Part shown: positions 1 to 53,473 of the stretch, in pieces
How positions within the stretch are numbered: position 1 is the first letter of the stretch
How the letters are laid out: each line of letters begins with the position of its first letter
Virus record (IMG/VR): IMGVR_UViG_3300012359_000030
Location: 1-53,473 of that record
Origin: a virus
Length of the DNA: 53,473 nucleotides
Strand: one strand, 5' to 3'
Notes under the pieces: generated by a model
Database searches by the model: none
Told to the model about the DNA's origin: nothing
Seen by the model: only the letters and a program-made list of their open reading frames with translations
Made by a program: the position numbers and the translations under genes

Positions 1-1474
1 ATTCATGATTCAGGCGATTAGAACTATTAGCCCGCGTACCAATGAAAATTCTCCTACATTAATTTTGAAAGATGGTCAATTCAAGCGATATAGAGATGAT
101 GGATCATGCTATATGGTTCGCTGTATCTGGACTGACCAGAATCTAACTCCATTATATTTTGAGGAAATAGATGAAGATGAATATTATGATGTTCTTTATA
201 AAGCAGATCTCAATCCGAAAGACATTTATGGCGAGAGTTGGATCAAGCATGTCATGGCGGTGAATCGGGTAATTAATTCGCTGGAATCCTCAGCATTTGA
301 ATATAACTACCGTGTAGCCAAAGGACGTATCGTAGTTGATAAAGATTCAGGAGTGAAACAGATTCACAACGTTCATGGGGAGATTATTTCGAAGAATAGA
401 GGGTCAGAAGTCAAAGCATTGGATATGTCCCCCCTTCCCGTAGCAGTTCCCCAGCAAATCGAACGCATGTGGAGGTACTTGGAAGACATTTCAGGTCTTC
501 ACGAGGCTTCATTAGGCCGGATTCCTACCGGAGTGAAGTCAGGAGTCGGTGTAGCGGAACTAAAACAAGCCGATGCCACCTCTCAAGACGATTTAGTAGA
601 CAATTTAGAGGACTTTTTGGAAGAAGTAGCACGGAAACTTCTGAAAGTAATCGCTAAAAACATGGATACCTACCAGATAATCAAAGATTTGGGTGCGAGA
701 GAGGGTCAGGAGAAATATTTCGTGGCTATTGGTGAGAAATTCAACAAGAAAAAGGGCAAAGCCCAGATTCCGGGTCACGAAGGACAGATAAAAATGGGCG
801 CAGACTGGTTCGATATCGCCGAAATCAAAGAAGACAACCATGTACGGGTGAATGTCGGCTCCTGGTTGGGTTATACCAAGGAAGCCATGCAGCAAAAAGT
901 CATCCAATACTACCAATTGCAACTAATCGACCAGGCTACAGCTCTCAGACTCTTAGAATTCGGAGATGTAGATACTATTATCCAGCAATCCAGATTAGAG
1001 CAACTTCTGAAACGTCCTCCGCAAATGGGAGCGAACGGCCAGCCGATGCCCGATCAATATTCATTAGCCATGAGCGAGAATGACATGATGCTGGATGGGA
1101 CAGTAGCGACTCCGAGGGACGCTATTTCATTAGTAGAGAAAGATCAGGATCACGTTGTTCATTTAGCAGTCCATCAGGAAGCATTAGGTCGCGGAGCAGA
1201 TGAATTAATCGGTGTTCACATGGACGCACATCAACACTTCTTAGGACTCGGACAATCGAATATGAACGCAATGCAACAATCTCAAGGAGGTCAGACTTCA
1301 CCAGGACCGCAAGCTCCCACCCAACCATCATCCATGCCATCCCCCGCAGGGATGCCCTCAGCCCCAAGACCGATGGGACTCCCCGGACAGAACTTACCTC
1401 AACAGAACGTCCCTCAAAATATGGCAGCGATCAATCAGAACGCTTCACAGAACGCAGGGGGAATATTGTCATGA
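1..1474 (+). CDS. Phage portal protein (5' truncated by window edge)
   Basis: The frame is open to the left edge; the first ATG (position 5) is probably internal, so only the C-terminal 489 residues are visible. Portals form the dodecameric ring through which DNA enters and leaves the head. The stretch around residues 160-200 (ISGLHEASLGRIPTGVKSG, then an acidic helix) matches the helical core typical of podovirus-like portals, followed by an alpha-helical region. The last ~75 residues are a low-complexity Pro/Gln/Asn/Met-rich tail (420-489), common as a flexible portal tail. It is on the plus strand while all later virion genes in the window are on minus. Family assignment is by pattern recognition; portal is the best reading but no alignment was run. 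Confidence 0.75.
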   Translation, partial: FMIQAIRTISPRTNENSPTLILKDGQFKRYRDDGSCYMVRCIWTDQNLTPLYFEEIDEDEYYDVLYKADLNPKDIYGESWIKHVMAVNRVINSLESSAFEYNYRVAKGRIVVDKDSGVKQIHNVHGEIISKNRGSEVKALDMSPLPVAVPQQIERMWRYLEDISGLHEASLGRIPTGVKSGVGVAELKQADATSQDDLVDNLEDFLEEVARKLLKVIAKNMDTYQIIKDLGAREGQEKYFVAIGEKFNKKKGKAQIPGHEGQIKMGADWFDIAEIKEDNHVRVNVGSWLGYTKEAMQQKVIQYYQLQLIDQATALRLLEFGDVDTIIQQSRLEQLLKRPPQMGANGQPMPDQYSLAMSENDMMLDGTVATPRDAISLVEKDQDHVVHLAVHQEALGRGADELIGVHMDAHQHFLGLGQSNMNAMQQSQGGQTSPGPQAPTQPSSMPSPAGMPSAPRPMGLPGQNLPQQNVPQNMAAINQNASQNAGGILS

Positions 1475-1480
1475 AAACAT

Positions 1481-1511
1481 AAAAAAGGGAAGATCAACTA
1501 TTGACCTTCCC
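1481..1511 (-). terminator. Intrinsic terminator of the pyrE-HAD-hydrolase operon
   Basis: Read on the minus strand, an 11-bp stem with one A-C mismatch (arms 1487-1497 and 1501-1511, 3-nt loop) is followed by six T (1481-1486). It lies about 30 nt past the stop of the minus-strand gene at 1540. There is no T-run in the plus direction, so it is not a good terminator for the portal transcript. Confidence 0.8.
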
Positions 1512-1539
1512 CGAACGGTGAATTTCTCACCCCTTACTC

Positions 1540-2139
1540 TTATTGCAATTCAATGGCGGTCTCGCTCTCTGCGATGGTTGCTACTTTAGCGAGTAGCCTG
1601 ATTGCTTCGTCATGATCTTCCTTTGTTGCTGCTGCACACAAGTCTTCAAGTACAATGACACGATAATCTCTGTCATGCGCGTCTCGTGCAGTACTCTGGA
1701 CTGCCAGATCAGTTGCTACTCCTGCAATAAGGAGGGTATCAGCTCTCTGTTCCTTGAGTACCTCGTCAAGCGTTGTGTTGTAGAATGCGCTAACACGATG
1801 CTTTGTGATGACCTTATCTGTAGGTTGTATCGTGATTGCATTATGAATTTCTGTCGCCCACGTACCAAGTTGCAATGCGCCGAATTTCTTTGCGCCTCCA
1901 AACAATGGCGAGCCGGATGGCAAGTCTGTATAGTCAGGCGAGAAACCGACACGAACGAACATCACGGGGATACCTTTTGCTCGCGCTTTCTCTATCGCAC
2001 GATTTAGCTTTGCGAACGTATCATGCGTGGAGACAAAAGCAGCATAGCCTTTTCCAGCCAGCTTTCCTTTGGTATCGACAATTTCGTTAATATAGTCGAT
2101 TATGAGTAATGCAGTTTTTTGTTTGCCTTGTGTTTCCAT
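1540..2139 (-). CDS. Isochorismatase-like hydrolase (cysteine position is Ala)
   Basis: A 199-residue isochorismatase/nicotinamidase-fold protein. The family Asp is in LLIIDYINEI (D15) and the family Lys in ITKHRVSAF (K113). In the motif GVATDLAVQST the position that is the nucleophilic Cys in nicotinamidases is Ala (A146), so it is unlikely to be an ordinary Cys amidase. True isochorismatases also lack this Cys, but the substrate cannot be told here. An AAGGGA ribosome site precedes the ATG and the start overlaps the end of the upstream HAD gene by 40 bp. It is the last gene of a three-gene metabolic operon and looks host-derived, an auxiliary gene rather than a virion gene. Confidence 0.8.
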   Translation of the reverse strand: METQGKQKTALLIIDYINEIVDTKGKLAGKGYAAFVSTHDTFAKLNRAIEKARAKGIPVMFVRVGFSPDYTDLPSGSPLFGGAKKFGALQLGTWATEIHNAITIQPTDKVITKHRVSAFYNTTLDEVLKEQRADTLLIAGVATDLAVQSTARDAHDRDYRVIVLEDLCAAATKEDHDEAIRLLAKVATIAESETAIELQ

Positions 2140-2801
2140 AATGTAATCCCTTCTTGATCTCGTAAGTAACTAGTAAAGTCGTCTTGCGTTTCAAACAAGA
2201 AATCAGGCTTGAATAGCTGTAGATAAGCTGACGGATGATAACCATATCCGACGCATGCAATATCTACTGGCACGTCTTTACAATACAATATATCACTAGC
2301 CAAGTCTCCAACATAGAGGGCATCGTCTTTTTTACTACCTACGAGAGAAAGCGCATGATTGATCTTCTCAGTCTTGGTTTTACGCATCTCTCGACCGAAT
2401 ACACCCATCAAATACTCAGGGTGATATTCTTTACACTTTCCCAAAACTTTGTGTACTGCTTCTGAGTAACTTGATGTGATAACAATCTTTGGGATGAGAC
2501 ACGCAGACAATGAGCGCACTACCTGATAAAATGGCTCCACTTCCAAAGCTCGTAAACTCATTGCTCTCGAATGGAGATCAAAAAAGTGCTTCGTTTGCGT
2601 GTCATCTAATCCAAAACGATAGAGTGAGTGTCGAAGCTCTACGCTATAGACTGTGGTCATATCCTCTTGACTCAGTACGTGCGGTATCTGAGGATAGGTT
2701 GTATGAGAAATCTTATTAATTTCTTCCATACAAACCTGCATAGAGTCTGACAACACCCCGTCAAAATCCAAAAGCAATAGTTTGTATCGTCCGGTTGTCA
2801 T
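2100..2801 (-). CDS. HAD-family hydrolase/phosphatase
   Basis: A 233-residue haloacid-dehalogenase protein of the phosphoglycolate phosphatase/beta-phosphoglucomutase type. Motif I is LLLDFDGVLSDS with both catalytic Asp, motif II is the Thr/Ser region ITSSYSEA, and motif IV is YVGDLASDI. A helical cap sits between motifs I and II. A longer reading from 2828 exists, but the ATG at 2801 has a strong GGGAGGTAA ribosome site and just clears the stop of pyrE, so it is preferred. Second gene of the operon; with pyrE it may act on a nucleotide or sugar phosphate, but the substrate is unknown. Confidence 0.85.
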   Translation of the reverse strand: MTTGRYKLLLLDFDGVLSDSMQVCMEEINKISHTTYPQIPHVLSQEDMTTVYSVELRHSLYRFGLDDTQTKHFFDLHSRAMSLRALEVEPFYQVVRSLSACLIPKIVITSSYSEAVHKVLGKCKEYHPEYLMGVFGREMRKTKTEKINHALSLVGSKKDDALYVGDLASDILYCKDVPVDIACVGYGYHPSAYLQLFKPDFLFETQDDFTSYLRDQEGITLWKHKANKKLHYS

Positions 2802-2806
2802 GGCGA

Positions 2807-3487
2807 TTACCTCCCTAAGAACGGCCAACTATATGAACTGGGAGTGCGGTAAAATTCAAGAAGCATGCTTGCTTCTTCCCGTGTGAGTTTTCCAAGTTGC
2901 ACACCTACGTCGAGGATATTGGGATAACTTGTCAATGACAGTATCCGCAAATCTCTGGGGTCAAACCGCTTCCACATGCTGTCAAAACACCAGTTCGTCA
3001 CAGTCACGAAGCCGAGGGTAGTAATCTGGTACTCTTCTTGTAAAGCATCAATAGCTTTTTCAATCGAGCCGCCGCTACTACACAAATCGTCAATGATAAC
3101 TGCACGAAGCCCCTTCGGAGGGTTGCATTCTACCAGTTTCCCTATGCCATGCGCTTTTTCAACGCTACGCACAAAACACATCGGTAAATGAGTCTTGCTT
3201 GCTACACGAGCAGCCCAGGGGATACCCGCTGTTGCAAGTCCTACGATTAGTTGCGCATCTGGATAGGCAATACGCACTATCTCTTCGAAAAAACTTGCGC
3301 ATAGTTCATAGGCTTCATACGATGTATTCAGGTACCGGCAATTGCAATAGACAGGTGCTTTAATGCCACTCTTCCAAACAAACCAATCTTCTCTCGGTCT
3401 GGAAAAGTCCACAAGATATGAACCTGTGTCATACAATGCTTTCGCAGTTTGGTTCGCTAGTGATTGACTAAAAACCGTTGTTCGCAT
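2807..3487 (-). CDS. pyrE: Orotate phosphoribosyltransferase-like protein
   Basis: A 226-residue type I phosphoribosyltransferase. The PRPP-binding signature AVIIDDLCSSGGS is present, preceded by LIVGLATAGIPWA (the PPi-loop region) and RSVEKAHGIGK, the flexible-loop region of OPRTases. These features point to orotate + PRPP to OMP, the fifth step of pyrimidine synthesis. The AAGGAG site lies 10 nt upstream of the ATG. It leads an operon with its own consensus promoter and a terminator hairpin inside the leader. In a phage this would boost pyrimidine supply during DNA replication (inference). Xanthine- or adenine-type PRTase activity is a less likely alternative. Confidence 0.82.
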   Translation of the reverse strand: MRTTVFSQSLANQTAKALYDTGSYLVDFSRPREDWFVWKSGIKAPVYCNCRYLNTSYEAYELCASFFEEIVRIAYPDAQLIVGLATAGIPWAARVASKTHLPMCFVRSVEKAHGIGKLVECNPPKGLRAVIIDDLCSSGGSIEKAIDALQEEYQITTLGFVTVTNWCFDSMWKRFDPRDLRILSLTSYPNILDVGVQLGKLTREEASMLLEFYRTPSSYSWPFLGR

Positions 3488-3522
3488 TGATTTTTTTCTC
3501 CTTTTTGTTAATGATCCTGCAT

Positions 3523-3551
3523 AAAAAAATCACCCTCTATGAGAGAGTGAT
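3523..3551 (-). terminator. Leader terminator/attenuator ahead of pyrE
   Basis: On minus, ATCAC-CTCT arms (3529-3538 with 3542-3551, one mismatch, 3-nt loop) form a hairpin directly followed by a seven-T run (3523-3529). It sits between the promoter at 3593-3621 and the pyrE ATG at 3487, so it would stop most transcripts unless relieved. It may also end transcripts entering from 3637 upward. Confidence 0.7.
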
Positions 3552-3562
3552 CGCAACTATTG

Positions 3563-3585
3563 ATTATTCTAAATTCTAGAATAAT
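3563..3585. promoter_or_regulatory. Perfect 9-bp palindrome at the pyrE start site
   Basis: ATTATTCTA and TAGAATAAT flank a 5-nt centre. The dyad begins at the predicted transcription start, so it could be a repressor operator or a 5' hairpin of the leader RNA. Confidence 0.6.
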
Positions 3586-3592
3586 ATACGAC

Positions 3593-3621
3593 ATTATATC
3601 TGTAGCTAATGCTTTTGTCAA
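3593..3621 (-). promoter_or_regulatory. Consensus sigma70 promoter for pyrE operon
   Basis: TTGACA (3616-3621), exact 17-nt spacer, TATAAT (3593-3598), read on the minus strand. Both hexamers match the bacterial housekeeping consensus perfectly. Predicted start near 3586. Confidence 0.85.
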
Positions 3622-3636
3622 TGGCAAATACTATAA

Positions 3637-3963
3637 TTAGCTTATTTTGTCAGAAAAACTTACTTTTTTAAGCAAATTTCTAATTTTCCGCTTACTAGCA
3701 AAATAAAGATCTTCTATGCCCTCATGATAGAAGAAATGCCAGAATATAAAGAACGGATTACTCCACTTCCTGACTAATTCTTCATGTCCTAATTTTGCTT
3801 GGGTCTCGGTTGTGTATCTGTAAATATCAACATTACTATAACTTCCTCTTATAAAGACCATGCTCTCGAATAGTAATGGCGGACCATGATAAAAAGCATA
3901 ATCTACTCCTAACCACACTGTTGATACCCGGAACAGATTGAAAAAGACATAATCCTCCTTCAC
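3637..3963 (-). CDS. Conserved-looking hypothetical protein, unclear start
   Basis: From the GTG at 3963 this encodes 108 residues with the segment RVSTVWLGVDYAF and RYTTETQAKLGHEELV, a pattern I associate with small phage/plasmid proteins of unknown function. The frame stays open upstream to a TGA at 4192-4194 and translates to protein-like sequence (for example IDPKTGERYHLYSREGIGYT) overlapping the preceding gene, but no ATG, GTG or TTG lies there. Either translation starts at a rare codon, continues from the upstream gene by frameshift, or the gene lost its 5' end. No function is claimed. Confidence 0.6.
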   Translation of the reverse strand: MKEDYVFFNLFRVSTVWLGVDYAFYHGPPLLFESMVFIRGSYSNVDIYRYTTETQAKLGHEELVRKWSNPFFIFWHFFYHEGIEDLYFASKRKIRNLLKKVSFSDKIS

Positions 3964-4127
3964 TCTTTTATTCTCATCGAACCATTTCTTATAATCCTCA
4001 GAGGTAATTGGCTCAGGAGATCCTTTAGCCCAATCTAAAACATTAGTATATCCGATACCTTCTCTTGAGTATAAGTGGTATCGTTCTCCTGTCTTTGGAT
4101 CAATCCAATTCTTTGAATCTAGTAATC

Positions 4128-4319
4128 TTAGCGTTTTGTCTTTCGTTCTTCTGTCAAATCTCTCACTCGTAATTCTTGAACTTGATGAATCTCACCATTT
4201 ATATTAATAATATATAACTTAGTCGCCATGACTGGAATCCACACTTTAACCTCATCCCCGATCAGGACTTCGATGATTTTATTTCCTTTCGTTTCGATAG
4301 CTAGTAAATCTTTAGTCAT
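4128..4319 (-). CDS. Small hypothetical protein (63 aa)
   Basis: A mostly beta-strand 63-residue protein (repeated Ile/Val strands such as KLYIININGEI) with a charged C-terminus. Its ATG overlaps the stop of the gene at 4316-4465 (ATGA), so the two are translationally coupled. Function not recognised. Confidence 0.6.
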   Translation of the reverse strand: MTKDLLAIETKGNKIIEVLIGDEVKVWIPVMATKLYIININGEIHQVQELRVRDLTEERKTKR

Positions 4320-4465
4320 TTTTCGTGTCTTGGGGCGTATTTCCCGAGTAATTCAAGGAACTCAGACTTGAGTTGCATAACTTCCTCACCTGTTAGTCCC
4401 GGAGGTATAACGAAACCGGGAGCCGGATCTTTCCCCTCTTTACAATGACAAATAAAAGATTTCAT
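4316..4465 (-). CDS. Small hypothetical protein (49 aa)
   Basis: ATG at 4465 overlaps the stop of the upstream membrane-protein gene and its own TGA overlaps the next ATG, so it fills the gap in a chain of ATGA-coupled genes. Residues 1-20 contain a Cys-His-Cys cluster (FICHCKEG), then a proline-rich part and a helix (EEVMQLKSEFLELLG). Function unknown. Confidence 0.6.
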   Translation of the reverse strand: MKSFICHCKEGKDPAPGFVIPPGLTGEEVMQLKSEFLELLGKYAPRHEK

Positions 4466-4695
4466 ATTTTCTCACCATCAGGCAAGTATTCATTCAAAGT
4501 CTCATAAAGATTCTCAATAACCTCCCCATTAGCTTTCAAAGCATTCCTCAATGCAACTGTCTGAATAATCCAGCACATAAAGATACTCATTAAGAACAGA
4601 GCCGTTCCAATGAGAACAAATAACAATCCTCTAATAAAGTGTTGCTGTTGAAGCAATAGTTCCGATTGTAATTGTAATAAATCTACTATTTTCAT
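4462..4695 (-). CDS. Small single-span membrane protein
   Basis: 77 residues: an amphipathic Gln/Leu-rich N-terminus (5-20), one hydrophobic segment about 22-46 (GLLFVLIGTALFLMSIFMCW region), and a charged acidic C-terminus. ATGA-coupled to both neighbours. Could be a small membrane regulator or a holin-like protein, but it is far from the lysis cassette, so no role is assigned. Confidence 0.6.
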   Translation of the reverse strand: MKIVDLLQLQSELLLQQQHFIRGLLFVLIGTALFLMSIFMCWIIQTVALRNALKANGEVIENLYETLNEYLPDGEKI

Positions 4696-5111
4696 AATAA
4701 TCGTTCTTTCTTTAAATAAAGATACATCTTCGCGGCTGCATCGGCAATCAATGATGCTTCAAAAAATGGCGCAATCCATTCCTTACTATTTCTATATCCA
4801 ACTGCGAAACCTTTTAATTCTGAGGAGATTTCTTCCAAATGGTTCGCTGGCTCTATGCATAACCAATAAACAGAATGATTCTTTTTTATTTCTCTTGGTA
4901 AGACATCCACTATCTCGTCAAAGGTTGGAGCAAGAACTTTTATCAATTCTCTTGCTGCTAATAAATTGTTATGCATCAACAAAACATATCCCTTTTCTTT
5001 TTCAATCTCATTAGGTGCTCCTTGATAATACCAACTGCCCAGATGACAAACATCTTGCGGGTATCCCGCTTCTTTTAATTGTTTAGCTAATTCTAATGAT
5101 ACGGTTTTCAT
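4692..5111 (-). CDS. Hypothetical protein (139 aa)
   Basis: A 139-residue soluble protein, ATGA-coupled to the downstream membrane protein. It starts with a helix MKTVSLELAKQLKEAGYPQ, a pattern seen in small phage-encoded proteins, and ends with FFEASLIADAAAKMYLYLKKE. The repeated pattern of a short N-terminal helix, a Trp/Tyr-rich middle and ADAAAKMYL is reminiscent of other phage hypothetical proteins. No catalytic motif seen. Confidence 0.6.
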   Translation of the reverse strand: MKTVSLELAKQLKEAGYPQDVCHLGSWYYQGAPNEIEKEKGYVLLMHNNLLAARELIKVLAPTFDEIVDVLPREIKKNHSVYWLCIEPANHLEEISSELKGFAVGYRNSKEWIAPFFEASLIADAAAKMYLYLKKERLL

Positions 5112-5176
5112 GTTATTTCGTAAGATATTTCAGTTAGTCCTACTTCCAATCGAGCATCTTCACTGAGCATTCCCAT
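5108..5176 (-). CDS. Possible 22-aa coupling peptide
   Basis: A short frame starting inside the end of the gene at 5160-5459 and ending with a TGA that overlaps the next ATG. It may only couple translation between the two larger genes. No functional motif. Confidence 0.25.
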   Translation of the reverse strand: MGMLSEDARLEVGLTEISYEIT

Positions 5177-5459
5177 ACCTTCTTATCGCGTTCTCCATAA
5201 AAGCAGGAATCGTTAACTGCGCTACTGCCATGAAACAAAGTTTATGAAGTGCCGTCCTCTTCGTATCATCGGGTTGTGTTTCAAGTTCAGGGTCATCTCT
5301 ATTATACCCGATACTCGATATCCAGACTTCCCTATCACAAAAAACACAGCGATTTTCCATCAAGGTTGGCTTGCCTTTAGAGATAGCTTTTGCTTCAAAT
5401 TCGCCCATTGCCAATGGTTTAATTTGTTTGAGAACCTCACTAGATAAATCCATGCGCAT
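5160..5459 (-). CDS. Small putative zinc-binding protein
   Basis: 99 residues with a CVFCDREVW knuckle (about 38-41) and a distant HKLC pair (about 72-75), a plausible Zn site of the type used in small phage nucleic-acid-binding proteins. The rest is helical. Function not recognised. Confidence 0.55.
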   Translation of the reverse strand: MRMDLSSEVLKQIKPLAMGEFEAKAISKGKPTLMENRCVFCDREVWISSIGYNRDDPELETQPDDTKRTALHKLCFMAVAQLTIPAFMENAIRRYGNAQ

Positions 5460-5488
5460 ACTATAGCAGATACGAGGATGATGAGCAA

Positions 5489-5785
5489 CTAGATATAATC
5501 ATCAGCGTTCATCTCGCCGCGTTTTCTTATGAAGGTTTTCGGCCGAGGATTGAGAATCTTTTCTTTCATCTCCTTAGTCAAAGGGATTTTGAGTCCTAGG
5601 ATAGATTTTGGGTCAGGGATCTTCTTTTGAACTCCCAGCTCTTCCAATTGGGGAATAGGATTCAAAAAACTCTCTAAAGATATCCGTATAACAGACGAGA
5701 AAGAGAGATTATTTTTGAAGCCATAATTCTTGGCCCGTTTATATAGATCTTCAGATAGTGAGACATTCGTTCTAATCATACACAA
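5489..5785 (-). CDS. Ribbon-helix-helix DNA-binding protein
   Basis: 98 residues. The N-terminus (MCMIRTNVSLSEDLYKRAKN, then an FSSVIRISLESFL helix) is a classic Arc/CopG-type strand-helix-helix fold, which binds DNA as a dimer through the beta strand. The C-terminal half is Pro/Lys-rich and could be an extra dimer or partner segment. A 30-bp operator-like palindrome lies directly over its start (5780-5809), the usual arrangement for self-repression. It heads the 3637-5785 minus-strand gene block and is likely its regulator. Confidence 0.75.
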   Translation of the reverse strand: MCMIRTNVSLSEDLYKRAKNYGFKNNLSFSSVIRISLESFLNPIPQLEELGVQKKIPDPKSILGLKIPLTKEMKEKILNPRPKTFIRKRGEMNADDYI

Positions 5786-5809
5786 TTACACAATTGTATC
5801 ATTGTGTAA
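5780..5809. promoter_or_regulatory. Operator of the RHH protein
   Basis: Two tandem ACACAATT units overlap a perfect inverted repeat TTACACAAT (5786-5794), 6-nt spacer, ATTGTGTAA (5801-5809), immediately upstream of the RHH start codon. RHH dimers typically bind such paired half-sites. Confidence 0.65.
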
Positions 5810-6370
5810 TAAATATGGATAGATGGGACCCAAGGTAACGGTTTGTGGAATATACGGGTACCTGGATGAGGGTCACTGACATCTATAGAATTGGGAAAGT
5901 AGGAACCATGAGGGTTTTGTATATGGGGATTGATAGCGAGATTGATATAAAATATTATATCCGACCACCCTCAAGAAACTGTCCCGGCAACATATCCGTA
6001 CACCTGGATGGGGGTATCTTGCCTATCCAAGCTCAAATAAAGGCCGATACGATCTCCTATTCAAGACCAACATGACGCTACCTACATCTCTATGTTAATA
6101 ACCTCATATAGCTCAAATTATGACCTCACAGCCCTATCTATCCTCAATCATCCATTAATTACATGTTCAATCACTGCATTACCACTATGAGCCGTCGTCA
6201 TGCTCATATTAATCACTCTAGCCTCAAATCTATGTCGCACAATAAATAATCTACGACATAACCAACGATTTTTAAACCATCTCAGCCTCGAATGTTATAT
6301 CTCAAGCGTTCGAAAATAAATACATCGACACATGCTAGTATCCTACGCTCGCAATCACTCGCGATTACAA
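5810..6370. other. ~560-bp non-coding region beside the terminase-like gene
   Basis: No convincing gene. A GTG-started frame (5845-6075) lacks a ribosome site. Two imperfect copies of a CCTGGATG-containing block occur near 5860 and 6000 (GTACCTGGATGAGGGT versus GTACACCTGGATGGGGGT). From 6070 to 6370 the plus strand is strongly pyrimidine-skewed with repeated CCTCA/ATCACT-like words. Position next to a small-terminase-like gene makes a packaging or replication-start region possible. Confidence 0.4.
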
Positions 6371-6838
6371 TCAATCATCAATGATATCGATTATTCCTTC
6401 TTTCTCCTCAAATTCTTCGATCGTCAATCTCCTCTTCAATCCTTCAGTTTCTTTTATATTCACTTGATACACATCATGTAATAGCTTCATTGCGACTAGC
6501 TGTGTTTTTCTATCTTTTTTTGTGATTATGTTCCCTTCTTTGTCCCTTAATACTCCTGTCATTGTGATAATTGGGTCGCTTGCGTCTAGTAATTCATCCA
6601 TCTTTTTAGCTAATCTTTGAGGATTTATGCCGTGCTTCTCAAGTTCGTATCTGTAATTATCAAGTAGACTCTTGACTAATGGCTTATTCATTACGTTCTT
6701 GCCTATGTTTTTTACCGTATTCGGTGCATATCCGGCTTGTCTTCCCGCTTCAGTAGGTGTCATATTGGGGTTTTCTTCTAATAATGCTACAACTTTAAGC
6801 ATTTTCTCTGAGGGTTTTTTGTGTTTTTGGTAGGGCAT
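6371..6838 (-). CDS. Terminase small subunit-like DNA-binding protein
   Basis: 155 residues. Residues ~15-50 (MLKVVALLEENPNMTPTEA, then GRQAGYAPNTVKNIGKNVMN) form a helix-turn-helix like those of small terminases, which recognise packaging sites. A helical middle and an acidic C-terminus follow (IEEFEEKEGIIDIIDD), a possible contact for the large subunit. The adjacent non-coding region fits a packaging-site partner. No large terminase gene is in the window. A transcriptional regulator is the alternative. Confidence 0.55.
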   Translation of the reverse strand: MPYQKHKKPSEKMLKVVALLEENPNMTPTEAGRQAGYAPNTVKNIGKNVMNKPLVKSLLDNYRYELEKHGINPQRLAKKMDELLDASDPIITMTGVLRDKEGNIITKKDRKTQLVAMKLLHDVYQVNIKETEGLKRRLTIEEFEEKEGIIDIIDD

Positions 6839-6874
6839 ATATTAGCAATGTATATTATGAGTTAATAACCATGT

Positions 6875-7135
6875 CTATAGTAATGTATATCCAAATCCTC
6901 GTCTTGTTTCAAGCCTGATTGTCGATGGTAGTTTTTTACGTAGTCTAGCTATTGTGGTGTCTATGGCTCTATCTGTGTAGTAGTCGCGCCAGATGATTGA
7001 TTGTATTAAATCCCGTGTGCAAGTCTTCCCTTTGTTCTCATATAGGAATCTGAATAGATCATATTCACGCTTAGTCAATATTAACTCTTGATTGTCTATC
7101 TTTATTGACGCGTGTATATGGTCTATATATACCAT
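6875..7135 (-). CDS. OmpR/PhoB-type winged-helix protein without receiver
   Basis: 86 residues that are almost entirely one winged-helix DNA-binding domain: LTKREYDLFRFLYENKGKTCTRDLI, then AIDTTIARLRKKLP (recognition helix), then LETRRGFGYTLL (C-terminal wing). In cellular regulators this is the output domain of a two-component response regulator; here no receiver is present, so activity should be phosphorylation-independent. The start lies in a very AT-rich promoter with an 11-mer shared by five intergenic sites. Likely a phage transcription regulator. Confidence 0.8.
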   Translation of the reverse strand: MVYIDHIHASIKIDNQELILTKREYDLFRFLYENKGKTCTRDLIQSIIWRDYYTDRAIDTTIARLRKKLPSTIRLETRRGFGYTLL

Positions 7136-7143
7136 ATATATAG

Positions 7144-7154
7144 TATAGCATATA
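7144..7154 (-). promoter_or_regulatory. TATATGCTATA motif, copy 1
   Basis: Exact 11-mer 9 nt upstream of the winged-helix gene start, read on minus. The same 11-mer occurs at 8409, 9070, 18243 and 41264, all intergenic. Confidence 0.5.
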
Positions 7155-7199
7155 TTATACTATTTTTCGAGTATTATTATATTGTCCTATTTTACCCTC

Positions 7200-7228
7200 T
7201 TGACATTATGACCATGATAATGTATAAT
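7200..7228 (+). promoter_or_regulatory. Sigma70 promoter for the 7406-8235 genes
   Basis: TTGACA (7200-7205), 17-nt spacer, TATAAT (7223-7228). The spacer plus -10 (TATGACNNTGATAATGTATA) recurs at the promoter at 8640. A ~170-nt untranslated leader follows to the ATG at 7406, with a small ATTGAT/ATCAAT dyad. Confidence 0.75.
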
Positions 7229-7405
7229 GCGCTCATACATTGATATACCAAGATCAATAAGACTTAGGGTATTAATGTATGGTGATTATCAGCTAGGTCT
7301 ACAAAAAAGTTAGTATGTAGCGCGAGGTAAAACTATAGCTCTAATCCTATATGCAAATATATAGGTAAGATTGAGCAATACAACACGCCTAGCCACAATA
7401 GATAT

Positions 7406-7726
7406 ATGAATAACGAAGTGACTACAATAGATTTAGCAAATTTTGGGTATCGAGAGATTGCGATAACAAAAGACATATTGACCGCATGGGTTGCTGGTGG
7501 CTTACCGGAGGATTTTTCTGATAGTGAGGTTACTATTATGTTTAATAGAAATAGCGGGAGTGTGTTTTTGACTAATAGTGATTATCAAGTAGCAATGGTT
7601 GTGGATGGGAAACTTGAATCATTTTATTCATGTCCTCAGTGTGGGAATGAAGGGTTTGAGGGGGAATATCCGTTTAGTGAATGTGGTGGATATTGCAGTA
7701 AAGAATGTGAGGATGAGAATATATGA
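7406..7726 (+). CDS. Hypothetical protein with C-terminal Zn-binding cysteines
   Basis: 106 residues; C-terminal third holds CPQCGNEGFEG and CGGYCSKEC, a treble-clef/MYND-like Cys cluster that should bind zinc. The N-terminal part is globular without a known motif. The stop overlaps the next start (ATGA). First gene after the promoter at 7200. Confidence 0.6.
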   Translation: MNNEVTTIDLANFGYREIAITKDILTAWVAGGLPEDFSDSEVTIMFNRNSGSVFLTNSDYQVAMVVDGKLESFYSCPQCGNEGFEGEYPFSECGGYCSKECEDENI

Positions 7727-7995
7727 AGACTCTAACGAAACAATTTACCATATATACCTTTAACGAATTATCAGAAATTGCTAAATCAAAGGCTATAACT
7801 GATTATATTAATAGTTTCTTGGAATTAGATTATGAAATGCAATCAGATAACTGGAAGAAAGCGATTAATAAATCTGAAGAGATGCAAACACCATGGTTTT
7901 GTGCATTGTATGTATGGGAATATGACGAAGAAAATATAACAATAGAACTTGAAAAAGAATTATATCTACAGGATGGGATGGTAGTATATGAATAA
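7723..7995 (+). CDS. Conserved phage-type hypothetical protein
   Basis: 90 residues beginning MKTLTKQFTIYTFNELSEIA and continuing KSKAITDYINS, a pattern (strand, 'F-EL-AK-KA' helix) I recognise from many phage hypothetical proteins with no assigned role. Coupled by ATGA to the gene before it. Confidence 0.6.
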   Translation: MKTLTKQFTIYTFNELSEIAKSKAITDYINSFLELDYEMQSDNWKKAINKSEEMQTPWFCALYVWEYDEENITIELEKELYLQDGMVVYE

Positions 7996-8025
7996 CAAAA
8001 TTAATAGGAATGTATATACGAATCT

Positions 8026-8235
8026 ATGAAAGATATAATGCAAAAAATAATTATTGAAACGCTATCAGGCGAAATGGCAACTTTAAATATTCCATTTAGG
8101 GAATATAAAAAGCCTTGGGGTACTTCATGCGAGCCTGCGAAAAGTATGCGAGTAATACTTTCACAATGTAAAACCTGGGTAGTTGCAGATAGCTATAGTG
8201 AATCACTATTTTTGCCTGAATATACGAGAAAATAA
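8026..8235 (+). CDS. Small hypothetical protein (69 aa)
   Basis: 69 residues, Ser/Lys-rich with no recognisable domain. Codon use and AT content match neighbouring small genes. Weak upstream ribosome site. Confidence 0.5.
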   Translation: MKDIMQKIIIETLSGEMATLNIPFREYKKPWGTSCEPAKSMRVILSQCKTWVVADSYSESLFLPEYTRK

Positions 8236-8239
8236 ATAT

Positions 8240-8311
8240 ATGAATACAATACAACTTTTTATCTATAAATTATTTTATATTCGATTTTATAAACAATGTT
8301 ATCTATTATAA
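8240..8311 (+). CDS. Possible 23-aa hydrophobic peptide
   Basis: ATG five bases after the preceding stop; aromatic, hydrophobic and basic peptide. Too short to judge by composition, so held at low confidence. Confidence 0.25.
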   Translation: MNTIQLFIYKLFYIRFYKQCYLL

Positions 8312-8313
8312 CT

Positions 8314-8394
8314 ATGTATATCCCACCTATCATACTATTTTTCTTAATCTATTGGTTTCTTATTCGCAAGCCCGATGATCGTGATGATTATTGA
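8314..8394 (+). CDS. Possible 26-aa single-span membrane peptide
   Basis: Hydrophobic segment IPPIILFFLIYWFLI followed by a charged tail RKPDDRDDY, a clear membrane anchor with positive-inside tail start. Starts 2 nt after the previous small frame. Similar tiny membrane peptides occur repeatedly in this window. Confidence 0.4.
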   Translation: MYIPPIILFFLIYWFLIRKPDDRDDY

Positions 8395-8408
8395 CCTCAT
8401 TGACTCTC

Positions 8409-8419
8409 TATAGCATATA
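8409..8419 (-). promoter_or_regulatory. TATATGCTATA motif, copy 2
   Basis: Exact 11-mer (minus orientation) 20 nt upstream of the gene at 8440. Confidence 0.45.
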
Positions 8420-8439
8420 CGATATTATATTATCCATAT

Positions 8440-8643
8440 ATGGTGAAGCGAAAACATGCAATTATATCCAAAGACCGACGCGCGATTACCAAACTTGAAT
8501 GGGCTTTATTACTAGGTAAATCACGCCATACTATTACAGCACGTATAGAAGCATACGAGAAAGCATCGGGGGCTAGATATAATCCCTATGATATCTTTTC
8601 TGTATTACGTTTCTATAAATTCGTTCTCACAAATAGTGCTTAA
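8440..8643 (+). CDS. Small helix-turn-helix protein
   Basis: 67 residues, basic. The segment ITKLEWALLLGKSRHTITARI is a good HTH (ALLLGKSRHTITARIEAY), in the style of small phage excisionase/replication-initiation-type DNA binders. The AT-rich upstream region contains motif copy 2. Exact role unknown. Confidence 0.6.
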   Translation: MVKRKHAIISKDRRAITKLEWALLLGKSRHTITARIEAYEKASGARYNPYDIFSVLRFYKFVLTNSA

Positions 8644-8668
8644 CAATATGACTTTGATAATGTATATT
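8640..8668 (+). promoter_or_regulatory. Promoter for the 8707 gene
   Basis: TTAACA (8640-8645), 17-nt spacer, TATATT (8663-8668). The spacer shares TATGACNNTGATAATGTATA with the promoter at 7200. Confidence 0.6.
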
Positions 8669-8706
8669 ATGTTAGCTGAGAGCTTAATAGAAAACCATAA
8701 ATAACT

Positions 8707-8979
8707 ATGACCAAACATAATAACATCTGGTGCGATAAATATAATGATCTTGTATTACCAGACGAACAGAATAATTGCTCTTTATGTGGCGCAGAATTAC
8801 ATGATGCTTCAAATGAGGACGCGCGAAATCTTGTAGATCATTTTGCTGCTGTTGCCTGTGAACGTGAAGAGCGGGAATGGGATGCGCGAAAATATCTCAC
8901 TATTAATGAAATAAGTGCTTATGATCTAGCGTATGAGTTAGCCTTTGGTGGAGATATAGACAAAGAAAAGGCTAAGTAA
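8707..8979 (+). CDS. Small Zn-finger-like hypothetical protein
   Basis: 90 residues; N-terminal WCDKYNDL and CSLCGAELH form a likely Cys4/Cys3His zinc site, followed by an acidic helical region. Has its own promoter and a hairpin at its end. Function unknown. Confidence 0.55.
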   Translation: MTKHNNIWCDKYNDLVLPDEQNNCSLCGAELHDASNEDARNLVDHFAAVACEREEREWDARKYLTINEISAYDLAYELAFGGDIDKEKAK

Positions 8980-8994
8980 TTTCTACCTAGCCTT
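8968..8994. terminator. Hairpin at the end of the 8707 gene
   Basis: AAGGCTA/TAGCCTT 7-bp stem with a 13-nt loop spanning the stop codon. T-run is weak on plus; on minus it is followed by TTTTCTTT, so it may work for both directions. Confidence 0.45.
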
Positions 8995-9039
8995 TGCGAA
9001 GAAAATCATTTTAGAAACCCATTAATTTCCTCCTCTCAT

Positions 9040-9073
9040 TATATTGTTATTCTCCCTCAATAATAACAATATA
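9040..9073. terminator. Perfect 12-bp AT-rich inverted repeat
   Basis: TATATTGTTATT and AATAACAATATA separated by 10 nt, between convergent gene ends. Terminator or protein-binding dyad; motif copy 3 (9070-9080) overlaps its right arm. Confidence 0.45.
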
Positions 9074-9080
9074 GCATATA
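9070..9080 (-). promoter_or_regulatory. TATATGCTATA motif, copy 3
   Basis: Exact 11-mer on minus in the convergent intergenic region; the only copy not directly upstream of a gene. Confidence 0.35.
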
Positions 9081-9108
9081 ACATAGCAGATATATTATAA
9101 TTTTGCAA

Positions 9109-9228
9109 TTATTTGATCAATATAAAATAGAATTCTATCAACATTATAATTAATGCAATACTAATAATTGACCATACTTTTAAGTTGTATATAAAATCCT
9201 CGCGCTTATTATCTTCTATAGTTTTCAT
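9109..9228 (-). CDS. 39-aa single-span membrane protein
   Basis: ATG overlaps the stop of the upstream gene (ATGA). Charged N-terminus followed by one hydrophobic helix (about 18-38) with a terminal Lys. Last gene of the minus-strand block that starts near 11197. Confidence 0.5.
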   Translation of the reverse strand: MKTIEDNKREDFIYNLKVWSIISIALIIMLIEFYFILIK

Positions 9229-9521
9229 AAGCTTTCTAATAATAGTAACATCAATCTTCTTCCATTCCCACCGCCGTGAAGTGTATCTAGTGCATATTGT
9301 AATCTCTTTTTCATTTCTTTTCTAGAAATAAAGTTTGTTTTTATCCATTCTTTGATATCTTCCAAATCATATTGCTTGTCGCATAATGGATCACAAGTTT
9401 GCCTTCCCGCATTTGGATTATATTGTTGATCTTTATGTCCAATATATGCATCGTTGAAATGATTGAATTTGTCGTCAAATTCCTCCTCCCATTCCAATAA
9501 TTGCTTATTCCTCATAATCAT
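9225..9521 (-). CDS. Hypothetical protein (98 aa)
   Basis: 98 residues, very acidic and helical N-terminus, a CDPLCDK pair in the middle, and a basic helix afterwards. Start could also be the second Met (two codons later). ATGA-coupled to the 39-aa membrane protein. Function not recognised. Confidence 0.55.
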   Translation of the reverse strand: MIMRNKQLLEWEEEFDDKFNHFNDAYIGHKDQQYNPNAGRQTCDPLCDKQYDLEDIKEWIKTNFISRKEMKKRLQYALDTLHGGGNGRRLMLLLLESL

Positions 9522-9555
9522 TTTTTACTGTCGAGTCATCTTCTATCATTATAAT

Positions 9556-9984
9556 TCAATATTGTTTTTTTAATAATTCGATTTTTACCTTAAATTCCTC
9601 GTGTTTCGCGATAAAATCATTAATCTTCATCGGCTTAATTTCTTGATTTTGTTCTAATAATTGATCTATTACTTCCTGTCCATAATCTGCTAACATTCGT
9701 TTATAATAAGATGGGATATTACCATATAGTTGGATATTACACCACCAGCATTGCGCGTGACATCCTCTTTCATCGAAAAGATTAGCATTATGTCTTCCAG
9801 GTAAGAAATGTCCTGCTTGTAATTCCTTATAGTGCTTTATCCGTCTACAAGTATAACATTCACCGCCCAATATAGTTTTTGTCGTTTTCAGACAATCTCG
9901 TAATCTGATATATTCACTAAATATCTTCCATGCTTTCTCTTTCTCCTTTTTTAGTGGACTTTTTTTGGCAGTTGTTTTTTTCAT
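9556..9984 (-). CDS. ninG: NinG-like recombination protein
   Basis: 142 residues with the NinG signature: basic N-terminus, AWKIFSEYIRLRDC, the zinc pair CYTCRRIKHYKELQAGHFLPGR, then CHAQCWWCN. In lambda NinG (Rap) is a Holliday-junction/branched-DNA endonuclease that supports RecBCD-type recombination; the HF-PGRHN stretch with four Cys is the HNH-like core. Length is somewhat below lambda NinG. It is embedded among small zinc-ribbon genes in an early-type block. Confidence 0.82.
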   Translation of the reverse strand: MKKTTAKKSPLKKEKEKAWKIFSEYIRLRDCLKTTKTILGGECYTCRRIKHYKELQAGHFLPGRHNANLFDERGCHAQCWWCNIQLYGNIPSYYKRMLADYGQEVIDQLLEQNQEIKPMKINDFIAKHEEFKVKIELLKKQY

Positions 9985-10136
9985 TCTTTATATAATTCAT
10001 CTTGAATAAATTCAATAGCCCATTGCAAGGCATCACATTGTATTTCTCTTGTGGCTCGCTCAGATTTTGAAAGTTTTTCCGATCTGTTTCTCATTGTCTG
10101 TACGAGGTCAATTAATATGTTAAGTTTTTCGTTCAT
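9981..10136 (-). CDS. Small helical protein (51 aa)
   Basis: Start chosen at the internal Met (10136) because the longer reading overlaps the upstream gene fully. All-helical, basic, ends QWAIEFIQDELYKE. ATGA-coupled to NinG. Confidence 0.5.
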   Translation of the reverse strand: MNEKLNILIDLVQTMRNRSEKLSKSERATREIQCDALQWAIEFIQDELYKE

Positions 10137-10398
10137 ATTGTTTTCGTAACCACTTCTTTCTATTTCGTTCGATCGCATAATCCTTACAGTTAATACAATA
10201 TCTACTACCTTTATGTGAAATATATTCTTTTCCGCATATTTCACAGTTTTTTATTTTTTTTATTTTCTCTTCAACTTTAGGCGCAAAATCCCGCTCTAAT
10301 CCAGTTATTTTTCCAAATTTTGTATTCCTGCAATTAACACAAAGATATAACTCTCTGCATTTCCAAGTAATCATGGCTTTACAACTAACGCATTTCAT
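10120..10398 (-). CDS. Double zinc-ribbon protein (92 aa)
   Basis: Two CxxC...CxxC pairs: CVSCKA with CVNCRN, and CEICGKEYIS with CINCKD, each a zinc ribbon, plus a very basic C-terminus. Start at 10398 is chosen for its AGAGG upstream; the frame is open farther but that part overlaps another gene. Likely nucleic-acid binding. Confidence 0.6.
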   Translation of the reverse strand: MKCVSCKAMITWKCRELYLCVNCRNTKFGKITGLERDFAPKVEEKIKKIKNCEICGKEYISHKGSRYCINCKDYAIERNRKKWLRKQYERKT

Positions 10399-10525
10399 TT
10401 TTTTTTCTTTTCCTCTCACGCCTTCGCTCTTGTTCGCGCTTATCGCGACAAGTCGGACATCTTCGTGCAGATGGATGACCAAAATATTTTTCGCCGCAAT
10501 CGCAAATCTTAATAACACCTACCAT
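10385..10525 (-). CDS. 46-aa zinc-ribbon protein with Arg/Lys tail
   Basis: ICDCGEKYFGHPSARRCPTC gives a Cys4 ribbon, then an extremely basic helix rich in Arg, Glu and Lys. Overlaps both neighbours by a few bases, filling the gap between them. Likely binds RNA or DNA. Confidence 0.55.
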   Translation of the reverse strand: MVGVIKICDCGEKYFGHPSARRCPTCRDKREQERRRERKRKKNEMR

Positions 10526-10779
10526 AAACTGAATCGCTTTTTCTTATTTACTTGTTTTCTCAATTCTTCAATTTGTCGTGCAAGTTTTCGTATATCAGGC
10601 TTATGTTGATCCCGAACCAACTCCCGGTAATGTTCAAAGTCCCTTGATCGCCGAATTAACCTAAGAATAGTCTCTGACCGGCCTGTTAATATATGTAAAT
10701 CTCTAATTCTCACAGTATCAGTATCAAGAATTACTTTAGCTAAAATATATTCGCTTTCTATCATTCGTTTACCTGTCAT
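10519..10779 (-). CDS. Small basic helical protein (86 aa)
   Basis: Start at 10779 chosen for the strong GGGAGGTGA ribosome site 5 nt upstream. Contains a possible HTH (IRDLHILTGRSETILRLI) and a C-terminal coiled coil (IRKLARQIEELRKQVNKK). Likely DNA-binding; exact role unknown. Confidence 0.55.
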   Translation of the reverse strand: MTGKRMIESEYILAKVILDTDTVRIRDLHILTGRSETILRLIRRSRDFEHYRELVRDQHKPDIRKLARQIEELRKQVNKKKRFSLW

Positions 10780-10948
10780 AAAGTCACCTCCCTTCATAAT
10801 GGATTTTTTTCAATAACTCGATAAAATTTAGTTATATTCTCACCTCCTTTCTCTGCATATCGGATATCCCGCGATAATTTTGCAGCCCGATTCTATTTTT
10901 CAATATCTTGAGCTGGTTCCTACGCCGAATATCCAATATAAAGAGAAA

Positions 10949-11197
10949 TTATTTTAATGAGCTTTCGATTTTCATTCCGACATCCATGCCTCCGCATTTA
11001 CAACAACATTCAATTGTCTCGACGAATTCTGTAAAATTATGTTCGCACGTTTTTATATGCTCAATCCTATCAATATCGGACTGAACTTTCTCTAGAATTT
11101 TATCGTGTATCCAAGATAAATATTTCCGATGCTTTTTCATATCGGCAAGCATTTTCTTTAGATATTGTTTCTCTTTATTGTCTAAGTAAATCGCCAT
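10949..11197 (-). CDS. Zinc-binding hypothetical protein (82 aa)
   Basis: Helical, Lys-rich N-terminus and a C-terminal cluster CEHNFTEF and ECCCKCGG, a likely zinc knuckle. The 150 nt downstream of it (10798-10948) include a perfect AAAGGAGGTGAG ribosome site at about 10840 with no standard start codon after it. Confidence 0.55.
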   Translation of the reverse strand: MAIYLDNKEKQYLKKMLADMKKHRKYLSWIHDKILEKVQSDIDRIEHIKTCEHNFTEFVETIECCCKCGGMDVGMKIESSLK

Positions 11198-11269
11198 TTC
11201 TTCTTAATAGATACGAAGCCCATAAGCGACAAAATCGCCTAAAAAAATCAATATACGGTTCATTGAATA

Positions 11270-11590
11270 TCATCTCTCGTAATCATAGCCTCCAGGTCTG
11301 CATTTACGGCTATACGAGCTTAGTTGGATTTACGCCAACGCCTTACCGCCTATCCGTTTCAGGAATAGGGACTCAGGACTGTCTGCTTACCTTCTCAGGC
11401 AGCACTCATCTGGATAATGCCCCGGTTCTGTGAGCATGTTGGGCAGCCGGGAACATCGACCGTATATCTCTCCTATGTCAATAACATTTGCCTTCTTGAT
11501 CGAATTCGACAAAATTATCAAAGATGATCGAAATCATCTCTAATACCTACCCCTTGCGAGAGTAGGCAGTAGAGCAGCGCAAGGGTTTAA
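11270..11590. ncRNA. Structured non-coding element, family unknown
   Basis: A ~320-nt stretch with no open frame, GC-richer than its surroundings and full of hairpins: CTCGT...ACGAG enclosing ATAGCC/GGCTAT (about 11277-11321), GTTGG/CCAAC with a 7-nt loop, CCTAT/ATAGG, CCCGG/CCGGG with inner CTG/CAG, AGATGAT/ATCATCT (11522-11539), and an end element in which CCTAC/GTAGG (11546-11566) competes with CCCTTGCG/CGCAAGGG (11551-11585). Looks like a structured RNA. Transcribed strand is not certain. I do not recognise it as a tRNA, tmRNA or a known riboswitch. Confidence 0.5.
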
Positions 11591-11636
11591 AAAAATAACT
11601 TTGTCAAAGCATATAAGAAAATAAGATATTCAATTT

Positions 11637-11846
11637 TCATATTCGTTCCACCACTCCTTTCATTTTTTCGTAAGAATGGCAGACAAAACCTATATGTGAA
11701 GAATTAGTAATTTTGAAAATAATGATCGGATCTCTGAGGAGCTCTATCGCAGCATATTCATATTGTTTTATGTATTTCTGTGCGCGTTCTACGCGGAGTG
11801 TATTAAGTAAAATGTTATAATTCATATCTCGTATAATAATTCTCAT
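11637..11846 (-). CDS. Small hypothetical protein (69 aa)
   Basis: 69 residues, alternating strands and helices, no motif. Downstream of it, GGCAGT/ACTGCC and TCAACG/CGTTGA arms near 11850-11885 can form alternative hairpins ahead of its start on minus. Confidence 0.5.
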   Translation of the reverse strand: MRIIIRDMNYNILLNTLRVERAQKYIKQYEYAAIELLRDPIIIFKITNSSHIGFVCHSYEKMKGVVERI

Positions 11847-11904
11847 ATGGCAGTTAATTTTTCAACGACTGCCCCCGTTGATCAAAGAGGCAGTAGTTAA
11901 AAGA

Positions 11905-12291
11905 CTAATTATATTCTTTAGGCCATTCTACATATTGGCAGCCTGATTGTTGTCCATTAATCCATCTGTTATTCTCGCATTTAGTAAATTTTGTTCCATC
12001 CCGCTTAATTCCGATATATAATCTTCCGCTACATTTCGGGCAAGTTTTACCTTGAATATATTCTCGTTCCCTCTTTGGAGCAGTCCCGCGAACTTCTGGT
12101 ATCCAATTATTTTCTGTACATCGTGAATGGAAGACTTTCATTTTTTGCATTAATTCATCACCCGTATTTGCTCGTATGGTGAATTGCCAAACAAAACCTT
12201 CAGATGTTCGTATAGATGTATTTGCGCTTGCCGGTGCTTGCGAGAACATAGAGTCAACGAATTTTTTATCATCTTCACTCATTTTCCTCAC
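11905..12291 (-). CDS. Protein with topoisomerase-type C4 zinc finger
   Basis: 128 residues. C-terminal CPKCSGRLYIGIKRDGTKF, then C...GCQYVEW, is the layout of the zf-C4 domain found at the C-terminus of type IA topoisomerases and in nucleases. The N-terminal half (SIRTSEGFVWQFTIRANTG onward) has no recognised domain. Likely binds single-stranded nucleic acid. Overlaps the start of the HTH gene upstream by a few bases. Confidence 0.6.
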   Translation of the reverse strand: MRKMSEDDKKFVDSMFSQAPASANTSIRTSEGFVWQFTIRANTGDELMQKMKVFHSRCTENNWIPEVRGTAPKREREYIQGKTCPKCSGRLYIGIKRDGTKFTKCENNRWINGQQSGCQYVEWPKEYN

Positions 12292-12481
12292 CGCCTTTCC
12301 ATTCCTCTATAAATTCATTAATTGTCTTAACGCAGAAATTAATAATCTTAGGTGTCATAGTCCGTTCGCCCTTTTCCATGCGGGTAATCATCGAGCTTTC
12401 GTAGTAGAATCTTTTTCCGAATTCTTCCTGCGTCTCGCCCAATATCCCTCTTGTAATTCTGATTAAATTGCCTTTTTTCAT
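12275..12481 (-). CDS. XRE-family helix-turn-helix regulator
   Basis: 68 residues: IRITRGILGETQEEFGKRF, then YESSMITRMEKGERTMTP, a complete Cro/CI-type HTH. No extra dimerisation or protease domain, so it resembles a Cro-sized regulator. Sits in a minus-strand run of small regulatory genes beside the integrase, where a lysogeny switch would be expected. Confidence 0.8.
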   Translation of the reverse strand: MKKGNLIRITRGILGETQEEFGKRFYYESSMITRMEKGERTMTPKIINFCVKTINEFIEEWKGGEENE

Positions 12482-12666
12482 CTCTTTTTATCTTTTTTAA
12501 GTTTTTCCCGATAGTATTTTGTTGCCTCAATTAGTCGCATTTTTCCGTTAAAAAATTTATTCACTATTATATCCGATATGATTCGCCTATCTCGCAATTC
12601 AATTTTGAACATATTATAAATATTGGCTATAAACTGAATTAACAACTCGATCATGCTGTTCCTCAT
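12478..12666 (-). CDS. Small hypothetical protein (62 aa)
   Basis: 62 residues, helical with a basic C-terminus (REKLKKDKKR). ATGA-coupled to the XRE regulator, so perhaps its partner. No motif. Confidence 0.5.
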   Translation of the reverse strand: MRNSMIELLIQFIANIYNMFKIELRDRRIISDIIVNKFFNGKMRLIEATKYYREKLKKDKKR

Positions 12667-12790
12667 TCAACCTCGGCAAATCCCCCATCCAGTCCAAACG
12701 TATCTGACCACTACTAATCCTCTCTACCAGAACAGATATATCTATTCCAGCTTCTATACATGTTTGGGCAAGAGTGTAATACATATTCAT
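12614..12790 (-). CDS. Small hypothetical protein (58 aa)
   Basis: ATGA-coupled to the HTH gene upstream and overlapping the next gene by 53 bp in another frame. Helical start (YYTLAQTCIEAGIDISVLV) with acidic residues. Function unknown. Confidence 0.5.
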   Translation of the reverse strand: MNMYYTLAQTCIEAGIDISVLVERISSGQIRLDWMGDLPRLNEEQHDRVVNSVYSQYL

Positions 12791-12963
12791 TTTTTTTTAG
12801 CTATTTGATTATTAATTGCTTGTTTACTTACGTTGAGTGATTCTGCTAGTCGCAAGGTTGGATATTTCCGAACCAACGCTAAAAAATCCACAATGAAAGC
12901 AAGCATATCGGGATGATTTACTGAAGGTATACATTTATATGTATTTGTTTTTTTGGCATTCAT
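12787..12963 (-). CDS. Small HTH protein (58 aa)
   Basis: The C-terminal half reads LALVRKYPTLRLAESLNVSK then QAINNQIAKKK, a clear helix-turn-helix with a Lys tail. First gene of the minus-strand regulatory run that faces away from the integrase. Likely a DNA-binding regulator. Confidence 0.6.
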   Translation of the reverse strand: MNAKKTNTYKCIPSVNHPDMLAFIVDFLALVRKYPTLRLAESLNVSKQAINNQIAKKK

Positions 12964-13019
12964 AAGTTATAATCCTTATCAATGTCCTATGAAGATTAAA
13001 AATTTAGAAGTTTTTGTAG

Positions 13020-13050
13020 GCGGGTGTAGTTCACCGGTAGAATGTCTCTC
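13020..13050 (+). other. 5' half of a tRNA-Gly-like sequence (possible att site)
   Basis: GCGGGTGTAGTTCACCGGTA matches the acceptor strand, T8-A9 and D-arm of bacterial tRNA-Gly (D-stem GTTC/GAAT), then similarity stops near the start of the anticodon stem. No matching 3' half follows, so it is a fragment, not a working tRNA. It lies 190 bp upstream of an integrase, as expected for a tRNA-derived attachment site. Confidence 0.55.
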
Positions 13051-13238
13051 TACACAGGAACCAACTCTTTTCCTATTAATTTTCTTCTAAACTTCTTCGG
13101 AGATCAATAAGGTATATCCTATTTTATAATAATAAGAATATGTTGTCAATAGACAACTGCCCCTTTCTTTCCTTAAAGTGTCTCTCTATACTAATAGAAT
13201 AATTATAGTCAGAAATACTGTCAATTCATACTAAGAAT
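13043..13238. promoter_or_regulatory. Repeat-containing integrase upstream region
   Basis: TGTCTCTCTACAC (13043-13055) is repeated as TGTCTCTCTATAC (13179-13191), and a GTTGTC/GACAAC dyad lies at 13142-13157. These could be integrase arm or core sites, or the int promoter region. No gene seen. Confidence 0.45.
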
Positions 13239-14252
13239 ATGGGAGATTTGAATAAGTTCATAATATATTTGAAGCGTCAAGGTCAAGCACCGGGGACGAT
13301 AGACAATAATGTTTTTTTAATCAAAAAGATATTATATAAGCTTAACCCTTTAAGCAAAGAACTCCTTGATGAAATGATATATGAAATGATAGAAAACCAT
13401 AACGCGAAAAGCTATATTGAACAACATGTGACTGTTGTGCGTCATTGGGGCAAATGCTTTGACCTCGAAATAAAAGATTATATAGCTCCTCAGAAAATCA
13501 AGGTAGATCGTGAAGAATTTATCAAAGGTACATTTGCAGACGATGAGATTGATAGGTTCCTTGAATTACCCTATTGGGGAAAAGGAAATGGTCTTTACAA
13601 ACAACGTTATGGAATGATGACTCTCTTCTTCTCCATTTGGGCTTACAGTGGTATGCGTGGAGGGGAAATAAGTAAGCTTACAGTTGACGATGTAGATTTC
13701 GGCAGAAATGTTTTTATAGTCCGTAAAGGAAAACTGGGAGCTGGAAGAACTGTCGCCATCTCTCCTTTTATTCTACCATTATTACATGAACATATAGAGA
13801 CTCTAGCAGGACGTTACTTATTCCCTGCGTTACATAGAACAGGATGCCCGCACATTAAAGATGATGCTTGGTCTGAGCATTTTAATAAGCGAATAGCCAA
13901 GATCGGTATAAAACGCAAGAATCTCACAGGCTATAGTTTTCGTCATTCATTTATCACCCGTAACGTAGAAGAGCAAAAGAACTCCCTCCCACACATTCAG
14001 GCTCAAGTAGGACATCGTAAGTTAGATACAACCGCTAAATATATACACCTCTCAGAAAAAGCCAAACGTGAAGTAGTATTGAATGATCGCCTGCTAAAGA
14101 GAGGTTCTACAATAGAAGAAGCTCTGGACGATTATTACAAGCTCCAACACGAGTTGGCTCAGAAATTCTTTAATTTCTTCAAAGTCAATATAAATTGGAA
14201 TATTGATGGAGGTTTGGATATTAAGGCTTTACCCAAGAAAGTTCTTACATAA
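13239..14252 (+). CDS. int: Tyrosine recombinase / phage integrase
   Basis: 337 residues: an N-terminal SAM-like core-binding domain (1-90) and a catalytic domain. Catalytic residues visible are R140 (SGMRGGEIS), a Lys in VRKGKLG (163/165), R235 in GYSFRHSF, H259 in QVGHRKLD, and the nucleophile Y268 in TAKYIH. The usual first His of the HxxR box is Tyr (Y232), a variation tolerated in some recombinases. A ~50-residue helical extension follows the nucleophile. It cuts and rejoins DNA at att sites; the tRNA-Gly fragment upstream is the likely attP. Confidence 0.88.
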   Translation: MGDLNKFIIYLKRQGQAPGTIDNNVFLIKKILYKLNPLSKELLDEMIYEMIENHNAKSYIEQHVTVVRHWGKCFDLEIKDYIAPQKIKVDREEFIKGTFADDEIDRFLELPYWGKGNGLYKQRYGMMTLFFSIWAYSGMRGGEISKLTVDDVDFGRNVFIVRKGKLGAGRTVAISPFILPLLHEHIETLAGRYLFPALHRTGCPHIKDDAWSEHFNKRIAKIGIKRKNLTGYSFRHSFITRNVEEQKNSLPHIQAQVGHRKLDTTAKYIHLSEKAKREVVLNDRLLKRGSTIEEALDDYYKLQHELAQKFFNFFKVNINWNIDGGLDIKALPKKVLT

Positions 14253-14296
14253 ATAATACTTGACAACCTTACAAAATACTATGATAGTGAAGATAG

Positions 14297-14352
14297 CGAA
14301 TATTAAATAATTTGACATAATAATTGACAGGTTAATATTCGTTATTTAAGAT
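14297..14352 (+). promoter_or_regulatory. Promoter with 10-bp dyad before 14361
   Basis: TTGACA (14324-14329), 17 nt, TAAGAT (14347-14352); a second TTGACA starts at 14312. A perfect inverted repeat CGAATATTAA/TTAATATTCG (14297-14306, 14332-14341) flanks both -35 elements. Predicted start is almost at the ATG, so the mRNA would have nearly no leader. Confidence 0.55.
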
Positions 14353-14360
14353 ACGAATCT

Positions 14361-14600
14361 ATGAATCTTTCATTATTTTTCGGTCTGGGTATAATAATAA
14401 TAATTTTAATTCTATCTAATATATATCTATTATATAAATTTAGTTATTTCAAAAAGGATATTATTACCTGGCATGACTATTGGAACAAGATGTTTCAACA
14501 GCATTTCTCGATAACTGATAATACTATCCAGGAATTACGTAAGCATAATAAATCCTTACAAGATATTATTGAAGAATCTCCCAAAAAAACGGAGGCGTAA
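14361..14600 (+). CDS. Small membrane-anchored coiled-coil protein
   Basis: 79 residues: hydrophobic span at 5-27 (very Ile/Leu-rich), then a helical cytoplasmic-type region with LRKHNKSLQDIIEESPKKTE. Its stop codon lies inside a terminator that serves the opposite strand. Possibly a superinfection or lysogeny-expressed gene given its place next to int, but there is no direct evidence. Confidence 0.6.
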   Translation: MNLSLFFGLGIIIIILILSNIYLLYKFSYFKKDIITWHDYWNKMFQQHFSITDNTIQELRKHNKSLQDIIEESPKKTEA

Positions 14601-14611
14601 ATACACCTCCG
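14583..14611 (-). terminator. Terminator of the 14618 gene
   Basis: CGGAGG/CCTCCG stem (14590-14611) followed on minus by seven T (14583-14589). Overlaps the end of the plus-strand gene at 14600. Confidence 0.75.
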
Positions 14612-14617
14612 CAAACA

Positions 14618-14845
14618 TTATCTTTCCTCCTGCAACTGCTTAATAGGTCGGACGATCATATATGTCCTGTCTTCCGCCAAATGCTTTAGAGCGACGAGCC
14701 ACAATTCACCCGGCTTGGGAACAAACTCTTTAGTATTCCTGCAATAGACAGGTATACCTCCTGCTGTTCCCATTGCCTGATTGAATATATCATATTGGGT
14801 GAATCTTATTGGGAATCGCCGTTCTTTTTTGCGCTTAGTTTCCAC
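14618..14845 (-). CDS. Small hypothetical protein (75 aa)
   Basis: 75 residues with a basic N-terminus (ETKRKKERR) and a beta-rich body (GELWLVALKHLAEDRTYMIV). The layout with 'PGELWLV' resembles small SH3-like domains. A monocistronic unit with its own promoter (14887-14917) and terminator. Not otherwise recognised. Confidence 0.55.
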   Translation of the reverse strand: METKRKKERRFPIRFTQYDIFNQAMGTAGGIPVYCRNTKEFVPKPGELWLVALKHLAEDRTYMIVRPIKQLQEER

Positions 14846-14886
14846 TATGGATTCCTTTCAATAATTTATATTAAATGAACGGGGCT

Positions 14887-14917
14887 ATTATATCATGCTC
14901 ATGCAATATCATGTCAA
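14887..14917 (-). promoter_or_regulatory. Promoter of the 14618 gene
   Basis: TTGACA (14912-14917) and TATAAT (14887-14892) on minus, 19-nt spacing (or GATATA at 17). Good hexamers, slightly long spacer. Confidence 0.6.
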
Positions 14918-14971
14918 TCTCTATCCATTCGACTATAATCATGCTACAAATAATAAGGAAAGGAGGATATC

Positions 14972-15073
14972 ATGAAAATCCGTCGGCTCATACGCGACAA
15001 TTGGCGCATATTCAAATGGGATTATTGGTGGCTATTTGCTATGATTAATCCCCGCAATTACTTTCCCAGATAG
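14972..15073 (+). CDS. 33-aa Trp/Arg-rich peptide
   Basis: A strong AAAGGAGG ribosome site 5-6 nt upstream and an upstream TATAAT make this a real gene despite its size. Composition is basic and aromatic (four Trp, RIFKWDYWWLFAM), so it probably lies at a membrane surface. No family recognised. Confidence 0.6.
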   Translation: MKIRRLIRDNWRIFKWDYWWLFAMINPRNYFPR

Positions 15074-15076
15074 CTA

Positions 15077-15105
15077 TTGACATGGAATATATTCCATGAT
15101 AATAT
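15077..15105 (+). promoter_or_regulatory. Promoter with 18-bp palindromic operator
   Basis: TTGACA (15077-15082), 17 nt, TAATAT (15100-15105). The whole spacer is filled by a perfect 18-bp palindrome CATGGAATATATTCCATG (15081-15098), the expected design for a promoter blocked by a dimeric repressor. Confidence 0.7.
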
Positions 15106-15114
15106 TCGTTTATT

Positions 15115-15146
15115 GTTATTGAACTATTCGCGATATATTCAATAAC
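15115..15146. promoter_or_regulatory. 9-bp inverted repeat in leader
   Basis: GTTATTGAA and TTCAATAAC separated by 14 nt, just past the predicted start of the 15077 promoter. Operator or leader hairpin. Confidence 0.45.
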
Positions 15147-15313
15147 TTGTACTTTAAGTATTAAATAGCAACGAGCCAAAACCGTATAGTAATATACAGC
15201 TAATGCTTGTGGTGAGAAGATCGTCCATGTATATCGTTTAAGTAATGTGTTGATTTTTACTTTTGTTGTTCACCATTTCATTCGGAATAGAATTTTCCAA
15301 AAAGGAGACTCAC

Positions 15314-15742
15314 ATGAAACAAACTATCGTTAAGATTTTTGCGATTTTCGCGCTGGCTCTCGTCGCTTTAGGTGTTGTATCCGTTGGCGCATCTGGTCAG
15401 GCATCGGCGCATACGCTGACACCAGCACAACCTCAGCAAGCCTTGGATTGTAGCTTCTGGGTTATCCGACAGGGAAACCTTTATTGGGGAAACAGCTACA
15501 AAGTCGTCCAATTGGATGAGTGTGAAACGCAATCAGTGATTAGTGACTTTTCGTCACGCGCTGGTTGGTCAGGATTATTGGGTGCTCCCTTTGGCTGGGC
15601 TGCCGTATTGGGGCTAGCGGGTGTTCCGCAGGCATATGCTGATTGGATTAAGAACGTGGACAACTCATGTGGAAGGCATGGGGTGAAGCTCTACCTTGCC
15701 TATTGGAATGGTCACGTCACATGGATTTACCCATATTGTTAG
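15314..15742 (+). CDS. Secreted protein, function unknown
   Basis: 142 residues from the ATG with a good AAAGGAGA ribosome site; an upstream in-frame ATG (15263) is less likely. Signal peptide: MKQTIVK, then a hydrophobic core (IFAIFALALVALGVVSVGA), then a likely cleavage site ASA-HT near 33-36. The mature ~107-residue part has four Cys (CSFW, DECE, NSCGRH and final YC), suggesting two disulfides, and an Ala/Gly-rich hydrophobic stretch in the middle (GLLGAPFGWAAVLGLAG). This resembles a secreted bacteriocin-like or surface protein, so a lysogenic-conversion factor is possible. Single-gene unit with controlled promoter and strong terminator. Confidence 0.65.
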   Translation: MKQTIVKIFAIFALALVALGVVSVGASGQASAHTLTPAQPQQALDCSFWVIRQGNLYWGNSYKVVQLDECETQSVISDFSSRAGWSGLLGAPFGWAAVLGLAGVPQAYADWIKNVDNSCGRHGVKLYLAYWNGHVTWIYPYC

Positions 15743-15765
15743 CATGTAGCATGCGCGTCTTTCAG

Positions 15766-15797
15766 GGTCATGCAGGTTTTTCCTGCATGACCTTTTT
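15766..15797 (+). terminator. Strong intrinsic terminator
   Basis: Perfect 11-bp stem GGTCATGCAGG/CCTGCATGACC, T5 loop, T5 tail, 24 nt after the secreted-protein stop. Confidence 0.92.
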
Positions 15798-15833
15798 ATT
15801 GCAAACTTTTAGAATATATTCTAATCTATAACT

Positions 15834-16106
15834 ATGAGTAAAGATAATATGAAAAAATTACTATTTTATATAGCCTCTCTTGTTGAAGGTGCTTATGTCA
15901 TGGAAGTACTGATAAATAATCTTATAGATACTCATAAATATTCCGGTTATCTTCGCGATACTATGGAAACCATTGGTGGCATCCTTTTTATCATTTCAGC
16001 CCTGATAGTAAGTCTTCATTTCGAAATTGCCTCTAAAAAAATAAAATACTCCCTAATAGCTGTTATTTACATTATATTCCTGCTAATATTCTTTTTAAGA
16101 AAATAA
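15834..16106 (+). CDS. Three-span membrane protein (90 aa)
   Basis: Hydrophobic segments at about 8-27, 44-62 and 70-87, with short charged loops. No family recognised. Similar in style to the 144-aa membrane protein at 16372. Confidence 0.6.
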   Translation: MSKDNMKKLLFYIASLVEGAYVMEVLINNLIDTHKYSGYLRDTMETIGGILFIISALIVSLHFEIASKKIKYSLIAVIYIIFLLIFFLRK

Positions 16107-16113
16107 CTGATAA

Positions 16114-16194
16114 ATGAATATGAAAGACATAAAAAACGCATTTAAGCCAAACAAACCCAAAATAACAATTTCTATCACCTCTCCATTATTATAA
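16114..16194 (+). CDS. Possible 26-aa peptide
   Basis: Short Lys/Asn/Pro-rich frame just after the previous stop. Low evidence. Confidence 0.25.
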   Translation: MNMKDIKNAFKPNKPKITISITSPLL

Positions 16195-16216
16195 AAGAAC
16201 TGAGAGGTAATACAAA

Positions 16217-16321
16217 ATGAATAAAAAACTAAAGATTACTTTAATCATTCTCGGAATCATTTTTGTGCTATATATGATTTTCTTTTTCAGTGGTTTTACA
16301 GCATCATTCCCTAGTAAGTAG
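16217..16321 (+). CDS. 34-aa single-span membrane peptide
   Basis: GAGAGG ribosome site 9 nt upstream; Lys-rich N-terminus and one hydrophobic helix (about 7-27). One of several tiny membrane peptides in this block. Confidence 0.5.
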   Translation: MNKKLKITLIILGIIFVLYMIFFFSGFTASFPSK

Positions 16322-16371
16322 AACAGGAGGGGAGAATATTCCTACTAAACTGTTAATATGAAAACATATTT

Positions 16372-16806
16372 ATGAAACATAAGATTAATAAACATTTAAT
16401 TGATTATATACTGTTCTTTTTCGGTTTTATGACTGGTGCTATTGCCATGAAACTTGTATTTGAAAGTTTACTCCTTAATAATACTATCCCTTCCCATGAT
16501 ACTAGGTTCTTATCTGATTCAGTTACCTTATTTCTGTTTATTATATCTACTGGTATATTTATATATTTAGAAAAAAGGAGAATGAATAAAAATAAAACAC
16601 AATCAATATTATCTATACTTACTTCTGCTTTCTCTGGCATGGCATTTTTGGCCTATTTCCTAGGGCTTTGTGATATTAATGGAATTAAAGTTAATCTTAC
16701 TGCGGTATTTTTGGTAACAGTAATCATTAGTCAAGTTCTCGTTTCTTTTTATCACTATTCAAAGAAGAAACGCTCGATAAGCAAAGATAAGCAAATTGAT
16801 AAATGA
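16372..16806 (+). CDS. Four-span membrane protein (144 aa)
   Basis: Hydrophobic segments at about 10-32, 46-65, 78-97 and 103-124, with a basic C-terminus (KKKRSISKDKQIDK). No transport motif visible. Possibly a membrane protein altering phage exclusion or lysis timing, but unassigned. Confidence 0.6.
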   Translation: MKHKINKHLIDYILFFFGFMTGAIAMKLVFESLLLNNTIPSHDTRFLSDSVTLFLFIISTGIFIYLEKRRMNKNKTQSILSILTSAFSGMAFLAYFLGLCDINGIKVNLTAVFLVTVIISQVLVSFYHYSKKKRSISKDKQIDK

Positions 16807-16925
16807 AAACGAAGAAGCAAAATAAAACCTATTTTCCTATAGATCTCGAATCCGCCACCCTTATTGTCTCTGCGATAATTTATATATTATTACTGTCAAC
16901 ATTGCCTGTAATTCATGTGATATAG
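16803..16925 (+). CDS. Possible 40-aa membrane peptide
   Basis: ATGA-coupled to the 144-aa membrane protein and ends in a hydrophobic helix, but its last 65 bp overlap the end of the opposing holin-like gene, which lowers confidence. Confidence 0.3.
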   Translation: MKTKKQNKTYFPIDLESATLIVSAIIYILLLSTLPVIHVI

Positions 16926-17082
16926 CATGTCTCAATCCCATTGCCGCCAGACCTATGAACACATATTGCATACCTTGTTGTGGATTCATGGCTTGTATGG
17001 TCATACCTGAGATGCCATATATTATTGTAGCTAGAGCAATGAGATAAGTTTTTGTACCCTTAAATTCTTCAAGTATCTTCAT
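16861..17082 (-). CDS. Holin-like small membrane protein
   Basis: 73 residues with charged N-terminus (MKILEEFKGTKT), two hydrophobic segments (about 12-29 and 40-58) and a short basic C-terminus. Located right behind the endolysin in a lysis cassette. Holins permeabilise the membrane to release the endolysin. Assignment rests on topology and position. Confidence 0.6.
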   Translation of the reverse strand: MKILEEFKGTKTYLIALATIIYGISGMTIQAMNPQQGMQYVFIGLAAMGLRHAISHELQAMLTVIIYKLSQRQ

Positions 17083-17094
17083 ATAATCACCTCC

Positions 17095-17895
17095 TCATGA
17101 AAATAGAAAAACCAACTTATTGAAAAATCCCATCGGTTTTCCCTTATCTACCATCCCCTGTAATTCATCGATCCTCAACTTCTGAGCATTATTAAGCTTT
17201 ATATAAAGACCCCTATCCCCGATTGCTTGATCGAGCTGTTTTGCCATATCAGGTACTTTATTAGCCTGATCTTGCAGGGTTTGTATTTGTTGTTGCAATG
17301 TTGTTACTTGGGTTTCAAGAGTGCTAACCTTCGCATTTAACTGTGTTATATCATTGTTCCGGTCATTAATTATCTGGTTGAGATTATCTATTGTCTGCTT
17401 GAGTTGCGAGACTTGCTTCTCGTCTTCCTGATAAAGATTCCAATTCTTATCCCGATCATTTCTTATCGCGTCAATTTCTGATTGAGTTATGCTTGGAGTC
17501 CGCTGTATAGGCTTCGGTCTGAGCCATCCAAGAACAGATGTATAATTATGGATTACGAATTCACAATATTGATGTCCATTCCAGTTTTGATCGAGGGAAG
17601 TGAATGAATTCGCATCCGCAGATTTAACCACAGCGATATGTCCAAACTTTCCTATATCTGTTCCCCATATTATTATATCGCCGGGATTAGGGAAATTATC
17701 AGGCGTATTTGCGATCTGCTCGTAGAAGTCTTTAGGATAGGTTGTCCATATATCTATTGCGTTACCAATGAGGGCAAGCGCATTGATAACATCACGATTA
17801 TAAAACTGCACTTCGTCAACACATTGATCGCCATAATATCCATCAAAATCTAGCGGCTGACCATTATTTTTATCGAAGAATTCCTGTAATGTCAT
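17095..17895 (-). CDS. CHAP-domain endolysin with C-terminal coiled coil
   Basis: 266 residues. Residues 1-130 are a CHAP amidase/endopeptidase: nucleophile C25 in GDQCVDEVQFYN, H86 in GKFGHIAVV, N104 in LDQNWNG. Residues ~150-245 are a long Gln/Asn/Leu heptad coiled coil (QLKQTIDNLNQII and following), unusual as the non-catalytic half; most endolysins carry a wall-binding domain there. A hydrophobic C-terminus (FFNKLVFLFS) follows. It cuts peptidoglycan at lysis. Its ATG overlaps the stop of the XhlA-like gene. Confidence 0.88.
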   Translation of the reverse strand: MTLQEFFDKNNGQPLDFDGYYGDQCVDEVQFYNRDVINALALIGNAIDIWTTYPKDFYEQIANTPDNFPNPGDIIIWGTDIGKFGHIAVVKSADANSFTSLDQNWNGHQYCEFVIHNYTSVLGWLRPKPIQRTPSITQSEIDAIRNDRDKNWNLYQEDEKQVSQLKQTIDNLNQIINDRNNDITQLNAKVSTLETQVTTLQQQIQTLQDQANKVPDMAKQLDQAIGDRGLYIKLNNAQKLRIDELQGMVDKGKPMGFFNKLVFLFS

Positions 17896-18107
17896 ACGTT
17901 TCTATTTCCTATAAAAATTCCTATTATCGAGATAACTATACTTATAAAGAGAGATTCCGCGCGATTCCAGCCCCGTTGATTCGCAATATCTTTTTCATTT
18001 TGCAATATGCGCTCATCATGCCTCTCCATCATCTTATTTGTCTGATCCTCAAGCCGTTGAACTATCGCGTATACATCTTTGAGTGTGACAATTTCGGATT
18101 TAGTCAT
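17892..18107 (-). CDS. XhlA-like lysis accessory membrane protein
   Basis: 71 residues: an N-terminal helix (LKDVYAIVQRLEDQ), a charged middle and a C-terminal hydrophobic anchor (SLFISIVISIIGIFIG). This layout matches haemolysin XhlA-type proteins encoded with endolysins. First gene of the three-gene lysis cassette. Promoter not clear; a ~145-nt AT-rich gap separates it from the next gene. Confidence 0.65.
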   Translation of the reverse strand: MTKSEIVTLKDVYAIVQRLEDQTNKMMERHDERILQNEKDIANQRGWNRAESLFISIVISIIGIFIGNRNV

Positions 18108-18242
18108 AGTTATAAAAAAGCAGCAATTCTCACGAATTACCGCTAGATTGTTTCTTTGGTATATGTCTATTATACCTTCTTAGGGCAAATCTTTCTAAAA
18201 CTGTAACATTATTGAAACATTACTGAAATAAAAACCATATAT

Positions 18243-18253
18243 TATATGCTATA
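18243..18253 (+). promoter_or_regulatory. TATATGCTATA motif, copy 4
   Basis: Exact 11-mer ending in the start codon of the HTH gene at 18253, at the head of the long plus-strand glycosylation operon. Confidence 0.5.
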
Positions 18254-18408
18254 TGACTATCCCGCAACGCAATTTACGAAATTCCAAGATTATCAAATAC
18301 CTTCAAGAAAACCATACTCGCGAGCAAGCCGCCAAAGAGTTCGGTCTTTCACTCAGTCAAATATTCCATATTCTAAGAAAATATAGAAAACAATATGCAA
18401 CTAACTGA
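18253..18408 (+). CDS. Small HTH protein heading the operon (51 aa)
   Basis: 51 residues, very basic: HTREQAAKEFGLSLSQIFHI is a helix-turn-helix and LRKYRKQYATN the tail. It overlaps the next gene by 14 bp. First gene of the 15-kb plus-strand operon; its start codon touches motif copy 4, so self-regulation is plausible. Confidence 0.6.
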   Translation: MTIPQRNLRNSKIIKYLQENHTREQAAKEFGLSLSQIFHILRKYRKQYATN

Positions 18409-18745
18409 TTTTGAACAATTCCTAAATGATTACAAATGGAATCTTGATTCCCCTGAATGGCTATCGCGCGGGATAGTTCAATTATCCGAGATCCTCTATG
18501 ATCTTACGAAAAAACTCCACCAGGCAGAATTCGATGAGAATAGGCTTACTATTCAATATTTAGACAATATTCAAGGCGGCAAGAAAATGGCAGTATCCGA
18601 AGCCGAGAAAAGAGCGTTAGTCGATACAAACAATGCCAAACATTTCCTTGAGAATAGTATCGAGACAATTAAAGAAACGATCAATGCGATCAAAAAAAGA
18701 CTTGATGTCCTGGCGTTTGAGTATCGCAATCAGAGCAGACTATGA
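18395..18745 (+). CDS. Helical hypothetical protein (116 aa)
   Basis: Almost entirely alpha-helical with two coiled-coil-prone stretches (25-50 and 75-110, e.g. FLENSIETIKETINAIKKRL). Coupled to both neighbours. Resembles small phage head or assembly helpers but not assigned. Confidence 0.55.
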   Translation: MQLTDFEQFLNDYKWNLDSPEWLSRGIVQLSEILYDLTKKLHQAEFDENRLTIQYLDNIQGGKKMAVSEAEKRALVDTNNAKHFLENSIETIKETINAIKKRLDVLAFEYRNQSRL

Positions 18746-18975
18746 TGGATGACCCGAATGAAATAGTAACAATGTTGAATATCAGAGGCCGGGTTGTCCG
18801 GGTTCGTCGATGGGAAGTATCTTTGTGCAAGGAACAAGGCATGAAAATAATCGTCAATCCGAAGCGGGAATATTATTACGAATATGATCAGGAGAATCAG
18901 CGGTCAATTCCTGTCACCGATAATATCGCTGAAAATATAGAAGAAGGCTCATTATTAGAAGTAGAAATCTTATGA
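18742..18975 (+). CDS. Small hypothetical protein (77 aa)
   Basis: 77 residues: basic strand-rich start (RGRVVRVRRWE), a WEVSLCKEQG helix, then an acidic half. This pattern (residue sequence VxVRxW near an acidic C-term) is seen beside phage glycosyltransferases, but function is unknown. Confidence 0.5.
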   Translation: MMDDPNEIVTMLNIRGRVVRVRRWEVSLCKEQGMKIIVNPKREYYYEYDQENQRSIPVTDNIAENIEEGSLLEVEIL

Positions 18976-20090
18976 TAGGCGTTAAATACACAGGCACAGC
19001 TTTCGATCATTCAGGCTATGGAGCTGCTAATCGAAATTTTATTTGTTCTTTGACATTCGCGGGTTTAGATATGACTACGGAGATTGTCGCCCAGACTCCC
19101 GAGAAATCAGGATATGGCTGGTCGGAGACTTTGATAGAAGATCTCACAGGCCGGCAAATTGATTACAGGATAAAAATCATCCATCTCACTCCTGATCTCT
19201 ATCCGGCATATAGGGAGCCAGGCAAATATCATATCGGTCATCTCTTTTGGGAGACAGATAGATTGCCGAAACAATGGATAGCTCCCTGTAACCAAATGAA
19301 TGAGATTTGGACTGCTTCAGAGCAACAAGCCGATATGATTAAAAAATCAGGTGTTACCATTCCTATCCATTGGTTTCCCCAGCCTATTGATACGATGAAA
19401 TCCGGGAAGATCATAGCCCCATTTGTTATCCCGAATTTTGACGGATTTCTCTTCTATAGTGTCTTTCAGTGGATTGAGCGCAAGAACCCGAAGGCTCTTC
19501 TTCAGACATATTGGAAGACCTTCTCTGGCAAGCAGGATGTCGCTCTGCTGCTCAAGACCTACCGGGTAACATATGGAGATAATGAATTTCAGAAAATCAA
19601 AGAAGATATTAGAGCATGGCAGGCGGAATTAAATCTTCCTCATTATCCGAAAGTCTTTTTAGTCAAGAAACTTATGGATATGGATTCTGTCTTTCGTATT
19701 CATCTCACAGGTGATTGTTTCATCAATACTTCGCGCGGTGAGGGATGGAATATCCCATCAACAGAGGCAATGTTAATGGGAAAACCGATCATATCTATCA
19801 ACAAGACAGGCATAGCAGATTATTTACCCAAAGATGACTATTATCCTTGTGATACCAAGGAATCTCAAGTTACAGAAGTTTCTTATATTCCCTGGTATAC
19901 CAGAGATCAGAAATGGCTTGACATCAACGAACGCGAATTAAGCGATCACATGCTTTCAATCTATAACGACAGATTGCTTGCGAAGAACAAAGGCTTACAA
20001 GCACAGAAATTTGTGAAAGAAAATTTTAATTATCACATTGTAGGAATGAGCATGAAAAAGAGGTTGGGAGAGATAGATAAATTTTTATAA
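18972..20090 (+). CDS. GT-B glycosyltransferase (GT4-like)
   Basis: 372 residues. The N-terminal half has a GYGAANRNF-type glycine loop (about 16-24) and the C-terminal half the retaining-GT signature NTSRGEGWNIPSTEAMLMGK (about 255-275), the E-x7-E-like donor site. It transfers a sugar from a nucleotide sugar. First of about eight transferases in this operon. Target unknown (host surface glycan, phage structural protein or DNA). Confidence 0.82.
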   Translation: MIGVKYTGTAFDHSGYGAANRNFICSLTFAGLDMTTEIVAQTPEKSGYGWSETLIEDLTGRQIDYRIKIIHLTPDLYPAYREPGKYHIGHLFWETDRLPKQWIAPCNQMNEIWTASEQQADMIKKSGVTIPIHWFPQPIDTMKSGKIIAPFVIPNFDGFLFYSVFQWIERKNPKALLQTYWKTFSGKQDVALLLKTYRVTYGDNEFQKIKEDIRAWQAELNLPHYPKVFLVKKLMDMDSVFRIHLTGDCFINTSRGEGWNIPSTEAMLMGKPIISINKTGIADYLPKDDYYPCDTKESQVTEVSYIPWYTRDQKWLDINERELSDHMLSIYNDRLLAKNKGLQAQKFVKENFNYHIVGMSMKKRLGEIDKFL

Positions 20091-20092
20091 AT

Positions 20093-20743
20093 ATGACAAA
20101 GAGTAAGAATACTACAAGCATTATTCGAATTAAGCCTTTAAGAGCAGTATATTATGAGGTCACTATTATGGGGATAACACCATTATATCTAGGACCAATG
20201 ACTGAATATGCTGTTGATCAAGTTCAAGGCACACGTGAGGGAGCAATAGGACCAAAGCAAAAACCTCTGACGATGGAACAGCAATTAGCAGTGGGGAAAT
20301 ATATTGGATATGACGATCAGGGCAATGAGTTCGATGGATATCCTACAAAAAACATTAAATCATGTATTAGGGATGCCGCAATTGGTAAAGAATGGTGGGA
20401 TAAAAAAATAGATAAGAAGCGATTTAATGCGGCATTTGAGATATTGGGAGATATCTTGCACATGGACGGCGAATGTGTGCCATCAAAAGATTGGGTAATG
20501 ATGGGCGCAGGACGAAGTAGTAAACCATTTCCGGCATGGACATATAGATGGAAATATAAAAAAGACTGGAAGACTACTTTTATTATTAGGATACTCCCGA
20601 CATTAATAACAGAGGATAGTATATTCACTATTATGAATACAGCAGGTGAATATATTGGAACAGGAGCTTGGAGAGCCGATAAACATGGTCGATTCAAAAT
20701 TATTAATACAAAAAAGATATCGAAACCTGAGTTTGATCTATGA
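20093..20743 (+). CDS. Phage hypothetical protein (216 aa)
   Basis: Contains VYYEVTIMGITPLYLG near the start and a later GYPTKNIKSCIRDAA block; this combination occurs in phage proteins of unknown role, as far as I recall. No catalytic motif seen. Coupled to the next gene by ATGA. Confidence 0.6.
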   Translation: MTKSKNTTSIIRIKPLRAVYYEVTIMGITPLYLGPMTEYAVDQVQGTREGAIGPKQKPLTMEQQLAVGKYIGYDDQGNEFDGYPTKNIKSCIRDAAIGKEWWDKKIDKKRFNAAFEILGDILHMDGECVPSKDWVMMGAGRSSKPFPAWTYRWKYKKDWKTTFIIRILPTLITEDSIFTIMNTAGEYIGTGAWRADKHGRFKIINTKKISKPEFDL

Positions 20744-21240
20744 AGAAAATAGCAAAACATATATATCATGCCAAGAACAGGCTCTCCGGTAAAGACGCAC
20801 AGATAATCGGAGAATATTTAGCAACGGAAAAAATAACTAAAGCTCGCGAGCTATATGAACGAGCCAAAGCAGAAGATCATTTTCTTCATAATAAATATTT
20901 TGTTTGGGATAAAGATAAAGCAACAGAACTTTATAATATTCATATAGCCAGAAATATAATTAATGATATCGGAGTAGAAATTGTTTATGAAGATGGTGAG
21001 ACAATTATGCTTCCTGAAGCATATCCCAATGTTAAAGAAAAAGATGTTGAAGTAGGCAATTATTTACCTGTAATGGAAGTCATGAACAATGAGAAACATC
21101 GGGATTATGTTATTAAAGTTGCATTTAATGAAATGAAGATAGCATCAGAAAAATATAATTCTTATATAGAATTTAGCAAGATTCAGTTAGCCATCAAAGA
21201 CGTAGAGGAAGATCTAAAAAATAGATCTATTCTTCAATAA
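20740..21240 (+). CDS. Phage hypothetical protein (166 aa)
   Basis: 166 residues: N-terminal helices, a central beta-rich part (GVEIVYEDGETIMLPEA), a C-terminal helical tail. Paired with the 216-aa gene and possibly working with it. No family named. Confidence 0.55.
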   Translation: MKKIAKHIYHAKNRLSGKDAQIIGEYLATEKITKARELYERAKAEDHFLHNKYFVWDKDKATELYNIHIARNIINDIGVEIVYEDGETIMLPEAYPNVKEKDVEVGNYLPVMEVMNNEKHRDYVIKVAFNEMKIASEKYNSYIEFSKIQLAIKDVEEDLKNRSILQ

Positions 21241-21263
21241 ATACCCATTTGATGTGAATACTC

Positions 21264-21343
21264 AGCGCAGCAAAGCAAAGCTTAGCCAAGCGGAGCAGAG
21301 CGAAGCTTAGCAGAGCACAACTTAGCAGAGCGCAGCGAAGCAT
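21264..21343. repeat. 16 x 5-bp AGCNN repeat
   Basis: Exactly 16 consecutive pentamers, 15 starting AGC and one AAC, with variable last two bases. It lies between two genes. Frame readings give only Ala/Ser/Lys-like low-complexity shadows. A longer repeat AGCTTAGCAGAGC is visible inside it. Confidence 0.75.
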
Positions 21344-21389
21344 GACACTGACTGGGATGCGCATAGGATAAACGCATAAATATAAAAAT

Positions 21390-21587
21390 ATGGGAAAAAC
21401 ACAGGAAGATACAATGGACAAATTACTCGTACACTTTGCACAGAGCAAAGCATATATGGATGAGCATGGTAAAGATAGTTTGGCCTGGAGATTAAAATCG
21501 GGAAAATTAACTGAAGAAGACAATATGTGTTTGAAATGGGCGCTTGAGGTTTTACAAAAGTTGCCACTTTTTATAGGAGAATCATGA
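21390..21587 (+). CDS. Small hypothetical protein (65 aa)
   Basis: 65 residues, helical, charged. Starts ~45 nt after the AGCNN repeat and is coupled to the next gene (ATGA). An internal Met at residue 9 could be the true start. Confidence 0.5.
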   Translation: MGKTQEDTMDKLLVHFAQSKAYMDEHGKDSLAWRLKSGKLTEEDNMCLKWALEVLQKLPLFIGES

Positions 21588-21748
21588 AAAACAAAAAATA
21601 CAAATATATCAACATAACATTAGCATTATTAAGCTATTTTGTTCCCGGTTTTTTCTTTATCGGTATTAATAGTTTTGGTGCATTATTATGGTTCCTTTTT
21701 GGATGGATAGTTCCATTATTTGTTCTATTCTATTTGGATTATGAGTAA
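21584..21748 (+). CDS. 54-aa two-span membrane protein
   Basis: GGAGA ribosome site upstream. Lys-rich N-terminus, then two hydrophobic segments (about 10-30 and 32-50). Positive-inside layout. Lies among the glycosylation genes, perhaps a membrane anchor or flippase helper. Confidence 0.55.
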   Translation: MKNKKYKYINITLALLSYFVPGFFFIGINSFGALLWFLFGWIVPLFVLFYLDYE

Positions 21749-22199
21749 AAAAAAGCAAACTGAAATACAATTAGTCGATCCCAAAGCCATTGTCGCGACG
21801 ATGGAGGAGAAGATGCCCGAATGGGTAAAGGAGTTGCATTCGAAAGAAGACATGGGGAATGCTATCTATGCGACAGGCACAGAACTCCTCGTCGCCATAG
21901 ATGATATTCTCCTTCGTTATTTCAGCTTTGATGAGGAGTCCATCAAAGAATTTCATGTTCATCTCAAAGATATCCTTCAGGGAGTGAAAGAGTTTGAGGA
22001 ACATGGACTTTCGATTATGACTCCGCATTCTATGGATGTTCTCGGAGAGAAGATTGGAGAAGTCGGTATCGGAGGTTTACTAGCAGAGATCGCGAATACG
22101 AGATTATTGAAAGAAAGAATGGGTCGTGCCGGACTGGAATACCCTGTTTCCCTCGCAGCAACACCATTTATCAGGAAATTGAAGCAAAAGAACAAATGA
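21741..22199 (+). CDS. Helical hypothetical protein (152 aa)
   Basis: Start at 21741 (overlapping the membrane protein) rather than 21720. Acidic/basic helical protein (for example MPEWVKELHSKEDMGNAIYA) with no motif. Ends overlapping the next start. Confidence 0.55.
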   Translation: MSKKKQTEIQLVDPKAIVATMEEKMPEWVKELHSKEDMGNAIYATGTELLVAIDDILLRYFSFDEESIKEFHVHLKDILQGVKEFEEHGLSIMTPHSMDVLGEKIGEVGIGGLLAEIANTRLLKERMGRAGLEYPVSLAATPFIRKLKQKNK

Positions 22200-22435
22200 C
22201 CGAAAGCAGGCTAAAGACATGGACTCAAGAACAATGGAACTTAGCAGCGTGGGCTATCTGGAGATCTATAACAAAAAAATATGGAAATGACAGCTATCCG
22301 AAAGAAAAAGTTCTTGAATGGTATCTTGATTATTATAAATGGCTAAAAGAATTTGATTCATATGGGGGATCATTATCAGATTTACGTAATGTCGCACGGA
22401 GAAAGATTAAGGAATTCGAAGAAAAGAATATATGA
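22196..22435 (+). CDS. Small hypothetical protein (79 aa)
   Basis: Trp-rich helical protein (WTQEQWNLAAWAIWRSI). Coupled on both sides. No function recognised. Confidence 0.5.
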   Translation: MTESRLKTWTQEQWNLAAWAIWRSITKKYGNDSYPKEKVLEWYLDYYKWLKEFDSYGGSLSDLRNVARRKIKEFEEKNI

Positions 22436-22668
22436 AATTCAGAGAAGCAATTATCGTCGATAAGGGATGGAATGAACTTTACCTTGACCCGGATTTCACG
22501 CGGACTTTTCCTTCAGACCCGGAAGCATGGGTCAAATTTTACAAGCAAGGAGAATATCATGGTAAACCCGTCTTCCTATTGCCTCAAGATATGAGCAAAC
22601 ACAAAGAAGCAGCAACCAACTGGCAAAAAGGTGCGACCGAATATATAGAGAAACAAAAAAACAAATGA
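22432..22668 (+). CDS. Small hypothetical protein (78 aa)
   Basis: 78 residues, mixed strands/helices, Pro and aromatic rich (ELYLDPDFTRTFPSDPEAWV). Coupled on both sides. Confidence 0.5.
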   Translation: MKFREAIIVDKGWNELYLDPDFTRTFPSDPEAWVKFYKQGEYHGKPVFLLPQDMSKHKEAATNWQKGATEYIEKQKNK

Positions 22669-22808
22669 AAAGATTTTGGATTACTTTTGAACTTATCACA
22701 ATGCTCGGCAGATATTACGCCCTATGGATTCATAATTGGGAACTTATCCTAGTTTGCTTTATCCCGATGATACTCAATGTAGTATACGATTTGAATATAT
22801 ATAAATGA
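22665..22808 (+). CDS. 47-aa membrane protein
   Basis: ATGA-coupled to both neighbours. Hydrophobic stretch about 24-40 (LILVCFIPMILNVV). Sits directly before a glycosyltransferase gene. Confidence 0.5.
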   Translation: MKRFWITFELITMLGRYYALWIHNWELILVCFIPMILNVVYDLNIYK

Positions 22809-23866
22809 ATATTTTATATTACTCAACCCATGAAATTCTCGAATACGACGAAGTAAAACTCTTCACTGAGATGGGACACAATGTCTTCAGTCTCGGAGCC
22901 TATCAGATATCGAAATCAGGTACAGGTATGCGTGGTGAAATTCCAAATCTCTATCAGAATTCTCATATAACCGGAGTAAGTCTCCAATGCTCCAAGGAGA
23001 ATACTCATGAAGAGCTTATCGGCTGGGCTGATGTAATTATCCTCATGCACAACGCCCGTGTCAGTGTCATGGATCACCCGCAACCATGGCTCAAAGGTAA
23101 TTGGGAGAAATTCAAAGCCAGCAAAAAGCCTATTATCTGGCGTTCTATCGGACAAAGTAACAAACAAATAGAAACATCTCTCAAAGAATTCCGCAAAGAT
23201 GGCTTAAAAATAATCCGATATTCTCCCAGAGAAGAAACTATTCCCGATTATCAAGGATCAGATGCCATGATCCGGTTCTATAAAGATCCTGAAGAATACA
23301 AAGATTACAATGGTCAGGGCAGAAGAGTTGTAAATATCTCTCAGGCTTTATTCGGAAATGAAACCGTCCGTTCCCGAGGAGATCATATGAATAAAGACCT
23401 GTTCGACAAAGTAGTTGAAGGTTTTGACTGGAAAGTCTTCGGACCTGACAATGAAAACGCCGGAGAACACAATGGCGGTCTTCTCTCTTTCGAAGACCTG
23501 AAGCAAATGATGCGATTCAACCGTGCCTATTTCTATACCGGCACACGCCCCGCCGGATATACATTAGGTTTCATCGAGGCTATGATGACTGGAATTCCCA
23601 TTGTTTCTATCGTCCCCGATCATGGGAATGTAATCTATGATGACCAAAAAACTTTTGAAGCTCATGAATTACTTGGCTCGGAAGATGGTTCCGAGGGAGG
23701 TTTCTGGTCAGACAATATTCAAGAACTCCGTGATTATCTTAACATTCTTCTGAAAGACCCAAATCTTGCCATATCAGTCGGACAACGAGGCAGGGCGAGA
23801 GCGATTAATCTCTTCGGGAAAGAAAAAATCAGAAAAGAATGGGATATATTTTTTAATTCATTATGA
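22805..23866 (+). CDS. GT-B glycosyltransferase (GT1/GT4-like)
   Basis: 353 residues; GT-B layout with N-terminal MNILYYSTHEILEYDEVKLF and C-terminal RPAGYTLGFIEAMMTGIPIV, the donor-binding region of retaining transferases. It probably transfers an activated sugar. Coupled to the 47-aa membrane protein upstream and the 55-aa one downstream. Confidence 0.78.
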   Translation: MNILYYSTHEILEYDEVKLFTEMGHNVFSLGAYQISKSGTGMRGEIPNLYQNSHITGVSLQCSKENTHEELIGWADVIILMHNARVSVMDHPQPWLKGNWEKFKASKKPIIWRSIGQSNKQIETSLKEFRKDGLKIIRYSPREETIPDYQGSDAMIRFYKDPEEYKDYNGQGRRVVNISQALFGNETVRSRGDHMNKDLFDKVVEGFDWKVFGPDNENAGEHNGGLLSFEDLKQMMRFNRAYFYTGTRPAGYTLGFIEAMMTGIPIVSIVPDHGNVIYDDQKTFEAHELLGSEDGSEGGFWSDNIQELRDYLNILLKDPNLAISVGQRGRARAINLFGKEKIRKEWDIFFNSL

Positions 23867-24030
23867 CGTTATTACAAGTGTTTACGGCAATCTGGTTTGG
23901 ATTTAACATTGCGATCATGCTATTTTCTCTCGGTCAGAGATATCCGGGATATATATTTGATCTGAATTCTCTTACTTTAGGCATTATGATTCTCACAATA
24001 ACCTGGCTACTAGGTTTTGCATCACGATGA
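23863..24030 (+). CDS. 55-aa two-span membrane protein
   Basis: ATGA-coupled to both neighbours. Hydrophobic segments at about 3-22 and 36-54. The repeated layout (transferase followed by tiny membrane protein) suggests a role at the membrane. Confidence 0.5.
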   Translation: MTLLQVFTAIWFGFNIAIMLFSLGQRYPGYIFDLNSLTLGIMILTITWLLGFASR

Positions 24031-24680
24031 AAACAATCACCGAACAATTATTCGAGTTAGGCAAAGGAATTATCGAACAACATATTGAAGTATCCGATCA
24101 TACGGGTAAGTTTTCCATGGCTGATGATGGCGGTGTTGAGACTGAAACAGGTGAACTATTATATGCTCTTACCCGGATCATCAAGCCGGAGCTTGTATTG
24201 GAGACAGGCACATATACAGGAATCTCTGCTATGTATATGGCTGCCGGATTACAACATAATAACATAGGACATTTGTTCACGCTCGAAACTTCCGCTATTC
24301 ACAAAGAACGAGCTGAAAGATTATGGCAGCAAGTTGGTATTTCTCCGCAAGTTACCTGTCAACAGATAGCAAGTCTTGACTATCAGACTGACAAACAGTA
24401 TGACCTTATTTTCTTAGATTCCGAACCTGAATTCAGATTCAAGGAATTAGTGAAGTTCTACCCGAATCTCAAGCCCGGTGGCTTTCTTCTTATTCACGAT
24501 CTCCATCATCATTTATCTCAGCATGACAATAAAGACTTAGGATTTGGCTGGCCGTTCGGAGAATTGCCTATGCAGATTAAAAACTGGCTTCGGGAAGACA
24601 AATTACGTTTTGTACCCTTCCCAACTCCGCGCGGACTTGCTATGTTTTATAAAACAAAACCCGAAGATTATACACCATGA
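24027..24680 (+). CDS. Class I SAM methyltransferase (O-MT-like)
   Basis: 217 residues; SAM-binding loop LETGTYTGISAMYMA (59-72), the acidic strand end LFTLETS, YDLIFLDSEPE and a HDLHHH metal/acid site, as in class I O-methyltransferases. Adds a methyl group to an unknown acceptor, likely a sugar in this context. Confidence 0.75.
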   Translation: MKTITEQLFELGKGIIEQHIEVSDHTGKFSMADDGGVETETGELLYALTRIIKPELVLETGTYTGISAMYMAAGLQHNNIGHLFTLETSAIHKERAERLWQQVGISPQVTCQQIASLDYQTDKQYDLIFLDSEPEFRFKELVKFYPNLKPGGFLLIHDLHHHLSQHDNKDLGFGWPFGELPMQIKNWLREDKLRFVPFPTPRGLAMFYKTKPEDYTP

Positions 24681-25195
24681 GAAATTTCGACATAATAACA
24701 GCACAAAGCAGAGCCAGTATCGAGAAAGAGGACTTAAAGGTGCTTCTTCCGCTTATTGCGGCGATAAAACCCGAAAAGATTATCGAAATAGGAATGCATC
24801 AGGGATATTCTATGGAAATTTGGAGAAAAGCATTTAACCCGAAACTTCTTTTAGGAATAGAAATTAATTCCCCTACCCCATCATCTTATATCAATGAAGA
24901 ATTTATGTTTTGGGATATAAATTCTCATACATTCGCAAATGAAATAACTGGAAAGAATTTATATGACTTTCTATTTATTGATGGCGACCATTCTTATGCA
25001 GGAGTGAAGGATGATTTTGAAAAATATTCCCATTTTGTACGAACAGGCGGGATTATCGCTCTCCATGATGTGTGCTATCATGCTGAAAAAACTGAAGAAG
25101 TGGATATTCTCTGGCAGGAGATCAAGAAATTATATCCCTATATCGAAATAAAAGTCGGGAAGAATTCAACAGGAATAGGAGTAATATTTGTATGA
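24677..25195 (+). CDS. Class I SAM methyltransferase (CmcI/MT24-like)
   Basis: 172 residues: SAM loop IIEIGMHQGYSMEIW (37-48), then FLFIDGDHSYAGVKDDF and IALHDVCYH, the acidic and His residues of the Methyltransf_24/CmcI group. Paired with the methyltransferase upstream. Confidence 0.75.
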   Translation: MRNFDIITAQSRASIEKEDLKVLLPLIAAIKPEKIIEIGMHQGYSMEIWRKAFNPKLLLGIEINSPTPSSYINEEFMFWDINSHTFANEITGKNLYDFLFIDGDHSYAGVKDDFEKYSHFVRTGGIIALHDVCYHAEKTEEVDILWQEIKKLYPYIEIKVGKNSTGIGVIFV

Positions 25196-26280
25196 AAATT
25201 TTAATTACCGGAGCAGTTGGTCATATCGGAACTAATATAACTATCGAAGCTATCAAGCGGGGACATAGCATTGTTGCTATGGACAATCTTCACCGGGAAG
25301 AAGTCATCAATAATTTGAAATATCTTCAAAAAGAATATTTCTCAGATCAATTCAAGTTCATCTGGGGGGATGTTAGAAATATAGACGATTTCGATAGAAT
25401 ACCCGATGTTGACGGGGTTATTCATCTTGCAGCAAATCCGGGAGTCCCGTGGTCTATCGAATGGCCTACCTATGATTTCGATACCAATGCCCGCGGCACT
25501 CTCAACGCGTTAGAATTCGCCCGGAAGATGGGTAATATTCCCTTCGTCTATGCAAGTACGAATAAAACCTTCTCCGATATTATCAATATCCTTCCGATGA
25601 TCGAGACAGATACCAGATATAAATGGAAGCCAGCCTGGGGATTGGGACTTGAAGATATCATTGCAGGAATTGATTATCGTACCGAAGATGTCATTCCTAC
25701 TGCTATAAATGAGAAATTCCCGATAACAGGATTCGGCAAATATGGTCATTCGATGTACGGGATTTCCAAATTAACAGGTGATTTATATTGTCAGGAATAC
25801 CACGTCCAATATGGCTTACCCATTGTTATCAATAAAATGAGTTGTATCTATGGTCTTTTTCAGAAAGGATGTCCCGATCAGGGATGGGTATCCTCGTTCC
25901 TGTTAGATGTCGGATTCAGGGATAAGCCTATTACATTCTACGGCAATGGCAAACAAGTACGGGATATTCTCGACGCGAGAGATGTTGCCCGATTATATAT
26001 TGACGAACTGGAAGGAATAGATAAATGCAACGGTGAGATCTTCACTGTCGGAGGTGGACCGGAGAATACGAAGTCACTTATCGAAACAATTCAGGAAATC
26101 GAAACGCAAACCGGGAAGAAAGCCGATATCCGTTATGGTCCGAAGAGAGATGCAGATCAGGACATTTATATCAGTTCCCTTAAACGAGTGACGAGAATCA
26201 TGGGTTGGACTCCTACTATTCCTTTTGAAACTACGATTAAGGATATGATCGAAGAATATTCTCATGCACAAACCATCTAG
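25192..26280 (+). CDS. NAD-dependent epimerase/dehydratase
   Basis: 362 residues of an extended SDR. NAD loop GAVGHIG (G7, G10, G13), Ser/Thr at 122-123, catalytic Tyr-x3-Lys at Y189/K193 (MYGISK). Resembles UDP-glucose 4-epimerase and GDP-mannose dehydratase families. It would make or modify a nucleotide sugar for the neighbouring transferases. Confidence 0.87.
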   Translation: MKILITGAVGHIGTNITIEAIKRGHSIVAMDNLHREEVINNLKYLQKEYFSDQFKFIWGDVRNIDDFDRIPDVDGVIHLAANPGVPWSIEWPTYDFDTNARGTLNALEFARKMGNIPFVYASTNKTFSDIINILPMIETDTRYKWKPAWGLGLEDIIAGIDYRTEDVIPTAINEKFPITGFGKYGHSMYGISKLTGDLYCQEYHVQYGLPIVINKMSCIYGLFQKGCPDQGWVSSFLLDVGFRDKPITFYGNGKQVRDILDARDVARLYIDELEGIDKCNGEIFTVGGGPENTKSLIETIQEIETQTGKKADIRYGPKRDADQDIYISSLKRVTRIMGWTPTIPFETTIKDMIEEYSHAQTI

Positions 26281-27151
26281 AGCCATATGTGTTGCGTTCC
26301 ATAAATATACTCCCTTCGGAGGAGAGTTTTATGAACCCTTACTCGACTTCTTTCTCCAGAATATGAGGAAATACAAAGACGAATATGACAAGCTCTATTT
26401 AATAGATAGCACCTGGAATATTGATCCCGACAAACTGGAAGGCTTAAATGTAGAGATTATCAAAGTGAATCCTCATCTACGCTATTATGATGCTTATAAG
26501 AATGTATTACCCCAAATCAAGGAATTATTGGTACTTTTCGTAGACAACGATATGGTCATATATAGAGAAGGTTTAATTAATTCTACGTTCGAGAAATTTA
26601 ATCAAGGCTATGATATTGTCTCGATCTACGACACCATCGGAGAAAAAACATTTCCACAACTCAATAATCAGTCTAAATTCTGCCCATATTGGTTTGCTAC
26701 AGGCACGACTATATTAAAAGATTTCACTTCATGTGAATGGGGTCCGAATATGCCCCATTATGAAACTTTAGGAGAGCTTACGGAAAAAATGCTGGAAGAT
26801 GAGATGAAGCCTTTTGAATTCGAGGAAGATAAAAGTAATTGTCTCTTTGATCGAACACAGGATGGAGAGAAATCAAAAGATCTAGGTTATTATCATGTAC
26901 GTGCGGGCAGTACAGCTGCCTATCTCTTAGCAACACAAAAATATGGCAATATTGATACATACAATGAATATATTAAGAACCAGCCGCGCAATGAATATCT
27001 CAGGCATTTCGCCTGGTATAGAATCATGTGTGAATATACTAATGCTCCGGGTATAAGCATGAACGAATCAAAATTCTTGAGAGTTCTCGGTATCAATATG
27101 CAGGATTGGGATGATTATATAAAAAGATTCAAATATTATCATGGCCTATGA
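26264..27151 (+). CDS. GT-A-type glycosyltransferase-like protein
   Basis: 295 residues; FVDNDMVIY supplies a DxD metal/nucleotide-sugar motif (D94-D96) after an N-terminal Rossmann-like half, typical of GT-A transferases. Start overlaps the epimerase end by 17 bp. Acceptor unknown. Confidence 0.6.
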   Translation: MHKPSRAICVAFHKYTPFGGEFYEPLLDFFLQNMRKYKDEYDKLYLIDSTWNIDPDKLEGLNVEIIKVNPHLRYYDAYKNVLPQIKELLVLFVDNDMVIYREGLINSTFEKFNQGYDIVSIYDTIGEKTFPQLNNQSKFCPYWFATGTTILKDFTSCEWGPNMPHYETLGELTEKMLEDEMKPFEFEEDKSNCLFDRTQDGEKSKDLGYYHVRAGSTAAYLLATQKYGNIDTYNEYIKNQPRNEYLRHFAWYRIMCEYTNAPGISMNESKFLRVLGINMQDWDDYIKRFKYYHGL

Positions 27152-27345
27152 AGAAAACCATTGCAGAACTCATCGATGAATTAAGTATTGTAAATATCAA
27201 GATCTTTATGCTTATCGAAAAAGTACAGAATCATACCGCAACTCTTGAAGAGGCAGGAAAAGTCCAGAAGCTCAATCTCCAGAGAAGTAAATTAATGAAC
27301 GCTATATCAGATGAATTTAATCAGGAAGGGAGAGTAAAAATATGA
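27148..27345 (+). CDS. Small coiled-coil protein (65 aa)
   Basis: Fully helical (LSIVNIKIFMLIEKVQN and so on). Coupled on both sides to transferase genes. Could be a small partner or a chaperone. Confidence 0.5.
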   Translation: MKKTIAELIDELSIVNIKIFMLIEKVQNHTATLEEAGKVQKLNLQRSKLMNAISDEFNQEGRVKI

Positions 27346-28325
27346 CCCGGGCAGCATTTTTATCATCAGGCGGAGATCCATTTATCAGTTTACTCGTTTT
27401 GAAGCTCTTTCAAGAGAGGTGGTATAACGAAGTGGATAAGCTCTATATTGATTACAATAATCATTCCGGCGTTCCCTTAGAAGTCGCTCAGGAATTTGTC
27501 AAACGTGCTATGGAAGAGCCGAAAGTCCATCTCATTTATCATAACCGCGGGATCGGAAATGGTATGCCTATCACTGAAATGACGAAGATTTCTCAGGAAG
27601 ATTTAGTAATGTTATTAGAAGATGATGGATTTATCTTCGAGCCGGGGATTGTTGATTCCTGTTTCCAGAAGATCGAATCAGACATGACAGATATCGTCGG
27701 TTCGCCCAGAGGTAGCTGCGGACCCGAAATATGGGAAAGAAGCAGGGGAAAATATGCACTCGACTATTCAGGCTATGGAGATGTTGGCCCTAACTGGTGG
27801 CCTAATTTCTTCTTTTGTAAGCGCAAAGATTTATTACGAACCGATTTCAATTTTGCCAGTATTACTTTCCATGCCGATGAATATTGCAAAGAATTAGACT
27901 ATACCTTCAAGGATATTAATCACGGAGATACATTCGTCTGGGCGTGTATGCAGCTCAGAGCTTTGGGTCTACGATCACAATCTATTCCTCAACACCATGC
28001 TTCACCATATGAAATAGATGATTATAATAATCACACAATGAACTGGATTGGCGATAAACCGAAATGGATTCATGGCGGCTCACTTTCTACCGGATGGGGA
28101 GGCTATCTATCTAATATAGTCCCCGATGTGAGCAATGAAAGTGCATTACTGGAAACAGAGACACGAGCCGCTTTCTGGACTATCGCTTCATCTATAATAG
28201 AAGGCTTCACCGATTTCAAATATCAATACCAGAAAGGCATCGAAAGCCTCATCGCCAATGCAGGCTTAGATAGGGATCGCATTGGCAAAAAAGTCGGGAT
28301 ATATAGAGCATTAATGAGAATATGA
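27342..28325 (+). CDS. GT-A-type glycosyltransferase, paralog 1
   Basis: 327 residues with MTRAAFLSSGGDPFISLLVL, shared with the paralog at 28623 (MTRAVLLPSTGDPFLL). The EDD triplet in MLLEDDGFIFE (93-95) is the likely DxD metal site. Middle contains a conserved GSPRGSCGPEI block, also in the paralog (GSARGSCAKEI). Confidence 0.65.
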   Translation: MTRAAFLSSGGDPFISLLVLKLFQERWYNEVDKLYIDYNNHSGVPLEVAQEFVKRAMEEPKVHLIYHNRGIGNGMPITEMTKISQEDLVMLLEDDGFIFEPGIVDSCFQKIESDMTDIVGSPRGSCGPEIWERSRGKYALDYSGYGDVGPNWWPNFFFCKRKDLLRTDFNFASITFHADEYCKELDYTFKDINHGDTFVWACMQLRALGLRSQSIPQHHASPYEIDDYNNHTMNWIGDKPKWIHGGSLSTGWGGYLSNIVPDVSNESALLETETRAAFWTIASSIIEGFTDFKYQYQKGIESLIANAGLDRDRIGKKVGIYRALMRI

Positions 28326-28618
28326 AACCTAGCTTAACAGAAATAATTATTTTTCATTTTACCCAAACACCAGCAAATTGGCTTATTATATCGGATTTGA
28401 TAAATGATCTCCCGTCAGGCAGCTATAAGCAAAACATATATGAGAAATATAAAGCTAAAAAAATTACCAAACTAAAAAAATATTTTCTAGAGATTATTAA
28501 GTTATATGATAAACATGAACAAAAAGATTTTATTGAAGAATTTCTGATTATTGCAATGAATAATTATATTAATTGGGAGAAAGTATTTTTATCTATCATA
28601 GCGAAAAAAAAGAATTAA
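28322..28618 (+). CDS. Hypothetical helical protein (98 aa)
   Basis: 98 residues, AT-rich codons, Lys-rich, helical. Lies between two paralogous transferases. No motif. Confidence 0.5.
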   Translation: MKPSLTEIIIFHFTQTPANWLIISDLINDLPSGSYKQNIYEKYKAKKITKLKKYFLEIIKLYDKHEQKDFIEEFLIIAMNNYINWEKVFLSIIAKKKN

Positions 28619-28622
28619 ATAT

Positions 28623-29633
28623 ATGACACGAGCAGTATTATTACCATCGACAGGAGATCCATTTCTTTTACGCGCGTGGCTGAAATGCTTTGAGAGATGG
28701 GAGGATGAAGTTGATAAGCTATATATTTGTATCAACAATCGCGAAATGCAATCTAACGAATTAGGCTATATTCTTGATTTAGTTACCTTCAATCCAAAAA
28801 TTCACCATCAGGAATATTTCCTTACTCTCGATCACGGTCCGGCGATCAATAAAATGCTCGATGTATGCCAGGAAGGTGCTATCATGCTAGCTGAAGATGA
28901 TGCCCTTATTTTCAAAAAAGGACAGGTAGAATCCTGCTTTAAAAGAATTCAAGACAACGAAGTTGATGTCATAGGTTCTGCGCGGGGCAGTTGTGCCAAA
29001 GAAATCTATGAACGTGCTGAAGAAGTATGGGGTACGCCTCCTCAAGCTCCTAACTTCTGGCCGAACTTCTTCTTCATCCTAAAAAAGAATCTTCTCCAAA
29101 CAGACCGTCACTTTCACGCGAAGCAATGGGTTCGCGGGGATTACATTAAAGAACTCGATCTCGAAATCACCGATGAGATATCCCCTGCCGATACGTTCGT
29201 ATGGGCTTCTATTCAACTGCGGGGTATGAATCTCCGGGCAGAACTCGTCGATCAATACCATTCCCGTCCCGAAGATATTCAGGATAAAGAACAGGTATTA
29301 GGTATCTTTGACAGGAAATGTCCCTGGGTACATATCGGTTCGATGTCAGGTTGGCAATTTACTCTCATGAGTGCTACACTACAACCGAGGCTTGGAAGTA
29401 TTAGTGAATGGGAGAGGCGAGCTGCCGCGTGGCTCATGGTATGGGAAGACGCACAGGAAGATTTGCCTGAATCTATGCAAAAGTTTTCAAATCTATATAA
29501 ATCTGGGATAGATCGGCTTATTACCGAATATACCCTCTCTCCTGCCAGAGTTAGATTACGAACTGATTTATTTAGATATCTTATTAACCCTGAGTTATAT
29601 ATGAAGAGACTTGAAGAGCGGAATACATTATGA
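28623..29633 (+). CDS. GT-A-type glycosyltransferase, paralog 2
   Basis: 336 residues; EDD at 91-93 (MLAEDDALIF) is the likely metal site. Clearly homologous to the 27342 protein (start, EDD region, GSARGSCAKEI, and WPNFFF). The pair arose by duplication with a small gene between them. Confidence 0.65.
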   Translation: MTRAVLLPSTGDPFLLRAWLKCFERWEDEVDKLYICINNREMQSNELGYILDLVTFNPKIHHQEYFLTLDHGPAINKMLDVCQEGAIMLAEDDALIFKKGQVESCFKRIQDNEVDVIGSARGSCAKEIYERAEEVWGTPPQAPNFWPNFFFILKKNLLQTDRHFHAKQWVRGDYIKELDLEITDEISPADTFVWASIQLRGMNLRAELVDQYHSRPEDIQDKEQVLGIFDRKCPWVHIGSMSGWQFTLMSATLQPRLGSISEWERRAAAWLMVWEDAQEDLPESMQKFSNLYKSGIDRLITEYTLSPARVRLRTDLFRYLINPELYMKRLEERNTL

Positions 29634-30445
29634 AAAAAAGTTTAATAGTTTGCTGGATTTCAAATAATGACTATCCTCTCTTCAGAGAATGGTTAGAGAA
29701 ATATCACTCATTCTTTGATGAGATTATCATCCATTGGGATATCATGTTCCGTTTTCCTTTTTACAATGCTTTCATTCAATCTTCCCTCTCTCACATTCCA
29801 AACATCAAATTTTTAGATATGGTTCAGCGGGAACTCGGAGTAGATGATTGGAGACATGCGGCCACGACAGAGATGTTGAGACATGCTACGGGAGACTGGA
29901 TTATCTCTATTGAGCAAGATTGGTTTAGCAAAGATTGGGATAGACTTCTAAATGCCTCAGAGCAAGCTATGAAGAATTCAGATCTTTTTGGCTGGTACAA
30001 TCCTACCAACTTCCCCTATATCCATCCTGCCTATTTTTTTATCAAAAGAGAAATGCTTGAGAAGACCCGCAAAGACTTCTCTCCTCATGCGGAGATCAAT
30101 GGAGCAGATCACTTCGCCATGATTACCAGGGATGCTTTAGATAATGGAGCGAAACTAATTAAACTCCAAGACCTGGGATTCGTTACTGACAAACTTGATC
30201 CACGCGAGACAGATTGCTTTCATTTGGGCGGAGTAAATCAGAACTACCTCGATTTCGATGTGAGATTTCAAGCAAATGCGATTCATCGACCTGAAATATT
30301 CTCAGTCTATAATCATTTTTCCAGGAAAGCCAACGTAGATCAATCTCCTTATTTCATGTCTATTATGGATAAAGTATCACCCCGTCTAGTAGAAATGACA
30401 CAGATAGATCCTGAATTAAGCGACTGGAGGAAATTCTTTATATGA
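29630..30445 (+). CDS. Putative glycosyltransferase (EQD type), paralog 3
   Basis: 271 residues. SIEQDWFSKDW gives an acidic metal-site-like motif and WDIMFRFPFYNAF a Rossmann-like start. Related to the next gene (30442) by motif WxEQDxF and by HPAYFFIKR versus HPCCIFIRR. Confidence 0.55.
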   Translation: MKKSLIVCWISNNDYPLFREWLEKYHSFFDEIIIHWDIMFRFPFYNAFIQSSLSHIPNIKFLDMVQRELGVDDWRHAATTEMLRHATGDWIISIEQDWFSKDWDRLLNASEQAMKNSDLFGWYNPTNFPYIHPAYFFIKREMLEKTRKDFSPHAEINGADHFAMITRDALDNGAKLIKLQDLGFVTDKLDPRETDCFHLGGVNQNYLDFDVRFQANAIHRPEIFSVYNHFSRKANVDQSPYFMSIMDKVSPRLVEMTQIDPELSDWRKFFI

Positions 30446-31128
30446 ATATAGATGTCATTGTCTCATGGCCTATTCACCTGGATTTTCCTCTATGGAGGCA
30501 ATTTATTCATGAGAATAGATCCAGATTTAACAAAGTGATCGTCGTCTTTACCCAGATGAACACAGGCAGAGATTATCGTCCATTTCTTCGGGAGCAATTG
30601 AGTAAGGAAGGGGTTAGTATCATAGATAATGATGAGGTAGAGGGCGGTCAGGATTGGAGAAATGTCGCGGTACGCAAAGCTCTCGGAGTCTCAGATGCGG
30701 AATGGATATGGTTCACCGAACAGGACTTCTTTCCACAGAAGGATTTCTGGGATAAAGTTGCATATTATTCGTTTCATACTGATGCCTTTGGATATTACCA
30801 GGATACACGGCTTCATCCTTGTTGTATCTTCATAAGACGTAATCGACTTGATCAGACGACTAAGGACTTTTCAGCTAACCCGCCGGGATATGATCATTTT
30901 GGTAAATTGCAATTAGATCTTGAGAAAGGTTTACCAATTGGAAAAATAGATAAGGAATATGGTCATCATTATAACGGTCTTTCCCAGAATATCTGGCTTC
31001 TCATGAATGGACTCGAGCCGAATTATAATCCCCCGGAATTCAAAGAATATTGCAGGAAATGTCTCGCGCTTGATATTCCCATTGAGCCGAATATGAAAGC
31101 ATTATTTGAAAAATATGTTAGTATTTAG
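30442..31128 (+). CDS. Putative glycosyltransferase (EQD type), paralog 4
   Basis: 228 residues; shares the WFTEQDFFPQKDFWD and LHPCCIFIRR blocks with the preceding protein, so they form a duplicated pair. Acceptor unknown. Confidence 0.55.
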   Translation: MNIDVIVSWPIHLDFPLWRQFIHENRSRFNKVIVVFTQMNTGRDYRPFLREQLSKEGVSIIDNDEVEGGQDWRNVAVRKALGVSDAEWIWFTEQDFFPQKDFWDKVAYYSFHTDAFGYYQDTRLHPCCIFIRRNRLDQTTKDFSANPPGYDHFGKLQLDLEKGLPIGKIDKEYGHHYNGLSQNIWLLMNGLEPNYNPPEFKEYCRKCLALDIPIEPNMKALFEKYVSI

Positions 31129-32158
31129 CGACAGGCATCATGAATCACTCTATTCCTCTCTCGTCATGCTCTTCGAAGACAGACTCGGAGGAGAACTTTA
31201 TTATCCTTTAGGCATGGAGTGGTATGAACAGGGATATTGGAATGTCTATCCTCATCCCGCAACAGCGAAACAATATTTGTCTTTAGATCAGCTATATCAC
31301 CCTGAAGACGGCACACCTCCCCTCAATCAAATCATGGAGATACACGAAGGCATCTTCTCAGTCGAAAGTACAGATACCCATAAATACATCAAAGGAATCA
31401 GACTCGACAAATTCAAAGAAATGAGATTCGACATCCTGATCGCTACTCTCCCCCAACATATTGAACCATTCAAGAAATTAATCTCAACCTACCAACCCCA
31501 AGCGAAACTCATCTACCAGATCGGTAATCAATGGAATATCGACTTAACCGTAGTTAAGAATGTTATGGCATCAGCAAACATAGATATACCAAAAGATGTC
31601 AACGGTGTGATTTATCATCAGGAGTTCGATCTCAATATTTTCGATTATACTCCCGTTCCTATGGCGAAAAAAATATATAGCTTCATTAATTGCCTGAGTA
31701 TGGTTGATATTTATCGGAAAGATTGGGAGTTATTTTTAGAACTGGAACGCCTGTTGCCAGATTGGGAATTCAAAAGCTTCGGCGGTCAATGCAGGGACGG
31801 ATGGTGTAACGGAACGAAAGAACTTGCCGATAAGATGAAAGAAGCTGCCTTCATTTTTGCGTGTAAGAATGAAGGTGATGGTTATGGACATGTTATTCAT
31901 AACGCAGCAGCTATTGGAAGACCATTAATTGTCAGAAAGTCCGATTATGATGGCAAGCTCGCCGAACCATTACTCGAAATGTCCACAAGTATATATGTAG
32001 ACAATAAAACGCCGCAAGAGATAGCAAGCGAAATTCAAGAAACTCATGATAATGGCTTTGATTATCTGAAAGGGAAACGTATCTATACCAAGTTCAAAGA
32101 GCAAGTCAATTTCGATCACGAAATTCATAAAATCCGTAACTTTTTAGATTTCTTATGA
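31115..32158 (+). CDS. GT-B-like glycosyltransferase
   Basis: 347 residues from the ATG at 31115; a TTG start at 31106 is less likely. N-terminus MLVFSDRHHESLYSSLVMLF, and C-terminal FACKNEGDGYGHVIHNAAAIGRPLIV, the donor-binding glycine/His region of GT-B enzymes. The start overlaps the end of the 30442 gene. Last transferase of the operon. Confidence 0.6.
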   Translation: MLVFSDRHHESLYSSLVMLFEDRLGGELYYPLGMEWYEQGYWNVYPHPATAKQYLSLDQLYHPEDGTPPLNQIMEIHEGIFSVESTDTHKYIKGIRLDKFKEMRFDILIATLPQHIEPFKKLISTYQPQAKLIYQIGNQWNIDLTVVKNVMASANIDIPKDVNGVIYHQEFDLNIFDYTPVPMAKKIYSFINCLSMVDIYRKDWELFLELERLLPDWEFKSFGGQCRDGWCNGTKELADKMKEAAFIFACKNEGDGYGHVIHNAAAIGRPLIVRKSDYDGKLAEPLLEMSTSIYVDNKTPQEIASEIQETHDNGFDYLKGKRIYTKFKEQVNFDHEIHKIRNFLDFL

Positions 32159-32385
32159 AACTTATCTTACATGCGATTAGAATTAATCCAAACGTTATCG
32201 AGGAAATTCAGATAGAAGATGTATCCCATTTTTCTGTTGATGATTCGAATATCGTGGTTCAGTTCAACGACGGCAAGCATGAACTCATTCCACTTCGTGC
32301 CAATGACGGACAACAGATTCATGAATGGTCAGGATTCTCGATCTTCGTGACGAGAGTTGGATTGAAAGTAGATATGAATAAATAA
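32155..32385 (+). CDS. Small hypothetical protein (76 aa)
   Basis: Strand-rich 76-residue protein (VVQFNDGKHELIPLRAND, WSGFSIFVTRVGL). Coupled to the transferase upstream. No family. Confidence 0.5.
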   Translation: MKLILHAIRINPNVIEEIQIEDVSHFSVDDSNIVVQFNDGKHELIPLRANDGQQIHEWSGFSIFVTRVGLKVDMNK

Positions 32386-32386
32386 T

Positions 32387-32791
32387 ATGAGTAAAATGAT
32401 TTGTATCCCATGTAATATGGAATTCCCTTCCGATGCTATTTATATAAGGCATAAGAATTCCGGTCATGTTGCTTTTCGCGAGAAAGGAATTGTTCTTGAT
32501 TCGCCACCCGAACCGCTTCTTCCTCCCGGCTTTCCCGAACCTACTTCCGAATTCGTCGAGATGGTCAATAGAATTGAGAACAAAACAGAAGAACCAAAAC
32601 CTTCGCAGCATCCATCCGAATTACCTCCGGCATCTCCGATTACTCTCGAATATATCTGGCGCGGCGAATGTCCTTCTGATAGAGCTTCAGTTACGACACT
32701 TGAACTCGATGTAGCGAACAAACATTTCTGTATTGCCATTTGTTCGATCTGTAGAAAGCAATTAGCGACTATGGAGGTGGCAAAACTATGA
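32387..32791 (+). CDS. Zinc-finger protein (134 aa)
   Basis: N-terminal C2H2-type finger (CIPCNMEFPSDAIYIRHKNSGH) and a C-terminal part with CSICRK that could bind zinc. A Pro-rich linker lies between. Likely nucleic-acid binding. Confidence 0.6.
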   Translation: MSKMICIPCNMEFPSDAIYIRHKNSGHVAFREKGIVLDSPPEPLLPPGFPEPTSEFVEMVNRIENKTEEPKPSQHPSELPPASPITLEYIWRGECPSDRASVTTLELDVANKHFCIAICSICRKQLATMEVAKL

Positions 32792-32925
32792 ATAACGAAC
32801 GTACCTATGTTCAACTTGTACATAAAAATATTGAAACCCTTCTCAAAATAATTGAAACAAAAGATGATATTATTCGTATGTTAATGACAGAATTATTGCC
32901 TGGCAAGGAGGTGGCAAGAGAATAA
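32788..32925 (+). CDS. Small helical protein (45 aa)
   Basis: ATGA-coupled to the zinc-finger gene and TAATG-coupled to the next. Helical (VQLVHKNIETLLKIIETKDD). No motif. Confidence 0.5.
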   Translation: MNNERTYVQLVHKNIETLLKIIETKDDIIRMLMTELLPGKEVARE

Positions 32926-33149
32926 TGGGACAAGTAGTATATCGACAAAAAAATACCTATACCAAACGCTGTGATAAATGCGGCAGGTTATCTCACTATA
33001 TTTACCGTATTCAATTAGGTCAATTCTGGTATAACTTCTGCTCGGGCATGTGTACAGACGCAGCCCAGAAAGAATATCAATCCAAGGAAAAGAACGGCAT
33101 TTCACCAAGCAGTTTGGAACCGATTGAAGAAGGAGGTGATATTGCATGA
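32925..33149 (+). CDS. Small zinc-binding protein (74 aa)
   Basis: CDKCGRLSHYIYRIQLG, then CSGMCTDA, a Cys4 zinc site. GGAGGTGG ribosome site upstream. Coupled to the next gene. Confidence 0.6.
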   Translation: MGQVVYRQKNTYTKRCDKCGRLSHYIYRIQLGQFWYNFCSGMCTDAAQKEYQSKEKNGISPSSLEPIEEGGDIA

Positions 33150-33457
33150 CCGAAGAACAAAGAAAGATAGACATGGAGGTGTTTGAAGCCGAAGCGAAAA
33201 AAACAGCTCTTCAGTTACCGAATCACAAACTAAAAGAGTTTACCCTGAATACCATAGAACAGCAAATGCTTGCCGAACAGGAGACTATTGTCGCACTGGC
33301 TAGAGCTTCACAGGATAAAATTATCAATGAATATGTTCTCAGTAGAGTTGGAGTTACCCCAAGTCCTGCGATTCATATAAGGTATTCAATTAGTCTGGGA
33401 AGATTCGTAGTATATACACCCAAATTACCCAAGGGATCGTCTAAAGAAAAGTCGTAG
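33146..33457 (+). CDS. Hypothetical protein (103 aa)
   Basis: 103 residues, helical N-terminus, more strand-like C-terminus with basic tail. GGAGGTGA ribosome site. Last gene of the plus-strand operon; no clear terminator follows before the convergent gene at 33552. Confidence 0.5.
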   Translation: MTEEQRKIDMEVFEAEAKKTALQLPNHKLKEFTLNTIEQQMLAEQETIVALARASQDKIINEYVLSRVGVTPSPAIHIRYSISLGRFVVYTPKLPKGSSKEKS

Positions 33458-33551
33458 TTATTGTTTATTAACCCATCGAAGAAAGAATATAAGCGGCAGA
33501 CATAGGATAAATAATAACGACGTGAAGAATGTCTTCATGGCATCTCAATTC

Positions 33552-34904
33552 TTATAATCCAACGCCGAGAAGACTACGCAATCGGCTCGAACTCGCTAGC
33601 GAAACAGCATTTATATCCCGTATACCAATTGCCGCGATAGACCAGGTAGCAGCAGCTCCCACATTGGTATATGACATCGTGACAGATCCCGCAGGGGTTT
33701 GCGGTCCCGTTGTCTCATCTGCTCCTGAACCGAGAGTCCCAGTCGTATTATTGCGGGATGTTTGATTAGCGGTAATACTCGTATCACTTGACGCGACTGC
33801 CCCGATAACCCAATCATTATCTGCCACAGTCGTTACGCTCACCGTGGCATCGGCAGCTCCTATATTTGTTGCTGACGCGGAATTAAATCCTTCAGTCGGA
33901 GAGACTTGATGCACTCCATCCAAAGATATCGCACTTCCTATGCTATCCAACCCGGTAGATAATGTCACAGCGATACTATTTGTCCCGATAGTCGGATTTA
34001 TCAGTCCCCACATTTCTATACGTACTGCTCCTGATGCAGATGCTTTTGCTCCCAGGAACGTCATTGCCACTCCTCCATAGGTAATAGAAGTTACCGAAGA
34101 CCCCGCTACCGATAACATCGCGATATCTACTTCCAGATATCTGTTCGCCCCATTCGTTGTATGATTCCATGAATACGAAGCACTCGCTGTCTGGTATCCC
34201 GAGTTCGATACAGCATCAAATCCTATTACTTCCGCCTTGATTTCGATTGCTATCCCTCCCAACATCGCATTGGCTGAAAAAGTAGCATCCACGGTCGTAT
34301 CATTACTCACTTTCCATTCAGATACGATATCTATTCCGGTTCCTCCTCCCTGTGTCTCATTTGTAGCCAATTGACTAAACCCTGCACCTACCGAACTAAG
34401 CGTATGACTCCCGTCAGATGCCAATACTCCATATGTCGCATTATTCGTATTACTGAATGCTCCCAATGTCACCGTCAATGTCGGTGAGGTAGCTGTTTCG
34501 TCTTTATTCGTCGCTGATTGTACGACAGCTCCCGCGCCATTAGCTCCTGATGTATCAATCCCTGCTGCCTGATCCACCACCCAATCCACATCTGTCTGAT
34601 TTTGTCCGCCAAAATCAATAGAAATAGCCCCGCTCGTCGGACTAGCTCCAAGTCCACGGAAAAGCGTTATTCTTTTCCTACTTGCGCTTGTTGTATCCCA
34701 CACAATAGTCGCAATCGCCACCCAAGTCAGTCCGTTCCCCGTGAGAGTAGGTTGATTAGGATCAGCAGTGATATTTGTACGCGAATTAACTGCGACAAGA
34801 ATAAGATTATTACTTGCCGGAGAGATAGAAGCAGTCGCGGCAGTGCTATTGCCATCAATATCTGCTCCCGATGTGAGATTTGTTATTGAGACCAGTTGCG
34901 CCAT
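33552..34904 (-). CDS. Tail/adhesin-like beta protein (450 aa)
   Basis: Ser/Thr/Gly/Ala-rich beta protein with two similar halves, each ending in a 'I-GI-I' strand (GGIAIEIKAE near 225, SIAAIGIRD near 430). Composition fits phage tail or decoration proteins. SD AAAGGAG precedes the ATG. No enzyme motif. Last gene of the 41160-33552 minus-strand block. Confidence 0.55.
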   Translation of the reverse strand: MAQLVSITNLTSGADIDGNSTAATASISPASNNLILVAVNSRTNITADPNQPTLTGNGLTWVAIATIVWDTTSASRKRITLFRGLGASPTSGAISIDFGGQNQTDVDWVVDQAAGIDTSGANGAGAVVQSATNKDETATSPTLTVTLGAFSNTNNATYGVLASDGSHTLSSVGAGFSQLATNETQGGGTGIDIVSEWKVSNDTTVDATFSANAMLGGIAIEIKAEVIGFDAVSNSGYQTASASYSWNHTTNGANRYLEVDIAMLSVAGSSVTSITYGGVAMTFLGAKASASGAVRIEMWGLINPTIGTNSIAVTLSTGLDSIGSAISLDGVHQVSPTEGFNSASATNIGAADATVSVTTVADNDWVIGAVASSDTSITANQTSRNNTTGTLGSGADETTGPQTPAGSVTMSYTNVGAAATWSIAAIGIRDINAVSLASSSRLRSLLGVGL

Positions 34905-34906
34905 AG

Positions 34907-36157
34907 TTACACTCCTTTATATCCGCTCATAGAAGCGATTACATTTGCTCCCGTCGTTACAGGTTGACAATTAATAGCAGTGGCGGCTGTTCCTCTGAGA
35001 GGAGTAGGAAATGTAGCAGTATATCCTCCTCCCGCAGCCGCAGCATATCCTTCATGGATAATAGTTGCCCCGTCAAGAATTTTTACAAAGGTACCCACAG
35101 TTGCATGAGAATTCGTAACAGTTATTTGCGTAAGATATGTTCTTACTCCTGCCGCTTGAGCTGAAATAACAGCAGTGGAAGTAGTATCGGTGATAGCCGC
35201 CGTAGTTCCATTAACAAAATTTTCCGGGTTGGCATAAGGTAATACAATCAACTTCCCTACTAAATCCGCTACCAGTTGCACCATTCTCGCTGTAGTGACA
35301 GCACTATTCTCAGACGAGACAGCCTGCGCACCAGTATTAATAGGATTTGTGCCGATAGCGACATTTGTCGCGACATTTCCTCCCACAGCCTGTGTACCTG
35401 CTACTCCCGCTGTTACTATTGAAGTACCGGCTACAGAAGTCAAATCCGCCTGAAGCGCATTCCCCGCGGTGACATTTACTCCCCGTTCATTTCCCGCGGC
35501 ATCACGAATTTGATCATATACCTCTCTTCTTACTGACATGCGGACATTCCCGAATTGATTTTCCGTAATAGCAGTTGGAGATACATCATCAAATTGCGCA
35601 AGTAATCCCACAGCTCCGATACCTGTCCCCGTAGTATTATTCGCGTTTACAATAGATCTCCATAAATCAACAGATGAACCATTGTAGACTCCATTCTGTG
35701 CATATACTTTCGCCGCACCTGTCAGATTGGCTGTATCAGCCGCAGTCGCCACAGTCAATGAATTAGTACTGCTTGCGCCGAATATTTCAACACGCAAAGC
35801 TCCACGGGAACCTACATTCAAGATATTGAATTGGGTATCAGTTAAAGTAGGTAAGGTATTATTGTATTTTGCTATCGTTGATACATTCAAAGCACCTGTT
35901 ATAGTAGCTACATTACTTACATCGCCAAATGTTGGCGTAACAGAAGCGATCTGGGAAATATTAGAAATCGTAGATAATGGAGTAAGTGTGGATAATTGGG
36001 CTGCGGTGAGTACCACAGGCAACGAAGATGCGGCCAATTGCTGCCCCAGAGAAAAAGCTGCTCCTCCTACCTGCTTAATATTTACATCACTCGTTCCAGT
36101 TATAGACACGCTCCCTAGTGAAACCGATGTAGCCGATCCGCCATTAAGTCTCGCCAT
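34907..36157 (-). CDS. Structural beta protein, cassette copy 2 B gene (416 aa)
   Basis: Starts MARLNGGSATSVSLGS, like the 39132 gene (MTRLNGGTGNSTG), and overlaps the stop of the upstream gene (36157) in the same way. Ser/Thr/Ala/Gly-rich beta protein, possibly a tail-surface protein. Together with 36157-36972 it forms one of two matching gene pairs. Confidence 0.55.
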   Translation of the reverse strand: MARLNGGSATSVSLGSVSITGTSDVNIKQVGGAAFSLGQQLAASSLPVVLTAAQLSTLTPLSTISNISQIASVTPTFGDVSNVATITGALNVSTIAKYNNTLPTLTDTQFNILNVGSRGALRVEIFGASSTNSLTVATAADTANLTGAAKVYAQNGVYNGSSVDLWRSIVNANNTTGTGIGAVGLLAQFDDVSPTAITENQFGNVRMSVRREVYDQIRDAAGNERGVNVTAGNALQADLTSVAGTSIVTAGVAGTQAVGGNVATNVAIGTNPINTGAQAVSSENSAVTTARMVQLVADLVGKLIVLPYANPENFVNGTTAAITDTTSTAVISAQAAGVRTYLTQITVTNSHATVGTFVKILDGATIIHEGYAAAAGGGYTATFPTPLRGTAATAINCQPVTTGANVIASMSGYKGV

Positions 36158-36972
36158 TAAGCGTCTCCTCCTTCCATGAGATCATTCATCTCAAGCACAC
36201 GTATATCGGCACTTCCCCCTGCGGTAACTGCGTAGACGATATTTCTCGGACCCGCATCCAATGATGGACCATATGTTCCCGCAGGGACGGGTATGCCTGT
36301 AGCCGAAGTCACATTCGCTCCGCCTACATAAATAGTCGTTGAGGCTGAGTTATTATAAATGGTGAGACTTCTCCTGTCTGCCAATGCTGTTCCAGGCAAT
36401 GGAGTTAACGCGGAAGTTACGGTTACAGCAGTCGCCATAACAGTTCCCCGGTTAGGATTCAGAGAAACATTCGTCACTGGTTGAGGAATCATCCAGTTTT
36501 GGATCTCGACAGGTATGGTCTTATCAGGAAAGCCAACATTTGCCGCCTCTTTGTTGATCAAGATATTAAATCCTTTCTTCAGTTCCTCAATTCCTTCGAG
36601 AAGGTCATCGAAGCTCTTCACCCGGATTTCATTATTAATTGATAAATCATTGGGAATTTTGATATTAACTGCCTGCATAGCCTTGACAGTAGTCCGTTGG
36701 AGTTCATTGATTTGATTCGCGAGTGCTATAAAAGCGTTATTGAGTTCTGAGAGGTTTTTGATCTGAACAGGTGGCAATGAGTCAATTTTGTCAATAGACA
36801 CTTTCCCGAATACTTGAAACATATGAGGAATGTCAACTCTGAATTTCCCGGTAGTTGTCAGGATTTCAGTGAGTTTTCCGTTAATCTTATCAAGCAACGT
36901 AAGGGTACGGGGATCAGCAATCTCTTTGAATTGCAAATCTAGGTCGTTTAATTCCAAATCGTCGGGTTTCAT
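36157..36972 (-). CDS. Structural protein, cassette copy 2 A gene (271 aa)
   Basis: N-terminal helical part (1-160), then a C-terminal ~110-residue beta domain beginning PVTNVSLNPNRGTV and ending VLEMNDLMEGGDA. This C-terminal domain is nearly identical to that of the 39470 gene, so it is a repeated domain. An extended -10 promoter and hairpin leader precede it. Confidence 0.6.
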   Translation of the reverse strand: MKPDDLELNDLDLQFKEIADPRTLTLLDKINGKLTEILTTTGKFRVDIPHMFQVFGKVSIDKIDSLPPVQIKNLSELNNAFIALANQINELQRTTVKAMQAVNIKIPNDLSINNEIRVKSFDDLLEGIEELKKGFNILINKEAANVGFPDKTIPVEIQNWMIPQPVTNVSLNPNRGTVMATAVTVTSALTPLPGTALADRRSLTIYNNSASTTIYVGGANVTSATGIPVPAGTYGPSLDAGPRNIVYAVTAGGSADIRVLEMNDLMEGGDA

Positions 36973-36973
36973 A

Positions 36974-37020
36974 GTAGATATACTCTACCAGGTTGTTCCT
37001 TTGGAGCTATCTTAATTATA
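36974..37020 (-). promoter_or_regulatory. Late promoter and conserved hairpin leader, copy 2
   Basis: TGATATAAT extended -10 (-10 at 37015-37020), then GAACAACCTGG, then a 5-bp hairpin (36974-36988) one base before the ATG. Same layout as 41162-41212. Confidence 0.6.
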
Positions 37021-37039
37021 TCACATTGAGGCTATTTTC

Positions 37040-39130
37040 CTAGCTCAAAGCAAACCATGGGGAACTAGCCAAAGAAGTAAATGTTCCCAGGGATGACGGA
37101 GCAGTAGTGCCTATTCCTGTGTCAGCAGTGAAAAATCGTGACGCGCTTGAAGCGAGATTGGCATTTGGCCCATTATTCCCCGCACCCCGTCCGAACTGAC
37201 CGAATGTAGATCCCGTTGAGACATCTTCCCATGCGACCGCGTATATCTTACCCGCTGTTACGGTATATGGACCGCTTGCTAGTGCAATAGTTTTGACTCC
37301 CGTAGTCTGAAAAGGAGTAGATTGATCTGCGGATTTCGCAATCAGATTCTTGCTTGAATCATATAATGCGACGAAGCAGTTCTGCAAATTAGCTCCCGCT
37401 GATGTGATATTTACAATAACGTTAGTTACACTACAGGTAACAGGAAGAATTAATGTTGATCCGAAAACGAGTTTCGCGGTAGGATTGTAATTATTCACCA
37501 TCCCGACAGGATCATATGACCATGTTAAGAGACTTGCGTTGTCCCACGGAGTCCAGCCTGCGTCTTGCGGAAATGGATTATTGCTCAGAGCAATCGTTCT
37601 CCAATAGGTTCCATCAGAATAGCCTATCCAATATGCTCCCGGAGAATTCAGAACAATACTTGGCTTATTATTGTCTATCGCAGTGCCTCCTGAAACGGAG
37701 ATAGTAAGGGTAACGGTAGTAGTCAGTGAGTTTGATTCGTCCTTGATCACAAAGACCTCATTGGTATTTCCCGCAGCAGGGGCAGGGAGAGTAAAAGTCC
37801 GGCTCGAAGTTATCGAAGTTAGCGGAACGATCATATCAGATGCACTGAGCGTATGCCCCGTATCTGCCTGAGCAGACCGGTTCATAAAAAGATTCTGGAG
37901 TGTCTTATTTGTGACGTTTTGTGTACCATTTGTCGAAAGTACATGACCACTCGTACTTGAAGGGGTTGTTATAGTCAAATCTGTCCCTGAAAAATTACCA
38001 TTCGCATCGATATATGCCTTCTCGACATTACTTAATAACCCCTGGAAGAATTTACCTCCGGCTCGTACACCCTTTGCGATAAATTGTATAGGAGATCCAG
38101 AGTTAGCATATGTATCTTCCGCTATTAGGAGTCCTGCCGCATCGCCTGTTCCGTCCCGATAATAATGAAGATACTCCCCGGCAGTATTGAGGTTTCTGTG
38201 CATAATAACTCTTTGATCTTTGAAAGTATTATTTTCGATAAAAGCATTCCCCGCACCATTATCGATAATACTCGTTGACCATCCGCCCCATCCATTTCCT
38301 GAGTAATAATTCCCCATGAACTGATTGTTCGCGCTGGAAGAATCTAGCTGTACATGAGTAACAGTTCCCCGGTCATTACATTCTATGCGGTTGTTAGTAA
38401 AATTGTTTCCTATGTCATTGGACTCAACACCTATAAGGAAGTCCTCACAGGAATTATTAATAAAATGGTTGTCATTTCCGTACTGGATGTTAATAGGATA
38501 TTCAACTCCTGTCCCCCCTGATGCTTTAGTAAATCCACATCCATTAAGAGTATTTTCATTTGGTTTGAAGGCAGTCGCATCGGGATCACGGGTAAATAAA
38601 AATCCATTGGTACATTCTTCTACTTTCGTACGATAGAAGCGGAGAAAATAGGATTGCCCCCATACTTTGACCGCTGTCTCGAAATTTGTAATCAAAACTC
38701 TCTCAAAATCCGAATCAAATTGATACATCATATCCAGTCCTATGGCTCCCGCATTAGTTTTAGCAGTGTTATCGAGGGTTAAGTCGGATACTTTTAGTTT
38801 ATATCGTGCCGTTGTGGGGCTTGTTTTTTGAATAGCGGAGAAATTAGCCTTATTCCATGTCAAGTAGGTAACATTCATTCCCATTCCGACGAGTTGAATA
38901 GCTGAAGTATCAGGAATACTAATTGAATTTGACAGGATATAATTTCCTTCACGCAGCAATACTCTTCCATTCGTTGCATAACTCGCCACTTTGGTCAACG
39001 CGGCATTTATCGTCACGTCATCATTTGACCCGGTAGTCACATAATCAGCATATTGCGCGAATGGACTGCTTTGCGGACATACGACGATTGTATCTGTTTT
39101 CGGGAATGGTCTTCGGGTAATGTCTGACAT
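37040..39130 (-). CDS. Tailspike-like beta-helix protein (696-708 aa)
   Basis: The start MSDITRRPFPKTDT (39130) directly follows the stop of the previous gene; an alternative in-frame start is at 39166. Repeated short strands with Asn/Gly/Ser (NGCGFTKASGG, HFINNSCEDFLIGVESND, NNFTNNRIECND, NTFKDQRVIMHRN) indicate a right-handed beta-helix, the fold of phage tailspikes/pectate-lyase-like adhesins. A C-terminal beta domain follows. Probably recognises or cuts host surface glycans. Confidence 0.7.
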   Translation of the reverse strand: MSDITRRPFPKTDTIVVCPQSSPFAQYADYVTTGSNDDVTINAALTKVASYATNGRVLLREGNYILSNSISIPDTSAIQLVGMGMNVTYLTWNKANFSAIQKTSPTTARYKLKVSDLTLDNTAKTNAGAIGLDMMYQFDSDFERVLITNFETAVKVWGQSYFLRFYRTKVEECTNGFLFTRDPDATAFKPNENTLNGCGFTKASGGTGVEYPINIQYGNDNHFINNSCEDFLIGVESNDIGNNFTNNRIECNDRGTVTHVQLDSSSANNQFMGNYYSGNGWGGWSTSIIDNGAGNAFIENNTFKDQRVIMHRNLNTAGEYLHYYRDGTGDAAGLLIAEDTYANSGSPIQFIAKGVRAGGKFFQGLLSNVEKAYIDANGNFSGTDLTITTPSSTSGHVLSTNGTQNVTNKTLQNLFMNRSAQADTGHTLSASDMIVPLTSITSSRTFTLPAPAAGNTNEVFVIKDESNSLTTTVTLTISVSGGTAIDNNKPSIVLNSPGAYWIGYSDGTYWRTIALSNNPFPQDAGWTPWDNASLLTWSYDPVGMVNNYNPTAKLVFGSTLILPVTCSVTNVIVNITSAGANLQNCFVALYDSSKNLIAKSADQSTPFQTTGVKTIALASGPYTVTAGKIYAVAWEDVSTGSTFGQFGRGAGNNGPNANLASSASRFFTADTGIGTTAPSSLGTFTSLASSPWFALS

Positions 39131-39131
39131 A

Positions 39132-39470
39132 TTAATTGTAGTAAATATACGTGACCCCCTCGCCATTGACGAGAGAATCTATATAAACCAGATTCAAGTT
39201 TGAAACATAGAGATCATAACTATCTCCCGCATAGAGAGGCACACCTTTGCGGGTAGCCAAAGCAGCCACGACATCCGATCCTCCTACAGTGACAATGTTT
39301 GTATTATTTGTCATAGCTATGACAATAACTTTTTGACAAGGAATGCTTGAGGAAGAAAGCTGTACTCTCGTGCCTGCGGTTGTAACAATCTTGTTCCCAT
39401 CTGTAATTGAGGTAAATAACCCTGAAAGTATTCCTGTGCTATTACCAGTACCCCCATTAAGTCTTGTCAT
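39132..39470 (-). CDS. Small tail protein, cassette copy 1 B gene (112 aa)
   Basis: Starts MTRLNGGTGNSTG, matching the N-terminus of the 34907 gene, but is only 112 residues. Beta-rich (VTVGGSDVVAALATRKGVPLYAG). Start overlaps the stop of the A gene, as in copy 2. Confidence 0.55.
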   Translation of the reverse strand: MTRLNGGTGNSTGILSGLFTSITDGNKIVTTAGTRVQLSSSSIPCQKVIVIAMTNNTNIVTVGGSDVVAALATRKGVPLYAGDSYDLYVSNLNLVYIDSLVNGEGVTYIYYN

Positions 39471-40504
39471 TAGCTATCCCCTCCCTCTGTTAGGTCATTC
39501 ATTTCCAGCACCCGTACATCAGCAGAGCCAGCGGATGTAACCGCGTAGACGATATTTCTCGGACCCGCGTCCAATGATGGACCATAGGTTCCGGGAGATA
39601 CAGGGATTCCCGTTGCGGCAGTGACATTCGATCCTCCTACATAGATAATAGTCGTTGATGAATTATTATGAATCATCATACTTCTTCTATCCGCGAGAGC
39701 TGTTCCAGGAAGAGGGGTGAGAGCTGTGGTTACGGTAACAGCAGTTGCCGTGACTGTTCCCCTATTGGGATTTAAAGATACGTTCGTTACGGGTTGCGGT
39801 ACTTTCTGTGGCGGGAAATTATTTACCGAAAGACTTGTCGGAAATTCGACTGGCCTGTTCATGCCTTCTGATAATGTATCGAGACGATCCCGAAGTTCCT
39901 GTAACAATAAATTCGTTTCACCGAAGTCAACCGGCGGCATCTTAACATCTCTTGGTTTTAATAGCATGAGCTGTTTTGAAAGATTTGTAATAGCTGCTTC
40001 AATTTTTGTAGTATCTAATTGAGATTGATTAACAACCTCTACTTTCGTAAGTTGCGGAGGTTTTATCTTCTCGATAGTAGCAGTCAGCCGTTCGAGATAT
40101 GCCGTGATTTCATCGAGGTTATTAATACTGATATCTTCAGGCATTTCAGGTATTTTGATATTCTTTATTGCTCCCAGAAGTTCGGGAGAATCAACAGTGA
40201 TTTTCGTCGGAGTCGCAGGGAATTTAATATCCTTTATTTGATCGCCCAAAGATTGCATGTCTTCTCTGGTAGGCATATTGCTGAGAATTTGATTACAGAA
40301 ATGAGATATTTTTCGTAAAATACCCATCGCAATAGTGGATATGATGAAATTATTGCTATTTGTTTTATTGACTTTTTCCATAGGCTGGACGATCTCGTTT
40401 ATGGGTATCTGAGGTTGGGAATCTTTTAATTCCTGAATTGAGGAGATAAGCTCATTATGCCTCGCCCTCTCAAGAAGTCTGGCTCTGGCGTTCTGATCTA
40501 TCAT
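39470..40504 (-). CDS. Structural protein, cassette copy 1 A gene (344 aa)
   Basis: Helical N-terminus (RARLLERARHNELISSIQEL and further), then the same C-terminal domain as the 36157 gene (PVTNVSLNPNRGTV... VLEMNDLTEGGDS). Likely a baseplate/tail-attached protein with a repeated connector domain. Confidence 0.6.
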   Translation of the reverse strand: MIDQNARARLLERARHNELISSIQELKDSQPQIPINEIVQPMEKVNKTNSNNFIISTIAMGILRKISHFCNQILSNMPTREDMQSLGDQIKDIKFPATPTKITVDSPELLGAIKNIKIPEMPEDISINNLDEITAYLERLTATIEKIKPPQLTKVEVVNQSQLDTTKIEAAITNLSKQLMLLKPRDVKMPPVDFGETNLLLQELRDRLDTLSEGMNRPVEFPTSLSVNNFPPQKVPQPVTNVSLNPNRGTVTATAVTVTTALTPLPGTALADRRSMMIHNNSSTTIIYVGGSNVTAATGIPVSPGTYGPSLDAGPRNIVYAVTSAGSADVRVLEMNDLTEGGDS

Positions 40505-41160
40505 ATTTTTTTCGTAGACTTGTTCTTCATATCATTCAGTAATTGCAAATGTAGTCCATTCGCACTCTGATGAGGTTCAGAAGCCATAGCCATTATGTTC
40601 TTGACATAATCCTGTGTATGCTTATATGGCGGGACACCTCCAAATTGCTTCACCGCTTTCCCGCCCGCGTTATACGAAGCCAAAGCGAGATCAGGTTTGC
40701 CGAACTTATCCCACGATTCTCTGAGCATTCTTGCTGCTCCCATGATGGCTGATTCAGGATTCATGGGATCTATACCCATCTTTTGTGCTACATCAGGCAT
40801 AAATTGAGCTATTCCTATACCGCCTGCTTTCGAATGTGCTTTCGGATCGAAGCCTGATTCCTGTTTCAAAAGAGCCGAGAGCATCATAGTAGGGATATCG
40901 TTTTTATCAGAAGCTTTTTCGATAATCGGTTTTACCCAATCAGGAGTACCATCGACATATTCAGGACTGGATACAGGCGGATGAGAAGCATTCGTATCGA
41001 GTGTTTTTCTTTCAGGCGGAGTCTCAGCCCTCGGACTTATACGTTGAACTTCTTGCTGCGCCCAGCCGGGAGACTGTGCGGAACTGCGGTCAAAGGCGGG
41101 TACTGAAGACGACGAAGGACTGGACGCAGGTCTTGGTAATAGAGAAAGTAAATTATTCAT
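40501..41160 (-). CDS. SLT-type lytic transglycosylase
   Basis: 219 residues: low-complexity Ser/Pro/Arg start (1-65), then an SLT domain. Catalytic Glu is E101 in LLKQESGFDP; GIAQFMP (~116-122), SYNAGGKAV and YVKNIMA are the classic goose-lysozyme/SLT motifs. It cleaves peptidoglycan glycan chains, likely to open the wall during DNA entry. First gene of the minus-strand block; its leader has a promoter and hairpin. Confidence 0.85.
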   Translation of the reverse strand: MNNLLSLLPRPASSPSSSSVPAFDRSSAQSPGWAQQEVQRISPRAETPPERKTLDTNASHPPVSSPEYVDGTPDWVKPIIEKASDKNDIPTMMLSALLKQESGFDPKAHSKAGGIGIAQFMPDVAQKMGIDPMNPESAIMGAARMLRESWDKFGKPDLALASYNAGGKAVKQFGGVPPYKHTQDYVKNIMAMASEPHQSANGLHLQLLNDMKNKSTKKI

Positions 41161-41161
41161 A

Positions 41162-41212
41162 GCAGTAGTCTCCTACTGCCAAGTTGTTCTTTTAGTAAGC
41201 AAATATATTATA
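41162..41212 (-). promoter_or_regulatory. Late promoter and conserved hairpin leader, copy 1
   Basis: TGGTATAAT extended -10 (-10 at 41207-41212), then GAACAACTTGG, then a 7-bp hairpin GCAGTAG/CTACTGC (41162-41179) with AGGAG in stem and loop, one base before the ATG. Confidence 0.65.
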
Positions 41213-41247
41213 CCATGTAGAATCGAATTCGTTTGATATGGTGGCTA

Positions 41248-41276
41248 TTGTCAGGAGCTATATTATATGCTATAGT
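41248..41276 (+). promoter_or_regulatory. Promoter of the effector gene
   Basis: TTGTCA (41248-41253), 17-nt spacer, TATAGT (41271-41276). The spacer and -10 contain motif copy 5 (TATATGCTATA, 41264-41274). Predicted start just before the ATG at 41289, so a leader of a few bases only. Confidence 0.65.
41264..41274 (+). promoter_or_regulatory. TATATGCTATA motif, copy 5
   Basis: Exact 11-mer inside the effector promoter; same sequence as at 18243 in the same orientation. Confidence 0.55.
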
Positions 41277-41288
41277 AGCATAGCGTTT

Positions 41289-42734
41289 ATGAAATCAGAT
41301 ACTAAAGACAAGAAAATTATCATCCACCAGACGAAGACGCTCTCGTTACGGATCGTCAAGCCACAGTCTATTCCCATGGAAGAATTTACCGATCTAGTGC
41401 GTTATCATCAAATGATAATCTTTCCTGTCTACAACAATGGAGCAATAGATTTATATAAAAAGCTTTTCAAAGCAAAAATCCAAAAAGGCAACGAGGCTCG
41501 GGCGATTAAATACTTCATGAATAAGATAGTATATGCTCCTATTGCCAACACAGTGAAAAATTCCTATATTGCCCTTGGGTATTCCACTAAAATGCAGAGT
41601 TCTTTTTCAGGAAAGCGATTATGGGATTTGCGTTTTGGAGAGGCTACACCGCCCACGATTAAAGCAGACTTTCCCCTTCCTTTCTATAATCAATCAGGAT
41701 TCAAGGTTTCGTCGGAAAATGGAGAATTTATAATTGGCATTCCCTTTGGTCAATATACAAAAAAAACTGTTTCTGATATCGAAAAAAAAACTTCCTTTGC
41801 ATGGGATAAATTTACCCTTGAAGACACCACGAAAAAGACTTTAATAGAACTTCTCCTATCTACAAAAACCAGAAAAATGAATGAAGGCTGGAAGAACAAC
41901 GAAGGGACCGAAGCCGAAATCAAGCGGGTAATGGACGGGACATATCAGGTTACAAGCCTTGAAATACTTCAAAGGGATGATAGTTGGTTTGTGAATTTCA
42001 ATATTGCTTATGACTCATTAAAAAAACAGCCTGATAGAGATAAGATTGCGGGTATTCATATGGGAATTACCCGTCCATTAACTGCCGTTATTTATAACAA
42101 TAAATATAGAGCGCTATCTATCTATCCCAATACCGTCATGCATCTTACCCAAAAACAACTCGCGAGAATTAAAGAACAACGCACCAACAGCAAATATGCT
42201 ACAGGAGGACATGGTAGGAATGCGAAAGTCACCGGAACCGATACCTTATCAGAAGCTTACCGTCAGAGGCGGAAAAAGATAATTGAGGATTGGATCGCTT
42301 CAATAGTGAAATTTGCTATAAATAATGAGATAGGAACTATCTATCTCGAAGACATTTCAAACACTAACTCATTCTTTGCAGCACGTGAGCAAAAACTGAT
42401 CTATCTCGAAGACATTTCAAACACTAACTCATTCCTATCCACCTACAAATATCCTATATCAGCCATTTCCGATACACTTCAGCACAAACTCGAAGAAAAA
42501 GCTATACAGGTAATCCGTAAAAAAGCATATTACGTCAACCAGATTTGTTCTCTCTGCGGTCACTATAATAAAGGATTCACTTACCAGTTCAGAAGAAAAA
42601 ATAAATTCCCGAAAATGAAATGTCAAGGCTGTCTGGAAGCAACTTCTACCGAATTTAATGCGGCAGCAAATGTAGCCAATCCTGATTATGAAAAATTACT
42701 CATCAAACACGGACTTTTACAACTAAAGAAATAA
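41289..42734 (+). CDS. Compact Cas12f/TnpB-like effector with altered RuvC site
   Basis: 481 residues from the ATG at 41289; the upstream frame to 41238 lies inside the promoter. N-terminal ~240 residues are the recognition/wedge region. The C-terminal half is a RuvC nuclease with a Cys4 zinc finger (C420, C423, C445, C448). The RuvC-I motif reads GIHMGITRP, where the family has GIDxG, so the catalytic Asp is His (H257). RuvC-II is IYLEDISN, present twice (E354 and E374) by a 60-bp direct repeat. RuvC-III is STEFNAAANV with Glu (E455) where the family has Asp. A GHGRNAK block matches the region before the helix of compact Cas12 proteins. Size and architecture fit Cas12f/V-U/TnpB. Nuclease activity is doubtful; RNA-guided DNA binding is the inferred role. 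Confidence 0.8.
   Translation: MKSDTKDKKIIIHQTKTLSLRIVKPQSIPMEEFTDLVRYHQMIIFPVYNNGAIDLYKKLFKAKIQKGNEARAIKYFMNKIVYAPIANTVKNSYIALGYSTKMQSSFSGKRLWDLRFGEATPPTIKADFPLPFYNQSGFKVSSENGEFIIGIPFGQYTKKTVSDIEKKTSFAWDKFTLEDTTKKTLIELLLSTKTRKMNEGWKNNEGTEAEIKRVMDGTYQVTSLEILQRDDSWFVNFNIAYDSLKKQPDRDKIAGIHMGITRPLTAVIYNNKYRALSIYPNTVMHLTQKQLARIKEQRTNSKYATGGHGRNAKVTGTDTLSEAYRQRRKKIIEDWIASIVKFAINNEIGTIYLEDISNTNSFFAAREQKLIYLEDISNTNSFLSTYKYPISAISDTLQHKLEEKAIQVIRKKAYYVNQICSLCGHYNKGFTYQFRRKNKFPKMKCQGCLEATSTEFNAAANVANPDYEKLLIKHGLLQLKK
42341..42434. repeat. 34-bp direct repeat, 60-bp period, in the effector gene
   Basis: A 34-bp segment at 42341-42374 is repeated exactly at 42401-42434. Period 60 bp, so the frame is kept and 20 residues are inserted. 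It covers the RuvC-II motif. Confidence 0.9.
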
Positions 42735-42744
42735 TTTTTCCAGC

Positions 42745-43010
42745 TTAATTATCGATGCCGTAAGGTCGATAGATAATTCGGTGAAATCCCGATAGGTAAG
42801 CCCGCAATTCGCGGATACGCCTGTAAGCACAAGTCGTCAGACTGAACGGATCGGCGTATCTATCACGCCCTATGGTGAGTTCATTAGGATACATGACTTT
42901 GAGAGGGTAATATATATAACACTAGATCCCATTCTCCTAGTTTTCCTATGGATCTCACTAAGATTGATACTAAATGAATTGTAGACTACATTCATATAAT
43001 TGAATGTAAG
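42745..43010 (+). ncRNA. Structured RNA with anti-repeat (tracrRNA candidate)
   Basis: Starts right after the effector stop. Hairpins: AATTATC/GATAATT (42747-42753, 42772-42778, with a CC-GTAA-GG tip), CCGC/GCGG (42802-42814), an 8-bp perfect closing stem GATACGCC/GGCGTATC (42814-42821, 42853-42860) enclosing AGTC/GACT, TCAC/GTGA, and AGATCC/GGATCT (42924-42955). Then AATGAATTGTAGAC (42972-42985) matches the reverse complement of the CRISPR repeat start (AATGAGTTGTAGAC) at 13 of 14 bases. A hairpin CATTCA/TGAATG follows. This is the layout of tracrRNA in compact Cas12 loci; a TnpB-like guide RNA scaffold is the alternative. Confidence 0.72.
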
Positions 43011-43113
43011 TAGATCATAATACTTCAGGTGTTCGCAAAAATGTTATGGCTAAGAAGACGAGAAGTGATTCTGTCCACTATTACGATTATCTTGCTATAT
43101 CAATATGTAGACG

Positions 43114-43512
43114 GTCTACAACTCATTGATAGAAATCAATGAGTTAGACAGAAAGTGTGCTGTGGGTAGTTTCAGTCTACAACTCATTGATAGAAATCAA
43201 TGAGTTAGACATAAAATTGAATCTGCATTTAAGTTAAGTCTACAACTCATTGATAGAAATCAATGAGTTAGACGGATATGATGCAAACTTTAAGAGGATA
43301 GTCTACAACTCATTGATAGAAATCAATGAGTTAGACATTGTGAGTGAAGAGTTTTCCTAGTCTGTCTACAACTCATTGATAGAAATCAATGAGTTAGACA
43401 AAAAGCAAATAGCTTTACTTACCAGTCTACAACTCATTGATAGAAATCAATGAGTTAGACGCGACGTGGTTTTCAGCGTCGATTCTCCATGTCTACAACT
43501 CATTGATAGAAA
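43114..43512 (+). CRISPR. CRISPR array, 6 complete repeats + 1 truncated
   Basis: Repeats of 36 bp begin at 43114, 43175, 43238, 43301, 43364 and 43425, all identical; a seventh (43491) keeps about 22 bases and then decays, marking the trailer end on the cas4 side. Spacers are 25, 27, 27, 27, 25 and 30 nt. Each repeat begins GTCTAC and ends TTAGAC, and its two halves (GTCTA plus ACTCATTGAT, with a CA bulge) pair perfectly around an AGAA loop, so each repeat is almost one complete hairpin. The ~100 bp before it (43011-43113) is the leader. Confidence 0.97.
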
Positions 43513-43533
43513 ATCTAAAAATTAAAATAAACT

Positions 43534-44082
43534 ATGGACGACTATATATCCTTTTCTCAGTTGAATGATTTTTTATATTCGCCTTTGTCACTATATTTGC
43601 ATGAATGTTATAAAACATATCATACACAAATGTACGATGATATACCTCAAGTCGCAGGGAAAAAAGCTCATGCTACTATAGACAATAACCAATATAAGAA
43701 AAAACATTGGATTACCGGCATGTGGTTATGCTCGCCTATATTGCGCCTTTATGGAAGAGCCGATTTGTATAATGATTTCACAGGGGAATTAGTAGAAAGG
43801 AAAAGAAAGATTGCATATATCTACGAAGGCTATAAAATGCAGATATGGGGACAATATTATTGCCTCGTTGAGATGGGATATTCTGTTTCAGGTATATCTC
43901 TGCATTCGCTTATCGATAATTCCCGATATTCTTTAGGCATTCCTACAGAAGATAATATCCATCAATTAAAAGATCTTATAAATAGAATGCGAATATATAC
44001 ACCAACATTTGACGTTCTAGAGGAAGAAAATGAGAAATCCTCAAATTCTATTTATGCAGCACTCCTGCCGACAAAGAAATAA
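43534..44082 (+). CDS. cas4: Cas4-like RecB nuclease lacking the Fe-S cysteines
   Basis: 182 residues with the RecB/PD-(D/E)XK order: H46 (GKKAHATID), D77 (LYGRADLYND), E88 and K90 (ELVERKRK), and a Gln-Tyr motif (YKMQIWGQYYCLVEMG). Cas4 trims prespacers and helps select PAM side. The usual four Cys of the Fe-S cluster are not present: only C25, C66 and C110 occur, and the C-terminal CxxC...C segment is missing (ends NSIYAALLPTKK). So it is a cluster-less, slightly short Cas4. Starts 22 bp after the last repeat. Confidence 0.75.
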   Translation: MDDYISFSQLNDFLYSPLSLYLHECYKTYHTQMYDDIPQVAGKKAHATIDNNQYKKKHWITGMWLCSPILRLYGRADLYNDFTGELVERKRKIAYIYEGYKMQIWGQYYCLVEMGYSVSGISLHSLIDNSRYSLGIPTEDNIHQLKDLINRMRIYTPTFDVLEEENEKSSNSIYAALLPTKK

Positions 44083-44085
44083 ACT

Positions 44086-45057
44086 ATGCTAACTCCATCA
44101 GATATTCACCATCGCAAATTGTTATTAATCATGCCAAAAGAAAAATTAGACGTAGCCTTGCAATTGCAGATGGGAACCTTATTATATAAGGTTGACGATA
44201 AAAATATCGATAAAATCCCACTACATAGCCTACTCGCTATATTTTTTTATGGCAAATGTACTATATCTTCAGAGTTACTGAAAGAATTCGCTTCACATGC
44301 AGTTTCCATATTTTTCCTCAATACGAATTTTGAATTGCATACCAGTTTCATAGCAGAAACAAAGGCGAATTATCTACTTCGCCAAAAACAATACTATCTA
44401 ACGGAAGATCAAGAGCTTACGCTTGCACGACAACTGATTCAGTATAAGATTAAAAATCAATATAATACATTAACATATTTTAAGAAAGAATTATTTTCTG
44501 AACCTGATATTTCCTTAATGAACGATGCTCAATCAATTCTCGGGATAGAAGGTTCTACTAGCTCGCTCTATTTTTCCAGACTCTTTGACTCTATGAATTG
44601 GTACAAACGCCTGCCGCAAGCAAAGCCGGATGAAATTAATATACTTATGGACATTGGATATACTATGCTTTTTAATTTAACTGATGCTATGCTTTCTCTT
44701 TTTGGCTTCGATACCTACAAAGGATTCTATCACAAGTTATTTTTCGCCCGGAAGTCTTTGGCATGTGATCTTATGGAACCAGCCAGACCGATTATAGATG
44801 CCGCGATTGTCACTATGTATCGGCATAATATATTTCAATTAAAAGACTTTGAAGTGAAAAATAAGAGTTATCAATTCGCCGGAGGCTGGAAAACACGACA
44901 GAAATATGCCTCTTATTTCGTCAGGACACTTTCTCAATATAAAGAAGAATTATTCCTCTATATCCGCCAATATTATTTTTCTATGGCTAATCCCGAGAAA
45001 TACCAGTTTCAAAATATCCAAATTGACTTTGCGAAGCTCCCGCAATCACTAGAATAA
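44086..45057 (+). CDS. cas1: Cas1 integrase
   Basis: 323 residues; N-terminal beta domain and C-terminal helical domain. Active-site E155 in LGIEGSTSSLYF, H216 in GFYHKLFFARKSLACDLMEPARP with D228/E231 following. All expected metal-binding residues are present, so spacer integration should be possible. Lies 3 bp after cas4 and 1 bp before cas2, an operon. Confidence 0.92.
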   Translation: MLTPSDIHHRKLLLIMPKEKLDVALQLQMGTLLYKVDDKNIDKIPLHSLLAIFFYGKCTISSELLKEFASHAVSIFFLNTNFELHTSFIAETKANYLLRQKQYYLTEDQELTLARQLIQYKIKNQYNTLTYFKKELFSEPDISLMNDAQSILGIEGSTSSLYFSRLFDSMNWYKRLPQAKPDEINILMDIGYTMLFNLTDAMLSLFGFDTYKGFYHKLFFARKSLACDLMEPARPIIDAAIVTMYRHNIFQLKDFEVKNKSYQFAGGWKTRQKYASYFVRTLSQYKEELFLYIRQYYFSMANPEKYQFQNIQIDFAKLPQSLE

Positions 45058-45058
45058 T

Positions 45059-45340
45059 ATGCTACTCATCTCCTATGACATATCCAAAACAAAAACCAGA
45101 ACCAAATTTGCCAAATTCCTTGAGAAGTATGGTGAGAGAATCCAATATTCTGTGTGGAGGGTAGAAAATAGCCCGCGTTTGTTGCGGATCATTCAGACAG
45201 AAATCAAGCAGACATTCTCCAAGCTATTTAAGGCGACAGATAGTGTCTATATCTATCATATCTGTGAAGGTTGTGAGAAAAAAGCCATAAAATTCGGCTT
45301 CGCGAAGCATGAAGATAAGGATGTTATCATTTTGAGTTGA
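45059..45340 (+). CDS. cas2: Cas2
   Basis: 93 residues of the ferredoxin-fold Cas2 family: LLISYDISKTKTRTKFAKFL (with D7) and YGERIQYSVWRVEN. It bridges Cas1 dimers in spacer acquisition. Overall size and motifs are normal. Confidence 0.92.
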   Translation: MLLISYDISKTKTRTKFAKFLEKYGERIQYSVWRVENSPRLLRIIQTEIKQTFSKLFKATDSVYIYHICEGCEKKAIKFGFAKHEDKDVIILS

Positions 45341-45356
45341 TAATATACTATATCTA

Positions 45357-45386
45357 TTGACATAGTACTATAGTATATGATATAGT
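45357..45386 (+). promoter_or_regulatory. Promoter for the 27-aa membrane peptide
   Basis: TTGACA (45357-45362), 18-nt spacer, TATAGT (45381-45386). Start predicted at the ATG (45393). The TATAG-TATATGATATAG region resembles a degenerate TATATGCTATA motif. Confidence 0.6.
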
Positions 45387-45392
45387 GATTCG

Positions 45393-45476
45393 ATGTTAAT
45401 GTTTGGTATAATAATGATTGTCTATACTATTCTATTCGTCATCGTATCTTTCGTGCTTGAGATGCTATTGGGATAA
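45393..45476 (+). CDS. 27-aa membrane peptide after cas2
   Basis: Almost wholly hydrophobic (FGIIMIVYTILFVIVSFVL). No ribosome site; its promoter places the start at the ATG (leaderless). It ends 12 bp inside the opposing gene. Might be a toxin-like or stress peptide, but nothing confirms this. Confidence 0.4.
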   Translation: MLMFGIIMIVYTILFVIVSFVLEMLLG

Positions 45477-47333
45477 TGATTGGGAAACAGATTGTTTTAT
45501 ACCCAATTGTTGCAATGCCTTTCCTACTTCAGTCATTACTCTTTTTGTTCCTTTAGCTTCGATGAACTGTGCTACTTTCTCTTGAACTCCCGGATCATTA
45601 AGCAGTTTTTCTGTTGCATTTCTGGCTCCCATACCGATTAACCATGCCCCCGATCCAGATCCCACTATGCCGAGATTAGTTAATGCATTAAGAAGTGCAT
45701 ATCCCCCCATTCCTGCTCCCAATCCTGCTATATTGGATACCATGTTTAATGTTGCGTTTGTTGGTTTTTTATTTCTCGCGAGTTCTTTTTGAAGTGCTAT
45801 ATCCTCAGCGGTTGTTCCTGCGGGAGGAACCCTCGAATCTTTAGCATCCTGAAGATTACTACGAATATCTGAGAGTTGATATGATTCCTGATTCAGTGAC
45901 TTTATAGTATCTGGATTTCCCGATTTTTGTTCAATATAATTCTTCAAATCCATATATGTTTTGTTATAAACACTCGAACTATTCTTGCTATCCCATTTAT
46001 CTCCAATAGCTTCTTTGAGAGCGTTTACTAATTTTAGGCTTCCTGGATATTTGCCTTGAATAAAATCTTGCAAAGATTGAGGTGTATATCCTCCTTTTGA
46101 TGCTCCTTTAGTATTCGCAATAGGTCCTTGATATTTTGAGATCCTAACCTTTGCTTCATTTGGATCGACTAAATCACCTGTCCGCTTATCTATAAAGCCA
46201 GTAATATCGCTTCCTGTTTCGCCTCCTATAGGGATCAGTCCTGCTTTATCATAAATTGCCGGGGTAAATTTGGGTACTTTAATTTCGTTCGATGCACCCG
46301 TTGTCGCGCCAATGAATTTGAGATTACTCTCTGCGTTAGTTCTTATGGTAGATAAGAAATTATCATATGCCTGATTTACTGCTTTTGTATCTCTGGGGTT
46401 CAGATTATAGGTATTCACAAGATTATTTTTTATCATTGTTTGTATATCCTCAGGCGGAATCTTAATATTATCCGGCAAAGCATTCATAAGATCTTGACGC
46501 ACCTGTTGTGCTTTTGCTGACCGTTTATCCAAAGCATCATTTATTGCTTGTGTATCAAATGTCACTTTTGGATGAGATTGCTTTTTTTCATCTATATGGG
46601 AAACTGGTAATATTCCCTCATTAGTCGCATAATCAGTATTATAATGTCCGACTAGGTTGTCTGCCGCATTTCTCCAGCCAAGTTGTTCTACTTTTGTAGG
46701 TACATCCTGAATACGCTGTTTTATTGCCTGCGTTGTTTTATTTACCAAATCCTTACCTGCACCAGCAAGTATATCTCCAAATCCGGGAATTACAGTATTT
46801 AATCCTCCCGTTAATAACGCCTGCCCTGTCATCTGTGCGGGATCAACTTGTCCATTATTTTGAAATAAATCCTCCACTGCTCCGACTCCTGTGCCTGTTA
46901 TAAATCTCTTCGGAATAGATGCTACGGCTTTTTTTACTCCGCCGCCAATTGTCTTCATTGTTGCTTCTGCTTCTGGCTTTACAGCTTCCCCTCCCGGCAA
47001 TAATCCATAAAGCCCCTGTTCACCGGCTTGTTTATATACTATTGGATCTTTGAAAGGGTTTTGTTTTAGTGCCATATCATTAGATATCTGCGGAATTGGC
47101 CCGCCAATAGCACCACCTCCAACCATTCCCGCTCTTATTGCCAGAGGATTACCGGCTGTAAGAAATCCTGCTAACGTCCCCAATCCCAGACTACCCAATG
47201 TTCCAGTGACGTTAGATATACCTTCAGTTGTAGGTGGTCCATATTGCAATGGATTAGATAATTGAGCCGAAGGAGCTTGCAGGTGTTCTTTTGCGCCCTG
47301 GTATAGTTGTTGTAGTTGTTGATTTTTATCCAT
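45465..47333 (-). CDS. Large internal/ejection-type virion protein (622 aa)
   Basis: 622 residues: Gln/Ala/Gly-rich helices, hydrophobic glycine segments (GTLGSLGLGTLAGFLTAG near 45; LGAGMGGYALLNALTNLG near 550) and long Lys/Asp-rich helical stretches. Hydrophobic patches in a large soluble-type protein fit ejection proteins that form a channel across the host envelope. Not matched to a named family. Start overlaps nothing; 2 bp gap to the previous gene. Confidence 0.5.
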   Translation of the reverse strand: MDKNQQLQQLYQGAKEHLQAPSAQLSNPLQYGPPTTEGISNVTGTLGSLGLGTLAGFLTAGNPLAIRAGMVGGGAIGGPIPQISNDMALKQNPFKDPIVYKQAGEQGLYGLLPGGEAVKPEAEATMKTIGGGVKKAVASIPKRFITGTGVGAVEDLFQNNGQVDPAQMTGQALLTGGLNTVIPGFGDILAGAGKDLVNKTTQAIKQRIQDVPTKVEQLGWRNAADNLVGHYNTDYATNEGILPVSHIDEKKQSHPKVTFDTQAINDALDKRSAKAQQVRQDLMNALPDNIKIPPEDIQTMIKNNLVNTYNLNPRDTKAVNQAYDNFLSTIRTNAESNLKFIGATTGASNEIKVPKFTPAIYDKAGLIPIGGETGSDITGFIDKRTGDLVDPNEAKVRISKYQGPIANTKGASKGGYTPQSLQDFIQGKYPGSLKLVNALKEAIGDKWDSKNSSSVYNKTYMDLKNYIEQKSGNPDTIKSLNQESYQLSDIRSNLQDAKDSRVPPAGTTAEDIALQKELARNKKPTNATLNMVSNIAGLGAGMGGYALLNALTNLGIVGSGSGAWLIGMGARNATEKLLNDPGVQEKVAQFIEAKGTKRVMTEVGKALQQLGIKQSVSQSLSQ

Positions 47334-47335
47334 AA

Positions 47336-48451
47336 TTATTTAACTGTATATCCTGCATATACTAAAGATTTTTTAATCACATCATCCGCTTCCCCTTGTG
47401 ATCTTCCATAGGTTACGATTTCATCAGGGGAAAGCGTAGGCTTTCTCCCGAAGAATCCGCTATCATCAGTCACAGTCCATACTCCTGTACCTCCTTTATC
47501 AACTTTCCACTGGACAACTCCCTTTGGTGATTTTGATGATGTAACTTTATATTGTTTCATTGGATCATTAGGTTTATAGATATTGGGCTTTCCCGAAGTC
47601 ACGTCTCCATTACCTCCAAACATGCTTCTGTCTTGCCCTTGTAATTTATATATCAAGTCCATATCATAACCTGCTGCCGCGAGAGCATTTTTCTGGGTAT
47701 TCATGAAATACCATAATCCGTCATATGTTGCAGGTTTACCACTTTTTTGTTGTTGGGCTACATAAGCATCTTTCATCTGTTGATAGGCATCGGCTGACTT
47801 TAGATCTGATCCCACTCCCGTACCCGATCTCGCATTCGCCTTATCCTCTGCATCCTGTTTTAACTGCATAATCTTGAATACCGAATCCAGGGCACTCTGC
47901 GCTCCCTGCGTGTCAGATTTATATTGTCCTACTCTCGAACCAAATTCTTTACCCATGCCGCCGAGTAATGTAGTTAATAAGTTCGCAATATTATTCCCCT
48001 GATCTATCTGCGCTGTGTAGGCATATTTCGGGTTCGGGTTATAGATTCCAGACGATGCAGGCAATCCGGCCGAGCCTACAGTCATCCCTAGCGGAGAAGC
48101 ATCTACTCTGCCAAATGATGCGGCATCTGTCGGAGTACCCGGATTCTGACCCTGAAACTTCGGACTAAGCACTGATGAGTCATATTCGAACAATTGCTTT
48201 GCCAGATCATCATAATTTGACTGCATTGCTGGCAAATTAGAATTGGTGATATATTGTTGCCGTTTATCAGGAGTTCCCTGATTAACGAGAGTTTGATTTG
48301 CTGCTGAGTAAGACTGATTTAATTGCTGGTCTGATGGATATGCAGTTGCAGGACTTCCCGGAGGGGGCTGAGTATTTGCCGCATTCGGCTGACCTTGGGC
48401 TAGTTGCTGCCCTTGGGGTGTGTTGCCTGTTGATGGTGTGTAAGTATTCAT
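47336..48451 (-). CDS. Internal virion/ejection-like protein (371 aa)
   Basis: N-terminal ~100 residues are Pro/Gln/Asn/Ala-rich low complexity; the rest is a Tyr/Asp/Lys-rich region with no enzyme motif. Position between other virion genes and composition suggest a head-internal or tail protein. Confidence 0.45.
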   Translation of the reverse strand: MNTYTPSTGNTPQGQQLAQGQPNAANTQPPPGSPATAYPSDQQLNQSYSAANQTLVNQGTPDKRQQYITNSNLPAMQSNYDDLAKQLFEYDSSVLSPKFQGQNPGTPTDAASFGRVDASPLGMTVGSAGLPASSGIYNPNPKYAYTAQIDQGNNIANLLTTLLGGMGKEFGSRVGQYKSDTQGAQSALDSVFKIMQLKQDAEDKANARSGTGVGSDLKSADAYQQMKDAYVAQQQKSGKPATYDGLWYFMNTQKNALAAAGYDMDLIYKLQGQDRSMFGGNGDVTSGKPNIYKPNDPMKQYKVTSSKSPKGVVQWKVDKGGTGVWTVTDDSGFFGRKPTLSPDEIVTYGRSQGEADDVIKKSLVYAGYTVK

Positions 48452-48470
48452 ATGTCTATTATCTCATTCG

Positions 48471-49409
48471 TTAGCCATTTCCAGAATTTACGAAATTCGT
48501 CTGTTGTTCTTTTTGTAACTCATTTTCCATTTGAGAGCCGACTGCTCTTGTCCCCGTTGATGCCAATCCTGAAGAGATGTTATTAATATCCTGACTTCTT
48601 TGACCAGCCAGCTCTTCTTGCGTCTTTTGAAGATCTCTAGTCTGTTGCTCGCTTCCTCTTACCAATTCCTGTTCGGCAGTTCCGAGCTGCGATCTATCTA
48701 CATTGGAACCGGACAATGCTTTAGCCAGTTGATCGGCAGGCAAATTAGGGTCGATTCCCGCGGGAAGATTAGTATATTGCTTGAGTTTGATTCCCGCCTG
48801 TTCGATTGGTAGCGTTGCTGCCCGTTGCTGTGCTTCCTGTTTCAATTTTTGTGCCATTTGGAGTTGCGCGAGTTCATAGCCTCCTCTTCCCATATTCGGA
48901 TCAGCAGGGTTCACTACCCGGGATGTGGTATCAAATGTTCCTCCTGCGGGAGTATTAAGGTCGGTATTTGAAGTGATATCGGTAGGCTTTAGCACGTTGT
49001 ATGACCCGTCGGGATTATTCTGGTAAACAGCCATGCCTCTATTATTGAGAGTATCTATTGCTTTCTCCTGATCTTGCAGGTTCGTTATTCCCAGCTGCGC
49101 GAGTGTACTTCTGAGATCATCGGTCTGTTGTTTTTGTGTCTGAGCGAATTGAATTTTTTGATCCCGTACTCCTTTAGCATAATCTTCATGCAGCATTTGT
49201 GTCGCGCGGGTGAAATCCCCGTTCGCTTCTTTTGCCAGTTGAAGATAATATGGTTGAAGCGTGTTGTATATCTGTTCACGAATCGAAGCCAGATCAGGAG
49301 CAGCCAAAGGTGTGAAGCCACCACCCCCGCCACTCCCATGAGTAGCTGCATAGTAGTTATCATCCCAGACTCCCGTAGTCGGATTAATATGTGGATCAAG
49401 TGTACTCAT
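48471..49409 (-). CDS. Helical virion protein (312 aa)
   Basis: Low-complexity helical Gln/Ala-rich protein, with a Gly-rich start (AATHGSGGGGGFTPLAAPD). Third in the row of internal-type proteins. Start overlaps the stop of the 49406 gene (ATGA). Confidence 0.45.
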   Translation of the reverse strand: MSTLDPHINPTTGVWDDNYYAATHGSGGGGGFTPLAAPDLASIREQIYNTLQPYYLQLAKEANGDFTRATQMLHEDYAKGVRDQKIQFAQTQKQQTDDLRSTLAQLGITNLQDQEKAIDTLNNRGMAVYQNNPDGSYNVLKPTDITSNTDLNTPAGGTFDTTSRVVNPADPNMGRGGYELAQLQMAQKLKQEAQQRAATLPIEQAGIKLKQYTNLPAGIDPNLPADQLAKALSGSNVDRSQLGTAEQELVRGSEQQTRDLQKTQEELAGQRSQDINNISSGLASTGTRAVGSQMENELQKEQQTNFVNSGNG

Positions 49410-49597
49410 ATATGTTTTGTATTACATTCATTCATAATTTCTTTTTCACATAATAGGCAATATTTATTAAATTTCGATTCGCCATTCATAGATCTTGCTG
49501 TCTCTATGTACCATTCGTTGTCTTTCATATCTTTTCTCGGATGGAGAATTATCCTCCTCCCTTCGAAATATCCATTATCTATTACTCCAAATTTCAT
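49406..49597 (-). CDS. Small hypothetical protein (63 aa)
   Basis: 63 residues; basic start, CLLCEKEIMNEC suggests a Zn-binding Cys pair. ATGA-coupled at both ends to virion genes. Confidence 0.5.
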   Translation of the reverse strand: MKFGVIDNGYFEGRRIILHPRKDMKDNEWYIETARSMNGESKFNKYCLLCEKEIMNECNTKHI

Positions 49598-50754
49598 ATC
49601 ATGCTTCCAAATGCTATATCTGCCATTGTTCGATCTTGTGTGCTGTCAAGCGTTGGGCTGGTTGAACCTGATATGCTTGTCGAATAGTCAACATGGATTC
49701 TTCCACTACTTCCTGCCCCCCCATCTCCTCCCGAAGCATCTCCTCCCGTTCCTGCTGAACCTGCGGTTGCTGTAATCAGAGATGAGCCAAGTACGATTGT
49801 TTGTCCTTTTAGAAGACAAGAACCGCCTGCTCCAGCACCTCCTCCTCCAGCATCATGCCCTGATTGACCATTTCCTCCACTTCCGCCATTTAGATTAATG
49901 GAGCCTGTGACAGTGATACTTTTGAATAGTAGGAAGACAAGCGCACCCGAATTTCCGCCCGATCCGCCAGTAGAGGTTCCTGAATTATTCCATGCACCAC
50001 CTCCGCCACCTGTTCCGCCGAATAGCATTGTCGTCAGTGATGAATTTCCTCCTGTACCTCCGCCAATGCCTTTTTCCCCATTTGAACCCTGTTTCACGCC
50101 GTTGCTTCCAGATGAGGAATGTCCGCCACCGCCGCCACCGCCGCCACCGAAAGAGGTGTGTCCCTGTCCTCCTCCACCAGCCATCCCATTCGCAGCGGTT
50201 GAGGTAGTTCCTGCTCCTATACTACTTTCCCCCTGAGAACCATCGCCATTATTTGTTCCACCAGCTCCGCCCCTGAATCCTCCTCCGTTAGAAGGAGCCG
50301 ATGAACTTGTTGATCCATCTGTTCCTTTTCCGGTAAGCGTTCCTGCTACAGTCAATGCACCGTTAAATAATTTGAACAAGATTCCTCCTACCGTCCCTGT
50401 ATATGGCTTTACTGTCACCGTGACTCCGCCTCCAATATTTCCTGAAGTGTGCTGAGAGCCGACTATGACTTGCGCTCCTGAATTGTATGTGTTTGTAAGC
50501 GCATATTTTGTGGTTATAGTTCCTGCCGTATAAGATACAATAACATTCATTTCCCAGCTTCCCGTGCCAGTTCCTTGCGTCTGATGAATCAGGATAATCT
50601 GTCCAGCCGCGAAGGAAGCATTTGTCGCGGAAAGAGTCTTCGTTCCTGATGTTCCGGTACACGCGGAATCAATAGGAGCGTCTGTCCCCGTTGAGGGGGC
50701 ATATGCTCCATTTGATCCATTTCCATATCGCTCATTCGTCAAAAATTGTGCCAT
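49594..50754 (-). CDS. Glycine-rich tail/adhesin protein (386 aa)
   Basis: About half the protein (130-330) is Gly/Ser-rich with many GGG/GGGGG runs, a pattern of phage tail-fiber or receptor-binding tips. The N-terminal part (FLTNERYGNGSNGAYAPSTG) resembles tail attachment regions. No chaperone motif. Confidence 0.6.
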   Translation of the reverse strand: MAQFLTNERYGNGSNGAYAPSTGTDAPIDSACTGTSGTKTLSATNASFAAGQIILIHQTQGTGTGSWEMNVIVSYTAGTITTKYALTNTYNSGAQVIVGSQHTSGNIGGGVTVTVKPYTGTVGGILFKLFNGALTVAGTLTGKGTDGSTSSSAPSNGGGFRGGAGGTNNGDGSQGESSIGAGTTSTAANGMAGGGGQGHTSFGGGGGGGGGHSSSGSNGVKQGSNGEKGIGGGTGGNSSLTTMLFGGTGGGGGAWNNSGTSTGGSGGNSGALVFLLFKSITVTGSINLNGGSGGNGQSGHDAGGGGAGAGGSCLLKGQTIVLGSSLITATAGSAGTGGDASGGDGGAGSSGRIHVDYSTSISGSTSPTLDSTQDRTMADIAFGSMI

Positions 50755-50755
50755 A

Positions 50756-51313
50756 TTACGGTTGCGTACATCCTAGTACTACTGAAATATCTGAACCCGC
50801 GATTGTTGATCCGATTGCCGTTATGTCTACCCGCAATACATCATCCTGAGCGATAGAAGCTGTTGTAAAACTTGTTACTGCTGAAGATGAATTATTACCA
50901 GCAGTTATATCTACTGTTCCGACTGTCACTCCTTGCGTCACATTAAACACACGCGCGGTAAGCGTTGAGCCTGTGGGAGCTGTTCTTGCATATGCTGTTA
51001 ATCTGACAGCAGTCACAGCCTTATCAGCTCTTGGATTCCACCCTAGATCATTAGCTACCGATGGCGTACCAGATATAAAGAATCCAAATCCCCGATTAAT
51101 CGAGATAAGTTTTCCATCTGTTCCGCCTGTATGTCCATGTCCTGATCCAGAAAAGGTAAGCTTACTTTCAGCAATCCCTGCGCTTCCCGAGATATTAGCG
51201 TTTGTTACCCCTCCGTTATAATCATTGAGAATATTATTGAATTCCCCGTTAAGAGCTGATGCTGTTAATGTTTGTCCGTCTGACCATGTTGTTAGTCGTG
51301 AAATTACTGCCAT
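50756..51313 (-). CDS. Tail fiber-like protein (185 aa)
   Basis: 185 residues. Residues 1-70 contain WSDGQTLTASALNGEFNNIL, a motif common to phage tail fibers and neck proteins, then a GHGHTGG turn and Ala/Thr/Val beta strands. GGAGGTG ribosome site. Probably a fiber or appendage subunit. Confidence 0.65.
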   Translation of the reverse strand: MAVISRLTTWSDGQTLTASALNGEFNNILNDYNGGVTNANISGSAGIAESKLTFSGSGHGHTGGTDGKLISINRGFGFFISGTPSVANDLGWNPRADKAVTAVRLTAYARTAPTGSTLTARVFNVTQGVTVGTVDITAGNNSSSAVTSFTTASIAQDDVLRVDITAIGSTIAGSDISVVLGCTQP

Positions 51314-51325
51314 ATGTACACCTCC

Positions 51326-52915
51326 TTATCCATTTGTCCGTAGCCCCTTTCTATTTCCCAAAACCTGGAAATCATACATAGTTAATCCATTCGATGTTGA
51401 TTCTTTGAATTGAAGCCCTAGAAGCGTTCCTGTTAATTGCTGGAGTGTGACAGGCGTTTTGGTTGTCATAGATCCTCCGAGCATTGATGTTCCGAGGATG
51501 AATGATCCCAGTCCCGGAGAGCTGCCAGCTAGAGAGATATTTCTTTGATTTCCGAAAGTCGTTGCCTGATCTATCCGGGCATTTACCGCCAGCGTTCCGG
51601 CTGATCCTGTATCATATTTGACGAAGGTCTGTTTCCACTTCGTTTTCCTTACCGAATCACCCAGAAAATCCCGTGATCTGATTTCACTTACTATCGCCGT
51701 TCCATTATCGGTATAGACAGAAGAATCAACCAGGAAGACTTTCCCGCTTGTCAAGGCATCTGACCAATAGAGTTTTGTGCGTCCTGAGATTGTTGAGAGG
51801 AAGAAAGTGTCAACAGTAAATCCGCTGGTATGTTTTACCCATGATCTCATCGGACCCTGTGCGGTCTGATAAAGTTTGTCGTGCCAGAGTTGAATGACGA
51901 TGGTATTTGTCGTACTTGAGCCATTCGGCAAGGCCCAATAACAATACTTTCCGTCATAAATACCCGCTACTTTTGAAAGTTGCGAGAGATTCAGTCCCTT
52001 CATTGTTCCCTCTATTTCATATGAAACAATCCCAGCGTCGAGTAATGCTCCGTATAATGATCTTTCAAGCATCCGTATATGCGGTATGCCTCCTACGAAA
52101 GAGACATAATAGACGTTCTTGCCCACCGAAAGAATTGATCTATGGGAAGGTGTTCCGAAGCCGTAATTAAGAGATCCGGTATTCTGACCCGCGATAGTAG
52201 CTGTATTAAATGATGATCCTGAAAATCCGGTAATTGTCCAGAGCGAATTATTCTTAAATACCAGTAAATGATCGCTGTCCTGATTCGCGAAAGCATTGAG
52301 TCCTGTTATCGAGTCCCCGTCATTCGCGTTAATGTCGATAAAATTAGTATTAGTAAACGTAGTTGGAGTGCCAAGATCTGACCAGTATAATCTATTAGGA
52401 TTTCCTGATACCCCTGCGACAAATAAATAATTATGGAACCAGAATCCAAATTTCCCAAGCGGCAATGTTGCCCTATTTTTTGTTACCGTTGCTCCATCAT
52501 AGTCCACGACATCAGTTCCATTAAAGCCGAAGATCTTATCAGAAGCGACGACGAAATTCATCTGTGCATCTTTCGTGAGGTTTGCTGAACCTATGGCTGA
52601 GAAAGTTGTTCCGTTCGTTGATTCATATAGTTGCGCGTTAGAAGCTCCATTAAGACAAATAATGATTGATTTACTCCCATTTGATCTTTCAAATGCACTT
52701 GCTCCGAGTATATTTTGAGAACCTGCTATAGCGGTAGAACCTGTATTTCCTGATCGTTTAACTATTTTATTGTCTGCGATTAGAACATTGTCCAGAAGAC
52801 TAAATACGCCCGTGGGAAGCTCATGGGAGGGTAACCTGTCATTCATACCGATAAAGAACTTCTCATCGAAGCGTGTATCAAATTGTCTATCTGCATTTAG
52901 TGTATTTCCTTGCAT
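51326..52915 (-). CDS. Beta-propeller tail (nozzle/stopper-like) protein
   Basis: 529 residues: a charged start with the GMNDRLPSHELPTGVFSLLD segment common in podovirus tail proteins, then repeated strands with Y-D/G and W-motifs (LYWSDLGTPTTF, SLWTITGF, KLYWSDALTSG) of a beta-propeller. In T7/P22 relatives such proteins close the tail tube end. Position next to a connector-type gene supports this. Confidence 0.6.
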   Translation of the reverse strand: MQGNTLNADRQFDTRFDEKFFIGMNDRLPSHELPTGVFSLLDNVLIADNKIVKRSGNTGSTAIAGSQNILGASAFERSNGSKSIIICLNGASNAQLYESTNGTTFSAIGSANLTKDAQMNFVVASDKIFGFNGTDVVDYDGATVTKNRATLPLGKFGFWFHNYLFVAGVSGNPNRLYWSDLGTPTTFTNTNFIDINANDGDSITGLNAFANQDSDHLLVFKNNSLWTITGFSGSSFNTATIAGQNTGSLNYGFGTPSHRSILSVGKNVYYVSFVGGIPHIRMLERSLYGALLDAGIVSYEIEGTMKGLNLSQLSKVAGIYDGKYCYWALPNGSSTTNTIVIQLWHDKLYQTAQGPMRSWVKHTSGFTVDTFFLSTISGRTKLYWSDALTSGKVFLVDSSVYTDNGTAIVSEIRSRDFLGDSVRKTKWKQTFVKYDTGSAGTLAVNARIDQATTFGNQRNISLAGSSPGLGSFILGTSMLGGSMTTKTPVTLQQLTGTLLGLQFKESTSNGLTMYDFQVLGNRKGLRTNG

Positions 52916-52917
52916 AA

Positions 52918-53473
52918 CTATAATGGATGATCAAATATCGTATCCTCGTATTGCGCGTCAGCGATCAACCAGACTCCATCCGATTGCCGTTCTTTCAGAA
53001 AATTCTTCATTTCCAGAATCCCTTCCCTATACTCTTCCATATACTTCGCGGCATAATTCTCAGATTGTTGACCTTTTCGCAATAGAATCGCAGCAGCGCG
53101 GAGTTCGACCAAATAGCCATATTGATCGGGATATGGGATGGTGATAGTATCTGTGGTTGCGGATAGATCAGACGGGACGACGATTCCCCAAATACTGATA
53201 TTATTTGTTCCCGCGTTTTGCGGAATAGGAGTGAAGCCGATGATTTGACTGCTAACTTGTCCATTCACATAATATCCCGCTGAGAAAAGTCCCGTTCCGC
53301 CTAGAGCATTTGAAGCCAATCGCAGAGGCATTTCATCACTTTTTATCGCGGTTGCGCGAAGTGCGGTAGAATTCGCGTCCGAGGGATTATAATTAATTTC
53401 AACTCTACGGATTTTAATAAGCCCGGAATTTCCTATCGAATATTCCTGTTGATTGACGACGGTGGATAATTGA
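52918..53473 (-). CDS. Connector/adaptor-like virion protein (5' truncated)
   Basis: Open on minus to the right edge (codons continue to 53473), so at least 185 residues are visible. Contains IPYPDQYGYLVELRAAAILLRKGQQ and YAAKYMEEYREGILEMKNF, a helix pattern similar to head-tail connectors that sit below the portal. Followed on the same strand by the propeller protein, supporting a tail-tube assembly group. Confidence 0.55.
   Translation of the reverse strand, partial: QLSTVVNQQEYSIGNSGLIKIRRVEINYNPSDANSTALRATAIKSDEMPLRLASNALGGTGLFSAGYYVNGQVSSQIIGFTPIPQNAGTNNISIWGIVVPSDLSATTDTITIPYPDQYGYLVELRAAAILLRKGQQSENYAAKYMEEYREGILEMKNFLKERQSDGVWLIADAQYEDTIFDHPL

Follow-up and report, generated by a model that had tools for sequence, protein, structure and literature searches.

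Virion glycosylation has been described in the mycobacteriophages Che8, Corndog and Myrna, whose phage-encoded glycosyltransferases (GTs) glycosylate the capsid and the tail tube (Freeman 2023, as cited in PMC11256854, PMC12363180 and PMC12619734). Large paralogous GT sets with sugar-modifying enzymes are also found in the LPS-type clusters of cyanophage P-SSM2, which are sporadic, polymorphic between relatives and equipped with sugar-supply enzymes, according to excerpts of PMC7824862. Among eukaryotic viruses, the chloroviruses glycosylate their capsid with a cytosolic GT set of their own, with a shared core and variable decoration, and the acceptor of one of their GTs, B736L, is unsettled in the excerpted account of PMC9614988.

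In this study, we have analysed a window of viral DNA (the whole stretch of 53,473 nucleotides) that carries a long GT cassette. To our knowledge, phage virion glycosylation is known from a few cultured actinobacterial phages. Searches of open-licence literature, in which few subscription papers are included, brought up no description of this exact cassette.

Results

Between positions 18253 and 33457, the plus strand holds 30 consecutive ORFs. At 20 of their 29 junctions the ORFs overlap by exactly 4 nt, and a gap longer than 4 nt occurs just once (149 nt, 21241-21389). Promoter- and terminator-like sites in the window are no more frequent than in shuffled sequences, so that it is gene coupling alone that argues for a single transcript. 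The same DNA encodes a P22-like portal, an integrase, a CHAP endolysin and an SLT lysozyme, and the run, as judged from its sequence, is a glycosylation operon of a tailed phage. Its enzymes are eight GTs (three GT-B-like and five GT-A-like), two methyltransferases and one epimerase, with the following layout (letters denote families):

18253..18408, plus strand: small HTH protein, the first gene of the run (PF13518, 25.9 bits against a cutoff of 25)
18972..20090, plus strand: GT A, a GT4-type GT-B (PF13692 above cutoff; PHROG 2170; nearest solved structure chlorovirus NY-2A B736L, 3oy2, E 3.3e-11)
21584..21748, plus strand: tiny membrane-type protein (hydropathy), not conserved
22665..22808, plus strand: tiny membrane-type protein (hydropathy), not conserved
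22805..23866, plus strand: GT B, a GT-B (family profile matches TarM/PglH-type GT-B chains, e.g. TarM, E 3.8e-7)
23863..24030, plus strand: tiny membrane-type protein (hydropathy), not conserved
24027..24680, plus strand: methyltransferase m, Methyltransf_24, CmcI-like (PF13578, 2.2e-12; PF04989 barely above cutoff), conserved in position in related loci
24677..25195, plus strand: second methyltransferase (PF13578, 4.9e-11)
25192..26280, plus strand: nucleotide-sugar epimerase e, CDP-tyvelose-2-epimerase-like (PF01370, 2.8e-38; top solved chains 9rl0, E 5.5e-56, and 1orr, E 1.7e-49)
26264..27151, plus strand: putative GT C, probably GT-A-like (weak PF13712; DND motif)
27148..27345, plus strand: 65-aa DUF4254-like protein (PF14063 sub-threshold, E 4.5e-4), conserved immediately upstream of D within the window's group
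27342..28325, plus strand: GT D1, predicted GT-A (AF2 model; 54-68% identity in relatives)
28623..29633, plus strand: GT D2, paralog of D1 (39% identical), with 37% identity to an Omnitrophota chromosomal protein
29630..30445, plus strand: GT E1, predicted GT-A (AF2, GT-A matches)
30442..31128, plus strand: GT E2, paralog of E1 (32% identical; joint family alignment)
31106..32158, plus strand: GT F, GT-B-like by weak matches (PF13692, E 0.032; profile to 4xso, E 0.0033)
32387..32791, plus strand: zinc-finger-like small protein (sub-threshold zf-C2H2), kept downstream of the cassette within the window's group (relatives in 16 loci or records, duplicates included)
33552..34904, minus strand: Ser/Thr-rich protein convergent with the cassette (S+T 25.6% against a window median of 12.1%), without PHROG or significant Pfam family

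The preliminary description of this DNA had proposed a coupled plus-strand operon headed by a small HTH protein, with several tiny membrane proteins, about eight GT-like genes including two paralogous pairs (27342/28623 and 29630/30442), two methyltransferases and an epimerase. All of this is borne out, the ORFs lying where it placed them, the methyltransferases and the epimerase being confirmed by Pfam and the eight GT-like genes being assigned (C putatively) from Pfam, profiles and structure models. Among the proteins of related loci and records, the HTH protein and the three tiny membrane-type proteins have no relatives.

By Pfam alone only A passes the cutoff, the other seven GTs being sub-threshold or without a match; since Pfam support was mostly sub-threshold, GT assignment used profiles and structure models. 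The model of family D (pLDDT 80.6) is of GT-A type and has 478 PDB Foldseek matches at E<=1e-3; among the matches listed, all are GT-A enzymes, with modest TM-scores of 0.3-0.45. The model of family E (pLDDT 92.2) likewise has GT-A structural matches. These two families, which lack significant Pfam support, are predicted to adopt the GT-A fold. Family C has no convincing sequence match in Pfam or solved-structure profile searches; it is related to family D in a three-way alignment, and has profile links of the E 1.3e-15 type in G009. By their folds and profiles, the GTs of the cassette are soluble, without membrane segments.

Relatives of F are encoded at 118 IMG/VR stretches and relatives of B at 144. 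Among the 45 loci with at least four of the six core families, the order A-B-m-D-E-F is kept in 42, and 753 of 762 gene pairs are concordant. D1 is the protein best conserved between the window and its relatives (the portal shows 38-68% identity and an internal virion protein 31-46%), and F is the best cassette marker. In 50,697 named phages, tblastn finds no match to B, D, E, F or the portal; for A and e the matches there are all to distant proteins, and the operon has no megablast match. In a quick tree of F, the replication-module group described below is one clade (support 100) and group labels cluster (11 changes, where shuffling gives 36.8 on average), with several long branches; the podoviruses are not a single clade, which makes transfers of the cassette between phage lineages likely on this phylogenetic evidence.

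The cassette occurs in three genomic settings. In a siphovirus group, it lies directly after the major capsid gene (MCP) and before the head-tail adaptor: the MCP is upstream in 24/24 loci having an upstream flank, as the nearest same-strand gene in 19 and the second or third in 5. Membership of this group was itself decided with virion-gene profiles, whose seeds (MCP, scaffold, minor head, portal, terminase, adaptor, major tail and tape measure) PHROGs had identified in an Omnitrophota-bin contig. In six podovirus lineages (G003=G004=G005, G010, G017, G018, L081 and L099), terminase and/or portal follow the cassette on the same strand. In the third, replication-module group, 17 of the 18 loci whose upstream flank is available have a DNA polymerase there, and 26/26 have a UvsX-like recombinase on the other side. 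Where both F and the adaptor are visible in siphovirus loci, genes of at least 300 aa lie between them in 16 of 24, with a median S+T of 23% against 13% in the other non-cassette ORFs there, and some of these large genes encode collagen-like fibres. The tail of the MCP was considered as an acceptor and rejected, as the MCPs have no Ser/Thr-rich or variable tail.

Relatives of B, m, D and F are present in Omnitrophota chromosomes. One locus (G049:C17) reads m-B-m-B-F-F-F, 29-51% identical to the phage genes; a D relative lies in another (L039), and both are near the same Mrp-like neighbours. In Omnitrophota genomes, the D profile matched 6/285, the two strong matches being the genome of L039 and a siphovirus contig (G208:C13), and the F profile matched 29/384, the two strong ones being G208:C13 and G049:C17; A matched 7/384 at E<=1e-20, and a genome-contig scan with D gave one locus. 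A prophage search with the portal profile matched 0/270 genomes, a search that had no positive control and is therefore uninformative. Chromosomes with several cassette families may hint at an Omnitrophota host and at host-glycan mimicry; such a host is a lead, and a binning error of C13 is possible.

Discussion

Our data allow the cassette to be set against the described systems. Like it, Che8 has several GTs in a row (gp108-110); these, however, have no profile match to the cassette families below E 0.38 (hhalign probability at most 14%), lie near the right end of the genome rather than adjoining the MCP, and have no tailoring enzymes in that stretch. In contrast to the cyanophage clusters, the cassette keeps its core order across phage groups and nearly lacks sugar supply: the epimerase is the sole such enzyme in the window cassette, where the kinases and nucleotidyltransferases of a full sugar-nucleotide supply are absent. 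The homology of A to the chlorovirus enzyme is limited to the common GT4 fold. The GT pair gp17/gp18 of a Beuffert-type Streptomyces phage matches family A (both proteins, profile E 1e-19 to 8e-23), and its tandem resembles the A-A pair of the siphovirus group, but no B-F cassette is annotated in that phage and a ribonucleotide reductase and an endolysin follow the pair. The two Omnitrophota loci have B, m, F and D in common with the cassette, at identities of 29-51%, and differ in being chromosomal and in having no strong A in those stretches.

Based on these comparisons, we favour cytosolic glycosylation of the phage's own virion proteins, a reading to which we give about an even chance. During infection, the soluble GTs A-F would add sugars successively from nucleotide sugars in the host cytoplasm, while the methyltransferases and the epimerase would tailor some of them; the most likely acceptor would be at least one virion protein (the capsid, or Ser/Thr-rich head, neck or tail fibre proteins), and the particle would leave the cell sugar-coated, possibly resembling a host surface glycan. 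The sequential action, the virion acceptor, the mimicry and the Omnitrophota host are inferred. The cassette's position after the MCP in siphoviruses and before terminase-portal in several podoviruses favours virion decoration, as do the kept core order, the Ser/Thr-rich large genes between F and the adaptor, the chlorovirus GT as the nearest solved structure of A, the better conservation of D than of portal or internal virion protein, and the finding that none of 677 cassette-interior genes is at least 150 aa with at least two strong membrane segments. Counting against a virion acceptor are the polymerase-recombinase setting of the third group, an orientation antiparallel to most virion genes in G002, G007 and the window (whose copy is not part of a late operon), the MCPs without a Ser/Thr-rich or variable tail, and the 8/24 siphovirus loci where F and the adaptor have no large gene between them; a high Ser/Thr content is also common to the fibre proteins of any phage.

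The Omnitrophota relatives of B, m, D and F also weaken the virion reading, as they fit surface-glycan work, and they speak for a somewhat unlikely alternative, that the cassette changes the host surface glycan and so blocks superinfection or frees progeny from cell debris. Surface sugars typically involve enzymes such as the CDP-tyvelose-type epimerase and the CmcI-like methyltransferases, the phage encodes an integrase, and comparable cyanophage clusters have been interpreted in this way (excerpts of PMC7824862). However, judged by hydropathy, the cassette encodes neither a flippase nor a polymerase, nor an initiating membrane transferase or a protein of GtrA/GtrB type; each member of the Gtr set (the flippase GtrA, the bactoprenol GT GtrB and the membrane GT) is absent from the window cassette by Pfam and hydropathy, and from its relatives (0/677) by hydropathy only, which leaves lysogenic conversion of the Gtr kind less supported, even if the host's own carrier system could serve instead. 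Furthermore, the siphovirus cassette lies inside a virion-gene run, which implies late expression, useless in a lysogen.

Glycosylation of phage DNA at hydroxymethylated bases, as a defence against restriction, seems improbable to us. It would suit the third group, whose cassette is flanked by DNA polymerase and recombinase and has a deoxynucleotidase-like gene nearby, often together with a C5-methylase (6/9 records), and multi-GT DNA hypermodification was reportedly described by Pyle in 2024. A C5 cytosine methylase together with a TET-like dioxygenase defines the C5-methylase/TET type of hypermodification; the Tet_JBP profile matched nowhere, its positive controls being silent as well. DNA modification is nevertheless less supported, because a ThyA-type hydroxymethylase is absent from 35 partial records (0/11 and 0/24, with controls matched in 9/14) and a C5-methylase from all 10 records of the window's group, as it is from 15 further non-replication-group records; eight GTs plus sugar methylation would also be long for base modification. 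Quite improbable is a small-molecule glycoside or a modified host protein or RNA serving takeover: soluble GTs and methyltransferases build natural products too, but no aglycone-making gene was seen among the cassette genes, and the conserved adjacency to virion genes would be left unexplained. Thus, of the three targets named in the preliminary description, context favours virion decoration, while lysogenic conversion and DNA modification have less support.

A fuller version of the virion reading is tentative, and we consider it unlikely as a whole: a glycan-coat system that is widespread among uncultured tailed phages, whose hosts would probably be Omnitrophota, and in which the phage-type A would prime a virion acceptor (e.g. 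an adjacent Ser/Thr-rich or collagen-like fibre), the host-like B-F would extend a host-mimicking chain, sugars would be added in the order of the genes, and the cassette would have been carried between podoviruses, siphoviruses and the third phage type. If virion glycosylation holds, an ordered cassette across three uncultured phage kinds would mean that sugar-coated particles are a common part of the environment; F, D and B could then serve as genetic markers for finding them. If the glycan copies that of the host, molecular mimicry would have a phage counterpart, and the glycan would offer a host-linking clue for uncultured Omnitrophota. In the window, the Ser/Thr-rich protein at 33552..34904 is, speculatively, a candidate acceptor.

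Composition and conserved order of the cassette

The window, a 53,473-base virus record from IMG/VR, carries tailed-phage genes: those for virion proteins and a truncated P22-like portal, along with a tyrosine integrase, a CHAP endolysin and an SLT lysozyme. Its cassette (18253-33457) consists of 30 plus-strand ORFs whose 29 junctions include 20 overlaps of 4 nt. The preliminary description had proposed about eight glycosyltransferases (GTs) here, and our assignments, by family and start position, bear this out:

18972, plus: A, the sole GT with above-cutoff Pfam support
22805, plus: B, grouping with TarM-like GT-B enzymes in a profile search
26264, plus: C, putatively GT-like, through alignment to D only
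27342 and 28623, plus: paralogs D1 and D2, GT-A fold class (AlphaFold model of D, pLDDT 80.6)
29630 and 30442, plus: paralogs E1 and E2, GT-A fold class (AlphaFold model of E, pLDDT 92.2)
31106, plus: F, a weak GT-B match

Both methyltransferases (one of them family m) and the epimerase (e) also have above-cutoff Pfam support, and the solved structures nearest to the epimerase are CDP-tyvelose 2-epimerases. A 65-aa DUF4254-like protein (27148-27345) is conserved directly 5' of D in the podovirus group. Elsewhere in the window, a TnpB/Cas12f-like ORF (41238-42734, plus; PF07282 slightly below cutoff, PHROG transposase, no TnpA seen) lies amid virion genes, and a HAD phosphatase adjoins a phosphoribosyltransferase (2100-3487, minus).

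These enzymes occur in a conserved order. A first IMG/VR search with D gave seven related loci and a search with A brought further ones; relatives of F and B were encoded in 118 and 144 stretches, respectively, the best 80 being retained in each case (79 loci for F). We examined 87 loci, namely 78 of those that the F scan gave and nine found before it, with some contigs represented more than once. F was present in 83 of them, A and B in 63 each, D in 49, E in 46, m in 42, e in 18 and C in 15, many loci being cut by contig ends. Among the 45 loci that hold four or more of the six families in question, 42 keep the order A-B-m-D-E-F (exceptions L130, L139 and L008), after eight loci from already represented contigs had been set aside and one of them readmitted. 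Among whole records, a podovirus lineage with common portal and internal virion proteins keeps this gene order, the near-identical G003, G004 and G005 being counted as one; D is the best conserved common protein (54-68% identity), exceeding the portal and the internal virion protein.

In relatives, accessory cassette genes encode a methyltransferase that carries a fused sugar N-formyltransferase-like domain (L021, 4811-6187), a Thg1-like protein (L014, 11839-12528) and a DNA methylase (L045, 15120-16043). The L009 portal (3896-5839) has about 330 additional in-frame, intein-like residues at position 169/170, and the G003 terminase (listed at L014, 4573-7179) bears a LAGLIDADG domain.

Genomic settings

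The loci fell into three settings, with ten left unassigned. In the siphovirus group (33 loci) one strand carries portal, minor head, scaffold, major capsid protein (MCP), cassette, head-tail adaptor, major tail and tape measure. In 24/24 loci with an upstream flank, the MCP is among the three nearest upstream genes (the nearest in 19, the second or third in five); as this group was labelled by virion-gene profiles, the adjacency speaks on position and not on frequency. In the podovirus group, which includes the window, six lineages have the cassette 5' of terminase and/or portal and co-directional with them. In the window, in G002 and in G007 it runs opposite to the main virion strand. The window's portal fragment (1-1474) is on the plus strand and the virion genes at the opposite end (33552-53331) are on the minus strand, whereas relatives have both on one strand; this mismatch is an inversion or an assembly join close to the left end. 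In the replication group (26 loci), the cassette follows DNA polymerase and precedes a UvsX-like recombinase, and helicase, primase and SSB adjoin. One such phage (L125) has a C5 cytosine methylase close to the cassette (12328-13698).

The acceptor

The enzymes and the conservation of their order are shown by the sequences; in the mechanism that we propose, A would prime a chain in the cytosol, B to F would extend it, and the methyltransferases and epimerase would tailor it; virion proteins would be the acceptor, and the coat may hide the particle or imitate the host surface. We give virion glycosylation an even chance. Genes of at least 300 aa lie between F and the adaptor in 16/24 siphovirus loci; these are often Ser/Thr-rich, and collagen-like in three families (Ser/Thr-rich fibre genes, 49 to 83 GXY triplets):

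L073, 11143-13356
L083, 11300-13081
L095, 1247-3148

The convergent neighbour of the cassette in the window (33552-34904) is 25.6% Ser/Thr. Since phage fibres are Ser/Thr-rich in any case, such neighbours are candidate acceptors only, and the MCPs inspected had no obvious acceptor tail. The replication-group setting is the strongest evidence against the view that virion modification is proved by the gene neighbourhood. DNA as the acceptor is improbable. No ThyA-type hydroxymethylase was found in the 35 records searched. C5-methylases occur in 6/9 replication-group records versus 0/25 others, and a TET profile gave no match in any record, the controls included. A change of the host surface, which we consider rather unlikely, could borrow the host's own lipid-carrier, flippase and polymerase pathway; the lack of any multi-pass protein of at least 150 aa among 677 interior genes over all cassettes argues against a self-contained one. 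Some other acceptor or role has a small chance.

Among known systems, the glycosylating GTs of Che8 have no homology to the cassette and are not adjacent to the MCP, cyanophage LPS clusters are sporadic according to PMC7824862, and chloroviruses, as presented in PMC9614988, are the nearest analogue in logic. From these comparisons, the cassette would resemble virion glycosylation in its working and be a putative member at most.

Host and origin

Chromosomal relatives occur at two Omnitrophota loci (D in L039; m-B-m-B-F-F-F in contig G049:C17), with the same Mrp-like and neighbouring genes nearby, and an Omnitrophota genome bin contains a siphovirus contig (G208:C13). This suggests Omnitrophota as hosts, with a glycan akin to their own, as a lead only, given identities of 29-51% and a possible stray contig in the bin. 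A tree of F, built by a quick method, clusters imperfectly by setting, which argues that the cassette is mostly kept within phage lineages and moves at times; without strong support, the window's F adjoins the siphovirus clade.

Follow-up and report, generated by a model that had tools for sequence, protein, structure and literature searches.

A predicted hairpin leader at the start codon precedes two tail-module operons of an uncultivated phage

In the replicase operator of RNA phages, a hairpin covers the start codon. The T4 gene e (lysozyme) leader places the ribosome site of a gene for a cell-wall-degrading enzyme inside a hairpin, with a promoter nearby; there the late promoter lies in the region encoding the 5′ strand, and late transcripts therefore escape the hairpin. 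At the split ribosome-binding sites of T4, a hairpin reduces the Shine-Dalgarno spacing from 22 nt to 5 for gene 38 and from 27 nt to 11 for gene 25 (PMC3014915).

The two leaders described here lie in a single virus record, IMGVR_UViG_3300012359_000030, whose 53,473 bases form the window of our analysis. As in T4 genes 25 and 38, each has a predicted hairpin directly upstream of a phage gene AUG, and leader 2 resembles these sites further in having a Shine-Dalgarno-like element about 23 nt off that would come to lie about 9 nt off after looping out. Leader 1, in contrast, has no good upstream Shine-Dalgarno sequence and bears one in the loop instead. Both differ from the T4 sites in that the hairpins abut the AUG and are predicted to pair with it, and in that one genome has two copies of the leader, which share a box. 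The start codon is covered by the hairpin as in the replicase operator, although only the A of the AUG lies inside it here. A scheme of the gene e type, despite its similar setting, was rejected as inapplicable because the promoter precedes both arms: in each leader the first base of the stem comes about 25 nt after the −10 element, neither −10 element falls in the 5′ arm, and every transcript would carry the hairpin.

Genome setting and the two operons

The window encodes a portal gene, an integrase, an endolysin, a lytic transglycosylase and virion and tail genes; since peptidoglycan-degrading enzymes are encoded, an archaeal TATA-box reading of the −10 elements was set aside. Both leaders lie on the minus strand in the late region of tail-module genes, where operon 1 spans 41160 to 37040 and operon 2 spans 36972 to 33552 (Table 1). 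The initial annotation had placed them at the head of late operons, and the genes behind them are indeed of tail and lysin type, comprising an SLT transglycosylase and tail-module genes. The phage is uncultivated, and the leader stands in front of two of its tail-gene operons.

The C-terminal half of the 271-aa protein is 67% identical to the 344-aa protein over 147 aa. The two genes have this C-terminal region (phrog_30212) in common and unrelated N-termini, which suggests that the pair arose by duplication with domain replacement. A relative, IMGVR_UViG_3300044832_000059 (L028), has a single gene with an N-terminus of the 39470 type.

Several other features of the window were recorded. Between the late genes lies a compact type V-F CRISPR-Cas island (41238-45340, +) with Cas12f (start probably 41289, PADLOC 5.7e-170, similar to Cas14a.1/Un1Cas12f1), an array of 36-nt repeats at 43113-43512, and Cas4, Cas1 and Cas2; this is a complete adaptation module plus a miniature effector in a virus and may merit a separate look. 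Beyond it, at 45357-45460 (+), a good promoter-like TTGACA-18-TATAGT (11/12) and a copy of TGGTATAAT at 45404 are directed towards a stretch that faces the end of a late gene and has no more than a tiny reading frame (about 20 codons). An 86-aa free-standing OmpR/PhoB-type winged-helix DNA-binding domain (6875-7135, −; Trans_reg_C 3.9e-16) is a candidate phage regulator. A tightly packed 15-kb gene run (18395-33457, +) includes a glycosyltransferase, an NAD-dependent epimerase and a weak methyltransferase match, looking like phage-carried surface-sugar genes. Extended −10-like sites also stand 0-12 nt before the start codons of the 7135, 48451, 5459 and 41289 genes, which suggests that several transcripts in this genome are leaderless or nearly so; the two hairpin leaders would be exceptions.

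Table 1. Features of the two leaders and of the operons behind them (window positions).
Feature	Position	Strand	Basis and remarks
Leader 1 extended −10, TGGTATAAT	41207..41215	−	Exact match; no −35 of note, missing from −35/−10 pair scan
Leader 1 box, GAACAACTTGG	41189-41179	−	
Leader 1 single-stranded part, AAAAGAACAACT	41182..41193	−	Sequence; unpaired probability about 0.6-0.98
Leader 1 hairpin, TGGCAGTAG-GAGA-CTACTGCTA	41160..41181	−	RNA fold; last base is A of ATG; AGGAG Shine-Dalgarno at loop
Lytic transglycosylase (SLT), first gene of operon 1	40501..41160	−	Pfam SLT 2.1e-19; PHROG lytic tail protein 1.8e-28
344-aa tail-module protein, second gene of operon 1	39470..40504	−	phrog_30212; C-terminal part paralogous to 36157-36972
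112-aa protein, operon 1	39132..39470	−	ORF; homologues in phage loci L053, L063, L064
708-aa protein, operon 1, putative tail spike	37040..39166	−	ORF; role inferred from position; no family match
Leader 2 extended −10, TGATATAAT	37015..37023	−	Exact match; directly past stop of 37040 gene
Leader 2 box, GAACAACCTGG	36998-36988	−	
Leader 2 single-stranded part, AAAGGAACAACC	36991..37002	−	Sequence; includes Shine-Dalgarno-like AAAGGA
Leader 2 hairpin, TGGTAGA-GTATA-TCTACTA	36972..36990	−	RNA fold; last base is A of ATG
271-aa protein, first gene of operon 2	36157..36972	−	phrog_30212; paralogue of 39470-40504
416-aa tail-module protein, operon 2	34907..36157	−	C-terminal part widespread in phage contigs; 60 IMG/VR relatives
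450-aa tail-module protein, operon 2	33552..34904	−	Relatives in IMG/VR

Layout, folding and paired changes

Read directly from the sequence, each leader runs from an exact TGnTATAAT through AARGAACAACYTGG to a hairpin at the ATG, with 46 nt from TGnTATAAT to ATG in leader 1 and 42 nt in leader 2. The extended −10 that had been claimed for the 41160 and 36972 genes is thus present without mismatch in both. In full, leader 1 reads TGGTATAAT-(ATATTTGCTTACT)-AAAAGAACAACT-TGGCAGTAG-GAGA-CTACTGCT-ATG and leader 2 reads TGATATAAT-(TAAGATAGCTCC)-AAAGGAACAACC-TGGTAGA-GTATA-TCTACT-ATG. The two have in common AAARGAACAACY, the outer pairs U-A, G.U and G-C, and a single U ahead of the AUG; they differ in stem interior, loop and length, with changes on both sides of the stem, and the nucleotides between the −10 and the box are unrelated. 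The linker ACAACYUG, which connects the purine tract to the hairpin, has the same length in both, whereas hairpin length differs. Judged from the −10 elements, a leader of about 36-40 nt should be started by an extended −10 promoter; sigma-70 spacing would put the RNA starts near 41200 and 37008, with the hairpin included in every transcript from these promoters.

By eye, the stems are GCAGTAG/CTACTGC (loop GAGA) and GTAGA/TCTAC (loop GTATA), each stopping one base short of the ATG. Folding lengthens both by a G.U pair and by a U-A pair in which the A is that of the AUG, giving 9 bp at −13.5 kcal/mol in leader 1 (none of 200 shuffles equally good) and 7 bp at −6.9 kcal/mol in leader 2 (3 of 200 equally good), in agreement with the initial claim that both stems pair despite their different sequences. 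The GAACAAC(C/T)TGG box of that annotation is found in both leaders; because folding extends the stems, its TGG belongs to the stem base, and the unpaired box is better written AARGAACAACY. In promoter-started RNA the hairpin pairs have probabilities of 0.8-1.0 in both leaders, and the unpaired stretch of leader 1 is predicted to be open. In some read-through contexts, pairing of upstream coding RNA with the AUG of leader 2 is the minimum-energy fold; we do not claim a read-through switch, the hairpin keeping about 50-69% probability in most contexts and 24% in one.

Counted from the stem base, pairs 1, 2, 3, 5 and 6 are identical in the two leaders, pair 4 is C-G versus U-A, and pair 7 is U-A versus A-U, such that both arms have changed at two of the seven shared pairs; leader 1 has two extra pairs. 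An insertion of three pairs (CAG/CTG) in leader 1 is an equivalent reading, and the arms have changed together under either registration. Pairing of the stems has probably been selected. The covariation proposed earlier therefore stands as both-sided changes at these two pairs plus a length difference, and it is minimal, coming from two copies in one genome; automatic alignment puts the 3′ arms out of register, and two sequences are not enough for a covariance model.

Chance expectation and distribution

The joint leader pattern is beyond chance, and among its single elements only the hairpin is clearly so. TGnTATAAT alone occurs in the window at chance frequency (5 found, 5.05 expected). Exact GAACAACYTGG was found three times against 0.01 expected, the third copy (46678-46688) lying within a coding frame with neither hairpin nor ATG. 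Taken as a single pair, the leaders have a box similarity with a tail probability of about 0.0016, which is not significant once the screen covers all 2211 pairs of gene starts. When start-adjacent hairpins are compared over 67 gene starts, these two are the most stable. A descriptor of the form TGG-stem-loop-stem-CYATG, with a stem of at least 4, matched exactly these two sites in the window against 0.07 expected; in other loci it matched three unrelated sites, none with the box. In 1.3 Mb comprising the window and the fetched phage DNA, a correctly spaced exact TATAAT combined with a start-adjacent hairpin of −5.5 or better was found at four sites, two of them being these leaders.

The leader was not found in any fetched locus, IMG/VR contig, GTDB genome contig or GenBank phage record searched. 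A protein search with the 416-aa tail protein returned 60 loci. Among the relatives gathered with protein queries (33552, 36157, 34907, 51326, 50756 and Cas1), L028 is the only multi-gene one, with many late genes in common at about 28-66% identity. Its homologue of the 344-aa and 271-aa genes (L028:8298-9230) sits in a tightly packed gene run and has no promoter, box or hairpin ahead of it. Pattern scans gave candidates that were all rejected: in IMG/VR, one match within a portal-like gene and two away from the starts of sizeable genes; in GTDB genome contigs, four matches, none with this hairpin at a sizeable gene start. BLAST of both leaders against GenBank phages gave short matches only (E about 0.2 or worse), and Rfam covariance models found no gathering-level match in the window, with only chance-level eukaryotic small-RNA matches nearby. 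Since no leader was found elsewhere and L028 lacks one, the evidence for covariation rests on n = 2 in one genome. As far as could be seen in searches that may omit very near records, the leader is confined to this genome, much as the T4 gene 25 arrangement is confined to a narrow group.

Proposed role in translation initiation and competing readings

We favor, with moderate confidence, the reading that a single cis-acting, structured translation-initiation region is present in two copies, these leaders, each ahead of a tail-module operon. The leader would then probably be a local control or tuning device for translation. Translational control is plausible because the AUG and, in leader 1, the Shine-Dalgarno sequence lie within the hairpin. 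In leader 1 the best Shine-Dalgarno, AGGAG, is in the hairpin loop about 9 nt from the AUG (anti-Shine-Dalgarno duplex −7.3), and the upstream AAAAGA is a poor one. The best match in leader 2 is AAAGGA, with a duplex of −5.6 kcal/mol; it lies about 23 nt ahead of the ATG and is predicted to pair in part with coding sequence. Because AAAGGA is upstream of the hairpin, simple occlusion of the ribosome site does not serve as a shared explanation for the two leaders.

In the mechanism we propose, the extended −10 promoter would start a short leader RNA with an A-rich, unpaired AARGAACAACY followed directly by a hairpin predicted to close on the A of the start codon. The 30S subunit would probably land on the unpaired stretch and then loop out or melt the hairpin. 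In leader 2, looping out would shorten the distance between AAAGGA and the AUG from about 23 nt to about 9, and by analogy with the T4 sites we consider this likely; such a model predicts what the leaders show, an ACAACYUG linker of fixed length next to a hairpin whose length varies. The split-site model would fit leader 2 and not leader 1, whose very stable hairpin holds AGGAG in its loop and more probably gates it.

A second reading, which we regard as possible and on balance unlikely, takes the hairpin as repressive: it would close the start codon, and a protein or RNA acting in trans and reading the GAACAAC box and the stem would time the translation of both tail operons. Both leaders pair the A of the AUG, opening leader 1 should be difficult at −13.5 kcal/mol, and the box stands at a fixed place next to the stem. 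Against this, no trans factor was identified among the small genes scanned, stability differs about twofold between the leaders, and a lysin gene kept nearly off would need some activator. It seems quite improbable that the unpaired box and start-codon hairpin form a common translational switch through which a trans-acting factor coordinates the two operons.

The paralogous genes in the two operons (67% over 147 aa) invite the view that the leader is a remnant of an internal duplication of the tail module with no function beyond the promoter, and the box alone is within the yield of the all-leader screen. We consider this rather unlikely: the nucleotides from −10 to box are unrelated, yet stem pairing has been kept through both-sided changes, and in operon 1 the paralogue comes second, with another gene between it and the leader.

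Any such palindrome is equally a DNA dyad, and one gene of the window (6875-7135) codes for a free-standing winged-helix DNA-binding domain (Trans_reg_C), so that the hairpins might instead be sites for a dimeric regulator in the early transcribed region. Loops of 4 and 5 with unequal stems, however, make the half-site spacing differ, the interior letters differ as well, and a conserved G.U pair and abutment on the AUG are meaningful only in RNA; we judge this very unlikely. Phage late mRNAs often have 5′ structure, and a hairpin that merely stabilizes the mRNA is still far less probable here, as sigma-70 spacing would start the RNA about 18-20 nt upstream of the stem and leave the 5′ end unpaired.

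Should the structured initiation region that we favor prove functional, it would add an independent example of a phage hairpin at tail-gene start codons, one used twice as a module within a single genome. Its two stems, which differ in sequence and strength, would provide a built-in comparison, and the leaders would be a compact system, from a phage of uncultivated bacteria, in which structured initiation could be tested with reporters.
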